Positions 1 through 64,000 of a stretch of 64,000 nucleotides of DNA are shown here, piece after piece (the stretch's first letter is position 1; each line of letters opens with the position of its first letter). This stretch comes from Bolinopsis microptera (taxonomy: Eukaryota > Ctenophora > Tentaculata > Lobata > Bolinopsidae). Both the position numbers and the translations under genes were made by a program. The DNA lies in NCBI RefSeq assembly GCF_026151205.1, contig NC_087078.1, forward strand, positions 17,501,118 to 17,565,117, read 5' to 3'. A model generated the notes under the pieces. The model had not been told where the DNA came from, ran no database searches, and saw only the letters and a program-made list of their open reading frames with translations.

Positions 1-660
1 TATATTTACTCCAGGGGGTTCAATATGATAGACAAAATCCCCTGCGTGAGGTATGTCATGATGTGAAAGTTGAGCCCCAGCTACAGAAGGTAAACAAGGG
101 TGACTGTCTCAACCCCAAGACTAAAACAGGTGATCAAGCTCGGCTTGACGTATCTGCTAGAGGAGTTTGGAGTCCATTTGGTAAGACCTTTCAGCTTTCT
201 TGACATTAGGATTTCACACCCCAATTGCTTATCAGACAGGACAAAGACTCTTCAAGAAGTGTACGAAATGAACAAGAACGAGAAGAGGGATAATAATAAT
301 AATAATAAATTAATGTAATTTTTATACAGCACCAAAAGGTTAAATAATTTAAATTTATCCCTTATGCTCAGCTGATGATACTTAAATGTGCATCTTGCCT
401 TGGACGGGGGTGAAGCTATCAAGAAACTATGAGTAATTAGAGAGTGTTGAATGTGGAGAAGGCAACCTTCACCCCAGCTGTATTTCTCACATCTGGAGGT
501 ATATAGTATGTCGACAGAGTGTTTGTCAACAGACTGGCAGATCTCATAGCCAGAAAGAGGAAAGAGAGGTATTGTGATGTGGTTAAACATGTGAGAGCAA
601 GGATAAGATTTGCGAAGCTAAGAACAACACTCATTGCTATATGAGGTTATAGAGGAAAGA
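1..660 (+). pseudogene. Decayed mobile-element-associated protein (unnamed family)
   Basis: Conceptual translation gives two blocks typical of an uncharacterised repeat-associated protein that I know from cnidarian, sponge and mollusc genomes, often annotated beside reverse transcriptases. The first block (about 11-290) contains DQARLDVSARGVWSPFGKTF and then DIRISHPN after a frame change near 195. The second block (about 445-655) contains VEKATFTPAVFLTSGG and RLADLIARKRKERYCDVVKHV. The blocks are separated by about 125 bp of unrelated DNA, and the second has in-frame stops near 511 and 643. The copy is dead and its 5' part lies outside the window. Family membership is recognised from motifs, not by a search, and the molecular function is unknown. 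Confidence 0.6.
285..445 (-). repeat. Probable SINE-like insertion inside the pseudogene
   Basis: This stretch splits the two homologous blocks of the surrounding pseudogene. On the minus strand it would end in a short (TTA)n tract at 288-308, which resembles the tail of a short retroposon. No tRNA-type A or B box was recognised and no target-site duplication was resolved. It may be only diverged intervening sequence. Confidence 0.3.
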
Positions 661-3639
661 AGATGGAAAACAAACATAAGGCCCCTCTATCGGAAGTCTC
701 CAACAACCTCATCCCTGCCCCGATGATGGAGTAGAAAATATGTTTTGAAAATTATGTGTATATATTTTTTATAAAATTATTCAAACAATATACACATAAT
801 ATAGCAATGACCCTATATAAAATCAACCCTTTAAGAATTCAAAAAATTCCCTTAACAATCAAAAATTACCCTTGGCCTTGTGGCTCCAAGTTAAGATCTA
901 GACTGTGTATATATTTGATTGTTTAAAGTTCAGAAATATAGGTAGCAATGGACCATTTCCGTTACCTATGTATTGTGCTCTGCTAATTGCACCACTTGAT
1001 TTAATTGAATGTGTTCACTTACTTTTTAAAATTTGTTAGTGATCATAAATACCTAAAAGGGTTCCATACCCTAATTCTCTATTCCGATCATAAATAGCTA
1101 ACAAGAATTTCGCCGCGGTAACACCACGCACGATCAAATTTCCCTACTGCCTACAATGTAATTGTTGTACTTTATTGTTATCCCAGAGTGGTGTTTTGCG
1201 CACGTGATAATCGTTTATATTAGGCGTGCAGAACTTGAAAAATTCTGCGCGCATCTGAGGTGTCGCCGTCGATCTGTATGTGGTTTGGTTGTAGATCATT
1301 TCATATTTTGCGCAATTTTGTTACGTGTTAACGATGCGTATCATCAATCATGTCACGTCATATTATTGCATCGTATGCCAACTTTAATGACTGTTATAAA
1401 ATAGTCTGTATCATCTTAGTTATTATCTAACATAAACTAATACATTTTGATGCTTACTCGAATACTCGACACATCTACAGCACCATCGATTATCGAGCAT
1501 TTGATTTGATATAGGATTCTTTAAAAGCATACCACAATCTTGATCTTAGTTGCTTCTTGAATGTAAAAGTAAAGTAACATCTTTTCTCAACTATATGTTT
1601 TCGCTTTTTACCATTAAGTGTCAATCAACTGTTAAATAATCAGCCACGAGTTTATCAGCTGATATCATAATTTAATTTGTTTTGACTTGCTGAATATTAT
1701 CACTCGGTAATATATTAAGCTTGTTTCACCAAAATAACACTTATGTTGATGATTGATCCGCTCAGATGACTAATATGCTATATTAATGAATTAGAGTGAA
1801 TTGTAACCCGATGGAAACCTGTGTAACAGTCGTCAAGCAACAAAATTTTGTTAGGAAAGAAAAAATTTAGGAAAGAAAAATTTTTATTTACCACAAATAA
1901 TCAATACATAATGTTATATTCATAAATAAATTCAAATTTCAATTTCAAACACATATACAGTACGCCGCGCACACAGCCACAATTTAAAATTGTTCAGAAA
2001 TTCGTAGGTCAGCTGTAGGCGCCGCGCACAGGATCTATTTAATTGTTATCTTACAATTACATGTCACATTTCTTAATTACTAGAGCCAAAATTTCAGAAG
2101 CAAAATAATTTAAAAGATATTTCTGTCGTTTACTCAGTACAGGCCGTGAGCACTGCGATCTAATTAATATAATAATGGAGAGATTCCAAAAAACCGCGCG
2201 CTCGTTATTTATTGTGATTAAATTGAGTGCGCGCCACTGTGAACAGCAGTACCGCTCAAGCATGAATTAGTACTGAGCGGTACGCAGTTCTGCGTGAGGC
2301 GTAGACATTTGTAGCACACGTTTCATTCAACTAATCCATTAATCCATGTGACATGTACAATGTAATTATATTAAAGCAAAAAGAATATTAATTTTAGTAA
2401 TAATTGACGTAGACATATGTGTTTAAATAACATCTATAATCTAGCGAGTTACTAATACCGTTCGCGTTTGTTTGTATTCTTGATTATATATCTTTACACT
2501 AGCCTATATTATGATGGAGATATACATTATATAATTGCTCCAATATTCAACACTGCTAAACAACAAATACCTACTCGCCCATCGATGAAGCAGTCGCCAA
2601 AACAAAGCTCAAAGTTAATATATCTTCGTACTTCGTTTTGGAAACTGTAGAATTCCAATAAATAATTAGTGTTTCAATCGTGTATTCGATGGGCAAGCAC
2701 TCGCCACTTGAGGCCGAGACAAACGGCACCAGCTCCGCCCCGCAACCGTGAAGTAAGGCGGGGCGGTGGTGTGCGCCGTTTATACGGCCCACAGCACGAG
2801 ACATTTTGAGCTCCAAGACTTAAGACTATAAAAGTCCCGAATTAAACGTAGTGACTTACCATCGTCAGCCGTCAAAAATTTAGAATTTGTATGTTATAAA
2901 CTCTACACCTGCTATCAGTCTAACATGTAATTTACTTTGTTATTGGCTAAATTTTCAACTCGATTAAGCGATGCAGACGGATGAACTAGGCTTCTCCTCC
3001 GTCAAAAACACAATGAGAGGGGATTGTGGAAGGACACGAACACTATTCGTTAACTCGTACCCCGGGTACCCCCTAGAACTGTGTCCCATCAGAGAGAGCC
3101 CATCACCCGTCAGATCGAAAACAGTGTTTTAGTTTTGATATATGCTGTACCAATTACAATAAATGGTAAGTCAAGGCTGACGTTGGTAGCAAAGTATAAA
3201 GTGACACGTCACAACAAAATAACCACTACACACTACACACACTATACGCTATAACTATTGTACACAGTACACAGTATAACTAAAATATGAAATATAAACA
3301 AGTTACAAGAGACAAAAGAGTTTACAGAAGAGTTTTACATCGGCTCAGCACCGCCAGGACATTGGCTATACACGTGGGTCAATTAGTTTGATTTGGTATG
3401 GTTCGACCGGGAAAGTGGTCGAAATTAGTGCTCTTAATGAGTCATCACTGTCGTCTGAATATTAGAGCGGGAACTTCCCAAGTTTCGGCCGACAACGCGC
3501 GCGCATAGCATCGGCGCGCAATGCTATGCGCGCGCGTTTCAATATTGCTGAGTCATTCGGCGGTTGCGCTCAGCGTAACTTGGAAATGAGTTGTATGTTG
3601 TTTACCTAAATTCAAGCATGGTATTCATAGATAAGCTTG
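661..3639. other. No gene recognised; AT-rich intergenic DNA
   Basis: Open frames here are short and match no family I know. Bases 779-809 match 23940-23970 exactly over 31 bp, the left end of a TIR-bearing element described there, so this is a relic of the same family. A GC-richer patch lies at 2690-2830 with a TATAAAAG-like motif near 2826; it might be promoter-like, but no transcript was identified. Confidence 0.5.
3494..3538. repeat. Perfect 18-bp GC-rich inverted repeat (hairpin)
   Basis: Bases 3494-3511 are the exact reverse complement of 3521-3538, with a 9-nt spacer. Both arms contain GCGCGCGC next to ATAGCAT, so the stem is much more GC-rich than its surroundings. It sits about 150 bp beyond the 3' end of the LINE ORF2. 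Confidence 0.85.
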
Positions 3640-3693
3640 TCAGTCAGTAAGTGCTTAAGTGGGAATAACAGGCAAATGAATATCACTTCATAA

Positions 3694-6600
3694 TCAGAAT
3701 TCAGTGAAATTTCTGTCACACCACTCAGTTCCATACCGGTTTTGAGCTCTTAGAAGTGACTGTTTAAGTAAATTCTTGACAGATCCGCATGTGGAGGTGA
3801 AATTTAACGGGCCAACTTTACGGAATTCGTTCCACAGCCATGCAGATTTATAAATAAATTGATTAGTTGGAGAGGGTGTAATGAACAGATTATCTTTCCT
3901 ATTTGATATGTTGAATAAGTAGTATAACGAAATTGGTACTTGTGACTTAATGATCTTAAAAAGTTCCATTAAACAACGGTATCGGTACAGGTTCTCTGTA
4001 ACAAGTAATTCATGTTTTGTGAATAGAGGCTTAGTGGACTCTTTAACATAGAATTCAGATCCTAGACGTTGAGAATTAATTGGTCTTGCTCTAGCACATG
4101 TCTTGAATTTGTCTACATACGCTTCATAGTCTCCAAATAGAATCCTGATACACTTCTTTTGAGTAATAAATAGTGGTTTTAACTGATTATTGGGAATACC
4201 TCCCCAGACAGAAATAGCATAACCTAGGTGTGATTCAAAGAGAGAATGATATATTTGTTTATATAGTGATTCTGGTAAGCATTTCTTAATACGGTAGATA
4301 CGTCCACAAGCACTTCTTAGTTTCTTGTTGAGGGATGATATATGTGGTTTCCAGCTCAATTTATCATCCATGATTACTCCGAGAAACTTTGTCTGACTTA
4401 CACGTTTAATTATTTTGTTATTAATGGACAAGTTTTGGCTATCTATATCGGCATCTAATTCGTTAATATTACGTTTAGAGGGAGAAAAATACATGTAACA
4501 ACACTTCTTTACATTAATGTGCAGTAGGTTAACTCCCATATACTTGTTTACGGCCTGTAGTACTTCATTAGCCAATTCATATGCTTTATTTCTCGAATCG
4601 GCAGCGACAAATATATTAGTATCGTCTGCAAATAAGACAAATTTACCCTTTTTAGTTATATTGCATATGTCATTGATGTACAGTAGGAAAAGTAGAGGTC
4701 CTAATACACTACCCTGAGGGACCCCGAATTCAACCGGTAATTCATCAGATTTGGTATCCAAAACGTTTACAAATTGTTTCCTATTAGACAAATAATTAGA
4801 GATAAGATTCAGAGCATTTCCTCTTATGCCATAGTTGTTTAATTTTGTAGTTAGTTTACAGTGGTCTAGAGTGTCAAAGGCTTTTGAGAGATCGATAAAG
4901 ACCCCTAGGACATGTTGCTTTTTACTAATTAACGATTCTATATGTTCTACAGAGTAGTTCAGTGCATGGCTGGTGGAGTGTCCTTTTCTAAAGCCGAACT
5001 GGTTTTCATGTATTATACCCTTGGAAGTAAGGAAACTATAGAGCCGCTTATATATTAACTTTTCTAGAATTTTCCCGAATACAGGTAGAGTTGATACTGC
5101 TCTATAGTTTTCTAAAAGCTGTTCATCTTCTTTTTTGTAAATGGGGCTGATTCTCCCAGTTTTTAATTCATCGGGAAAGTGGCCTTCTTGCATGCATTTA
5201 TTAAAGTATCTAGCTAAGTACGGTGCAGTAATTTGACACGACTTCTTGATCACATGAATAGGTATGTCACTAGATTTCCCGTTTTTTAGTTCGTTTATGA
5301 TCTCTTTAATCTCAATACAGTCACAATCACAAAGAAAAATACTGGACGTAACTGATGTGGGCAGGTAATCAGTAAATGACGGCAGGGAATTTATTCTTAA
5401 GAAGTCACCAGAGTATGCTTCGTTCAAGTTAGCTGCAATAGAGGCAAAGTATTTATTGAACTCATTTGCAATTACACGCCGATTAATCACACGCTCGTTA
5501 TTTATCACAAAGTTAGGTTTAATCTCACGTCTCTTCTTACCACGCAGTTCATTAATTATCTGCCAAGTTTTCTTACTATCTCCAGCGCATTCTGTAATCT
5601 TAACACCATGATACTTACGTTTTGCAGAATTAATAAGGTGGTTTAATAACTTCCGGTGTGCCTTAAATTCTTCATGACGTGTTACTTTATTTGTACAATT
5701 AAAACAAAGGGTAAGACAGTCTGCATGGTTGGTTGAAGAGGCGTTGAGGCATTTCTTCTTAACTGCCTTTTTCCACAGGTCATAAAGCTCATGTTTTCTA
5801 TTTATAGAGGCAATCAGGCCAGATGTAATCCATGGATTATTCTTAGCAGTACGTTTAGAACACTTAGGCTGGCTTAGTTTACATGCACTGTCTAGTTGAT
5901 GATTAAATACAGTGAAAAAATTACTGAAGTCTTCTGGTGGATCACTAGTTAATTCATTGTCTAGTACTTCCACAAATTTGTCCACATTTTTTGCACAGTA
6001 GTCATAGTACTGGAAATAGTTTTGTTCATGAACCTCAGTACTGACTAGGGGTGAGTTGAATATATGGAATACAGCATGATGGTGACTGATGCAGGTACTA
6101 ATTGTTCCAGAGCAGATAGAGTTTTCTATGTTGTTGGTGAGTATGTTGTCAATACACGATTCGTTACATCCTGGTTTATGATGCGTGGAAGTAGAAATAA
6201 GTGGTGATAAACCTAGACCTAGAATAAGGTTTTCAAAGTCTTGAACAAGTTTACTGTTTTCATCATGGAGATTAATGTTAAAGTCACCTAGTATGTAAGC
6301 GTTCTTTTTTGGGCATGATTCAATAATTTTTCTAAGTTCATTTAATGCCTCTGAGGAGTCCCCACTAGGAGGACGGTACAGTACTCCTACATGTACAGGT
6401 TCATCATGTTGAATAGTAATAAATAGGGTTTCAAGATTTTTGGTTACCCATGATAATTCTTCGTTTACAACTCCATTAAGTTCGTCCTTTAAGTACAATG
6501 CTACTCCACTTCCCTTCGCTTTATTAATATGTTTATCCTGATAGAAACAATTGTACCCCTCAAGATGGTAAACAGTGCTTTCCTCTATTCCAATATTGGT

Positions 6601-7038
6601 TTCAGCAAGTCCAATAATTTTAAATTTTTCGGCTAATCGGTTTAGTTCCATGCTAAAGGCATCAAAATTTGTTTTATTGCCATCTATGTTCTGGAAAATC
6701 ATGGAGCAGTTGCTTGCAAAACAAGGTTTGATATGTGTGTTAAAGTCCTTAATTGTGTAGGATCTACAGTTTTCCAAAGCATCGGACATCTTTTGGATAC
6801 ATGGGTCACAGTCATTAACTTCAGGATCGGTCATTACTTTAAAAGGATTGTATTTTTTAGATATGGAATGTTTACACTCGTTGCAGTAAAAGTTTTCATT
6901 GATAACTTGCGCTTTGGAGGGATTAAAACATTTGGCATGGAAAATACTGTTGCAGTTAAAGCATTCAAAGTGGGGAAGCCCTAGACCAATATTCTTCAGA
7001 CAGTGACTACAAATTTCCTTTTGAACACGATTAACCAT
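3694..7038 (-). CDS. LINE ORF2: PHD finger, APE endonuclease, reverse transcriptase
   Basis: The 1114-residue protein nicks target DNA and copies the element RNA into it. A Cys/His-rich PHD-like finger occupies residues 10-60 (CSHC, CFNC, HAKC, CNEC). The endonuclease covers about 110-350 with LAETNIG, YRPPSGD and GDFNINLHD; the usual C-terminal SDH motif reads SHHH here. The reverse transcriptase covers about 590-860 with motif A (FIDLSKAFDTLDH), motif B (GVPQGSVLGPLLF) and motif C (FADD), all present. A LINE-type C-terminal region follows. No frameshift or stop interrupts it. The H-for-D change may be tolerated or may weaken the endonuclease; I cannot tell from sequence. Start chosen at the first ATG after the ORF1 stop. 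Confidence 0.92.
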   Translation of the reverse strand: MVNRVQKEICSHCLKNIGLGLPHFECFNCNSIFHAKCFNPSKAQVINENFYCNECKHSISKKYNPFKVMTDPEVNDCDPCIQKMSDALENCRSYTIKDFNTHIKPCFASNCSMIFQNIDGNKTNFDAFSMELNRLAEKFKIIGLAETNIGIEESTVYHLEGYNCFYQDKHINKAKGSGVALYLKDELNGVVNEELSWVTKNLETLFITIQHDEPVHVGVLYRPPSGDSSEALNELRKIIESCPKKNAYILGDFNINLHDENSKLVQDFENLILGLGLSPLISTSTHHKPGCNESCIDNILTNNIENSICSGTISTCISHHHAVFHIFNSPLVSTEVHEQNYFQYYDYCAKNVDKFVEVLDNELTSDPPEDFSNFFTVFNHQLDSACKLSQPKCSKRTAKNNPWITSGLIASINRKHELYDLWKKAVKKKCLNASSTNHADCLTLCFNCTNKVTRHEEFKAHRKLLNHLINSAKRKYHGVKITECAGDSKKTWQIINELRGKKRREIKPNFVINNERVINRRVIANEFNKYFASIAANLNEAYSGDFLRINSLPSFTDYLPTSVTSSIFLCDCDCIEIKEIINELKNGKSSDIPIHVIKKSCQITAPYLARYFNKCMQEGHFPDELKTGRISPIYKKEDEQLLENYRAVSTLPVFGKILEKLIYKRLYSFLTSKGIIHENQFGFRKGHSTSHALNYSVEHIESLISKKQHVLGVFIDLSKAFDTLDHCKLTTKLNNYGIRGNALNLISNYLSNRKQFVNVLDTKSDELPVEFGVPQGSVLGPLLFLLYINDICNITKKGKFVLFADDTNIFVAADSRNKAYELANEVLQAVNKYMGVNLLHINVKKCCYMYFSPSKRNINELDADIDSQNLSINNKIIKRVSQTKFLGVIMDDKLSWKPHISSLNKKLRSACGRIYRIKKCLPESLYKQIYHSLFESHLGYAISVWGGIPNNQLKPLFITQKKCIRILFGDYEAYVDKFKTCARARPINSQRLGSEFYVKESTKPLFTKHELLVTENLYRYRCLMELFKIIKSQVPISLYYLFNISNRKDNLFITPSPTNQFIYKSAWLWNEFRKVGPLNFTSTCGSVKNLLKQSLLRAQNRYGTEWCDRNFTEF

Positions 7039-7043
7039 ACCTG

Positions 7044-9113
7044 TTAACCGTTCCGTCCCCTCCGCTGCGGTGCAGGCGGGTCACTAGCCACGTTGCTGTA
7101 TAGCCGTCCATTGACTTTGCCGATGTGTTTTCTTCTGTCTTCTCCGCCATTTAACCTAATAAATACAGATTGTTTAATGAGTCCAGCAAGGACTCTTGCC
7201 CCTAACTTGTTGAGATGAAGTGTATCAAGTCGACCATGTCTGTCGAATTGTTTCGACAGTTCGTCCGCAAGACCATAGTTGCAGGCAAACTTTTCGAAAC
7301 CCTTAACACATACGACATCCTTACATGTAGGGAGCAGGTCGAAATGAATCAGTCTATTAAATGCATTAACTTTTACATTCAGCTCTAAGTCCTTAGTAGG
7401 CAGCAGTTTACAAACAAAAACAGCTCTAGTGCTGGGGCTAAGATTCTTAATTTGTTTAATTTTCAGCTTGAGTTTATTATAACAATCAGCAACATCATTC
7501 TCACAACTAATATCAGGCTGTCTCACGTCATTGATCCCACAGTGGAGCACCACATTGGCGTAACCCATGCAGGACACAGGGTTGATATCTTCAATTCTGG
7601 GAGCCCAGAACTTTTGACCTGGCATGAGTTCGCCAAAGGTACCCCTCTTGTCAGACCCAAAACGCAAGAAGCCTGTGTTTGAATCACCATGTAAACTTGT
7701 GCAATTTTTATTTGTCCAGCTAACAGCACGAAAGGTCAGCGAATACCTAATACCATCTGATATTGAGCCACGCTCAATCATATGGCTGTAAACTTCTTGT
7801 GATCTACGGCTCATTATGTACAGGGAGCGATCATGACATTCAAGAGAGGATTCAGTTCTAGAGTCACATTCAGTGAACTTGATGTTGCAGATCTGGCCGA
7901 GAGACAAGGTAAGTATTGATGATTCTGGATGGATGGTCACTTCACGGTCTGAATGGTTAGGCAGGTGACTATCAGAGCCATCATATCTGTTGATGAGACA
8001 TGAATTGATAACCGGGGCCGTCAGGTGGGGCTGATCCGGGTAGCTCTTGTTAAAAAGTTCAGTTTGTACTTTATTCATTTCATCAAATAATGGTTTGAGT
8101 TCCTCAGGAATTGGTGGCACATTTTCTGAAGATTTAGATCCCATGTAGTGGTAGGGGGTGCCAAATGAAGTGACGGAGTGACCGTTCTCTTGTTTGAAAG
8201 AACATGACTGAAGAAAGGCAATAATTTTCTCAGATTCAGTAGCCAGAATAAAATCTGGCCTGGTTTCAGTTACTGGCACCTGATCATGTGGTAAGTGAGG
8301 GGTAGGTTGTTCAGGTTGTAGGGGAGCCTGCACTGGAGGAGAGGGGTACTGGGCTACAGGTGGTGCTTTAGATTGAGGAGATGCTTTAGAATCCTGTATT
8401 TGACTGCTTAAGTTGTTAAGTTGGGTGGAATGCTCATTCAGTTCTAGTGAGACTCTCTCAAGTAGCTCATGAGTGGCAGTGCAAGCAGGTGTTTCAGATG
8501 CTGCAGTTTGATGTGATTGAAGCTGTGCAAGTTGCTGGTTCAGCTGCTCGATGCTGTTGGCTAGAGGGTCTGTGGCAGAGCTGGATGATGAGGACAGTGC
8601 TGCTTCTAACTTTTTCATTTGAGCCTGATGGGACTTCAACCCGTCTTCTTTAATCAGGAGATGTTGTAGATGGAGATCAAAAGTCTGAAGACGTTCCATG
8701 TTGCTGTTGAGACTGGCTATTTGCTCGCAGAGTTTCTCACTGTCTACCGAGGCAAGCGATGCTGAGATTAGGCCTATGTTATTAAGATTATCTGCAGCAG
8801 CTGAGGCTTCAAATTCACTGTTAGCCTGTCGTAAGACTGTTGTGTTTCTGCAGGAGAAGCATGTGTCTGATCTCTTATTCCTGGCAGTGCTTACTGGGGC
8901 AACATAGCAAAAGGGACATAGGTAGTCAACCATGGCGTTGATGGCCTGCCTTGAGATCCCCCGCATACTAAGACAATCAACATGCCACTGCTGTTTACAA
9001 CGCGAACAGTCGATCAAATAGACTTTGCCGCCAGACGAGCCGTTACACGGGCACTTATCAAGGTCCCAGTGTTTCGTCTTGGCAGCACTTTCAGCTGCTA
9101 TGGCTGTAATTAA
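7044..9113 (-). CDS. LINE ORF1: PHD finger and SGNH/esterase-like protein
   Basis: The frame is open from just after a stop at 9114-9116 down to 7044. A PHD finger sits at the start (CPC, then CSRC, HVDC and CPFC). A Ser/Gln-rich, probably coiled-coil stretch follows, then a Pro/Gln-rich linker. A C-terminal region with VVLHCGINDV and later a DTLHLN segment resembles SGNH/GDSL esterases found in CR1-type ORF1 proteins. Such ORF1 proteins bind element RNA; the esterase role is uncertain. No ATG precedes the finger in this frame: the codon at 9015-9017 is TTG and the first ATG lies inside the finger. So the true start is lost by 5' truncation, or is non-AUG, or comes by splicing. The catalytic Ser was not assigned with confidence. 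Confidence 0.8.
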   Translation of the reverse strand, partial: LITAIAAESAAKTKHWDLDKCPCNGSSGGKVYLIDCSRCKQQWHVDCLSMRGISRQAINAMVDYLCPFCYVAPVSTARNKRSDTCFSCRNTTVLRQANSEFEASAAADNLNNIGLISASLASVDSEKLCEQIASLNSNMERLQTFDLHLQHLLIKEDGLKSHQAQMKKLEAALSSSSSSATDPLANSIEQLNQQLAQLQSHQTAASETPACTATHELLERVSLELNEHSTQLNNLSSQIQDSKASPQSKAPPVAQYPSPPVQAPLQPEQPTPHLPHDQVPVTETRPDFILATESEKIIAFLQSCSFKQENGHSVTSFGTPYHYMGSKSSENVPPIPEELKPLFDEMNKVQTELFNKSYPDQPHLTAPVINSCLINRYDGSDSHLPNHSDREVTIHPESSILTLSLGQICNIKFTECDSRTESSLECHDRSLYIMSRRSQEVYSHMIERGSISDGIRYSLTFRAVSWTNKNCTSLHGDSNTGFLRFGSDKRGTFGELMPGQKFWAPRIEDINPVSCMGYANVVLHCGINDVRQPDISCENDVADCYNKLKLKIKQIKNLSPSTRAVFVCKLLPTKDLELNVKVNAFNRLIHFDLLPTCKDVVCVKGFEKFACNYGLADELSKQFDRHGRLDTLHLNKLGARVLAGLIKQSVFIRLNGGEDRRKHIGKVNGRLYSNVASDPPAPQRRGRNG

Positions 9114-9512
9114 TTAACACATAACTGGCGTCGCGCGCGCAAAATAGACTCCTTTTATACACATAATTATAGGGGAGTGGTCTATATTGCGAAGGAGCAG
9201 ACTTTTGTCATCACCGTAGGACCGTCGGGCCACCTCATATATCCAAACCCGATTACTTATTCCCTACGATCTTTTTGCCTTCGGCAAGAGCAGGGAAAAA
9301 AATCTGGCCTTAAATGAGGGCCGTGGGCAAAATTATTGAATGTTGTACAGTCCCCTTTAGTATACATATGAAAGGAGCATTATTCAAACGTTAATATCTT
9401 CAAGTGAGATTGCATTCATTTATTTTTAGCCATGCTTACAGGTTAGCATTCAGATATTCAAAATATTCATATATGTAATGGGGGAAATATATTTTTAATC
9501 ACAAAAGTATTG

Positions 9513-9539
9513 AGTATGGTGATAAGTTATCACCATACT
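9513..9539. repeat. Perfect 13-bp inverted repeat, 1-nt spacer
   Basis: Arms 9513-9525 and 9527-9539 are exact reverse complements (AGTATGGTGATAA and its complement). It is one of several short, nearly loopless palindromes in this window. Confidence 0.85.
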
Positions 9540-10001
9540 AAGTAAAGTAAACATATGGTTTATAAAAGCGTCACTGATAATGAAATGACCCAAAAAAGAA
9601 ATAGCGTTTCTTTAAAATAAAATACGAGTGACAACAGTTTCAACAGATGACATAAATAAATTTTAATGCCTTACATTTTACAAGACAAAATTTTTATTGG
9701 GACGATTTTACGTCTTCCGTCCGTCAAATGTCAATTTTTTCAACTTTCAGCTTTGCTACGATTTTCAAAAAAACTTTAGCATGAGAATAGAAGAAAATTG
9801 TTTGCTGCGCGACGCGGCCAAAATAGACATTGTTATGCATTTATGTCATAAATTAATAAGTGATTTATACTAGGTGATGTACTGAAATTATAAATATTTT
9901 GACAATTATAATTATTTTGACAATTATAATTATTTTGACAACTTGACGATAAATTGTTTTGAAAACACGGCGCACATTCGATAAATTAAAAATAATTTCT
10001 T

Positions 10002-10150
10002 GATTGACGATGTCAACCCATCAAGATCGTTGCTTTGCGAACGCAAAGCAGAGCACAAAGCAACAATCGTTGATGTGCGAAGCAAGAATAACAGTTCGCG
10101 CGGCGCGTCGAAGCGGCGAAGTCCTCCAAATAAAAATTGGGCGGGAAAAT
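10002..10150. repeat. Dispersed repeat, copy 1 (second copy at 21889-22030)
   Basis: Shares blocks with 21889-22030 in the same order: TTGATTGACG, GTCAACCCATC, GATCGTTGC, GCGAAGCAAGAAT and GAAGTCCTCCAAA. It contains repeated GCAAAGC/GCGAAGC words. No coding capacity; probably a fragment of a non-autonomous element. Confidence 0.7.
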
Positions 10151-11099
10151 TCAAGCTTATTTAAAAAGTAATGCTTATTATTGACTAAGCAGAGCTAAAG
10201 GAAAGATTAAGAATTAAAATTCAAAATTTTATATATAAAAAAATATTTTGAAATCATGTGCGGCTCAATTTTGTTGTTCATTATTTTAAATGTAAACATT
10301 GAGCAGCGCAAGCAAAGAGAACCAACAAGCAAACTGCAGAATCTGTGCAAAATTTAAAAAAAGTTAAATCATGTAGCATATCCAAATAAAAGCTTACTTT
10401 CAATTATGCAGCTCATAAATAATATTACAATCCGGATTTTACACTAAAAAGTATAATTGATAATATAGTAAATGGTAAAATATTTGGTAATACAATTTAG
10501 TTGTATTGAAGAGTGTCCTAAGAAGGTGTTTAAAATATTTGGCATAGCACGACTCCTCACATCAATTAACATTGACGAAAAATGTATTTTTTCTCATCTT
10601 TACTAATTATTATTATTATTACTATACCTGCCCTCTACTACTGTCGTTATGTTGGCTGTTTTTCTTGCTTGGTCATCTATTTACAATGGTTTACAATGGT
10701 TTTACAATGTTTCCCTTTTCTTTTTTCAAATGGATATTTTTAAAACAATATATATACAATAAATTAAATCAAGTCATGAAATTAATTGGCAGAGCACAAT
10801 CATAAATCATGAGCAATGTTTCCCAGCTTTCCATTCCCGTTCAACATCCTTCAGCTTCTAAATTTGCTCAGTCTTCATTAGCTCCAGATTGTTCTCAACA
10901 ATGTCCACTAATTCTAAGTTGTGGGAATTATGATGTAGATTTTAAAGCTTCCGTTTTTTACTTTTTTATTATACTGTTCTATTCAGATAATAACTGAATA
11001 AATTTATTCGAATTTAATTATGAATGGATTAGTTGAAACTAATCGAAATTAGTTGTTGATTGAGGGGCGCTAAAAGGGGAGGGGTGCCAACAGGGGGGC

Positions 11100-11156
11100 G
11101 CTTTTTCAGCGGGGTAGGGGGGGGGGGGGGGGGGGGGGAGGGGGGTGGGGGCGCCA
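11100..11156 (+). repeat. Poly-G / G-rich tract
   Basis: An almost uninterrupted run of G with a few A and T. It lies about 570 bp upstream of the QSOX start codon and could form a quadruplex. Its length in an assembly is unreliable. Confidence 0.8.
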
Positions 11157-11721
11157 ACAGGCAACATTACGCCACTGCCTTAAAGACCTCCCAAATCGCA
11201 ACAAGCAGTAAAAGATTGAAAATCAATAGTGCCCTCTTTTTACTGCATTTCGACAGGATATCTATTTAGACTTATTTCACTGTAAAATGTAACTTATTAA
11301 TCCAAGTTGAGGCAACCAGCCGACGCACGGCTTTTGTTATCTATGATATGTATAATCTCTACTATAATTCAAAGAATTATGTACACTGTACGTACGACCG
11401 CCCACGTGCAAATCAGACGAGAAATAGGAATTTAGGTAACAACCAAAAGGTTCCATAGCAACGGTGTTTTAATGCACACATGCACGTGCAAAGATTGTTT
11501 TAATGTCATTTCGATCGGTTTTGTGGTAATTACGTTGTGTTTAAAGTGTTTTATATTTAAATCGGCTGTATCTTCGGTTGAGATGGATATTTTTTGATGC
11601 GATCAAAACTTTATTTCAAAGAATACTACTAGCTTCGTCCCTGTTACCACGGGCTTTCTAGTCTTTAATAAAGATCAAAATTTAAATTTGTATTCCTTAA
11701 AATTTATATTCCTTACCAGGG

Positions 11722-14700
11722 ATGAAAGGATGCAGTAGCATCTATTTAATTGCCTTTCTGTTAATTCCTCAAATCTACGCTGCTGCCGACAAGACTCTCT
11801 TTGATGACAAGGATGATGTGATTATTTACAAGGAAAATGACTATCAGCACGAGCTGTACGGTGGAATCAGAGCTCACACATTCCTTCTTTACTCTAGTTG
11901 GTGTGGACATTGTCAGAGATTTGCTCCTGCCTACAAGTAAGTCATGTGTTAAATAAATTGAAATATGTGTACTTTTTACTTAGTACATACCTTATAAATT
12001 ATCTTCAAATTTCAATGCAATTGCATTAGCCACCAATATCGTATTTTTACCTCAATTTAATTTCATTAAGTCTCAATTTAATTTCGTTTAGTCACCTTTC
12101 CTAACTGTATTTCACCTTGGTTCTGTTTAGGAGACTTGCTGAAGCTATAAAAACATGGTCAGACGTTGTTCCTGTTGCTGGAGTTGACTGTGTGTTTGAT
12201 GTTACAGTTTGTAGATTGTTTGATGTCAAAGGTTATCCGACTCTCAAATTCATAGGTGACTATAAATTTATTCTTAACATTATAAACTGGTTTATATCCA
12301 TTCATAACATAACCAGCCTGGCCATTGACAATTCTATTTGCTCGAATTTGTGACTTGTGGATACACTTTTGACTAAACTAAAATTCCTTTAGGGCCAACA
12401 ACAAACCAATCAGATGTTGGAGTAACTTATGATGGCGATCGCTCTCAAGAATCCATGATCGAATTTATCATCAAGAACGTTAGTACCCTTTTCACTTTCA
12501 GTTTAATAACTACAACAAGGTGTACATGGTTTACAAGGTGCCCTCCCAAAAAAAGACCACCAAGTAACTAGTGTTAATAACTCAAGAACAGTTTAAGAAC
12601 GTCATTTATAGTTTACCACAAGGTGACTAAATCCTACAGCTGTTGACAGAGTGGATTACATGATCGTCTCGCAGCTCCTGAATGAGTTAGAGTCTTGACA
12701 TTTTGAGAGTAAATTCAGTTTTAGATTGTGAACACAATGCACTTTAAATTTTAAACGGCAAAATGTACTCAGCAGCAGCTCTGTAAGCTCTTTATGAAGT
12801 ACAATCTGTGCCTATCTGGCTAAAATGAATGAGAGGCAAAATAAATAGGTTCCTGGTGAAGTTTTGCCAGAACGTTTTTACACAGATTCTGAAGCATCTT
12901 GAGAAGTTTCAAGTCGTTAGGTTAAATCTAGGTTATGAACAAAAGTAACTTGGTAACCTTTTTTAGGAAACCTAGCAATTTATATAATATGAACTAAACA
13001 TTGATTCTAATTTTGTGTCATCACTTTAACCTTGAATCGTGTCATAACTTATATGTTAATCAGTTAGTCTATTAAAGTATTAAGATTAATAAAGTCATGT
13101 ATTTTAGTTGGCAGCAGTTAAGGATCCTCCCCGGAGGTGGCCGAATCTTCACCCGGTAACAGTAGAAGAAGCAAAGAACTACACATCAAGTGCTGAAGTG
13201 AAAAAACCTAAAATAGTTCTCTTTGTCGACGAAGAAGTAAGAAAATGTCGCAACTTGTTTTTGTAATTCTGATTTGATTGTTCCGAACTAACGATTCTAG
13301 GGTTAACAAATTATGGCAGCTCTGTATAAACTTTTGTTGCTTTTATTAGCTTAATTAGAGTATACATATTTCATCAGTATAACACCGTATAATTAACTCA
13401 GTAAAACCCTCAGAGAGTTGGTCAGCGAGTAATGCTTGATCTACAGAAGTCTGATTTGAGGTTTGCTATGGTCAACTCTGCAGCTAGTGAGGAACTCGGG
13501 GCTAAAGCTGCTGGAATCGGCGTTCTTTCTGAAAACGGTTTAAATTTAAATTCATGCAACATTGATATTGTTTCACTGCATCTGTAAAGATATTGATAAT
13601 TTGTATTAACATTTTCATTCATGTTGCAGCTCTTTAATAAGTCGTATTTCAGGGCAAGTGTCTCACATTGCTCACGTTGATACTGATCCCACAAAACTTG
13701 AAGAAGCAATAAACCGTATCCTCGGTGATAGCTCCTCAGCTGAAGTAGATTCTGACGGCGGCAAGGAGGGTGAAAATGAAAAGGTGAAGACATATATTAG
13801 ACTCAATATTTAAACGACCATTTCATTTTTTTAAATCTGAATAAACTTAGCGGACAACAAGTCGAGATTTCCCTCAGGAATGGCTTCCTTTGTCTATCTG
13901 CACCCAGGTGTCGCACCTAACAGGTGCGCCCTTGCTCTGAAACAAGTCCCATGTCGCACATGTGATTATACTCGGAATTCGGCGGTATATTTTCTAAAAT
14001 TGTGGAAAAAAAGCCCAAAAACGTTAAACGTTGGTATTGAACTTGTCTGACTTCGTTTAAGTTTACATTAGCTCAACTTCTAATGGACTGGTGTCCAACA
14101 TAAGAGCACGAGAAGTATTGCATTTATAAGTATTGATACGTGGCAGTAATATTGTAAGGGCTTATAATTGATAATGCGAACGTTATCACGACAACATATT
14201 ATTTACTGCACACAGTTATTACAGTTGCATACAAGAACAAAGGTTAAACAGTTTCAAATTACAAAAGGACAAAATAATTATTCCTTTATGGTTATAACTT
14301 GAATAATGGGGCTTATTCTTATGTATTATCATATATCTTTCCATTCTCAGTCTAGCACTACAGTACATGTAGCTATGATTACCGATTTACCAAAAATTAA
14401 CTAGTCCGCTCAGTCTACTGATGTACAAATTCGACAGAAATAGTTGTTCACAAACACTAATATTAGTCAGTTCCTCTATCATATTAAAAATCTAACTATT
14501 TAAAGTCAGGGTTTCATAAATTTGAGGTTAAAGAGTTATTTAAAAGGAGTTCCTGGAGTGTTGCCAGATTTAGTCTTCTTACTTCTCCATATTTAACAAA
14601 AACACTCTCCACGTGCAGTATAGTTCAGTAAGCAGCAGTAATCTCACTTAATCTATCTTCTCAGGGTATTATAGAGTTTATAGACACCTCACTGCAGTAC

Positions 14701-17653
14701 AATAACTACGAACTGGACATGCAAAGCTCTATAAACACCGCACTCTACATGGAGGTATGTACATTGTAGATTGTACAATTCTATATCACGTGACTCCTTT
14801 TTAAATATCATTTAATTGTTTATGGTGGGAATCAAGGTAATAGCTAATAGCGAGATGAATTAAATTTGTCATATTATGCAATAATGAGCAATGTATATAT
14901 AGTTATACACTGTATATAATATGTATCATTTGTTATTAGTGTGGCTACCTACTGTTATCCGATCTGCAGATCTGAAAAAGGAGCAATTTTTTGTTGTTGT
15001 TGACTGTGTAGTGTCTACTGTTTAATATAACTGTTTAGACTTGGGTGTCGTTGACATATTACGTAATCACTTTTTGAACAATTTTTACCACCCCCCCCCC
15101 GCCCCTCCGTAATCAGCTTTACACATAGGTATTGTGTCAAAATTACACTAGCGTAATCATTTGGAAACCCCCCTCCCCCTCGGCTGATTATGTAATATCT
15201 GAACGACCCCTTACTGTTACTGTGTAATGTGTAGTGCGTTCTGTTTAATGTGCACTGCCGTTTATTATATAACAACAGTTCAAAACAAAAACTGAGGTGT
15301 AATGTGTAGTAAACTGTGCAGTACAGTGTGTAGTACAGTGTGTAGTACAGTGTGTAGTGTGTAATAACAGGAAGTTTTCTGTTTTCTAACGGTACAATGC
15401 TGTCTGCATGACTGTAACAACAATGTTATTGTTTAATAGTAAATAGTGCAGGCTAATGTTTGTAATATAATCACACATTTTTGAGCAGGCATATACCACA
15501 AATATTTATTAGATTTTATCGTGCAATATAAAATAGTTTACATTCTGCGGATAACTTCATTAACAAATTCCTCTAAGCTTATTAAATTGTTGCACCAACC
15601 TATATATGCTATAGAAAGTGAGCTGTCTTTACGAATAAACATTTCTTTTAAACCAACACTTTTCTTTAAACAGGCAATATTGTTATAAATTAAGAAATGG
15701 GGTATTTGTTGTCACTTTATTTACTTTATAAAAACATAACATTCCCCTGGGTCCTCTCTGTCCTGTGTAGATTCTGTAGAAACTGTAAAGCTCAATACAA
15801 ATCCACCCTTCTTCTTTGTCCAATTCGTTGGAATACAAAGATGTATACCTGTAGACTGTTATTATATTTCTTAATAACCGCATTGCGAGAAGTAAACAAA
15901 AAGTGAAATGTTTGAACTACAAATTAGTGTGTTCTTGGTTCTTTGTTAGAACTAGAACTGCTCGATATTTCACTTATACCAAATAAGGTGCAAAAAATGC
16001 GAAATGAAATATTAAATACTTTAGCTATTATATATTCCGCTAGCTATTAAATCTGTCCACCACTACGATAAACCAACACCTAGTCTAACTAAACCTGACT
16101 CAGGTTGGTCTAAAGACAGACTTCACTGAAAAGGAGCTGCAGGATCTGAAGAACTTCATCTCAGTAGTTAGGAGATGTGGTAGCTGGACCCTCGACTACA
16201 AGAAGCAACTTGCTAGGGTTTATAATCCCTTATCTTCAGTTTGTTTTGACATTTAATCTGGATCACCTTATTTATAAGAAGATGACTAGAAATTTATTTC
16301 AATTCTTGATTCTTAACTAAGCGCAGTCATAATATAATGAATTATTGTTTTTGTCCAGGTAAAGAATGGTTTAGAAGATAAAGAAAGTCTGACCAACAAG
16401 GAATGGGCAACTATTCTAGAAGGTGCAACAGAAGCAGGCTTCCCCAGGAACAGCACATTTCTGGGCTGCAAGGGCAGTACTCCCAACACTAGAGGTTACA
16501 CTTGTGGACTCTGGATCTTATTTCACACAATGTTAACCAGGTAACTTATTGTACTAGCTACTCCGATCCTAATTGTTTGTTTTTTTGAACTCTTTCTTTC
16601 TTGATCTTTTATAAACTCCAGGCCCCTTTTCTTGACCAGCTGCTGTCATCCTCTCTTTTCACTATTCAGATCACGTTTTATAATAGCTGTTGTTTTGACC
16701 CCTATTATAACTATAAGGCAAATGACCTGTAATGAGAAGAGTTCACTATTATCAATAATATAGCTTTGTTTATGGTAACTGCTTTGTTATCGCTTTGCGT
16801 ACCTTAAGTGACACTTATTATTAACCACTGTGCTTACACTTTAGCCTAAGTGAGAATAGTCTACTTTCACAAATGATCTGCCAATAATATGGTGCTTACA
16901 CTTAATCGTTATGCTAGCATTACTAGTTAATTAAATTAGTTAATATGTTAGTATTACTAGTTAATTAATTTAATTCGATAAGAACTGATGGAAACTGTGA
17001 AATCATTTGCAAGATATCTACTTTAAATTCTCGCGCGATTGCAATTTAACTGACACGTGTATTTCAGTTGTTACAATGCAGCACCCGGGTCAGTGTCAGT
17101 GTTACACGCTATACACGGCTTTGTGGACTCATTCTTTACCTGTTCATACTGTAGGGACCACTTCTTATCCATGGCAGAGCAGATGAAGCTCCTCAGTATT
17201 GAGGAGGACCAAACTGCTGTTCTAGCGCTTTGGGAGGCTCACAACCAAGTAAACCACCGCCTCAGCACTGAGATACACGATCCTTACTTCCCTAAGATCC
17301 AGTATCCGCCCCGCTCACTTTGCGCCAAATGTTCTGACGATGATGGACAGTTTGACTCGGATCAAGTGTTTGGTTTTCTGATGAGACACTTCCGGAGAGT
17401 TCAGACACCGTTCGGGAGGATGAGGTTAGTCGAGGGGAACCAGACTGTTGTTGATAATGTTGCTGTTAATCCTGTAAAGTATAGAACTCGACATTCTAGC
17501 ATTGTTAACAAGGCAGAAACAAGCGAAGCACGGGGTTTTTCTACTTTTGGTATGTTTGTTTTTGCTATTGTTGGGTTGTTTTTTCTCTTTGTCCTTTTGA
17601 AAAGGAAATTGAGGATTTTTAATTGTAGGAGATTGCCGTATATCGAAGTTTAG
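11722..17653 (+). CDS. QSOX: Quiescin sulfhydryl oxidase (QSOX), 10 exons
   Basis: QSOX forms disulfides in secreted proteins, passing electrons from thiols through a thioredoxin CxxC and an Erv/ALR FAD domain to oxygen. My exons are 11722-11936, 12131-12255, 12393-12478, 13108-13236, 13414-13537, 13653-13783, 14665-14754, 16104-16217, 16359-16540 and 17068-17653. They sum to 1782 nt, an intact frame of 593 residues, near the usual length. All introns are GT-AG. A signal peptide (residues 1-21) is followed by the thioredoxin site WCGHC (C61/C64). The Erv domain has RGYTCGLWILFHTML and the CSYC redox pair (C424/C427). A C-terminal membrane segment ends in basic residues, so a Golgi or cell-surface membrane form is likely. 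The start is supported by the signal peptide; an acceptor-like AG ends at 11719. Confidence 0.93.
15043..15210. mobile_element. MITE with GGGTCGTTCACATATTACG-type termini, copy 1
   Basis: Lies inside QSOX intron 7. The left end reads GGGTGTCGTTGACATATTAC and the right end is its inverted form ending GAACGACCCC. The interior has runs of C and paired GTAATCA blocks. Related copies are at 21721-21836 and 49859-50045. Each is under 200 bp with no coding capacity, so mobilisation must rely on a transposase elsewhere. Confidence 0.8.
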
Positions 17654-17822
17654 AATATTCTCGTAAAGTTCATTAAAAGTACACTTGAAGACCACTTAAA
17701 GTACACCCAGTCCTTCTATCAGTTGAATTTGATTTAATTTATTATATTATATCTTTATTTTTAACCATAAATATTCGCTGATTTAACCTATGATGGTAAC
17801 ATCTGAGCTATTTAAGCTATTT

Positions 17823-17828
17823 AATAAA
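17823..17828 (+). terminator. Candidate polyadenylation signal for QSOX
   Basis: The hexamer AATAAA lies about 170 nt after the QSOX stop codon. It is the first canonical signal downstream; another is near 18262. Assignment is by position only. Confidence 0.5.
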
Positions 17829-17987
17829 TTGAACTGCATACGAGATAATTTTTAAACATAATTTGTTGTTATTTGCTGTCAGAGCTCTTTTCTACCCTTT
17901 TATCTGTGACCACATGGCCTGGGTAGATAAAGTAAGTGTTGGGGTTTGTGATTTCATACTGTATGCTAACTAGTCAATAATACTAAA

Positions 17988-18128
17988 GGCGTGGGGTCAG
18001 GCCCACAGTCAGGCCCACAGGCGACTTGAGCAGAGCGCGCGCCGTGAGGCCAGTCAGGCTCATGGGCGACTTCAGACGACTAATATCGACCGGTCGATAT
18101 TAGTCGATATTTGGGCTGACCCCACGCC
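17988..18128. mobile_element. 141-bp MITE with 13-bp TIRs and central palindrome
   Basis: The left end GGCGTGGGGTCAG (17988-18000) is exactly inverted at the right end (18116-18128). The right part holds a perfect 28-bp palindrome at 18078-18105 built on ATATCGACCGGTCGATAT. It is much more GC-rich than its flanks. No ORF. The flanks share TACTAA, a possible but unproven target duplication. Confidence 0.8.
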
Positions 18129-19518
18129 TTACTAACTAGCTGTGTCCCTTAACTTGTACAGTGATTGAGTGTTTATTAACGTACAACCAACGTTTTAAAC
18201 TTGTAATCTAAAAGTCGACAGTTTTGCTGCATTCTTGTAAACTATTTAATGTGGTAAAGTGTTAATAAACCGTACGTTGTTCTGTTTTGTTGAGTGAACT
18301 TAATATTTGTTTTTGATTTTGATTTTCAAATATATGAAGGGGTTTTATTTGTTCTCCACATTACTCAAAAAATTCATTTCCACATTATCTTCTTTTCAGG
18401 GTTACTGCAAAGAGAAAAAATAAAAAACCAAAGAAGGGGAAAAAAGGAAAAAAGAAGGGCTAATAAATTAGCTAAGATGTAGTGTATATTAGTTTTTGTA
18501 CGGGCATATTTTTTTTATACTGGCATATTGGGCATTTGACTTGTGAATGTCCTTTAACAAATGTATTGTTTATTTAGCTCAATTGACGAGTCCTGAGTAG
18601 CAGAAATTTATTTCTTTTTCTTTTTAGTCTTCGAATTATATGATTTTTGTAACTTTTTTAAACTTGTATTAAACGTTGGGGTGTAATATAAATTAGGTTT
18701 TTGTTATTAAATTGAATGTTATTTGCAACATATTTCGGTTATTCATCTATACTATATTTTTAATGTCACCAAGCTAAACCCGAACTGAGTGTTGTCCAGA
18801 GTCCCAAGAATCACCCTAAAGAGTGGACAAGGTAGATCTGATGGACACAGCCTAGCTAGCTAGATCGTCCAGAATATCGAGTCACTGAGTCAAGTCCTTT
18901 CTCAGGAAACAATAAGGAGCATAATGCAATTACACACTCAAAATGAATGTAATATACTCTATGTAACTAATAGTAATATCATGGGATGACAATACAGAGT
19001 GTAATATTTCTCCAACTGAACAAAAGTAACCCCGCAGAATAAGGAGATCAATTTAACACAATCGGCAAAGCTAAGCCTCAGCCAGACAAGACCAATGTAG
19101 GTTTCTTCGCATATTATATAATATATATATATTTCATGGCTGGACTTCTACACAATAAAAGAAAGCGGTTGTGATTAGATCGTCGAAAGTCTTTGCATCA
19201 TTTATTTACATCAATTCTGAGAAATTATATCATTAAAGTAACTACAAAAAATACGAATCATATACAATTGAGAATAAATACAAACTAAAAGCAGTGGGAA
19301 AATCTGATGAACTGAAATTTAAAAAAGAAACTGAAAGCCGTTAAAAATGTACTCTTATCTTATCTCTTATCTAAATACTGATAACTGATTCTCGGAAAAT
19401 CACTTAAAATCACAACAAAAAACCTGTAAAAATTATACTAAAGTAAAAGATGTAATATGCACGTCTCTGGAATAATGGTATAACTAAATAAAATCTACAA
19501 AATATACTAAAACTAAAA
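18129..19518. other. No gene recognised; spacer between QSOX and the Penelope element
   Basis: AT-rich. A Lys-rich open frame near 18400-18470 has no support beyond composition. The part nearest 19518 is probably the 3' untranslated end of the Penelope-like element, because its coding frame ends at 19519 on the minus strand. Confidence 0.45.
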
Positions 19519-21123
19519 CTAAGCTCCGGCAGATTTAAAAAGTATATGGTTACTATCAAGGGTGTTCATACCCCCAAACCGTTCAAGGGTTTTCAATTGG
19601 GTCTGGTAGAACCCCTCTCTAGCTTCCATAGCCTTTTCTTTGTCTGCTTTACTAATATTAGGCTCAAATACTAAAGCGTCTACTATAATGACAGAAAGGT
19701 GCTTACTAAGTGAGGAATTATAGGAGGCTATGGTACTAAAATCTAAATCATGATCAATATCTAAAAAATGGTTAACTAATTTACAACTTCTTATACCTTT
19801 CTTTATGTGACTCTTATGGTTAGAGAATCTCTTAAGGAGATTTGAGGTAGTATAACCGACATACGACTGTTTACAAGTCTTACACTCCATTAAATAAATG
19901 AGGTTATAACTCTGACAAGATATATACTTAGTTATAGGGAAAACTTGTTTAGAATGGTGACTACTAAAGTTGGAACAGGGGGACAGGAAATTTTGCTTAC
20001 AAACATAGCATTTACCACAAGCATGGCACCCTGGGTCGACAGCCCCGGGAACCGCCCTTAGACTTTCGGAGTCTGGTTCCTGGATCTGACTTGCAGTTGT
20101 TTCTCTCTCATTATCACAGTTTAAAGTTCCACTGGCACGGTACTTATTGTGTACAAGCATGCCACCGATAGTTTGATTCTTTCGATGACTCACGAATACA
20201 CTGTCCGCACGTACCAGCTTCTTCAGGGCCGGATCAAGGTTGAGAAGGTGCTTATACTTATGGATAATGCCCCCCATGTTGGGAAGTGCTGGATTTTGAT
20301 CCATCACCATGGGTATTAAACAGGCAGTCGACTCATCCTTGTCTTTAAGGGTATACAAGTTTTTCCTATTAGCTATATCACTAAATTTGTTAAAGGCATC
20401 TTCTATAATACTGGAATGATAACCTCGGGCTAGAAGGTAACGTGTATAGACCTCTCTCTGCTCCAAGAAGTTAGTGTCTTCACTGTTGTTCTGTCTCACC
20501 CGCCTCGCCACTCCAAAAGGTATGTTTTTTACAACATGGTTCCTATGGCATGACGTGGGGATAAGGTAGCAGTGGGTGTCACTAGGTTTAGAGTAGAGTT
20601 TGGTGTGGACAACATCACCAACAGCATAGACATAGGTGTCTAGAAACTCAACGCCGTCCCTAGAGTAGTCGTAAGTAAACAAAAGGTTTGGGTGGATACT
20701 ATTGAGCCATTCCATGAATTGTAATAGTTCCTCAACAGTACCGGGCCAAGCCATATAAATGTCATCACGTAATCTACCCCAGAATGCTGGTCTATGAGGC
20801 GGGCCATATTCTAGATCTCCTTCGTTAACTAAGATATCAATCTTATCCATAGCACAATCAGCATACTCACATGAGTTCTTAGGACCCATCGCTGCTCCAC
20901 GCTCCTGGCGGTATGTTATACCGTTAAATGAAGCAATGTTGTAATCAAGAGTAATTTCTAGTGCACTAATAATGCATTCTGTACTAAACAATTGATAACC
21001 ACTACTCCTTTTATTCAGGTGCTTAGTGCATTGTCGGATCCCCATATCCCTAGGAATGATGGTAAACATGTTAGATAGATATATATATATATTGTTCGCA
21101 ATGAAATAGCTGTAGTGTTTCAA
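19519..21123 (-). mobile_element. Penelope-like element, 5'-truncated: RT plus GIY-YIG endonuclease
   Basis: The open frame (534 residues; recognisable homology from about residue 18) carries the C-terminal half of a Penelope-type reverse transcriptase: QERGAAMGPKNSCEYADC (motif B region), LRDDIYMAW (motif C, both Asp present) and GVEFLDTYVY. A Cys-rich linker (CHACGKCYVCKQ) and a GIY-YIG nuclease (YLMECKTCKQSYVGYTT) follow at about residues 410-460. Penelope elements use this pair for target-primed insertion. The fingers and the motif A aspartate, which should lie just before SNMFTIIP, are missing; in their place is an AT dinucleotide run near 21080. The copy is therefore 5'-truncated and cannot encode a working enzyme, although what remains has no stops. 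Confidence 0.88.
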
Positions 21124-21720
21124 TAAGCTGCTTGGTACAATATCTTACGTCTGCTAAATCGGGACATCATGAACTTGGCATATTATATTAGAGAAAGAAA
21201 GTAAGACCACTTTAACAGAATAAGGGGGTCTTAAATAACGAAAATTTGGCCTTCGTAAATTGTGTCGCTCATTGTCACCAACACGTAAACCAACTTTGGC
21301 CAAAGTTAACATTGGCCGAAGTAAGAAAATAAGTAATCTTTTACGTATTACATAGACCAGCCAAGAGGGGAGGGGTTTGAACAAGCTAAAGTGAGTGTTA
21401 TTTATACACATGAGCTATGTTGGCACACGGAGGGGGAAGAGCCAAGAGGGGTCGAAAATCTGGCTTAGGGGTCAAAATCTGGCATACATAATATGTGAAC
21501 GGTCCCTAATTGTATGTCGCCTATTTATAAATCCCTCTGATTACGAATAAAAAGTACCTCTACGTGTCATGATATAACGTGTCATGATTTGATCGTATTT
21601 TCATCAAGAATTAGGAATAAAATGGAAGTCGCGATGCAAGCCTAAATATGCGTTAGCATAGAGTATGAGCGCGCGGCTTTACTTGCGCGCACGCACATTC
21701 TTTAAAATATGTTTGCCTAG

Positions 21721-21836
21721 GGGGTCGTTCACATATTACGTAATCAATATTTTGACAATTTCCACCCCCCCCCCCCCTCCGTAATCAAAACCGAACCCCC
21801 CTTTATTACGTAAATAAATCAAGGTTGGACCCCTCA
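21721..21836. mobile_element. MITE with GGGTCGTTCACATATTACG-type termini, copy 2
   Basis: The left end GGGGTCGTTCACATATTACG is the clearest of the family. A C-rich run and GTAATCA blocks follow. The right end near 21836 is degenerate (TTACGTAA, then GGACCCC). Same family as 15043-15210 and 49859-50045. Confidence 0.7.
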
Positions 21837-21888
21837 TTAAAGCTATCACAACGAATTAATGAATGAAATAATCGCAAAGCACTTACTA

Positions 21889-22030
21889 AACGTTGATTGA
21901 CGGTGTCAACCCATCGAGATCGTTGCCAGTTGCTCTTATCTCTTATCGCGAAGCAAAAATGCGAAGCAAGAATGCTAGTTTGCGCTGTGAAGTCCTCCAA
22001 ACTAAACGAAAATTGGTTTAAAAACGAAAA
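21889..22030. repeat. Dispersed repeat, copy 2 (first copy at 10002-10150)
   Basis: Collinear blocks are shared with 10002-10150, including GTCAACCCATC, GCGAAGCAAGAAT and GAAGTCCTCCAAA. No coding capacity. Confidence 0.7.
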
Positions 22031-22355
22031 TTTTGATTACAGAATTATTATTAACGTAAATTGTCCAATTGGTATTTCGAAAATCGGGAAAAATTAAAAT
22101 TTTGATTACGTAATCAACGACCAAACCCCACGTAATCATCTTAACCCGTAAGCTTTTGAAAACCTTGTCATACGTTGTATGACCCGCCGCGCACGAGTGC
22201 GCGGCTCACCTGTATCGTCACCTAGTGAAACGACCGTGAGTGTCGCGCTCGGCGCTACGTGAAACAAGCGCGTCACGCAGTACGCGTATACACATGACTA
22301 TAGGGATCGACCCTATTCATTTCATAATACTTGCCTAGTCCGGTCGTATATTATA

Positions 22356-22739
22356 TAGTTTAGCTCTTTCTAGTCCCCTGCTACACGGCATGTAAACAGG
22401 GATTGGCTAGTTAGAGGCGGTCCGTGTAGGCCTTACACTGTGCTTTCAGCAATACTCATAAGTATTTCCGTGGCTGTGGTTGCAATGCGCCTAGTCTACT
22501 GGAATGATTTTTCGGAATTTCGCTGGATTGCACAACTTTCGTCTTGGTAGATTCCAAACACAAGGAAATTTTCCTTTTGGTTGGTAATATACTCAATGAT
22601 GGGAGTACAGTGTATTGGCTATGCCCTGCTTACTAGTTTAGCTCTTTCTAGTCCCCTGCTACACGGCATGTAAACAGGGATTGGCTAGTTAGAGGCGGTC
22701 CGTGTAGGCCTTACACTGTGCTTTCAGCAATACTCATAA
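22356..22739 (+). repeat. Perfect 106-bp direct repeat (22356-22461, 22634-22739) with pseudoknot-like pairing
   Basis: The two copies are identical over 106 bp and lie 278 bp apart, with unrelated sequence between. Each can pair CTAGTCCCCTG with CAGGGATTGGCTAG, and also CTACACGG with CCGTGTAG. The four segments alternate (22370-22380, 22381-22388, 22397-22410, 22422-22429), which is the arrangement of an H-type pseudoknot or of two competing hairpins. No RNA family was recognised: there is no good Sm site, no tRNA-type boxes, and no 5S, U1, U2, U4 or U5 signature. It may be a structured non-coding RNA, a terminal repeat or a recent duplication. Confidence 0.75.
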
Positions 22740-23640
22740 TACAATAAATAATATTTCGAGAAGGAAACGTGCAAAAAAAAATGGACAAGAGTATCATCTG
22801 TCAAAATTTTGGAAAGGGCGGCAAAAATAATAAAACAAAAAAGTCTGCAACCTTTTTAATTATAATACATCTCCAAAAGATTGATTGGAACATGAGCACA
22901 AAACAGTGTAGTAAAAATGGCATGGCACATGCAGAATTTGACCATTGTTAATGATCTGGCCCGGCGCGCGCTACTTCGTAGCTCGTGCCGTCGGGCATTT
23001 CGAGAAGAAAGCGGCGCGAGCTACTTCGAAGAAATTTAGACGAGTAACATCCGTCAAATGCAGAATACGTTATGCCACTGAGGTGACATGATGTCTCGGT
23101 GTCCCGCATGTCATTTTTTGTAAATATTTTTATTCTTTAAAATGTAACAACGAAAAATCTTTTTCCTTGACGTGACGGACATCTCATGAACTGTAAATTT
23201 GTCTTCTTCGCATTTTTAACATTGAAGATGATATGTTGGGTGTTATAATATTTCAATTTTAATGGACATGAAAGTATTTATTGCAAACGAATTGTACAAA
23301 TAAAAGTACAATTGAGATTGGCTTTTATCTCCTTTGAGTAACACAAGTTACTGCTGAAGTTTCCGCGCCCACATGGCTTCTCCAAAGGCGGAAACATATA
23401 CTTCCGTCATACATGTCCTCAAATTAGTTGTTATTATATAGTAGTGTTCAAAGTGCTAGGGCTAATAAGGCATAAGGGCAAAGCGACCAATATTCTCTAC
23501 TAATTCAATCTTTCGTAATGTATAAAATGTTCAAATTGGAGGCAAAGAGAGTCAAAATGCAACAGTTACGCTGGTTGGTTAGTGGAAGCTACTGGTTGTG
23601 GAAGCTGCTAGTCACATGGAAGCAGCTAGTCTTGAAACTA

Positions 23641-24374
23641 TAGAAATGGTTTAGACACTATCCTTTTGATATTGAGATATTGGTATCTCAGATCACGTGT
23701 ACATCGTTCCTTTTTTATGACACAGTAATTTATTGACACTCACAGCTATAATTTTAATCATTGAATCAGTATTTTTATCTGTGCTCTGCGTAATGCATCA
23801 CATGAATCAGTTTTTTAATCTATTAACTTATTACACATTTGTGCTCTGCGTTAGCATCACTTGACTATTTAATAAAATTGTTTGTTCAGGCCATGACCTT
23901 ATAGTCAGCCAATTGGCCATTACTATATTAAGAAAGAATATTCAAACAATATACACATAATATAGCAATGGCCAATTGGCTGACTATAAGGTCATGGCAT
24001 GAACAAACAATTTTTTTTAAATAGTCAAGTGATGCTAAAGCAGAGCACAAATATGTAATAAGTTAATAGATAAAAATACTGATTCAATGATTAAAATTAT
24101 AGCTGTGAGTGTCAATAAATTACTGTGTCATAAAAAAAGGAACGATGTACACGTGATCTGAGATACCAATATCTCAATATCAAAAGGATAGTGTCTAGAA
24201 ACATTCATAGTCCATGGTGGCAGGTATCAAGTTAAACGAAGTTACACTGACTGGCAATGTATACGATTGCCGTCTCCCTCTCTCACCCCTGACCGCTATC
24301 AGGGTGCTCCTGAGGATTGAGAATCTAATCCTGGTGTATATTGTTTGAATATTCTTTTCACTAGAAATGGTTTA
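23641..24374. mobile_element. Foldback insertion with 13-bp target-site duplication
   Basis: TAGAAATGGTTTA occurs at 23641-23653 and again at 24362-24374, bracketing the insertion. Inside, 23651-23927 is the inverted copy of 23960-24197, with about 32 bp between; the left arm has about 40 bp extra from an internal duplication. Nested within is an element (23933-24357) bounded by a perfect 24-bp inverted terminal repeat containing GAATATTCAAACAATATACA. A 31-bp piece of its left end recurs at 779-809. No ORF. The structure suggests a TIR element that acquired an inverted copy of itself, then moved or was copied as a unit. Confidence 0.8.
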
Positions 24375-24798
24375 AAGCAAGATTCTAAACAGTGAAACTA
24401 ACCAGTCAGTCGAGTGGTATGGTGTGCTTTGTATTTGTATCTGTACGAGTAATCTGTAAGACTATCCTTGTTGTGGTACAAGGATGGTTTCAAATGATCT
24501 CCAATTACTGTCAAATCTTTTTTAGGGACTTTTTAGGGACTTTTTGAGGGACAACATCTAATACACTTAGCTTCACTAACTGCATCTAAAGACCTACCCA
24601 ATTACATATCACTATTATTTTATTTATTGAATTGTTTCTTATTTTTGGGGGTGTCCACTGTCTAACCTTAAAGCTGGACAATTACCATTGCTAAAAATGT
24701 GTAATAAACTGCATCACACTATCATCATCACACCTCATCACCCTTGTCTTATATACTGTGTACTGATTTGATCAAGTTTACTGATTTGATCAAGTTAA

Positions 24799-24932
24799 GG
24801 GGCCATTACTAAGGATGTGCAACAAAATTTCGGTTTTTCAAACCACCCTGCAGCTGCCCCCGGCCCTTCCCCTTGTCCGAGATCCAAAAACCACCCCCTC
24901 CTTATATGCTGCACGTCTTAAGTAGATGGCCT
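24799..24932. mobile_element. TTAA-flanked MITE (piggyBac-type target site)
   Basis: Termini are related inverted repeats: GGGGCCATTACTAAGGATGT on the left, and on the right a sequence whose complement reads AGGCCATCTACTTAAGACGT. TTAA flanks both sides (24795-24798 and 24933-24936), the target duplication used by piggyBac-like transposases. The interior is C-rich and non-coding. Confidence 0.7.
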
Positions 24933-25259
24933 TTAAACCTCTCCTTTTATATTGCAATGATTATGTTCTTTTTTTAATATATTCTAATTTCTGATTTTTA
25001 ATTGAAGTAGTAAAAACTTTAAATTTGCAAACACTGATACTCTACAGAGACTACCTGGTTACGAATTGAAGCTATCTAGGATTTAACGTGAACCTCAAAC
25101 CCTTGTGTTCAAATCATGGTCAATTGGAAAGCTCAGACTCTACACTGATCGGCAGAATTGATTTTTTTAACACAACATGTAACATTTTGATATTCATCTA
25201 CATTCTACAATCATACAAAGTTCTAATTACAAGGATAATTCATTTGTTATAAAAAAGGC

Positions 25260-26910
25260 CTAGAAACAATTCAGATCTTTGAAACAGTTTCGAAACTTCT
25301 TTCCTATCTTGATCAATGTCTCTTTTGTCTTTTTGCTAAACCAAAGGTGTACAAATGGTGAGAGGGCAATGGAAAGCAACATGATTCCGTACATTATGTC
25401 CAAAAGTATTTTGTTCTTGGAGTAAAACCAGCTTGGATTTACCAAAGCTGGTATAAAGGGTAGACAAGCTGCCATTGTTATGGCCATAGTAACTATTATG
25501 ATAGCTGGAAATTGAGGGGTCTTTACTATAGCTCCGTCATCGCTGAAACCACCTTGCATGATTGCTTTATTTCTTGTACTTCTTAACAGATTCGCATCAT
25601 CATTATCTTGCTCTGTATTAACTGTAGAAAACGTAGAGACTTGAGTCAAAGGCAAGAATCGACTTTTCCTTGCTTCTTGTTTCTTTTTATGTTCCACAAC
25701 TTTCAGCCCTATGAGAAAGAACATAGAAAGGTTTAGCAGTAAAGGCAGTACTAGGACAACTGAAATCCATGCAACAATGAAGTAGGTGTATTCGCCTCCA
25801 TTAAAGTTACAGAAGTTCCGTGTTGTTACTAGATGTTCAAGCATTTCCTTAAACCATAATATTGGGGAAGACACTACCACCACGAAAGCAAACGATGCCA
25901 GACACCACATCAATTGCTTTTTCACTGTTGTCATTTCCAGTTTTCCCACTGGGAATCGTATCAGAATGAACTTGTAGAGAGTCATCAAGAAGTTGGCAAA
26001 AGACAAACATCCGATTGCAACCAAAGACAAGAACCAAGAAAGCTTACATGTTGACTCTGTCACATTGCTAACAATTGCAAATATGGCTGCCCCAATAATC
26101 ATTAGATTTGCTGTTGAGTACCATAGTTGTGTGACATACGCAAACAGTAGTTCTCTGTTTAGATATGCTATGATAACCTGGCAGAGAACTCCAATCAGAA
26201 GAATTCCTGGAGTAGAATAGTACATTATCAGTGTTACCTCCAATTTCACTGTCTTTGGTTTCTTTTCACCACCTACTGCAGCTGCTTCTGTCACTTCTTT
26301 TTGGGGAGTTTCTGTTACAACATTTGTTCTGTTATATTCCATTTTATCGTTATCAGTCTCCTTATTATGAATATCCTCAGCTTCTGTTGGATCAATCTGG
26401 GATGTTTCTGCTGGTCCAGTCTTTTGATCACTGTCCTTGGTTTCCTTATGGGGCTCGGTTACAATTGGTGGTTTCGTTTTCACCTTTGGAGGGTCGGTCG
26501 GGTCTTTTTGAACAGGAGTTCTTGACAAAACTTCAGGTTTGAGAAAGATTGCTGCTGTGATCACTTCGAAATCACCCTTTTCAAACTTCCCGTTTCTTTC
26601 TAGCACACTTTTCCCATGGACTGAACCCTGCAATAAGAATGGTGCTTTGTTCATATTAAGTGAAACAAATTTGATAGTGAAACAAATGTTGAATTCTATC
26701 CTAGTAACATTCATAGGTGTTGATAGTTTTAAGAATTAATCACTTTCCTGCTTAACCAAAAGCACGACCTAAGCTTTGCTGAACATATTATTGATAGAGG
26801 TTACCTACAACTTACATTAATACTCATTTAAAACAGTAAATGTTGATATTACTTACATGAATGAAGGCTAGCCAGAGGGCTATGTGGAGTATTCCACATC
26901 GCAATTTCAT
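25260..26910 (-). CDS. Seven-transmembrane receptor-like protein, two exons
   Basis: Exon 1 (26857-26910) encodes a signal-peptide-like start, MKLRCGILHIALWLAFIH, with a GTAAGT donor. Exon 2 (25260-26627) begins after a TTATTGCAG acceptor in matching phase, giving 473 residues. A Thr/Pro/Glu/Lys-rich extracellular stalk precedes seven hydrophobic segments. TM3 ends in TLYKFILIRFP, at the place of the DRY region of rhodopsin-type GPCRs. A long third intracellular loop follows TM5, and TM7 has LSPFVHLWF where NPxxY is usual. The tail is short and basic. The fold suggests a diverged orphan GPCR; the ligand is unknown. The in-frame ATG at 26714 was not used because it lies upstream of the acceptor, in what reads as intron. 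Confidence 0.72.
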
Positions 26911-27553
26911 TGAAATAACATTATTTGGAAAACATATTGTACTTACTGCTGTAGTAAGGATTTTATGGCAAAACAAACTGAAAATCACAAAGAAATGACT
27001 ATGTTGCTGCAATATTGTAGTATATTTTTCAAGGAAGTGGTTACCAACAAATAACAACAAACAAAGGTTTTTGCTCATTGCCTATGCCTAGATGCAATTG
27101 AATCAACAGCAGTTAAATGGAATTACATATGCATTATTTTATCGTGTACATATGGTTTTAAAGAAAACTGATTCCGCAGGTTTGAAGTACTGATTATTAA
27201 GTAACAATACTATAGCTAGGGGTGCATACTGCAATGGGAAACTATTGTTAAAACTAACAATTTGTTATTTTAGCTATGGACCATATTAGATAGCATGTCT
27301 GAGAATGGATAGGAGTGATCATGGATTGTGATGATTGGTGCATATGGAAAATCCTCACCGTCACATTTGGTTTGTAATATGTATAATGTATATTTACTAT
27401 TATATTCAATTCAACTAATATGATACTATAATATTAAAAAGCAAAATTTAAATTGTGTCATCAATGTACTCACTTTATTAAATGTTGCTTTAAAGTTAAC
27501 CTAGTCGAGATTTGTAAGTTTGTCTACTGTCTAGCTAACTATATTTTTTTCAG

Positions 27554-27738
27554 CTGCTATAATTATATTCCTCACTGTTTTACTCTCCTACTCTCTCTAC
27601 ACCATTTTCAAGTTGAGGCTCTACCAGATCGCCATTAAGAACATACCTAACAACAACTTCAGCAATGTTGTCGTCAACCACAGCAACGTTGAAAAGATAG
27701 AAGAAAACGGTATCATTTACAAGGATTACTCATGTTAA
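27554..27738 (+). CDS. Isolated 3'-terminal exon of a membrane protein
   Basis: After a strong polypyrimidine-AG (TATTTTTTTCAG) the frame encodes one hydrophobic segment (AIIIFLTVLLSYSLYTIF), a short basic stretch and a hydrophilic tail ending EENGIIYKDYSC, then a stop. It looks like the last exon of a single- or multi-pass protein. I could not find its upstream exons on the plus strand; the preceding DNA is occupied by the 7TM gene in the opposite direction. It could also be a chance frame. Confidence 0.35.
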
Positions 27739-29308
27739 TTGTTAAACTCACCGATATAATGAAGCTCCTGCTGAAGATTGTAGATATTACAGTTATGCTT
27801 AAGTTTTGAAGATAGTTTGAAAAAAAGTTTATAAGTTTCCACAATTAAGTTATTTTCTTTTCTTTTAATACATTTTATAATCAATTGTTACTTTCAGACT
27901 AGGCCGGAAAATATTTAAAGTTAGATTTAAAGTTAGACATTTTTTAGTTTGTATTTTATAGTGTTAAAGTTAATCTAATCCATACATACATTTACCATGG
28001 GTTGTAGAATGTAGATAATGTTTTGTATATGTTTTTGTCAGAGCTTCGACTCTGAGATCCCTTCTGGTAAGGTAGAGTCTAAGATATAACTATATAGTAT
28101 AACTCTCTCGAGTTAAATTTGAAAGTGATCAAAGTAATATAAAGTTATGTATGCAGTGCATGTAGCATGATTTTATAGGCATATGCATGTTTTATCACAA
28201 TATAATACTCCAATTATTGCATGAGATATTATTCTCTACTCTGTAAGAACAGCTGGGGCAAGAGCCAAGAATTGATCACGCTTTTTTATGAAGCACTATG
28301 ACAAGCTTATGTTCAAGCTAGAATTGCCGAATTGGCGATACCTAACATTTTTTGAAAATGGTTTCCATGGTGCTACACACATACCGCACCAAATTCTTGT
28401 GTCAGATCTTGCCTCAGTTCGATAAAGATGCTGGACAGCATCTTGAGCCATTAAAATATCAAACTATAATCGTCTATTATCGCATCCCTTTTTTATCGAT
28501 ATATATACTATTATAGCATCATTATATCGGGTTATATCATATTATCATCATTTCCATCGGTATATGGAAGCCAAAGATTTTTCGTTTCATATTTGGGGTT
28601 TTTGAAAACGTTTGACAATTTTGACAAGTATTCGGTAATTTTTGTAAGCCGAAGATAAAAAGATTTTTTAGATTTTATAAGTACCGTGTACACCAAGTAA
28701 AATGTAATATAAATGTTCTTTATATTATTGTATGATAATATTATATTCATGTATTGAAAAGAACGTTCGATTATTGCTTTGTCTTTACTGCTATGCACTT
28801 GATCAAACTGAATTTAAGTTCATTGCATGTTCTGGTTACTGGTTAGCTATATTTAAATTAACATGGTGATCCTGAAAAGATTCGGGCTGGATTCGTTACG
28901 ACCGTTTGCCCATCATACTCATTGAACTTTCCAAGAAATGAGACAGCTAGGAAAGTTTTAATTTATCAGCTGAAAAAAACTGAAAAAAATCGCGATTTGT
29001 CACGAGGTCAGGATCGGATCTGAAAAAATCGCGACTTGTTGCTAGGTCAGGATCTGAAAAAAATCGTGATTTATCGCGGCAAACGTGAAAAATCGCGATT
29101 CTGCACATGCCGCAATTTCCTTTTTGTCCTTACCCCGAAAATGTTTCGAAATTCAGGCTTTGGCCTGAATTTCAATTATGTGTATTTTTGCCCTTCTTCA
29201 TCGAGAGTGCAAAGTATTCGCACCAAACGAATAAGAGTATCATAAATTTGTGACTACTCAGTGTTGAATCCACCACTTTGACCTTTACTACCTTTTTCAG
29301 GTTCAGAA
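27739..29308. other. No gene recognised; AT-rich spacer with one tandem repeat
   Basis: Bases 28978-29075 hold nearly three copies of a roughly 36-bp unit containing AAAAATCGCGA and GGTCAGGATC. The following CGCGATTCTGCACATGCCGC-type sequence recurs at 59031-59070, so it belongs to a dispersed family. A short inverted repeat around GAAATTCAGGC/GGCCTGAATTTC lies near 29148-29173. The end of the segment carries the acceptor-like CTTTTTCAG in front of the next gene. Confidence 0.5.
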
Positions 29309-30587
29309 ATGGATAAATTTCCCAATCCGGACATGATGTTGGTAGGATTTCTCGCACAAGCTGCTCTGTCAAGTCTTCTGATATCTTCCATAGCTAGCAA
29401 TCATCGTGGTTGCTCATGGAATGCGGGAATGTTTTGGTTGCTGCTTATCGGGCTGTCTGCAATAGTGGCTTTCTTAACGTACATTAAAAGCAAAGACAAA
29501 AAGTTGGTTCAAGGACTAGTTTCTTTTGCAGGATCTTTCATTCTCAACCTAAGTGGCGATTTTCTTGGAATGTCAGCATTTACATGTTTCACAGATACAG
29601 ATACAGCGAAGATACAGCGAAGCCGCACCATCTACATGTATTGCACGATCCCGATAATGGCACTAGCTTCGCTACTAATTGCCATGCACTTCCTCAAAGA
29701 AACAAATCCACAAGCATCTGCAGAAAATACCAAACTGCCGAACCCAGAAGTGATTCTTCTTGGGGTTTGTGTTCAGTGTTTTATTGGAAAGTGTGTGAAC
29801 GCTATTGAATTTGACAGCCTTTGGGTTTGCATAGGAAACGGATTCGGATTATGGCTGGAGCTTACGATTGTGTCAGTCATCCTCGCCGTTTTAACTTATA
29901 AAAAAACTGACAACCAATTTATGTTACATCGATCATTGCTATTGCTAACATTTGCCTGCTCATTTATCATTAGCTTGAGTTCATCAAATGTAGGTTTCTG
30001 GTCACTTGCCTGTTCATTTTTATTATGTTTATGATTGTGTTTTCGAATATTATTATTTGTTCACGTCCATCATTAATGGGGTAGCTGCTCTGGTTATCGT
30101 AGTCATATTCCTGAGGAAGAATGTCTCTGCTCCTCAAAATCTAGCAGCTCAAAGTCTTCAAGCTGGTGATGCTCCTAAAGCTCCCTCTTACCCGCCACAA
30201 GCATCCTACCCAGCTCCAGGGCCCCACCCGCCACAAGCATCCTACCCTCCACAAGCATCCTACCCAGCTCCAGGATCCCACCCGCCACAAGCATCCTTCC
30301 CAGCTCCAGGGTCCTACCCGCCACAAGCATCCTTCCCAGCTCCAGGGTTCTACCCGCCACAAGCATCCTACCCAGCTCCAGGATCCCACCCGCCACAAGC
30401 ATCCTTCCCAGCTCCAGGGTCCTACCCGCCACAAGCATCCTACCCAGCTCCAGGGTCCCACCCGCCACAAGCATCCTACCCAGCTCCAGGGTCCTATCCG
30501 CCACAAGCATCCTACCCAGCTCCACCATCTTACCCAGGTCCTAACTATCCTTTAGTCAAAGATTCTCTTCCTGTCGTGAGCAATTGA
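29309..30587 (+). CDS. Duplicated four-TM membrane protein with Pro-rich repeat tail; one frame break
   Basis: I do not recognise the family. Two homologous modules of about 125 residues begin FPNPDMMLVGF and LPNPEVILLGV, and each has about four hydrophobic segments. The first reading frame ends in a stop at 30032-30034. The frame one base later continues the last helix of module 2 (LFTSIINGVAALVIVVIFLR) and runs through the tail to 30587. The break lies near 30015-30030 beside a run of T, so a sequencing error, a real frameshift or an unusual small intron are all possible. The tail has about ten 11-residue repeats of the PPQASYPAPGS type, probably cytoplasmic and disordered. AATAAA at 30629-30634 suits its 3' end. 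An acceptor-like AG ends at 29300. Confidence 0.65.
30181..30530 (+). repeat. 33-bp coding minisatellite
   Basis: Roughly ten tandem units containing CCGCCACAAGCATCCTACCC, in frame with the membrane protein and encoding PPQASYPAPGS-like repeats. Third-position and Ser/Tyr/His variants distinguish the copies. Copy number is likely to be polymorphic. Confidence 0.85.
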
Positions 30588-30901
30588 ATGAACAGTGTAG
30601 TCTGAAGAGAGAGGCTACTCTCTGCAGCAATAAAATTGACTTATCAATGTTGGTTTATATTAGAGAATTAAGACTGATGAAATGAGATGCCAAAATAGGG
30701 CAGTGACAAAAACGATAGTTAGGATTTAATTTTGAAATTTATTCCCTGGATATGTTTCAAAGTGTGCCTTATCTGTTTCAAGGTGACTCATGGATTGGCG
30801 CAGATGTACCTCCAGGAGTTGGTTCAATTGAATTGAAATGACAATGACATGGGTGTCAAAGAAACAAGAACAAAAACAGCATGCGATATATACTTATGAA
30901 G

Positions 30902-31054
30902 ATACCCAAGTGCTCTAAACTGAAGGCGACTAACAGGCGGTTCAGCAACTATGCACCTGAATCATGGAATTCTCTTCCTCTTGATGTCTGTAACATCGAT
31001 AATATTGTGTCTTTTAAGAGGAAGTTGAAGAACTATTTGTATGATCAGTTATAG
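30902..31054 (+). pseudogene. 3' remnant of a non-LTR retrotransposon ORF2
   Basis: The frame encodes RRFSNYAPESWNSLPLDVCN and SFKRKLKNYLYDQL followed by a stop. That is the conserved C-terminus after the reverse transcriptase in many LINEs (RxFxxxAPxxWNSLP then SFKxxLKxxLF). Only this tail is present, as expected for a severely 5'-truncated insertion; an AATAAA near 31165 may mark its 3' end. It differs from the full-length LINE at 3.6-9.1 kb. Confidence 0.7.
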
Positions 31055-31977
31055 CCTGGTTAGGCTATTGCTAGTAGTTAGGTCTTTTTTGTGTAATTTT
31101 TTCGGGAATCCATTTCTTGTTTTTTGGTTTTAATATATAACCGGTTGTTTTTTGTTCGGTGTGTCAATAAAATCAATTATATTGTACTAGAAACCTGCTA
31201 GTCGAAAGCTTTGTTCGAGGAAATTTTAAAAATCAGTTATGTTTTAATTTCTCTTCACAAATTATAAACTATTTTAGTATTGTTGCCAAATGGTACATTA
31301 GCAAAAGATTTCAGGCAGGGGTCATGCCGATCTGGCAGGGGTATATCAAACTACTTAAGCTTTCACTTACAGGAGACAAAATAGGTCACAAAAGTTCTAG
31401 TGTGTCGATCTTGGCCGATTAGGGCAAAAAGGTCCACTCCATTTATATTGCCGTAGCTGTCTATGTTATTTAATTATTAATGGTTATTGTTACTATCTTA
31501 CAGTACTACTAGCTGTTTTTGTAGTACATGCCCTGCTTCCTTCCTTCCCTAAATTACCTTACAAGCTCCTCCTCTCTTACACCCTTTTCACTCGCTTCAT
31601 TTCACTCATTCACTTCATATCTTATTACCACAGTAGTCAGTATCTGCCAAAACCAACATGACCCATGTGGAAAGGGGCCTTGACGTTGTTTCCCACTTGG
31701 CTCTGCATCCCAAGCTGACAGTCGGCCTCCACTCTCGAAAAACTTAATACCTTCAGTGAAGGCCGACGAGCGTGCTAAATCACTCTACATTCGATCTTCG
31801 AGATTGTTCTAAAAGGGTCCCCGATAGTTGAAACCAACTTGAATCGATGTATTTTCGGCCGCTGATTCCGAATCACCCCTCATGACATAGGGTTAAATGC
31901 TCCCCTGGCGAGATATTGGTATTAAACTGTCTCGATCACGTGATATGACCGTAAAAGGAAGTTAGTTCAATTTCTCG

Positions 31978-32030
31978 TTAGGGTTAGGGTTTCAGCATAT
32001 GCTTTTGTTAAGGATTGGGTTAGGGTTAGG
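31978..32030 (+). repeat. Interstitial telomere-like TTAGGG units
   Basis: Two short runs of GGGTTAGGGTT type separated by about 30 bp. TTAGGG is the ancestral animal telomere repeat. The run is too short to imply a chromosome end; AACCCTAA words also occur near 58090, in the other orientation. Confidence 0.5.
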
Positions 32031-32162
32031 ATCAGATTAAAGGGTAAGGGTTTTGAATAGTCGTTCAGGGCCAGCTAGATAACGGGTTAAAAAAGTCTAG
32101 TCACGTGACAGTCGAGTGTAGAGTGATTAATAAATTAATCATCATCCGACCATAACCGGTAG

Positions 32163-32347
32163 ATGTATTCTGTATAAAATTATCTTTATCCCGGTTACTG
32201 CGACAAGTAAAAATGCTCTTATTAGGGAAAGGAGTTTACTCGACGTTTCAATGTAACTACATCGTATTCATGATCTCAAATTATTTGTTATATAGTAGTG
32301 TTGAAAGTATTAAAACCGGGATAAAGATAATTTTACACAGAATACAT
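32163..32347. mobile_element. 185-bp MITE-like element with 34-bp TIRs
   Basis: Bases 32163-32196 and 32314-32347 are inverted repeats of 34 bp with a single mismatch; each includes AAATTATCTTTATCCCGGTT or its complement. The interior has no coding sequence and shares about 40 bp with 23410-23450. No target duplication was identified. Confidence 0.75.
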
Positions 32348-32636
32348 TACAACAATGCGACTCATAAACAATACTCCAAACCGAGAGAGATAGAAAGAAA
32401 TTTGAATTAAAATATTGTCAAATTGTTAATATTATTCTAGAGGGTAAGAAATAAAATTTTGATTACACAGTCAACAACCTTTTACAGGCATGGTTGACAC
32501 TGAACGTTTTGCTGTTTTTGAAATTCAGGCTGTGGCCAAACCCAGAGCGTTTGCTAAATTTGAACTTTTGAAAAACTCAAAGATTTTTGCCCCCTCATGA
32601 AGAAAATCATTCTTACACCCCTGTCAACATGTTATT

Positions 32637-35600
32637 ATAAAGGGGGGGGGGGGGGGGGGGGTGACATGTCTCCAATGTCTCCCGCACCTTATCTTTTCGA
32701 AAAAGACAAAGACATTGGAGACATTGGAGACATTGGAGACATTGGAGACACAGCTTTTGGAGACATTGGAGACATTTGGGACATTTGGGACATTGGGGAC
32801 ATTAGAGACACAGCTTTTGGAGACATTGGAGACACGGCTTTTGGAGACATTGGAGACATTGGGGACATTTGGGACATTGGGGACATTAGAGACACAACTT
32901 TTGGAGACATTGGAGACACAGCCTCCTCCTCCTCCTCCTCCTCCTCCTCCTCCTCCTCTTCCTCCTCAGTCCTCCTCAGTCGTTCTCCTCCTCCTCCTGA
33001 GTCCTCCTCCTCCTGAGTCCTCCTACTCCTCTTCATCCTCCTCCTCTTCCTCCTCAATCATCAGTCCTCCTCCTCAGTCCTCCTCCTCATCTTTCTCGTC
33101 AGTCTTCCTCCTCCTCCTCAGTCCTCCCCAAGTCCCCCTCCTCCTCAGTCCTCCCCTAGTCCCCCCTCCTATTCAGTCCTCATCCTCCTCCTCCTCAGTT
33201 CTCCTCAGTCCTCCTCCTTCTCAGTCCTCCTCCTGAGTCCTCTTCCTGAGTCCTCCTCCTGAGTCCTCCTCTTCCTGAGTCCTCCTCCTCCTAGGTCCTC
33301 CTCCTTCTCCTCCTCCTCCTCCTCCTCAGTCCTTCTCCTCCTCCTCCTCCTCCCTCTCAGTCATCCTCCTCAGTCATCCTCCTCAGCCATCCTCCTCAGC
33401 CGTCCTCCTCAGCCATCCTCATCAGTACTCCTCAGTCCTCCTCCTCAGTCCTCATCCTCCTCCTCAGTCCTCCTCCTCATCCTTCTCCTTAGTCCTCCTC
33501 TTCCTCAGTCCTCCCCAGTCCCCCTCCTCCTCCCATTCACTCCTCCTCCTCCTCCTCAGTTTTCCTGAGTCTTCCTCCTGAGTCCTCCTCCTCCTCCTGA
33601 GTCCTCCTCCTGAGTCCTCCTCCTGGGTCCTCCTCAGCCATCCTCCTCAGTCCTCCTCAGTCCTTCTCCTCCTCCTCAGTCCTCATCCTCATCCTCCTCT
33701 TCAATCCTTCTCCTCCTGGGTCCTCCTCCTCCTCCTCCTCCTCCTCCTCTTCCTCCTCAGTCCTCCTCAGTCGTTCTCCTCCTCCTCCTGAGTCCTCCTC
33801 CTCCTGAGTCCTCCTACTCCTCTTCATCCTCCTCCTCTTCCTCCTCAATCATCAGTCCTCCTCCTCAGTCCTCCTCCTCATCTTTCTCGTCAGTCTTCCT
33901 CCTCCTCCTCAGTCCTCCCCAAGTCCCCCTCCTCCTCAGTCCTCCCCTAGTCCCCCCTCCTATTCAGTCCTCATCCTCCTCCTCCTCAGTTCTCCTCAGT
34001 CCTCCTCCTTCTCAGTCCTCCTCCTGAGTCCTCTTCCTGAGTCCTCCTCCTGAGTCCTCCTCTTCCTGAGTCCTCCTCCTCCTAGGTCCTCCTCCTTCTC
34101 CTCCTCCTCCTCCTCCTCAGTCCTTCTCCTCCTCCTCCTCCTCCCTCTCAGTCATCCTCCTCAGTCATCCTCCTCAGCCATCCTCCTCAGCCGTCCTCCT
34201 CAGCCATCCTCATCAGTACTCCTCAGTCCTCCTCCTCAGTCCTCATCCTCCTCCTCAGTCCTCCTCCTCATCCTTCTCCTTAGTCCTCCTCTTCCTCAGT
34301 CCTCCCCAGTCCCCCTCCTCCTCCCATTCACTCCTCCTCCTCCTCCTCAGTTTTCCTGAGTCTTCCTCCTGAGTCCTCCTCCTCCTCCTGAGTCCTCCTC
34401 CTGAGTCCTCCTCCTGGGTCCTCCTCAGCCATCCTCCTCAGTCCTCCTCAGTCCTTCTCCTCCTCCTCAGTCCTCATCCTCATCCTCCTCTTCAATCCTT
34501 CTCCTCCTGGGTCCTCTTCCTCCTCTTCATTCTCCTCCTCTTCCTCCTCAGTCCTCAGTCCTCCTCCTCATCCTTCTCGTCAGTCCTCCTCCTCCTATTC
34601 AGTCCTCCTCCTCCTCCTCCTCAGTTCTCCTCAGTCCTCCTCCTGCTCATTCCTCCTAAGTCCTCCTCCTGAGTCCTCCCCCTCTTCCTCCTGAGTCCTC
34701 CTCCTGGTTCATCCTCCTCCTAGTTCCTCCACCTTCTCCTTCTCCTCCTCAGTCATTCTCCTCCTCCTCCTCCTCAGTCATCCTCTTCAGTACTCCTCAG
34801 TCCTCCTCCTTCTCAGTCCTCCTCAGTCCTCTTCCTGAGTTCTCCTCCTCCTCAGTCCTCCTTCTGGGTCCTCCTCCTCCTAGGTCCTCCCCCTCCTCCT
34901 CCTATTCACTCCTCAGTTTTCCTGAGTCCTTCTCCTGAGTCCTCCTCCTGAGTCCTCCTCCTGGGTCCTCCTCCTCCTAGGTCCTCCTCCTTCTCCTCCT
35001 CAGTCCTTCTCCTCCTCCTCCTCAGTCCTCCTCCTCCTCCCTCTCAGTCATCCTCCTCAGCCATCCTCCTCAGTCCTCCTCCTCCTCAGTCCTCATCCTC
35101 ATCGTCCTCTTCAGTCCTCCTCCTCCTGGGTCCTCTTCCTCCTCTTCATCCTCCTCTTCCTCCTCAGTCCTCCTCCTCATCCTTCTCGTCAGTCCTCCTC
35201 CTCCTCAGTCCTCCCCAGTCCCCCTCCTCCTCCTATTCAGTCCTCCTCCTCCTCCTCAGTTCTCCTCAGTCCTCCTCCTTCTCATTCCTCCTAAGTCCTC
35301 CTCCTGAGTCCTCCCCTCTTCCTCCTGAGTCCTCCTCCTGGTTCATCCTCCTCCTAGTTCCTCCACCTTCTCCTTCTCCTCCTCAGTCCTTCTCCTCCTC
35401 TCCTCCTCAATCATCCTCTTCAGTACTCCTCAGTCCTCCTCCTTCTCAGTCCTCCTCCTTCTCAGTCCTCCTCAGTCCTCTTCCTGAGTTCTCCTCCTCC
35501 TCCTCCTCCTCAGTCCTCCTTCTCGGTCCTCCTCCTCCTAGGTCCTCCCCCTCCTCCTCCTATTCACTCTTCAGTTTTCCTGAGTCCTTCTCCTGAGTCC

Positions 35601-36647
35601 TCCTCCTGAGTCCTCCTCCTGGGTCCTTCTCCTCCTAGGTCCTCCTCCTTCTCCTCCTCAGTCCTTCTCCTCCTCCTCCTCAGTCCTCCTCCTCCTCCCT
35701 CTCAGTCATCCTCCTCAGCCATCCTCCTCAGTCCTCCTCCTCCTCCTCAGTCCTCATCCTCATCGTCCTCTTCAGTCCTCCTCTTCCTGGGTCCTCTTCC
35801 TCCTCTTCATCCTCCTCCTCTTCCTCCTCAGTCCTCAGTCCTCAGTCCTCAGTCCTCCTCCTCATCCTTCTCGTCAGTCCTCCTCCTCCTCAGTCCTCCC
35901 CAGTCCCCCTCCTCCTATTCAGTCCTCCTCCTCCTCCTCAGTTCTCCTCAGTCCTCCTCCTTCTCATTCCTCCTAAGTCCTCCTCCTGAGTCTTCCTCCT
36001 CTTTTCCTCCTGAGTCCTCCTCCTGGTTCATCCTCCTCCTAGTTCCTCCACCTTCTCCTTCTCCTCCTCAGTCCTTCTCCTCCTCCTCCTCCTCCTCAGT
36101 CATCCTCTTCAGTACTCCTGAGTCCTCCTCCTTCTCAGTCCTTTTCCTGAGTTCTCCTCCTCCTCCTCGTGAGTCCTCCTTCTGGGTCCTCCTCCTAGGT
36201 CCTCCACCTTCTCCTCCTCAGTCCTACTCCTCCTCCTCAGTCCTTTTCCTCTTCCTCCTCCTCCTCCTCCCTCTCAGTCATCCTCCTCAGCCATCCTCCT
36301 CAGCCATCCTCCTCAGTAGTCCTCAGTCCTCCTCCTTCTCAGTCCTCCTCAGTCCTCTTCCTGAGTCCTCATCCTCCTCCTTCTCCTCCTGAGTCCTCCT
36401 CCTGGGTCATCCTCCTCCTAGATCCTCCTCCTTCTCCAATCATACATCTACGTCTCCAGTGTCTCCAATGTCTCCAATGTCTCCAAAAGCTTTGTCTCCA
36501 ATGTCTCCAATGTCCCCAATGTCTCCAATGTCTCCAAAAGCTGTGTCTCCAATGTCTCCAATGTCTCCAGGACATGTCTCTGCACCCTATCTTTTCAAAA
36601 AAGACAAAAGACATTGGAGACATTGGAGACATGTCACCCCCCCTATA
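32637..36647. repeat. 4-kb pyrimidine-rich satellite flanked by inverted GGAGACATT arrays
   Basis: The core (about 32926-36435) is almost pure C/T with AG interruptions, built from TCC and TCCTCAGTCC words. There are higher-order copies: a nearly identical 791-bp direct duplication (for example 32981 against 33772), then units of about 635 and 680 bp (a shared TCCTCCTAAG at 34651, 35286 and 35968). The left flank (32695-32925) is a GGAGACATT array and the right flank (36450-36640) is the same array in the opposite orientation. The outermost ends also match in inverted form: TATA, a G-run, then GTGACATGTCTCC on the left and its complement on the right. The long open frames here are products of the repeats, not genes. 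Confidence 0.9.
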
Positions 36648-36666
36648 AATAACTGCTACGTCAAAG

Positions 36667-36753
36667 TAACTAACTCCCTTCAGTACTAGCTAGATGTTAG
36701 GAAGTGATAATAACTAACTCCCCCCAGTACTAGCTTGATGTTAGGAAGTGATA
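36667..36753 (+). repeat. 43-bp tandem duplication of the NOB1 start region
   Basis: Copy 1 (36667-36709) and copy 2 (36711-36753) both contain an acceptor-like CAG, then TACTAGCT and GATGTTAGGAAGTGATA. Copy 2 contains the NOB1 ATG (36738). Copy 1 has an ATG at 36694 that opens an eight-codon frame ending in TAA at 36715-36717, a potential upstream ORF. Confidence 0.85.
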
Positions 36754-38729
36754 CACTTCTCGACCATCTGGTCGTAGACACTGGGCCTCTTATTCGCAAC
36801 ATAAAGTTTGATAAATTAGCTCAGAGATTAGTTACGACTCGGGGAGTGCTGCAGGAAGTCAAAGATGCTTTCACCAGACAGAAGTTAGTTGTTACTACAC
36901 ACTGCTAGAAATATCTGGTGTTAAATTTTAATGTTTATCAGCAATTTATCTGACTGCTCACTGCTCAAACTTTTCACACTGACTGCTCACACTTTTCACT
37001 TTTCACACTGCTCACACCACTCTTTCAGTAGAATGATTTTCCAAAAATATATCTTGATCTTATACATTCCACTCTCTCTCGCAGACTAGAATTGCTTCCA
37101 ATGGAGATAGAAGAACAACGACCTTCTGATAAAAGTCTGAAATTTGTGTTGGATTTTGCTAAACAAACAGGGGACGTACGGAGTTTATCTAACACTGATT
37201 TAGCTGGTAATTATTGTGTATATACGCTCATTAAGACAAGCCTTTAATGAAATGAAGCGCATTCTGCATTTTTTAATACTTTAACTGCCAACATAAAATC
37301 AACCAATCTGTTTGATTAACAAATTAACAAATTTTAGTTAAATTGTTTAATCAAAACAAAGTAACTATTTTCAGTGGTCGCTCTTACGTATGATTTGGAG
37401 AGTAGTTTAAACGGAACAGAGCATCTGAGGAAAAGTCCTGTTACTACCATCAAGGTTAACGAAGGGTTTGGAGATGATAAAATAACCAACTTAGCTGGTA
37501 AGAGCCAATATTTTCTATTTCTCCGTAAAAATATCGTTTCAATTTTTGTTATCTAAAATATTATATAATACGTACCAGCTATATACTCTATTTACAGATC
37601 ATATTAAGTACACAATTTCTCAATTATTCCCGGTAATTATGCCCTGAAACAAACTCAATTTGTTCAGGTTTCTACGTCCCAAAATCCATGGCCAGTTCAA
37701 CCTCCTCCCGCACTACTTCCATCAGCACAACAGCTAAACCGGACACAATTGAACCTATAATCGAGGACGATTCTGTCGAGGGTGATTCTGTCGAGGGTGA
37801 TCTTACTGATTGTCTGAACCAGTGCGAGCTGGATGAGGGCTGGACGACTGTCCCTAAAAAGAAGAATGAGGCTGATGATGGGGAGATGGAAGAGTTTATT
37901 TTACCTGACGATATACTGGTATCTGCAGGTATTGATTATTCAACTTTTCAAAGATAAAAGATCCATTTTATGTTTCATTATTAGGTTTCTTAGTTCTTGG
38001 TACGAATTAATTTGTTCAAACTCTCTGTACGTAGTGTACCTGTAGCCAGAAAATAACTTTGTCTTTAATTCAGATGATGACATAGAATTAGAAGATGAAG
38101 AATACGAATTTGACGATAACGATGACGACTGGATAACACCCTCCAACATATCAGAGAAGAAAACAGAATCTCTCCTCTCCATAAAAGTGGGATGTGCCAC
38201 CACTGACTTTGCAATGCAGAACTTGCTCCTTCAGATCGGATTACATGTAGTCAGTGTGGATGGCATGCTTATTAAATACGCTAAAATATACGTCCTCAAA
38301 TGTACAGCTTGCTTCACAGTCGTTCAAGACTGCAGCAATGTGTTCTGTACTAAGTGCGGTAACAAAACTCTAGAGAAAGTAGCAGTAACAGTAGACGAGG
38401 ATGGTATCACGTGGTATCAGAGATTGAGCAGGAAACCCAGGACAGGGCGAGGTGTGAGGTTCTCTCTTCCTAAACCTCAGGGGGGAAGACAGGCGGCTAA
38501 CAGTCCGTGGATAACACCAGATCAACCTGATAAAGTTCACAAAATGGCGAGTAATTTTAAGAGCTCTGTTGATGTGATGAGCGGGGATTTTGTTAAGTCG
38601 GGCAGTCCGTTCGGGACGACAAATGTTGATTCTAAAGCCTTCCAATTCAAACAAAGTGCGGGGAGACGCTCAAATCCTAACGAGAGGACGAAACGAACGG
38701 GAAATAGGAAAAAGAAGAAGAGATCATGA
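36738..38729 (+). CDS. NOB1: NOB1, PIN-domain ribosome maturation endonuclease
   Basis: NOB1 cleaves the 3' end of 18S pre-rRNA during late 40S maturation. Exons are 36738-36883, 37085-37206, 37375-37497, 37668-37928 and 38074-38729, summing to 1308 nt and 435 residues, close to known NOB1 proteins. The N-terminal PIN domain has VVDTGPLIRNIKF with the catalytic Asp, VLQEVKDAF, and SLSNTDLAVVALTYDLE. An acidic linker (DDIELEDEEYEF) follows. The zinc ribbon has CTACF and CTKCG, and KVAVTVDEDG follows it. The C-terminus ends in KKKKRS. All introns are GT-AG. The gene begins about 90 bp after the 4-kb satellite and is followed by DPY30 after 257 bp, with no canonical AATAAA seen between. Confidence 0.95.
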
Positions 38730-38986
38730 AATATTTGAGCGAGTTTTTAAGTTTTATCTTTTTCTGACCTTGTGACCGACAATTTCTGACTAAATTATTA
38801 CTGTGGGTATTATTATTTGAGCCGTTACCTCTTTTATTTTAGACCACAGCGTTTTCATCGGCCTCTTTTTGCTATTATTTAATTAAAGGCTGTACAGTGT
38901 ACCCTTCCTGATTCCTCACAAAACCTTCTTGATCCCATGAGACTTGAGACTGTTTATATTTAACCAAAGATCATTATAGGAAGAAC

Positions 38987-39868
38987 ATGGCATCCTTATC
39001 CATCGACGCTGCTAATGTAAGTTGACTCCACTTAGTTTTATTGATTTATACTGTATCATTGTTAACTTGTATTGATGTTCATCCAGCACGTACCTGCATG
39101 ACGGTGAACGTTACTAAGGTGATACTTTATGTAACGCGCAGCGCCGAACTATTTTAGTGTGTTGAGAAGAACTATTTTGTCATTTCGCTTGCGCGTCGCG
39201 GTAAAACTTCCAATCTCGTGGTAACAAAACAAAAAACTATCCAGATAGGTCTCACGCCCTAAAATGAGCAACAAACAACCCTTAGGGCCATATCACAGCA
39301 ACCCCGCCCACCATGCGATGCTATATCTCAAAATGCAGAAGCTGAACTTAAATTACCATCTGCGAGTTGCGTCTTGAATGAGAATTCCTTTCCAGTGGAG
39401 TAAAGATGTCACCCTTTCAATACTAAATAGCCATGCCTATTAAATGCCACTTCCTCATCTCGATAATTTCATAATGTTATCACTAACATTATACTCTTTC
39501 TACAGAAGCTAGCTGCTGGGGAAGCAGAGGCAGCCAAACGCTCCAAAGATAAAGCCGAACTCCAGGCTATGCCAACCAGAACTTACCTCGATCAAACTGT
39601 CGTCCCTATCCTTCTGCAGGGACTTGGTGTTCTTGCCAAAGAAAGGTTGGATATATTCTTTTTAAATATTCGTTTATCGTCTTAAAACTGTCATTATGCT
39701 ACCGGATACAATTACTTAATATCTAACTTTTTCGATCGGCGAACCTGTCTTATTTCCAATAGGCACAAAATGATTGTGAATTCTAATAAACGATTTTTCA
39801 GGCCACCAAACCCTATCGAGTATCTCGCAGCATTCCTCCTCAAAAACAAACATCTTTACGAAGACTAG
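38987..39868 (+). CDS. DPY30: DPY30, COMPASS/MLL methyltransferase subunit
   Basis: DPY30 is a small dimerising core subunit of H3K4 methyltransferase complexes, binding ASH2L. Exons are 38987-39016, 39506-39645 and 39802-39868, summing to 237 nt (78 residues). The Dpy-30 motif is complete: [20 protein letters not shown] then [18 protein letters not shown]. The protein is slightly shorter at the N-terminus than the vertebrate form (about 99 residues), as is usual outside vertebrates. The ATG is placed by an exon encoding [10 protein letters not shown] and ending at a GTAAGT donor; an acceptor-like AG ends at 38979. It lies on the same strand as NOB1 and EXOSC1. Confidence 0.95.
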
Positions 39869-40309
39869 AGTTCCATCTTATTGCAATTAGCTTTTCTTAA
39901 TCATACTATTTAAAGGAGAATCAGACGATTTTTTAACGAAACATCTGAATTAAAATCACAGCCAATTAGTTAATGGCCGCAATTAGTATTTTAAATTGTG
40001 TTATCAGTCAATAACCTTACAAGATAATTGGACACTACTGGACGATTTATTTATGAAGCTGCTGCGATATTTATTTGCGTTAGTATTTTTGTACAGACTA
40101 AAATCGTGTCCGAAACAATAGTTTTCCTTTGAAAAATATTTAAGTAATATACTTAAACCGACGTTCACGAAATTGAATATTTGAATATGCGGTTTTTCTT
40201 CAATTGTATGAAAACTCGAACGACAATTTAAATTTTATGCATTTTGTATCCTATCTCTAGCAAATCTATCTCCATTTTAAAGACTTATGGCCACTACTTA
40301 TTTTAGAAG

Positions 40310-43091
40310 ATGGTGACAGCGCCTAAAAAGGTCGTTCCAGGAGATCAGATATGTAAATACGATGAGAACTGTGTCTTAGGAGGAGGACTGCACGTTCACC
40401 AGGGCATCGTGTACTCAACTCTACTCGGTACGAATTTTAATTAAAAACAAAATCCTTTCAGAAATTCGTCACAGAATTGTCGCATTGACTTCAGAATATT
40501 ATTTAAACTCCGTTTTTCTTTAAATTACACCAAATAAAAACAATAATAAGATCAATCATGAGTCATGACATGCATCAAAAATTAATATCCTAGAGAAATA
40601 AAATAATAATATCCTAGAGAAAATAAATATCCTAGAGAAATAAAATAGGCAATAGAATTCCAAAATAAACCCCGACCGCTTCAATTAGTAACAGGGTTTC
40701 TCCCGCTCATTATGCTAAAATCTAAGCAGCAACACTTGATTCAGGTTTTCTGAAAACAGAACAGAAAGGTGAATTGAAGGAGATCAGCGTAGAACGAGTA
40801 AACTCTGACATCACCTTGACGGCTCTACCCAAATCTAACGATATTATCACATGCAAGGTTGTATCCGTCAACCCGCGCCAAGTTAAAGTTCTCATCCTCT
40901 CAGTGCAAGGGAAAAGACTTCCACAACATTTCAGAGGTTAGCTGCTAATGCAAAATGTTTAATTTTTTAAACAGACTGATGTCCAAGTGTGATAGCTCTA
41001 AAGTCGGTAAAACTGATCTTGCCTCCGCCGGTTAAGTCCTCGCTGTGTAACAGACTAACAATGTCAGTAGAGGGTATCCCCACATCAGCTTGCTGTAACG
41101 CCTCCGCCATCTCTTCGTAGCTCACCTGATCGGATAGACTCAGTGGTGAATGTGTTTTAATAATAGCGTAGTAGAATTAAAATGTTACCGTACGTAATTT
41201 TCATCACTGAGTATCTTTAGTAACAATCATGAATTTCAACGACAATTCTCGCAAATTTAAATGGTGGATATAATCTCGTTATTTTCGCAACAAGTTAAAC
41301 AATTGTGAGAGTTAGTGAGATTACTGAAGATTATTAAAAAAACGTATTCTATTATGCAAGATCACTAAAACTTCGGCTTACAGTTCGCTATTGTCGCAAA
41401 TTATAAGAGGAAATACGATTGTCTCCAAATTAGCTTTTAAGAAGCCACGAAAATAAGTCCTGCTGATTTATATAAGTTGGTTACCTCGCCATTATCATCA
41501 GCGTCGATCATATTAAAGGCATCCAAGATATCATCCCCCGTGAACAAATGCGCCAATATCTCCTCTAAATACGTCAACAACTCGTCGAAATCCACCGTCC
41601 CTTTACAGATATTGTATATTAAACGTCTGTAGAATTCGGGGTTTAAAATATATTTAAATTTCCGAGGTGGACAAGTAACAAGTTTGGGCAGCTAAAAGGT
41701 GAAAAATGACAAACCACTCAATCATGATCACCACTAAATGAAAATACATGTTTAAACTGAGGGGATAATCCTAAATAATGTAAAACTTCTACAAAACTCA
41801 CCGTCTTGATCAGTATCAACCTTCTCAAAAAACACTTGCAGATCATCCTTATTGGTGTTCACATTAAAATTAGCAAACATCCTCTCCAACTCATCCGGAC
41901 CCAACATTCCGTTGTTGTTCTGATCAAACTGCATGAAGAACCCCTCCATCTGCTCCATCTCCTCTGGGGTCAGTTTCAGATCAGACATTGACACAAAGTA
42001 CTCCGCAAACAATTCACAACAAGCTACTCAGCACACAAATCAGTACCAGGGCAGTACCGGGTTGGAATATTTCCACAATATGATGAAATATAAGGTATTT
42101 AGCTATTTTCCACCTACCAAAGCACTATGAGCGGAAACAGTAAAGAAACGATTATGATTGACAGTTAGATACTGTTGGGATATATTTAGACAACTCCCAA
42201 AGAAGCGTTTTGTGAGGCCTAAACGCCGAGGTAGACTCATAGCTTTGTGATTTGTTTCGTATGAAACATGGTTCACGCGCGTAGATCATATTTCGCTTGA
42301 GTTCAGTACTCGGTAGGATAGAAGTAGACTGTATATTAGTATAATTGCTTGCTTAGTGGTTATAAAATCATCATGTTGTGCGGAAATCTGAATTGTTAGC
42401 CCTCTTTATAAAGCAGGATATTATGGTGACCTCGTAGAATTACCTGCACTTAAAATGTCTCCATGTCCTTGTTGGATGTGATCCCCCATCTTGGCACTGG
42501 AAAAGACTGGCACTTGGCCGGCAAGACTAATTTCAACTTATCGAGTCAGTAAACTGCAAGGAAGTGCAAGTGATCATAACGATGAGTATTTAAAAATGTG
42601 CCTTTACAAGCATATACCTTTGACGTTGAGGACCAATCAATGAGCTCGTTTACAAATAAGTGGCCAATGTATTCAACCTCTAAATTTCTTTATTATATCT
42701 CCTTTGTTTCTCACGGTCTTAAAGGAAACCTAATGTACATAATTGAATAATAATCTACATAATCGCCCAAAAATCTTTCTTTAATCCGCCATTATCCTCT
42801 TACCTGGATCTAACTTCAGGTATTATTAAAAAGGAGGATATACGAGCAAAAGAAAAGGACTCAGTAATAGTCTACAAGTGCTACAGACCCGGCGATCTGG
42901 TGCTAGCTCGGGTTATCTCTATCGGAGACGCTGCTTCCTACTTCCTCTCCACGGCGGAGAATGAGTTAGGGGTGGTGTTCTCTCAGAGCAGCGAGGGGGT
43001 GAGCATGGTGCCGGTCAGTTGGTGTGAGATGAAGTGTCCACAGACTAACACCATGGAGTACAGGAAGGTCGCTAAAGTTATCGCCCGGTGA
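40310..43091 (+). CDS. EXOSC1: EXOSC1 (CSL4), RNA exosome cap subunit
   Basis: CSL4 is an S1-domain cap protein of the RNA exosome, which degrades and trims nuclear and cytoplasmic RNA. Exons are 40310-40427, 40745-40936 and 42820-43091, totalling 582 nt (193 residues; the human protein is about 195). The N-terminal domain has VPGDQICKYDENCVLGGGLH; the S1 region follows with YRPGDLVLARVISIGDA. The C-terminal zinc-ribbon region keeps the MKCP part (VSWCEMKCPQT), ending VAKVIAR. Intron 2 (40937-42819) is far longer than the others and contains a complete EF-hand gene on the opposite strand. An AATAAA lies near 43538. An acceptor-like TTATTTTAG ends at 40306, three bases before the ATG. Confidence 0.95.
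40967..41988 (-). CDS. Four-EF-hand calcium-binding protein, nested in an EXOSC1 intron
   Basis: Exons (minus) are 41802-41988, 41485-41600 and 40967-41125, totalling 462 nt and 153 residues, the size of a calmodulin/troponin-C-like protein. EF1 is DQNNNGMLGPDE, EF2 is split by an intron (DTDQDG then TVDFDE), EF3 is DADDNGEVSYEE. EF4 (EDLTGGGKISFTD) is degenerate, so three calcium sites are likely. Start at MSDLKLTPEEMEQ; an upstream extension begins with TTG and was not used. The exon 2 acceptor was chosen because it restores the EF2 loop in frame; an AG further upstream gives frame conflict. The whole gene lies in EXOSC1 intron 2, and its stop codon is only 30 nt from EXOSC1 exon 2, so its 3' UTR probably runs antisense to that exon. 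Confidence 0.85.
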
Positions 43092-43807
43092 TAGTTATCC
43101 CGAGATGGAATTTTGATTAAGATGTTTTTAAATATTATGGTTTATGAGTTTAACCGCTGTTTTTTGGGTAGGATGCCTTTAATTAAGTTTCTTTCTTTTC
43201 GCTTTAAATTATAAATTCTGTGACTGACGGAGAGAAACTAACTAAGAGGCACAATTTTATTTATGACTAATTTATTATATATGATTAGTATACACCAAAC
43301 TATGGACCATTAAATATCTGACGAAATTAATACCGGTCCAGCTGTTGTTCAGGAAATCGGATCAAGTGCCGGAATTTTGCTTTAAAGTTTTTGTGGGTGC
43401 CGGAATAAGCTGCATTTTTTAATGGCGCCGGATGTTTATTGTTAAGTTCTCAATTCTCATTTCCAATTATTTTATCGAATTTAAACGGAGGTTTCACTGT
43501 ACCAAGTTAAATTATTCGCACAATTAGATCAACATTCAATAAAGCCAAAAAATGTGCCAAAACTTGAATAGTCATGGAAAAAATAATTATAGTTCAAGTG
43601 AAGTACCGTATACAAGAATTTGTAAATACCCACAACATTTATCTTGATAATGGAAAATAACATACTTTTGCAATACTTAATCAACAGAATTTCTTATTTT
43701 GAAATCAGCGTTGTACTGAGTTAATAAACCCAAAGACCATATATCGCCTCTTAGTCTCCTGTAACATTAAAAACCTGTCCCAACAAGAGTTCGACATTCC
43801 CTCTGAT
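43092..43807. other. Convergent 3' region of EXOSC1 and the Gly/Pro-rich gene
   Basis: No gene. It holds the EXOSC1 3' UTR (AATAAA near 43538) and presumably the 3' UTR of the minus-strand structural protein, whose stop is at 43808. The two genes converge over about 700 bp. Confidence 0.5.
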
Positions 43808-46800
43808 TTAGTAAGTGTATCGATAAGGGCACGATCTATAAGTTGGGTAGTTGTAGCGGTAGGGACAGTAGCTGTATCCGTAGGTGCTGGCTCTTCCAAG
43901 AGTGCTGCCTGCTCCTGATCCTGCTGAATAGCAAGGGCGATAGTAGTAGCAGGTGCACCCTCCTGTTCCTCCGCCTCCACCTCCGCCTCCTCCACCTCCG
44001 TTTCCTCCTGGTCCTCCTCCTCCACCTCCGTTTCCTCCTGGTCCGCCATTACCTCCCGGGCCTCCGCTACCACCGTCACCTCCGTTCCCGCTTGGTCCTC
44101 CATTGCCTCCTGGTCCGCCGGAACCATTCGGGCCTCCTGGGCCGCCAGATCCTTTATGGACAGGACAGTTGTTAGGAGTTTGTGCTCCACATGGGAATCC
44201 TCCGGGGCCGTCTCCACCTGGACCTCCTGGTCCTCCATCACCTCCTGGGCCTCCAGGTCCACCTGGACCGCCCGGCCCACTTGGGCCTCCAGGTCCACCC
44301 GGACCGCCCGGCCCACTTGGGCCTCCAGGTCCACCTGGACCGCCCGGCCCACTTGGGCCTCCGGGACCTCCATGAAGTGGACAACCTCCTGGTCCACCAT
44401 CACCTCCAGGGCCACCATCTCCTCCAGGACCACTTGGGCCTCCGGGACCTCTCTGAAGGGGATAGAATCCTGGACCTCCTGGACCACCTGGTCCACCATC
44501 GCCTCCGTCTCCCCCAGGTCCACTTGGGCCTCCGGGACCTCCATGAAGGGGACAGAATCCAGGGCCTCCTGGACCACCAGGCCCTCCTGGGCCACCTGGT
44601 CCACCTGGTCCTCCGGGATAGAAAGGACTGCTTCCCGGTCCATAAGGACTGTAAGGCCCGAATGGATCATCTTCAGGTCGGATTGGCTTTTTGCACGTTC
44701 TACACTTGCCATTTGGTGACTTTTTGCCACGTTTACCTGGTTTTTTAGAAGGCCCACAGCAGCCTCCATCATTGGAACCATTTGAAGAAGGTTCACTACT
44801 CTGTCCGCTTGGTCTTCTTCCACCTGGTCCTTTTGGACCACCATCTGATGGGTTACCTGGATTTGAGTCACTGTTTTTGGGTTTCTTAGGCTTTATACAA
44901 CAGCAACATGTACCATCACTATCTGGGTCAGAGTCAGTTGGATTGGAACCATTCGAATTATCTCCGGAGTTTGGACTCCTTTTCTTGGGTTTCTTGCCAT
45001 TCGGGTCAGAATCCTTAGGGTCATCTCCTGACTTTGGTCCTCCGTTTTTAGGTTTTTTATCATTTGGACCTTTTTTAGGTTTCTTTTTTCCACAGCACCC
45101 GACCGGCGCCGTTGCATCGGAGGGATCACTGGAAACACTCGTACCTGATGTAGTGCTTGGTCCTGATGTTGTGCTTGGTCCTGATGATCCACTGGATCCA
45201 CTTGTTTTTGAAATCGGTTCACCATCATCGGGTGATCCACATCGTGGGCAAGCACCTCCGTCTTTTGGTCCATTAGGATCAAGAGGTCCTCCCGGACGGA
45301 ACGGATTTCTTGCATCGTTTGGATTGTTAGGGTCGTACGGTCGATTTGGGCTATTTGGATCAAGTGGACCTCCTGGTCGGAAAGGATTTCTGGGGTCATT
45401 GGGATCTTTTGGATCATAAGGTATGTTGGGATTGTTTGGATCCAACGGTCCGCCTGGTCTGAATGGGTTGTTTTGGTCGTGTGGATTGAAGGGATCATAA
45501 GGTCGGTTAGGGTTGTTTGGGTCAAGTGGACCACCAGGTCTGTAAGGATTCCTGCAGTCGTCTGGGTTGTGAGGGTCGTATGGTACATTAGGGTTGTTCG
45601 GATCCAAAGGACCCCCAGGTCTGAATGGATTGTTCGGATCATTAGGATTGGCCGGGTCGTACGGACGATCAGGATTATTTGGGTCCAACGGACCACCTGG
45701 TCGGAAGGGATTGTTTGGGTCATCCACATCATAAGGGTTATAAGGCTTGTTGGGATTATTTGGATCCAATGGTCCCCCTGGTCTAAATGGATTGTTTGGA
45801 TTAGTTGGATCGTACGGGTTATATGGTTTCTTCGGATCATTAGGGTCATAAAGTCCCCCAGGACCGAATGGATCACCACCTGGACCTACTGGACCATGCC
45901 GACGACCACAAATGGGGCATTTTGGTCTTTTGCCTCCTGGACCTCCTGGACCGCCAGGCCCACCTGGACCTCCTGGACCTCCTGGACCGCCAGGTCCTCC
46001 GGGTCCACTGCCATCTGGGCAACGTCTGGGCTTTCTATTATTTGGTCCGTTTGGATCATTTGGTCCGCTTGGACCACCAGGACCTTTTGGTCCGCCTGAG
46101 TTTGGATCGTCTCCGTCTGATGGCGTCTTAGGCTTTCCTTTCTTCGGTTTTTTCTTTCCGCAGCATCCAACATCAGAATCGTCAGAACTTGAAGGAGATG
46201 ATTCATTGTCGCCATCTTTTGGATTTCTCCCTGAATCTGTTGTACTAGTTAGCCCAGTTCCTGATGTTTTTGAAGTTGCAGAAGAGTTTGTAGAGCCAAG
46301 TATGCTGGATAGTCCGGAGGAAGTGTCGTCATCGCTTGTATCAGGGTCTCCTTTCTTTCCCTTCTTTGGTTTCTTTCCTTTCTTTGGTTTCTTCTTACCG
46401 TTCTTCGGCTTTTTCGGTCCAAAGCATCCAAAACACCCGTCTGGTCCGCAACAATCTCCACAACACCCATCTGGTCCACAAAGTTTAGGGCAGCACTTTC
46501 CACAGCAACCATCAGGCCCACAGCATTTTCCACAGCATGCATCAGGACCGCAAAGTCCGCAACATCCACCTGGGCAACAACCATTAGGTCCACAACATGG
46601 ACCACAGCACCCATTGGGACCACAGCATCCTCCATTGTCATCATCATCACCATCATCTTCTGGAGAGCCAGGTAAGCCTAGACCACAGTGAGGGCACTCT
46701 TCAATTGGATTATCCTTTCCTTCTGATCCATTTGAACTTGCAGGTCCTTTGGGATCCTTTGGCTTTTTGGGACCACCGGGTCCTTTTGGATCCCTTGGGT

Positions 46801-49793
46801 CTTTGGGACCCCCAGGTCCTTTCTCATCCTTTGGTTTTTTGGGACCCCCGGATCTTTTCGGATTCCTTGGGTCTTTGGGCCCGCCAGATCCTCCGTGGAG
46901 AGGACAGTTATCAGGATTCTTTGCTCCGCACGGATTTCTTCCGGGACCTGATGGCCTTTCAGGACTACTGTTGCCACTGGAACCCCCGGGCCCAACAGGA
47001 CCTTCAGGACAGTGTAATGGGCAGTGCAATGAACACCCTGGTCGTTTTGGATTACCAGATCCGTCTGGTCCTCCTGGTCCGTTTGGGCCGCCAGGCCCAC
47101 CTGGACCTCCGGGCCCACCTGGACCTCCGGGCCCACCTGGACCGCCAGGTCCTCTGGGTCCACTGGGTCCACTCCCATCTGGGCAACGTCTGGGCTTTTT
47201 ATTGTTTGGATCATTTGGTCCGTTTGGACCACCTGGACCGCCAGGCCCACCTGGACCACCAGGCCCACCTGGACCTCCTGGCCCACCTGGTCCTCCAGGT
47301 CCACTGCCATCTGGGCAACGTCTGGGCTTTTTATTATTTGGTCTTGGACCTCCACATCCACAACGAGGACAATAACCGTGAGGATGATTAATTGGAACTT
47401 TTGGTCGACTCGGTCTTTTACTACCAGGTGCATTTGGATTACCATTCGGGTCATTGAGTGGATCAAGCGGCCCTCCTGGTCGGAACGGATTTCTGGGGTC
47501 ATTGGGATCTTTTGGATCATAAGGTATGTTGGGATTGTTTGGATCCAACGGTCCTCCTGGTCTGAATGGGTTGTTTTTGTCGTGTGGATTGAAGGGATCA
47601 TAAGGTCGGTTAGGATCGTTTGGATCAAGTGGACCACCAGGTCTGTAAGGATTCCTGCAGTCGTCGAGGTTATGAGGGTCGTACGGACGATTAGGATTAT
47701 TTGGGTCCAATGGAGCACCAGGTCGGAATGGATTGAGTGGGTCATCCATATCATAAGGGTCATAAGGTTTGTTGGGATCATTTGGATCCAATGGTCCCCC
47801 TGGTCTGAATGGATTATTTAAATCGTTTGGATCGTATGGGTTATATGGTTTCTTTGGATCATTAGGATCATAAAGTCCCCCAGGACCGTATGGATCTCCT
47901 CCTGGACCCCCAGGTCCTCCTCGACCACCTGGTCCTCCTCGACCGCCAGGTCCACCACGACCACCTGGTTTGCCACAATGATTGCAAGGGACTTTAACAA
48001 TGGAATATCCTGGACATGGCCTCCCGCTAGTTCCTGTTGGACCTCCGACTCCGCCGGGACCACCGGGTCCTCTTGGACCTCCCGGACCACCTGGTTGTCC
48101 TGGTGCCCCTGGTTGTCCCGGTGCACCTGGTTGCCCTGCTCCACCGGGAGCACCCGGACCTACTGGGTAACAGCCTGATGGTGCACCTGGTTGTCCTGGT
48201 TGTCCTGGTGCACCCGGTTGCCCTGGTGCACCTGGTTGTCCTGGTGCACCTGGTTTTCCTGCTCCACCGGGAGCACCCGGACCTACTGGGTAACAGCCTG
48301 ATGGTGCACCTGATTGTCCTGGTGCACCTGGTTTCCCTGGTGCGCCTGGTTGTCCCGGTGCACCTGGTTGTCCTGGTGCACCGGTAGCACCCGGACCTAC
48401 TGGGTAACAGCCTGATGGTGCACCTGGTTGTCCTGGTGCACCTGGTTGCCCTGGTGCACCTGGTTGTCCCGGTGCACCTGGTTGCCCTGCTCCACCGGGA
48501 GCACCCGGACCTACTGGGTAACAGCCCGATGGTGCGCCTGGTTGTCTTGGTGCGCCTGGTTGTCCTGCTGAACCTGGTTGTCCTGCTGAACCTGGTTGTC
48601 CTGGTGCGCCTGGTTGTCCTGCTCCACCGGGAGCACCCGGACCTACTGGGTAACAGCCTGATGGTGCGCCCGGTTGTCCTGGTGCACCTGGTTGTCCTGG
48701 TGCACCTGGTTGTCCTGGTGCACCTGGTTGTCCTGGTGCACCTGGTTGTCCGGCTGCCCCATGACAGCCTGATGGTGCGCCTGGTTGTCCGGCTGAACCT
48801 GGTTGTCCTGCTGAACCTGGTTGTCCTGGTGCACCTGGTTGTCCAGCTGCCCCATGACAGCCTGATGGTGCGCCTGGTTGTCCTGGTACGCCTGGTTGTC
48901 CTGGTGCGCCTGGTTGTCCGGCTGAACCTGGTTGTCCTGCTGAACCTGGTTGTCCAGCTGCTCCATGACAGCCTGATGGTGCGGCTGGTTGTCCTGGTAC
49001 GCCTGGTTGTCCTGGTGCGCCTGGTTGTCCGGCTGAACCTGGTTGTCCTGGTGCACCTGGTTGTCCAGTTGCTCCATGACACCCTGATGGTGCGCCAGGT
49101 TGTCCTGGTACGCCAGGTTGTCCTGGTGCCTGATGGTGCACCTGGTTGTCCTGCTGAACCTGGTTGTCCTGGTGCCCCATGATGATTATGATGTGTGTGA
49201 TGGTGACGATAATTCACAGCACCTGGCACTTGGATCACTTGAACACTGGGAGAAGTGGCTGAACCTGCTGGAGAAGGGACAGTAGCCGATCCTAAGCTAG
49301 TTACCGACACTCTTCCCGCTGGTGCTTGACTTATACTGTAGGAAACTGCGGATTGCTGGACTCCGTAAGAAACTGCACCTGCAGGCTGAACGCCGTACGA
49401 AACAGCAGCCGGTTGCTGAACGCCGTACGAAACAGCAGCTGGTTGCTGAATACTGTAGGCCACATTGGCTGCAGGCTGTTGACCATTGTAAGACACACTC
49501 ACTGCAGGCTGCTGAGCAGTGAGGCCTACATTAGAGAGATTATAGCCCCCTGCTACTGCTCCAGGAACACTGATCACATTAGCGCCTCTTGCTGCTAACC
49601 CAGGAACACTCATCACATTAGCGCCCCCTGCGGCTAAACCAATCACATTAGCGCCTCCAGCGGCTGCTGCTCCGGTGGTGTAAGATCCTCCAACTCCGCT
49701 AATACTCGAAAAGTTGCTGAGAGATGAGGCACCTGATATCGCTCTGTTTCTGGCTCCGTTCACATCTATACTCACATTACTGGCCCCATACAT
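43808..49793 (-). CDS. Giant Gly/Pro-rich modular structural protein, with one frame break
   Basis: About 2,000 residues, not matched to a named family. In order: an Ala/Val/Gln-rich region with repeats like [10 protein letters not shown]; a His cluster ([11 protein letters not shown]); collagen-like G-X-Y ([13 protein letters not shown]) broken by SGCHG and [20 protein letters not shown] arrays; two blocks of [12 protein letters not shown]-type repeats of about 24 residues; a double-Cys array ([10 protein letters not shown]); KKPKKGK patches; CxxC pairs (CPRC, CPIC, CPHC); and a Gly-rich end finishing in a Tyr/Cys tail ([20 protein letters not shown]). The N-terminal part (49793 to about 49128) is in a different frame from the rest. 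The first ATG is MYGASNV; an acceptor-like CTCCCAG ends just upstream, so a signal-peptide exon may be missing. A secreted matrix, capsule or fibre protein is inferred. Confidence 0.7.
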
Positions 49794-49858
49794 AGTGGGG
49801 GCTGGGAGTAGAGCGTTATATTGGTGACATTTAGTGCAAATTACAATAACAACATCAA

Positions 49859-50045
49859 GGGGTCGTTCACATATTACGTAATCACTTTTTGGCAAATTTT
49901 TAACAACCCCCCTCCAATCTCCGTAATTAGTTTTACACATAGCTATTCTGTAATGTGTTCATATTACACTTGCGACTTGCGTAATGATTTAGAAACCCTC
50001 TCCCCCGAACCTTTCAGTGATTACGTATTATGTGAATATTTCGAG
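49859..50045. mobile_element. MITE with GGGTCGTTCACATATTACG-type termini, copy 3
   Basis: Left end GGGGTCGTTCACATATTACG; right end a degenerate inverted form (GATTACGTATTATGTGAATA). The interior keeps the C-run and the GTTTTACACATA block seen in the copy at 15043-15210. It sits directly upstream of the Gly/Pro-rich gene, where it may contribute to or displace its 5' region. Confidence 0.8.
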
Positions 50046-52180
50046 ATCGAAATATTCGATAATTCTTAAAAATAAAGACTCAAGTGCGATTTGTGACATC
50101 ACATAATTTCTGCCTGTAGCCATTAATCGAAAAGGCAGAGAGAAGTTTAGCTTAAATGCGATAAACATTCGGACAAGATTGAAACCAATTAAATGATTGG
50201 TAGTGAAATTGCTAACCAGGTTGAAAGGATAGTTAAATATTTCATTACAACTTTAAAGTCGATCGAACTCGAGCCTCATTTATTAAACTCAGTAATATCG
50301 GATGAGAAATTCATGCTAGTTAAACACAAAACTAAAACATCAACAAAGCAATAAAAATCTAATATTAACTGTCGTAATGTGCACGCATATATTAACCACT
50401 GAATTCAAAGAAGGTTTAACGGGTTACTTCATGCATATGATCCTTAATTCTAAATTTGGATTCATCATGTGGAATTAAAATGGTTCTTTAACTGGTAGAC
50501 CATAAGTAAGACCATCACGGTCAACAGGATGTGATGTCAATGTTATAATCAATAATGGATTGAATCCATACGAATATATTCTGCCACATGTAAACCTTGA
50601 CAACTGTACCCCAAGTATTGATGCCTGTAAATGTAACTCTGCATGAGTCTCGAGGATTGAGGACAGTCCTTGATCATGGTTTTCATCTGTAATTCAAGTT
50701 CAACCAGTATTAATACGATAGCTGGCTCTATCGTTAATACTCCAACGTCCATGGGTAATGATTCAGTCTGATCATTTAAAAACTCTTGTAACTTTTAATT
50801 TTATAACATTTAATCTATTGCATTGGTTTATTCATTTTTCGAGGGTGTCTATCCTTATAGCTAGACAATTACCATTGCTGAAATTATCTGTATACTGTTA
50901 AAAACATTTTATTTTTGAAAACTTTTGTGATAAACATCGGATATGGGGTACGTACATTTTAGGTCGTACAACCTCCAAATGACATACAACCTCCAAATGA
51001 CGTAATAATGCCTACATTAAATGTGAACGATCATTATACATAAGAATAAGGATGTTAAAGCATTTAAAGTTTAATATAGCATAGAATTGAAACTCAAAAT
51101 CCCGAATAAAAATGAAAAAATCATACTGTCCCAAATTCTGTCCCATTTTCAGTTTTTGAAGATGAAATTTCCAGGACCCAAATTTTACAGTTTTGACTGA
51201 TTTATTCACCCGCAACCAATTAGTAAGTCAACTATGGATGGCATATGACACGATTGAGGTGCTGGAAGTTTGATTTCGGTCGGAGGAAGCCCACAGCAGA
51301 AAGCTTAACAAACCAAAAAGCTCTCTTTTCAAAATTCTGTCCCATTTTCAAATATGAAATTTCCTGAACACAAATTTGATAGATTGGATGAACTTTTAGC
51401 CCAGAAACCAATTAGTCAGTTAATTGATGATGGTATGAAACCAAATTAAGGTACTGGAAGTCAAAATCCCGAAGAAAATTGAAAAATCATACTGTCCCAA
51501 ATTCTGTCCCATTTTCAGTTTTTGAAGATGAAATTTCCAGGACCCAAATTTTACAGTTTTGACTGATTTATTCACCTGCAACCAATTAGTAAGTCAACTA
51601 TGGATGGCATATGACACGATTGAGGTGCTGGAAGTTTGATTTCGGTCGGAGGAAGTCCACAGCAGAAAGCTTAACAAACCAAAAAGCTCTCTTTTCAAAA
51701 TTCTGTCCCATTTTCAAATATGAAATTTCCTGAACACAAATTTGATATATTTGATGAACTTTTAGCCCAGAAACCAATAAGTCAGTTAATTGATGATGGT
51801 ATGAAACCAAATTAAGGTACTGGAAGTCAAAATCCCGAAGAAAATAGAAAAATCATACTGTCCCAAATTCTGTCCCATTTTCAGTTTTTGAAGATGAAAT
51901 TTCCAGGACCCAAACTTTACAGTTTTGACTGATTTATTCACCCGCAACCAATTAGTAAGTCAACTATGGATGGCATATGACACGATTGAGGTGCTGGAAG
52001 TTTGATTTCGGTCGGAGGAAGCCCACAGCAGAAAGCTTAACAAACCAAAAAGCTCTCTTTTCAAAATTCTGTCCCATTATTTATAAGTATAACTATAATA
52101 AGTTAAAGTTGTCTGTAACTACAAACTAAGCTTCTGAATTCAGCAATTGTTCATTTTTGTCCTTTCTTCAACAACGGTCT
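50046..52180. other. No gene recognised; spacer and tandem repeat
   Basis: Bases 50815-50900 resemble 24625-24700 (a shared GACAATTACCATTGCT block). An inverted repeat around ACGATAG/CTATCG lies near 50706-50746. The 366-bp tandem array occupies 51094-52078. Open frames in the array are repeat products. Confidence 0.55.
51094..52078. repeat. 366-bp tandem repeat, about 2.7 copies
   Basis: The block TCATACTGTCCCAAATTCTG starts at 51121, 51487 and 51853, a constant 366-bp step. Copies differ by scattered single bases. Each unit also contains a second, diverged half (TTCTGTCCCATTTTCA occurs twice per unit, before GAAATTTCC), so the unit probably arose from an older duplication of about 180 bp. 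No coding function is seen. Confidence 0.9.
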
Positions 52181-53590
52181 TCATGCCTCCTTTTTGTAGT
52201 GATCTACGACCTCGGATATCAGAAAGAATAACTCTTGGATAGTTGGTTGCAAAATGAGCATAGCTATGCCACATTTAGAGAGCCCAACATCAAGTGCTAT
52301 AAACCTAATCAAAAGGTCACATTTAGTGGTAATGTGGATTTGCTCGATTCCATATATCTCAAAATCAAATGAGAAGCAATCGATTGGTGCTGCTACATAA
52401 ATGATCAGCACAATCAAATCAAAAATGATTTCTATCGAGCAAGATATCATGGTTTTCTTGATGTTCGTAGTATCAGACTTTCCCACGTCTTTGTTGTTGT
52501 TCTTGCAATAGCCAATCAGGAAAAACATACTCAGGAAAAGTGAGCCGACGTAGCCGACTGTAGTGAGTGATGTCAGGGCCAACTGCCAGCTGGCAGCCCG
52601 AGCCTCTATTCCATTACAGGACTCCTGGAATTCAAACAGCAGAATCATGGACCAACCTATGAAAGTTGCAAACATAACTACTGTTTGGCCCAGAGATATT
52701 CGTAGTAACCACCTACTGAAGCCTTTCCTATGCTCTCGAAAGTAGAACGGTCGGTAGATCATAATGTTTTGAAAGGAATAGATGATAACAGTGAAGACCT
52801 TCAAACTCATCACAAAAACCTTCAAAATCACGGTGACAAGGCACCTTATCACGACAAAAATCAGTTTGGCCGGGAATGTAGGTTGAATAGAAACGTCACG
52901 GGAATACTCAGGTACTATGGTCAATATGCCAACGATGATGCACCAGATGGAGTAAGATACCCTTGTCACTTTAACGACCCCTTTCTGAGAAGAAGCCCTC
53001 AGTTTGACTACGATTCCTACCAGTCCGATCAGTAGAGTTAGAGCTCCCTGTATGTAGTACACATAAGGAGCAGAATAATGTCCTCCATCCATGATAGTGT
53101 ATCCAGAAGTGGTCCCGTTGAAGTTAACTGTTTTGGAGTCATTAGCTGCTTTTTCCCAAAGAATCTTAAATGCCTCATCGTTTTTTAACTGTTCCCTAAG
53201 ATCTTTATGCATAAAGAACAACTCGATATCAACATTAAGATCTTCATCAGAGAAGTGTTTGCGACTTATCCCGTTTTCAAGGAGCTCTTTAGTAATGTCC
53301 CATTCTGCGAAAACTTTATCTCCCTCGTGCACTATAACTTCAAATGTGTCAGGTGTCTTTTTGTGGTCAAAGTCTGCGCCTTTTGTTTTGGAGAGTAACT
53401 CCTCGAACCACTTCAACGTATCCATACTCATAGATTGTGGAGCTGTCGACTTCAGGCTCAGCCCAACAACGCTCAAAGATATCGATTTAGAAATATTAAA
53501 GCGTAATAAATTAAGAGGTTGTAAAACTCGAGATAACGCTTTATCTAAGTATCTACAATTGCAAGCTTGCCGAATGACGGGTAGAATCAA
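52181..53590 (-). CDS. Second seven-transmembrane receptor-like protein
   Basis: An extracellular N-terminal region of about 170 residues (DTLKWFEELLSKTKG ... GGHYSAPYVYYIQ) is followed by seven hydrophobic segments. TM3 runs into NIMIYRPFYFREHRKGF, in the position of the rhodopsin-type DRY region and similar in shape to the LYKFILIRFP of the 7TM gene at 25.3-26.9 kb. A short cytoplasmic tail ends DHYKKEA. I infer a diverged orphan GPCR-like receptor; the ligand is unknown. The start is uncertain: the open frame begins at 53590, but MSMDTLKWF (near 53430) after a Ser/Leu-rich stretch is also possible, and a signal-peptide exon may lie upstream. A decayed partial copy lies at 54205-54475. Confidence 0.68.
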   Translation of the reverse strand: MILPVIRQACNCRYLDKALSRVLQPLNLLRFNISKSISLSVVGLSLKSTAPQSMSMDTLKWFEELLSKTKGADFDHKKTPDTFEVIVHEGDKVFAEWDITKELLENGISRKHFSDEDLNVDIELFFMHKDLREQLKNDEAFKILWEKAANDSKTVNFNGTTSGYTIMDGGHYSAPYVYYIQGALTLLIGLVGIVVKLRASSQKGVVKVTRVSYSIWCIIVGILTIVPEYSRDVSIQPTFPAKLIFVVIRCLVTVILKVFVMSLKVFTVIIYSFQNIMIYRPFYFREHRKGFSRWLLRISLGQTVVMFATFIGWSMILLFEFQESCNGIEARAASWQLALTSLTTVGYVGSLFLSMFFLIGYCKNNNKDVGKSDTTNIKKTMISCSIEIIFDLIVLIIYVAAPIDCFSFDFEIYGIEQIHITTKCDLLIRFIALDVGLSKCGIAMLILQPTIQELFFLISEVVDHYKKEA

Positions 53591-54204
53591 AAAGAATCAA
53601 AATAATAAAGGCAATAAATCAAATAAGGTCTGATAAGTCTGTTTATTGTTACAGCAAAATCTTTTTGCTCTACGGAGCGTCTCGTGGTGCGAGACAGCCA
53701 ATATTAGTACATTTAATATTTCTAAATAAAATTATAAAGTGGAAAGGTCAAATGAGAACCAACCAGGTCACTCGATCGTATTGAAAATGAGCTACAAGAA
53801 TATTTTATAAAATATTATTTATGCCACTCGTACAGAAAATTAGCTGCAAAACCAAAAAAATGCTGCAAGAATACGCTCCCGCTAAATTGCTCGCCCAAAT
53901 TTTAAGAAAATTCTTGTGAAAAGGCCCTGAGGGTATGAAAATTAAAAGTAATCTAACTCGGTGATTCCGAATCACCCCCATGACGTAGGGTAAAAATTCT
54001 TCCCTGACAGGCTGAGCGCCGCCCAGTAAATTTCGTCATGTTTAAAATATAATATAGTCATAGATATTTGGCACGGAGTATTAGTATTGTTTTGTACATA
54101 TCATGATACGGATCGTTTGCCCGCCATTTTGATTGTTTCAATTTGTTCGAATAATAAAAAGATTGATGTATGTACTGAGCCATTCCTATAATCAAGAAAA
54201 TAAG

Positions 54205-54475
54205 ATGAATCTTAAATGCCTCATCGTTTTTTAATTGATCCCTAAGATCTTTATGCATATAGAACAACTCGATATCAACATTGTCCTTAAGATCTTCATC
54301 AGAGAAGTGTTTGACTGTTCCGACTTATCCCGTTTTCGAGGAGCTCTTTAGTAATGTCTCATTCTGCGAAAACTTCAACGCTCAAAGATATAGATCTAGA
54401 AATTTTATTATTAAAGCGTAATAAATTAAAAGATTGTAGAACTCGAGATCATGCTTTATCTACAATTGAGATAAG
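54205..54475 (-). pseudogene. Decayed partial duplicate of the adjacent 7TM gene
   Basis: Matches 53180-53550 in the same orientation. It keeps FYMHKDLRDQLKNDEAFKI (LFFMHKDLREQLKNDEAFKI in the intact gene) and upstream DNA around TTATTACGCTTTAATA, but a segment of about 130 bp around the presumed start has been deleted and frame is lost near 54310. After DEAFKI the sequence has no counterpart. It is a tandem 5' partial duplication, now dead. Confidence 0.8.
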
Positions 54476-55388
54476 CACATGTTAGGTGAAAGCCCCGCCA
54501 AGCTGACAATGATTGATATCGTCAATCAAGAGTGTGCGGTGATAATGATATAGTTAAAATCATTTTGAATTTGAAAAAGAAAAACACAATTGTATTCAGT
54601 TTAATAAAATTCATGTACAACGTCAAACTGCCACCATTAATTTCGATATTTGCATACTAGCCCTGCAAACTTGAATTTGCGACACTAATGCCAAAGTGTT
54701 CTTTGCTTCAAGTTCACGCTGTGGCCCCAGCCATGCCGAGTACAAAGCGTGGGGCAGTCTCGCAGCGAATAGCCTCGAAATGGTTTAACAGAAATAAGTA
54801 TCGCGACGTGAAACAAATTAGTGTTTTCATGTACTTCATGCTCAACAATTGTACTTTAATATATTTTCCCTGTCCTTTGAACATAGGAAGATGTCCGGTT
54901 AAAAAACGATCCTCTTAACTTCGCCGTGCAAAAACTAAGCTGGTACATATTGTTTGTTTTATCCTCGGCACTCGCAGTCAAATATTAATAACAAATAAAG
55001 GATTTTGCGCACAACAGGCTGAACGTTTCGTGTAGGTTGCCGTAAAAAGTTGACAGCCAAAGTTGATGCACATGTAGTGTAGCCGTTTGAATTTCCGTTG
55101 ATTCAGTTCCAACTATAACTTTGAGTTATTTACTGCCACCTGTCCTGCAAAACATACAATCAGCTGTTAGGCAATCGAACAATCAGTTGTTACAGTTTGA
55201 CCAATTCATTGATTACCCTATCGTATCTCGAATCAATTACTAAGATCCAGAAACTTTTAATTCTACAATTTTAGATAAAAAGAGGGTGCGGCATGTATGT
55301 TGAAAATTGACTTATGAAACCAAATTACTGCAACTCCCTTAATCTTCAATCAATAAACTTACTCGTTCATTGCCATGATGTCAACTGA
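54476..55388. other. No gene recognised
   Basis: AT-rich. The open frame at 54688-54918 (76 residues) shows no recognisable domain or splice support. The far end is the 3' flank of the MFS transporter gene. Confidence 0.45.
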
Positions 55389-57321
55389 TTATATCACACA
55401 TAACCTCTTGGACTCGTCACCCCCAACGAACATTACAATGCAGAGATTAATACTCAGGGCAATAATCATCCAACTCAGTAAGAACCAGTTGCCGTGGTCT
55501 AGGGTAAGATAGGTTGAAGTTAAGACTGCCACTGTGGACCCCGCGTACATGGCTGTAGCTACTCCAGTGTACCAAACTGTTGTGATCCTTGACCTGGGAG
55601 TTGGGATAACAGACCACCGATCATTTGCAGAGATCTCAGAGCACTGGGACTTGATATAGATAAAAAGTAAAAGTTTTTAAGAGAACATTTTAGAATAGCA
55701 GAGTTTATAATGATCAAAACCAAACCTGACGTTCACAGTTAGGGCCCGTCGCGTTACTTTAGCTTGAATAGTCTCCATAGTTTTATAGGAAGAAACAGAT
55801 CCAAGCATGCTTGCGAATCCAACGAAGCAGACGGCCAGATATCCTACATTCGGGACCTGCTCAAACAAGCCGGGTATCCTTATTGGTGGGAATAAAAACC
55901 AGACTCCAATGAAGCCAATCATTGCTGCTAGAGCTGCTATCTTGGGGGAACTAATTAGTTTAGCTTGGAGCAAGGCACCAGCTGCGGAGGAACCTGCCAT
56001 CATGGACAGGTTCAGGAGGACCAGGAAGAAACTAGCCTGGGAGATGGGCATTTGGAACATCCCGTTAAGGTAGGGAACTACCAGGGCAGCAGCGTATCCG
56101 TACATCATGTCAAAACAAATGTCGCCAATCATCGGAATGATTATCGCTGGAGTTAGACTATTTTCGGCAATTTCCATCTCTCTTTTGCTCTTTTCACTGT
56201 TGTTCAGGCCTTACGTTCGTCTTGAGTTGAAAGTTGAGTTATTGAAACATCACTGTCCAGCTCCTCCCCAACATCAACTTGAATTGAATCGCAGCTAAGT
56301 TGATCATACTGGTAATCAGGGTCGCCTTTTTCTTTATCCGTTTCCTCGAGAAGGGTCATATCAGAGTTGCTGGTGTTCGGCAGGACCAACGCGTTGAAGA
56401 TCAGACAGAAGCACACGATGATTGCAAAACCCATGTACGGGGAGGTGAAGTTTTCCCAGAAGTCGTACATAACCCCGCTAAGTTGATTAAACAAGGCAGC
56501 CCCAAGGTAATACCCGCCATTTGTAATCCCCTGGACCACCCTGAAATGGTGTGGAAACCAAAACTTACAGCATTCCACCGCTATCTCACAAAGTCTTAGT
56601 TCCAGGAACCCGAAGAGGACACGAAGTATAATCATGATAATCATGGCGGGGAGGTTTGAGGGAATGAGAGCAGCTAGACCAGTCCCAGCACAGATAATAA
56701 TTGTGGAGATAAGAGCCCCGCAGACCACGAGGAAGACGCTCACGTTGTGCCGGTGGATAAAATAGTGGGTCGTGTCGAAGAAGAATCCTATCAGTACACC
56801 CACACCTGGTCCAAAGCTGAACAGACCTACTAAGTAACCCTCCACTCCTGAAACAGGTCGTTAGAACTTTCGACCATTTTTTCAATCTACTTCTAGATGA
56901 ATATTGAATATCAATATTTTTGACCACCCATACTTATTTAAGGAAATTGGCTGATTACCAAGTCACTTCACCCTATGATGATGATTTACGAATATTACAA
57001 AATCACAAAATCCAGTTCTCGCTTCTTAGACTTAATTAATACACGTTGCATTTCCCTTTTTGCGCCGGCCGGCGTGAACGAAAGGAATACCAATATGCAA
57101 CGTGTAGCAACTTCTCAAACATAATTGCTATCAGTACTAAATTTTGGGGCCCATGATTTTAATAACAAAACCACGTGTTTCTTACCGCGTCGTTGAAAAG
57201 CGATGACATAGTACGAGGAAGAACCATACGCTACACTCATTGTGGAGATGGTTTGCAGGAATATGGCCACCAGCACCCCATACGCCCGCCATCGGGAGTT
57301 GTTCATTTCAAACTTAGTCAT
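55389..57321 (-). CDS. MFS transporter (SLC18B1/SLC16-like), three exons, one frame break
   Basis: Exons (minus) are 57186-57321, 55731-56847 and 55389-55650. Exon 1 encodes TM1 (YGVLVAIFLQTISTMSVAYG); exon 2 most of the protein, with GLFSFGPGVGVLIGFFFD, GITNGGYYLGAALFNQLSGV and a long acidic central loop; exon 3 the last helices, ending MFVGGDESKRLCVI. Major-facilitator transporters move small solutes across membranes; the substrate is unknown. The frame breaks in the central loop near 56206-56212: one frame stops after TQDERKA, the next frame continues GLNNSEKSKREMEIAENSL into TM7. A single missing base explains it; a 35-nt intron would also fit but is far smaller than the others here. The donor of exon 2 (GTCAGG) is weak. 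Confidence 0.7.
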
Positions 57322-58661
57322 TGTTAACGTGGTCTCAACTAGCGGAGTTTGTCAAACTGTTTCCAGCTGTTTTAAGTATCTTCAGACAGGTTTAGAGAAG
57401 GTTGCTTAAAACTGACTCCGATTCCGCCGCACTCAGGGTCCACACCCGTTCAGTCCTTTGACTCTTATATTATGAATATTAGATTTAGAATCAATTTTTA
57501 TAAATTGTTTTTGAATTATTCATTATACGAGTCAAAAATGAAAAGGAAGAAACGGATACCAAGCACCTTGAATTGAATGACTAAATTATATTGGAACTCC
57601 AATATCATTATCGGAAATAGAGGTAAATGATAATAACCCAAAAGTCTACGAACGAAACAGCGAAGATATGAAAGAAGGAGAGATGATAGGGAGAGGAAAA
57701 TGGATAAAATAAAATGGAGAAGGAGATGGAGAGGAGGAAGGAGAGGGAGAGGAGGAAGGAGAGGAAGAGGAGGAAGGAGAGGGAGAGGAAGAAGGAGAGG
57801 GAGAGGGTCTTGTGTTGGACAAAAATTAACACTTCATGATAAAATTAAATGATCAGCGTTAATTATGAATATCGTTCACTTCTTCGATGCGATAATATTA
57901 TTACTACTACTTTTTTGCAAGATGGATCATTAGGTGGATTAATGGCTTACATTATTTCGTACGCCCAAAACACAAAAATTATCACGTGACTTAAGCTTTT
58001 ACAGTTAAACAAAACAGTTGTACACACTAACCCAAACTGTTTTGAGGGTTTCGGCCGGACCCTAATCATATCCTTTTAACCACAGCCATAACCCTAAACA
58101 ATCGAAATTTCGTTTTACTAGCCTGTTCGGAATCAGCGTCCAAAATACATCACACTTTCATTATATTCATACCCTCGGAATTCAGATCAGGGCCTTTATT
58201 TCACAATAATTTAAAAAAGATTTGGGTGAGCAAAACTAAAAACAAAACTAAAAATTCAGCTGAATTAATGACAATCATTTCAACTGTCATTAATGCCGAT
58301 AAACATAATAATACGTGTCAACATTACACTATTAATATTATACGTGTCAATTTGAATTAGGTCTAATTAAAGCAACATCACGACTACTTCTCACCTCTAA
58401 TGAATTGTTCACAATGTTTTTAACATGTCACATGTTGTCATGGTCACCATTAATTTTAAGATTTTACTCTGCACTGGTTTATTTTGGGCCCTGATCCAAC
58501 AAAAACCATCACTATCAACAAAAATTATATTCATCATACCATGGTGATTATAAATATATGCATATTGTTCAACCGCAAAACTCACGTTTTAATAAAATGC
58601 ATTCTATCGTAACTATGTAATTGTTGAATGCGGTTAAGATCACGTGTAATTGAGAGTAATA
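57322..58661. other. No gene recognised; upstream region of the MFS gene
   Basis: Contains a GA-rich run at 57670-57810 (GGAGAGGAGGAAGGA type), AT-rich spacer and short dispersed-repeat fragments near 58030-58160 with AACCCTAA words. The MFS promoter should be at the low end. Confidence 0.45.
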
Positions 58662-60033
58662 CCTTATTGGACCTTATTTGAACGGACATTATGTGAACGG
58701 ACATAATGTTGAACTTGAACGGACATTAAAATGAACGCTCGAAGGAGTTCAAAACCATTATGCATTAAAAATACGAATTTATTCATTTTTTTCCAAATTT
58801 TAACAGGGGGGTCCAACTACATTTTTGTACACTAATTTAGCGTACATTTGGCAAAAATCTGATGGCCATGTACATTAATGGTCATAAAAAAATGTACAAA
58901 AAATCGGAAATCCCTGGAAACCAGGGACAAAAGGATTTCGCGATTATTTTGGCCAAAAATCGCGATACCGCGATTTTTAACAGACTATACATTAAACTAT
59001 ACATAAAACTTGTCGCAAATAATGGGAAAATCGCGATTCCGGTACATGCCGCGATTTCCTTTTGTCCCTGCTGGAAACGGAACAGGAAAAACAGGAAAAA
59101 ACATATTTTGTACATTTTTGTACATTTTTGTACATGTACATTTGGCAAAAATCTGGTGGCCAAACAGGAAAAAACATATTTTGTACATTTTTGTACATAT
59201 TTGTACATGTATATTTGGCAAAAATCTGGTGGCCATGTACAAAAATTTGGCCCCCCCCCCCCCCCCCCCCCCCCCCCTTAACAAATAATTTTTATTTATC
59301 AATTTTTCATACACTTACAGCATGAGCGAGTAAGAAAAGCAGTCGTTAGGCATTAAAAAATGTCAAATGCTGTACAGATAAGGTATGAACTATGAAGGTA
59401 CGTCGGCCATATCCCTCGGAAGGTATATCCCGGTTTTCGAATTCTATATCATCGAGATGGTTGGCATATGGTATTGGTATGGTACTGGTAGAACTAGAAG
59501 GTATCGTCGTTGACATGAACCATGTAGGGCTAGGTAGCCTAGCCCTGTGCCAAGTGGGGGGCTAGAGATAAAGCTCAAGTTGTACCTCAGGCATTCTAGT
59601 AGTAGTATCTCCGGTAGAGCAGTTGATGTCGTTTATCTTTCATTACCCGGTACAACTACGAGTTGGATAAACAACTGTAAGAGATCTAGAAGATGTGGAG
59701 GTAGATTGATAGTAACTCCGAAGAAATGAACGAGGAACCGTAGATCAAGAAAGTGCAAAAGTGCCATAATATGATATTTAGAATATTTAAATTTGAAATA
59801 ACTTGTTTTTATAGATCCAATGATATTGATATAGTTTAGTCCGATGATAGAAATTTAAATTAACTGAAATTATAAAGTTGTCATATCCTGGACAAAAAGT
59901 TCGCAGTGGAATAATTTTTGATAAAATTCAACGGACTTTAAACGGACGGACATTATTTGAACGGACATCAAAATGAACGTTAGGGTCTCCAGCGTTCAAT
60001 TAATGTCCGTTCAAATAATTAGGTCCGATAAGG
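58662..60033. mobile_element. 1.37-kb non-autonomous DNA transposon with TIRs and subterminal repeats
   Basis: The left end reads CCTTATTGGACCTTATTTGA and the right end, inverted, reads CCTTATCGGACCTAATTATT; both continue into GAACGGACATTA. Several GAACGGACAT units lie within about 100 bp of each end (58679-58735 and 59935-60015), like the subterminal binding repeats of some DNA transposons. The interior has no transposase. It holds a nested repeat with TTTTTGTACATTT and GGCAAAAATCTGGTGGCC units, partly tandem, and a C-run at about 59251-59277. No clear target duplication was found. Confidence 0.75.
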
Positions 60034-60357
60034 CAGTCTGTCCAGTGCCTTTCCTCGGCCAACATACCCTCATACCCTGCCAATTCAAATGTTCTCGAGA
60101 GGAGCTGCGGTATTTTGGTACACCGAAACGTTCAGTCATAGCACGAGGAGTGCGAAAAGCTTCAACAATGTAGTAGAGTAGTTAGCGCACCCAGACAAAT
60201 ACCGATTGTATTAGTTACAAAAACCAGTCCTGATCCAAATATATAGTATAAACCAGTTTATTTCGCTACATTAAAAACTGTTATACCGTCTTAAGACAAC
60301 GTACAATTGTATTATACCGTCTTATGATTTCACAAGAACAGTACACTCTCCCGGTCG

Positions 60358-60414
60358 TTTAGTTTTACCAGTTAGGGCACTAACTGAGTTAGTGCCCTAA
60401 CTGGTAAAACTAAA
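60358..60414. repeat. Perfect 27-bp inverted repeat with 3-nt loop
   Basis: Bases 60358-60384 are the exact complement of 60388-60414, with loop TGA. The stem includes TTACCAGTTAGGGCACTAAC. A transcript from either strand would fold into a flawless 27-bp hairpin. No element ends or coding sequence are recognised around it. Confidence 0.9.
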
Positions 60415-60534
60415 CTAGCCTAACACACTATAGTAGCTAATGTTAACCCTTGAAGTTGAAGCAAAGGAAGAAGTTCGCGTTTGATCATGTGACCACTGCC
60501 AGACAGCATTATATCCCATAACTCCATAAGATAA

Positions 60535-60931
60535 TGGGAGGGAGGGATGGAGGGAGGGAGGGAGGGAGGGAGGGAGGGAGGGAGGGAAGGAGGGAGGGAA
60601 GGAAGGAAAGAAGGAGAGAAGGAGGGAAGGAGGGAAGGAGGGAAGGAGGGAAGGAGGGAAGGAGGGAAGGAGGGAACGAGGGAACGAGGGAAGGAGGGAA
60701 GGAGGGAAGGAGGGAAGGAGGGAAGGAGGGAAGGAGGGAAGGAGGGAAGGAGGGAAGGAGGGGATGAGGGAAGGAGGGAAGGAGGGAAGGAGGGGAGGAG
60801 GGAAGGAGGGAAGGAGGGAAGGAGGGAAGGAGGAAGGAGGGAAGGAGGGAAGGAGGGAAGGAGGGAAGGAGGGAAGAAGGGAAGGAGGGACGGAGGGACG
60901 GAGGGAAGGAGGAAAGGAGCGAAGGAGGGAA
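60535..60931 (+). repeat. GGGA/GGAAGGA microsatellite, about 400 bp
   Basis: A nearly pure purine tract of GGGA then GGGAAGGA units with sparse variants (GACG, GGGATGAG, GAACG). The long open frames in it are repeat artefacts. Confidence 0.95.
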
Positions 60932-61486
60932 GTTCAAATTAATAAAATTTTGATAAATTTACAAGATTTACAAGTTATTCTGGATTGAAATACGAGTTTC
61001 AGAAGTATAAATTACAAATATAATAATATCAAACCCTCATCATCCAAACTGAATCCATATAAATTTAAATTAAATCAATTACCTTATCTATAACGCAACC
61101 TTGGGTGGAGTTGTGAATCATACGGGCATGATCGAATTCATTCAAATTTAATCTTCGACATACTTATTAGCCTCACGTTACTCACGTTGCTAAATTTAAA
61201 AACAGTTTAATTAATGAACCAGCGAATTCTAATTACTATAAATCTTCAATCAAAAAATGAACAAAATTATGAATATAAAATGTTATTTTTATTTCAGCAA
61301 CCATTTCGACCTTTTTCTTGAATGCTCGGTGTGAAAGTTGCGAAATCTGATTATGTAAAAATTCTGCACAAAAAGGGCTCATGTGTCGTTAGCCGGGCTA
61401 GTTTTAATTATCAAAATTATCTTATCACATAAAAATTCCAAGATTTGCAGTTAATTACCAGTGTCTGTTCACATAACTGACTTTAC
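60932..61486. other. No gene recognised
   Basis: AT-rich spacer after the purine microsatellite. It may contain further 3' exons or UTR of the ankyrin-repeat gene on the minus strand, but none was identified. Confidence 0.4.
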
Positions 61487-63496
61487 CGGTGAGCCTTGTT
61501 TTGGTCTTCATGTCCACATACAGGTTAAAAGATGCTGCTTTGGATACAAGGAAGTGAAGTGGACAGTTCCCCTTGCTGTCTTGACTGCAAAGGTCTGCTC
61601 CAAACTTTATCAAAACCCTCATACACTTCTCCTGGAAAAGATTGGTCTTATTTTTTACTTATCATTTTAACAATAAAATTACCAAGTTAACAGTAATTAT
61701 AACTGATGAAAATTAGTATATTGAGGGTCTCAATGATATTCAATAAAGCCTGGATCTAAAAAGGTGCTATATTCGTCCATTCTAAGGAAAGGAGGGAGTA
61801 GCCTTTGTCTGATAAGAAATGTTGGGAAAGTCTCACGTGACTCATCTAACCTATCATTTTGATAGGTTAGATGGGTAGCCATATTTTATAAAAAGGAGTT
61901 ATGGGTGACTTGATTCTAGAGAAAAATTTAAAAGAATTGACCGTTTAAAATATTTCATTGAGTGAGATGATGTGATATTTGTACGAATGATAATCATGCG
62001 ACGTGGGAACATGCTATTTTTAATTTGTTGCCATTTATATTGATTGCTGCAGTTAAGCGACACTAAGGGAGCTGTAATGCTGTAATGGTGGTTTGATGAT
62101 TGAATCAGACGGGCGACACTCTAACTTAAAATGAACGACGATATTATACGATATATCACATCATTTTGATTTTTATTTATAACTTTAAAATATTCAGAAA
62201 GTGGATATTAAAGAATTGATATATTTCTCAAGAATTGACAGATTAAACTGATTAACTAAGTAAGAACTAACGTGTAATCGTGAGACTGCTATGTGAAGAG
62301 GTGTTTGCCCCTCACCGTTGGTCAGACTGGGCTTCATTCTGTTGTGAAGTAACAATTCTAACATCTCTTCATCTCCTGAAGAGGACAGACTGTTCTACAC
62401 TTCTATAATAACAATAATGATAATGTTTGGAGAAACAAATTGTTTGGAGAAACAAATTTTAACTCTAGCTGTCTTGATCTGTACTGATCACCATTTTAGG
62501 ATGACTTGATTTCTTTTAGGGGTTTTGAATATTTTAATGGTGTAAACAGTTTCTTAATTAATAATGTTTTTTTTAAAAACATCAACAATCTATACTATGA
62601 AACTCTTAAGAAGGTGTAAAATAAAAAGTCGCACCATTAAAAGCGGCGATGTGAAGTAAGGAGACATCTCTAGAATTATCATCCTCTAACCGTGGACCAA
62701 ACCCAAGGATAAGTTCTGTCAGGTCGAGGTTTGAGTTTCTGACTGCAGTGTAGAGCAAACTTTCCCCTGAAGTAACTGATTCAACTATCAGGAAATTTTA
62801 AACAGGACATTTTGAAATTAAATTTACCAAAATGCATAATTTGCATATTAAACTAGGAATTTCAACATCGACTATTATTCCAATTTCTACTTCAAATTGA
62901 TCAATCAATTTCTTGAAGTTGATCTATTACAGGGACACTCAAAATATGTCAATTTTACCAAAGTGCTGCTATGATAATACTCCACCTGGTTCAAAGTTAA
63001 CATCACAATCAAAACAGTTTAGGGAAGTAAAAAAGATAAGAATAAAAGAGTTGTTTTATCTTACCACTCTGGTTAGTCTGATTCACATCAGCCCCGTTTA
63101 GAAGCAGAAGATGTGACATGTCAAGTACTCCATTACTCACAAACAGCTGAACTGGAGTAACTCCTTTCACGTTAGGACAATCTAGATCTGCTGCGTGCTC
63201 CATCAGCTTCAAGATCATGTCTTTCTGGCGGAGAAGGAATTGTCACATTAACAGAGGTTTATAAAATGTACTATAATTGATTGCCATTAATTAACAGGTC
63301 AGTAAAAATCGAGAAAAGCTTACCAGAATGCTGCTCTTATCGGTGTTATCTTTGTGGTAGATATAGAGATTAGAAGCTGTGAAGAGTGAAGTTTCTCTGA
63401 AGTAGTTTCTGACAGAAAGGTCTACACCAAGCTCACAGAGGAAATCCAGCATGGCCAGGTTACTGTTGTTAATAGTCCACAACAGTGCTGTTCTAC
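61487..63496 (-). CDS. Ankyrin-repeat protein, internal exons of a larger gene (partial)
   Basis: Five exons on the minus strand, in transcription order: 63324-63496 (RTALLWTINNSNLAMLDFLC, then LGVDLSVRNYF), 63065-63224 (GVTPVQLFVSNGVLDMSHLL), about 62646-62775 (ESLLYTAVRNSNLDLTELIL and LLHIAAFNG), about 62272-62389 (MLELLLHNRMKPSLTNGEG then QTPLHIAVSRLH) and 61487-61631 (MRVLIKFGADLCSQDSKGNC then PLHFLVSK). Each carries one or two ankyrin units recognisable by TPLH and LLxxGAD. Ankyrin stacks bind partner proteins; the partner and other domains are unknown. The phase between the third and fourth exons was not resolved, so an exon may be missing. First and last exons were not found; the gene probably extends past 63496 towards the window end. 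Confidence 0.8.
61843..61873. repeat. Perfect 14-bp inverted repeat, 3-nt loop
   Basis: Arms 61843-61856 (CATCTAACCTATCA) and 61860-61873 are exact complements around TTT. It lies between two exons of the ankyrin gene. Confidence 0.85.
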
Positions 63497-64000
63497 CTAC
63501 AGGGGTGTATCACGTGTAAGTCACGTGTAAGTCATTCTTAAATCACGTGTTGCCACATTAATTCTTGCCCAGAATAATCTTCAAATTGTAATTATATATC
63601 AAGAGGTAATAATTGGAGGTTTGAACACCTGCTCCATATTAGCTAGGTCCTCGTGTTTTCCCTATTTTTATACTGAAATCAGGCCACTTAGATCCGATTA
63701 GTTAAAGGACCAGTTAACTGAAAAATTTGTAGTCTCCAATTTGGCTAAGATTTAAATCAGTTGTGTCAAACCGGTAAAGAATCGTATCGCCGAAAGAACC
63801 AACTCTCTAGCGTACGTGTAACGCGTGTTATTGCAATAATAAGCTGTGGCCTCGTGACGTCATAAAGTCCCTCAGTGCGCGCTGGCATAGCGTAATAAGT
63901 TGCAAATGTTTATCGTTGTCAATAAAACACCTGTAACTCACTCAAATTTTAGAATTATGACTATTTCCCTAGTTCTCCAAAATCCTTATAGTTTTGGCTA
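63497..64000. other. No exon recognised at the window edge
   Basis: Probably intron or 5' region of the ankyrin gene. CACGTGTAAGT is repeated in tandem near 63511-63531. Nothing else is supported. Confidence 0.4.

What the first reader, a model, noticed from the sequence alone, without database searches (positions are those of the whole stretch)
43808..49793. Large modular Gly/Pro structural protein of unrecognised family
One gene combines collagen-like G-X-Y, GGPGGP arrays, [12 protein letters not shown] repeats, a double-Cys array (CCGPNGCCG), CxxC pairs, Lys-rich patches and a Tyr/Cys C-terminus. I know no family with this combination. The double-Cys and CxxC content suggests disulfide or metal cross-linking, and the Tyr tail suggests oxidative cross-linking. 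A new extracellular or capsule biomaterial is plausible, but this is inference.
Basis: partly seen in the sequence, partly recalled or inferred. Interest (0 to 1): 0.75.

Follow-up and report, generated by a model that had tools for sequence, protein, structure and literature searches.

The report
Orphan comb-jelly structural block protein
A genome that is very probably a comb jelly's carries what looks like a real gene for a huge glycine/proline-rich building-material protein made of collagen-like, cysteine-rich and tyrosine-rich blocks; it matched no catalogued family in the searches made, and whether it is secreted or stays inside the cell is still open.

Summary
On the minus strand, 43808-49180 is an unbroken 1790-aa frame with every module described. 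The genome (264.65 Mb, contig C1 26.2 Mb) fits the ctenophore Bolinopsis microptera; a ctenophore-type spliced-leader array and a Mnemiopsis-like glutamate-receptor segment support this. Twelve 27-aa [11 protein letters not shown] units differ mostly at silent sites (pS 0.77, pN 0.16), so the protein sequence is under selection. The N-terminal, Cys-array and Tyr-tail modules had no convincing second copy in the genome; only the GXY stretch resembles collagen, below Pfam's cut-off. Structure models were uninformative. No signal-peptide exon was found upstream, so secretion is unproven. Best reading: an orphan cross-linkable structural polymer, probably secreted or granule-stored; rival: an intracellular Cys-rich structural protein. 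New variant of a known kind; function not shown.

The parts
43808..49180 (-). main open frame, 1790 aa from ATG 49180; the frame is open back to 49213
49128..49793 (-). N-terminal frame, 222 codons, MYGASNV...: Ala/Ser/Gly/Val-rich with [10 protein letters not shown] repeats, running into [17 protein letters not shown]; out of frame with the main ORF
49802..49803 (-). AG of a splice-acceptor-like site CTCTACTCCCAG|CCCCCACTATG, exon start 8 nt before the ATG; could be a cis or a spliced-leader acceptor (inferred)
   Evidence: leader trans-splicing in ctenophores, PMC8527503
49179..49205 (-). histidine patch HHHTHHNHH just before the collagen-like block, in the N-terminal frame
48029..49123 (-). 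collagen-like GXY block in the main frame ([10 protein letters not shown]...), kinked by [14 protein letters not shown] Cys units
47894..48028 (-). linker with [15 protein letters not shown] and GGRGGP
47459..47863 (-). first block of five 27-aa [11 protein letters not shown] units
46664..47413 (-). GGP arrays, CPRCG, RRCPDG, CPLHGG and Lys-rich GPKKPKD segments
46421..46627 (-). double-Cys array CCGPNGCCG...
45884..46408 (-). Lys-rich (KKPKKGKK), Ser/Asp-rich and GGP segment
45275..45841 (-). second block of seven 27-aa units; the two YDP regions are 88% identical where aligned
44594..45223 (-). Lys/Ser/Cys segment ([19 protein letters not shown])
43994..44593 (-). GGP/GGD/GGN array with CPLHGG motifs
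43811..43993 (-). Gly run and Tyr/Cys C-terminal tail ([10 protein letters not shown]...CPYRYTY), then the stop codon

Best explanation
A gene of a ctenophore, orphan in every library that could be searched, encodes a multi-block structural polymer. Shown: the frame, the modules, the protein-level selection on the 27-aa repeats, and the lack of a convincing second copy of three of its modules in the genome. Inferred: most of the chain is extended or disordered; the GXY block forms short kinked collagen-like or polyproline-II helices; GGP, Asn-Pro-Asp and Lys/Asp blocks act as hydrated spacers; Cys knots (CCGPNGCCG, CPxCG, CPLHG), the His patch and the Tyr-containing N-terminal part and Tyr-rich C-terminal end join chains by disulfides, metal or Tyr oxidation into a tough, water-swollen material. 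The likeliest setting is a secreted or granule-stored material such as tentacle glue, egg coat or mesogleal fibre; which of these is not known.
For: Open frame of 1801 codons against at most 449 in 200 Markov copies. The 12 repeat units, pooled over 66 pairs, give pS 0.77 and pN 0.16; two stretches compared between the two blocks give pS 0.28/pN 0.07 and pS 0.24/pN 0.11, the second including a few end residues that are not in register. Variable columns by codon position are 13, 9 and 27 of 27 each, and 14 of 27 residues are invariant. Composition 27% Gly, 22.5% Pro, 4.4% Cys. AlphaFold2 gives mean pLDDT 43.8 for the repeat block (2 sequences) and 48.5 for the Cys array (1 sequence), as expected of a disordered polymer but also of a missing alignment. 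An AATAAA lies about 370 nt past the stop. N-terminus, Cys array and C-tail match themselves plus 7, 1 and 1 other places, best E 3.8e-4, 0.81 and 0.44.
Against: No signal-peptide exon was found upstream: none with donor score 7 or more in the matching phase and a hydrophobic core, and none that I find convincing when relaxed. The assembled gene carries a frame change near 49,128. No transcript or protein data are at hand. A published screen of colloblast and tentacle candidates found no enrichment for low-complexity sequence (PMC6278862, section 8 read).
Confidence: 0.6

Rival explanations
1. An intracellular Cys-rich structural protein, working like the Cys-Gly-Pro proteins of sperm tails or keratin-associated proteins (recalled analogies): made in the cytosol from the ATG at 49793 without a signal peptide, then hardened inside a cell or cilium (sperm or comb-plate structures).
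For: No signal-peptide exon found. An acceptor-like site lies 8 nt before ATG 49793, and this genome has spliced-leader-like genes, so the mRNA could start there. 8 CGP and 17 overlapping CC.
Against: Collagen-like GXY, the His patch and the Tyr tail are more typical of secreted materials (established knowledge). The exon scan is crude and can miss a distant first exon. The literature search for the CGP analogy found 490 papers with two of three terms; the 8 listed show no occurrence of Cys-Gly-Pro.
Confidence: 0.25
2. A broken copy: an indel shifted the frame near 49,128, and the assembled haplotype no longer makes the full protein, or the indel is an assembly error in repeats.
For: The N-terminal and main frames disagree inside the repeats and no simple intron joins them under the thresholds used.
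Against: The 1801 codons of the main frame stay open, and the repeats bear strong protein-level constraint, so any break is recent or artefactual. No second copy of the N-terminal part was found.
Confidence: 0.12
3. Not a gene: a G+C-rich tandem-repeat tract that happens to be open.
For: The region is full of tandem repeats, and several genome hits to it are simple or tandem repeat tracts.
Against: Silent-site excess among the 27-aa units, third-position excess (0.22, 0.135, 0.535 by codon position), and several non-repetitive segments.
Confidence: 0.03

Closest known systems
Collagens, including collagen frames of the same genome (L042, L043, L049)
   Same: Gly every third residue, Pro-rich, over about 350 residues
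   Different: Pfam collagen score 23.4, below cut-off, against 51, 146 and 670 bits in the three genome frames tested; no C4 domain found; 0.9% Lys/Arg and 0% Asp/Glu in the GXY part against 13.6% and 11.0% in L049 and 5.2% and 17.2% in L043
Mussel byssal preCols (recalled)
   Same: collagen-like core with Gly-rich, His-rich and Tyr-containing blocks
   Different: no signal peptide found here; Cys arrays and [11 protein letters not shown] repeats are not part of preCols as I recall them; no sequence comparison was made
Cnidarian minicollagens (recalled)
   Same: short GXY with Cys-rich parts
   Different: the minicollagen Cys pattern CxxxCxxxCxxxCxxxCC is absent; this protein is far longer than minicollagens as I recall them
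Sperm-tail CGP proteins such as ODF1 and Drosophila Mst(3)CGP (recalled)
   Same: repeated Cys-Gly-Pro, possible cytosolic start
   Different: far longer, with GXY, Tyr and Asn-Pro-Asp blocks; not compared by sequence
Collagen-like fibril protein of PDB 8zxl/9ius ('spindlefibril | axialfibril'; source organism not shown)
   Same: GAPGxQGAPG-type repeats
   Different: match confined to the GXY block; each stretch printed scores 104-107 bits with a bias of 271-274

Membership tests
Collagen superfamily | Pfam Collagen (PF01391) at or above the curated cut-off | tested here: not met
   23.4 bits against 27.2
Collagen superfamily | long uninterrupted Gly-X-Y | tested here: inconclusive
   collagen-like Q/A/P runs of at most 12 triplets; longer runs of 13 to 22 triplets are mostly Gly-Gly-Pro type
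Collagen IV | C4 (NC1) domain | tested here: not met
   only Collagen listed for the window protein; C4 found in L042 by the same tool
Minicollagen | CxxxCxxxCxxxCxxxCC domains (pattern recalled) | tested here: not met
   0 matches in the main frame
Secreted matrix protein | N-terminal signal peptide | tested here: inconclusive
   no plausible exon in about 2.4 kb upstream with matching phase; a crude consensus and hydrophobicity scan, so a distant or unusual exon is not excluded
Byssal preCol | sequence homology to preCol flanks | not tested
   no preCol sequence was compared
CGP sperm-tail proteins | expression in sperm or cilia and cytosolic location | not testable with these tools
   only the motif count was made: 8 CGP

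The most novel reading that the evidence does not exclude
A ctenophore-only multi-block polymer that combines collagen-like, silk-like GGP, zinc-knuckle-like CxxC, double-Cys and Tyr-sticker blocks in one chain, made without a signal peptide and hardened inside a cell or cilium: a structural material of a kind that, as far as I know, has not been described in animals.
Probability: 0.15. Interest if true: 0.8.

Novelty: new variant of a known kind. Interest (0 to 1): 0.5.

Why it matters
Ctenophores are among the earliest-branching animals, and what their glue and other structural materials are made of is poorly known: a screen built on transcriptomes of 36 ctenophore species did not find strong support for homology to known adhesives (PMC6278862, abstract and section 8). 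A gene with such strong repeat conservation is a concrete, testable candidate for one of those materials, and a template for block-polymer design.

Tried and rejected
Paralogues: the whole-protein search listed 58 matches. Two of them are the other strand of this window, and the gene itself was not among the scored places, so that list is only a lower bound. Eleven regions behind hits were fetched and their long frames read together with L003: eight look like collagens (L042-L046, L049-L051; Pfam was run on three of them, L042, L043 and L049), three are repeat tracts (L047, L048, L003), and L052 is a frame not followed up. L001, L002, L004, L021 and L022 are tandem or simple repeats by their frames. 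L007 lies inside the collagen frame of L049; one search listed no frame there because frames that run off the end are not listed. L010 and L028 were read and show nothing like the modules. The other hits and loci were not inspected. The repeat-block search gave 138 matches, of which the four best are in this gene.

Conserved fold: two AlphaFold2 jobs gave low confidence, so no fold search was made.

Relatives elsewhere: the repeat-block query matched short patterns at 5 places in viral contigs and 64 in prokaryote contigs, none confirmed by tblastn. Other ctenophore or animal genomes are not held, so orthologues could not be tested.

Literature: searches for NPFRPGG (0 papers), for ctenophore with glycine-rich, proline and adhesive (0) and for 8ZXL or 9IUS (0) found nothing. 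In the listings for colloblast (23 listed of 25), mesoglea collagen (20 of 40) and comb plate (10 of 60) no title or abstract start names such a protein. Papers opened only as passages: PMC10232365, PMC11797021, PMC11184263, PMC5395295.

Rejected: cnidarian capsule protein (ctenophore-like genome; minicollagen pattern absent).

Full report
WHAT IS THERE. The minus strand holds an open frame from 49213 to 43808; from the ATG at 49180 it gives 1790 aa. The stretch up to 49793 is in another frame: MYGASNV... through an Ala/Ser/Val-rich part with [10 protein letters not shown] repeats and a His patch into [17 protein letters not shown], after which the reading leaves that frame near 49,128 and the main frame takes over. 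No intron with reasonable signals joins them (0 solutions).

IS IT A GENE. The longest open frame in 200 Markov copies of this stretch was 449 codons (mean 213). The 12 repeat units differ mostly silently: pooled over 66 pairs pS is 0.77 (saturated, so no ratio is given) and pN 0.16; two stretches compared between the two blocks give pS 0.28 and 0.24 against pN 0.07 and 0.11, the second with a few end residues out of register. Differences by codon position are 0.22, 0.135 and 0.535. Pairs are not independent, but all 27 third-position columns vary against 9 second-position and 13 first-position columns. The GXY units give weaker support: 0.11, 0.02, 0.13 for four PSGCH units and 0.05, 0.02, 0.08 for five PSGCY units. 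An AATAAA lies about 370 nt past the stop. I conclude that the protein is, or was until recently, under selection.

WHOSE GENOME. The window is G000:C7:17501118-17565117; the assembly has 264,652,675 bases in 232 contigs and contig C1 is 26,206,493 bases. A published table gives Bolinopsis microptera 265 Mb, 13 chromosomes, largest 26.2 Mb (PMC11797021, passages); it also lists 346 scaffolds, which does not match 232. A glutamate-receptor ligand-binding segment from L034 has three PDB sequences of Mnemiopsis ML032222a as its best relatives (118.8-119.7 bits, next receptor 82.9), although the two whole receptors tried hit vertebrate-type kainate receptors best. That ML032222a is from Mnemiopsis is recalled. 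A pattern from the end of the leader of the ctenophore Hormiphora (PMC8527503, section 37 read) occurs 352 times with up to one mismatch, against 64 for the reversed control; 36 of the 100 places listed form a tandem array of about 591-bp period on C3. The four copies printed carry CTTTCAACACTACTATATAACAAATAATTTGAG|GTAAG, close to the Hormiphora leader. Ctenophore is thus well supported; the species name is inference.

RELATIVES. Pfam: Collagen at 23.4 bits, below 27.2. NCBIfam: a bacterial collagen-like adhesin at 30.8 against 325. PDB: 31 sequences at E 0.01 or better, most of them named collagen; the best, 8zxl, is a simple GAPGLQGAPG repeat with bias 271-274 against 104-107 bits per stretch, so not evidence of kinship. 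In the genome the N-terminus, the Cys array and the tail match themselves plus 7, 1 and 1 other places (best 3.8e-4, 0.81 and 0.44); the places behind the first and third of these values were read and show no such module. The 27-aa repeat block gives 138 matches, of which the four best are this gene; the others that I read are tandem repeats or collagens. Three collagen frames of this genome score 51, 146 and 670 bits, and the two whose composition was counted are charged.

SECRETED OR NOT. An acceptor-like site lies 8 nt upstream of ATG 49793. Scans for an upstream exon with a signal peptide gave nothing with donor score 7 or more, a hydrophobic core and the right phase. Relaxed scans gave candidates inside the upstream 7TM-like gene, in tandem repeats, or without a usable donor; I find none convincing. 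One signal-peptide-like stretch, ATG at 50245, runs into a stop and its only listed donor is in the wrong phase. Trans-spliced leaders are on 56% of Hormiphora Iso-Seq reads, which the authors call a lower bound (PMC8527503), so the mRNA may simply begin at 49801. Without cDNA this is open.

HOW IT MAY WORK. Inferred: a block polymer. Neutral kinked GXY and GGP segments supply extended or polyproline-II chain; Asn-Pro-Asp repeats and Lys/Asp patches supply hydration and ionic contacts; Cys arrays, CPxCG pairs and the His patch supply disulfide or metal links; Tyr residues near both ends supply stickers or oxidative links. Models of the repeat block and the Cys array were of low confidence (pLDDT 43.8 and 48.5), which fits disorder but does not prove it. 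A secreted or granule-stored material is favoured by composition; an intracellular hardened structure is the main rival. The published colloblast and tentacle candidate sets were not enriched for low complexity (PMC6278862, section 8), so glue is only one option.

VERDICT. A real, unusual, orphan structural-protein gene in what is very probably a ctenophore, with a frame problem at its 5' end and no functional data. New variant of a known kind; interest 0.5.

Noticed in passing
G000:C3:13511055-13533403 (L057 holds part): Tandem array, mostly 589-592-bp spacing, 36 copies among the 100 places listed, carrying a ctenophore spliced-leader-like exon followed by GTAAG; no Rfam family matched the fetched 6 kb at gathering score.
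   Followed up: partly
window 3694-9113 (-): LINE-like retroelement: reverse transcriptase and endonuclease (3694-7080) beside a frame with a 2OG-Fe(II) oxygenase (AlkB-type, name recalled) domain and a PHD-like finger below cut-off (7044-9113).
   Followed up: partly
window 19519-21144 (-): Frame with a GIY-YIG nuclease domain; probably a Penelope-like element (name recalled).
   Followed up: no
window 32922-36437: 3.5-kb strongly strand-asymmetric CCT-type repeat tract.
   Followed up: no
window 17054-17653 (+): Erv1/Alr sulfhydryl-oxidase domain fragment, about 26 kb from the Cys-rich gene; no link shown.
   Followed up: no
window 52181-53596 (-) and 25260-26735 (-): Two frames that look like multi-pass membrane proteins; the first has no Pfam match, the second matches 7tm_1 just below cut-off.
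   Followed up: no
window 29282-30587 (+): Membrane-protein-like frames, no Pfam match for 29282-30034, followed by a 36-bp tandem repeat coding PPQASYPAPGS-type units.
   Followed up: no
window 49830-49960 and 15015-15425: Short similar stretches (KSDYVICE/QR in translation) that look like a dispersed mobile-element remnant; one lies just upstream of the gene's acceptor-like site.
   Followed up: no
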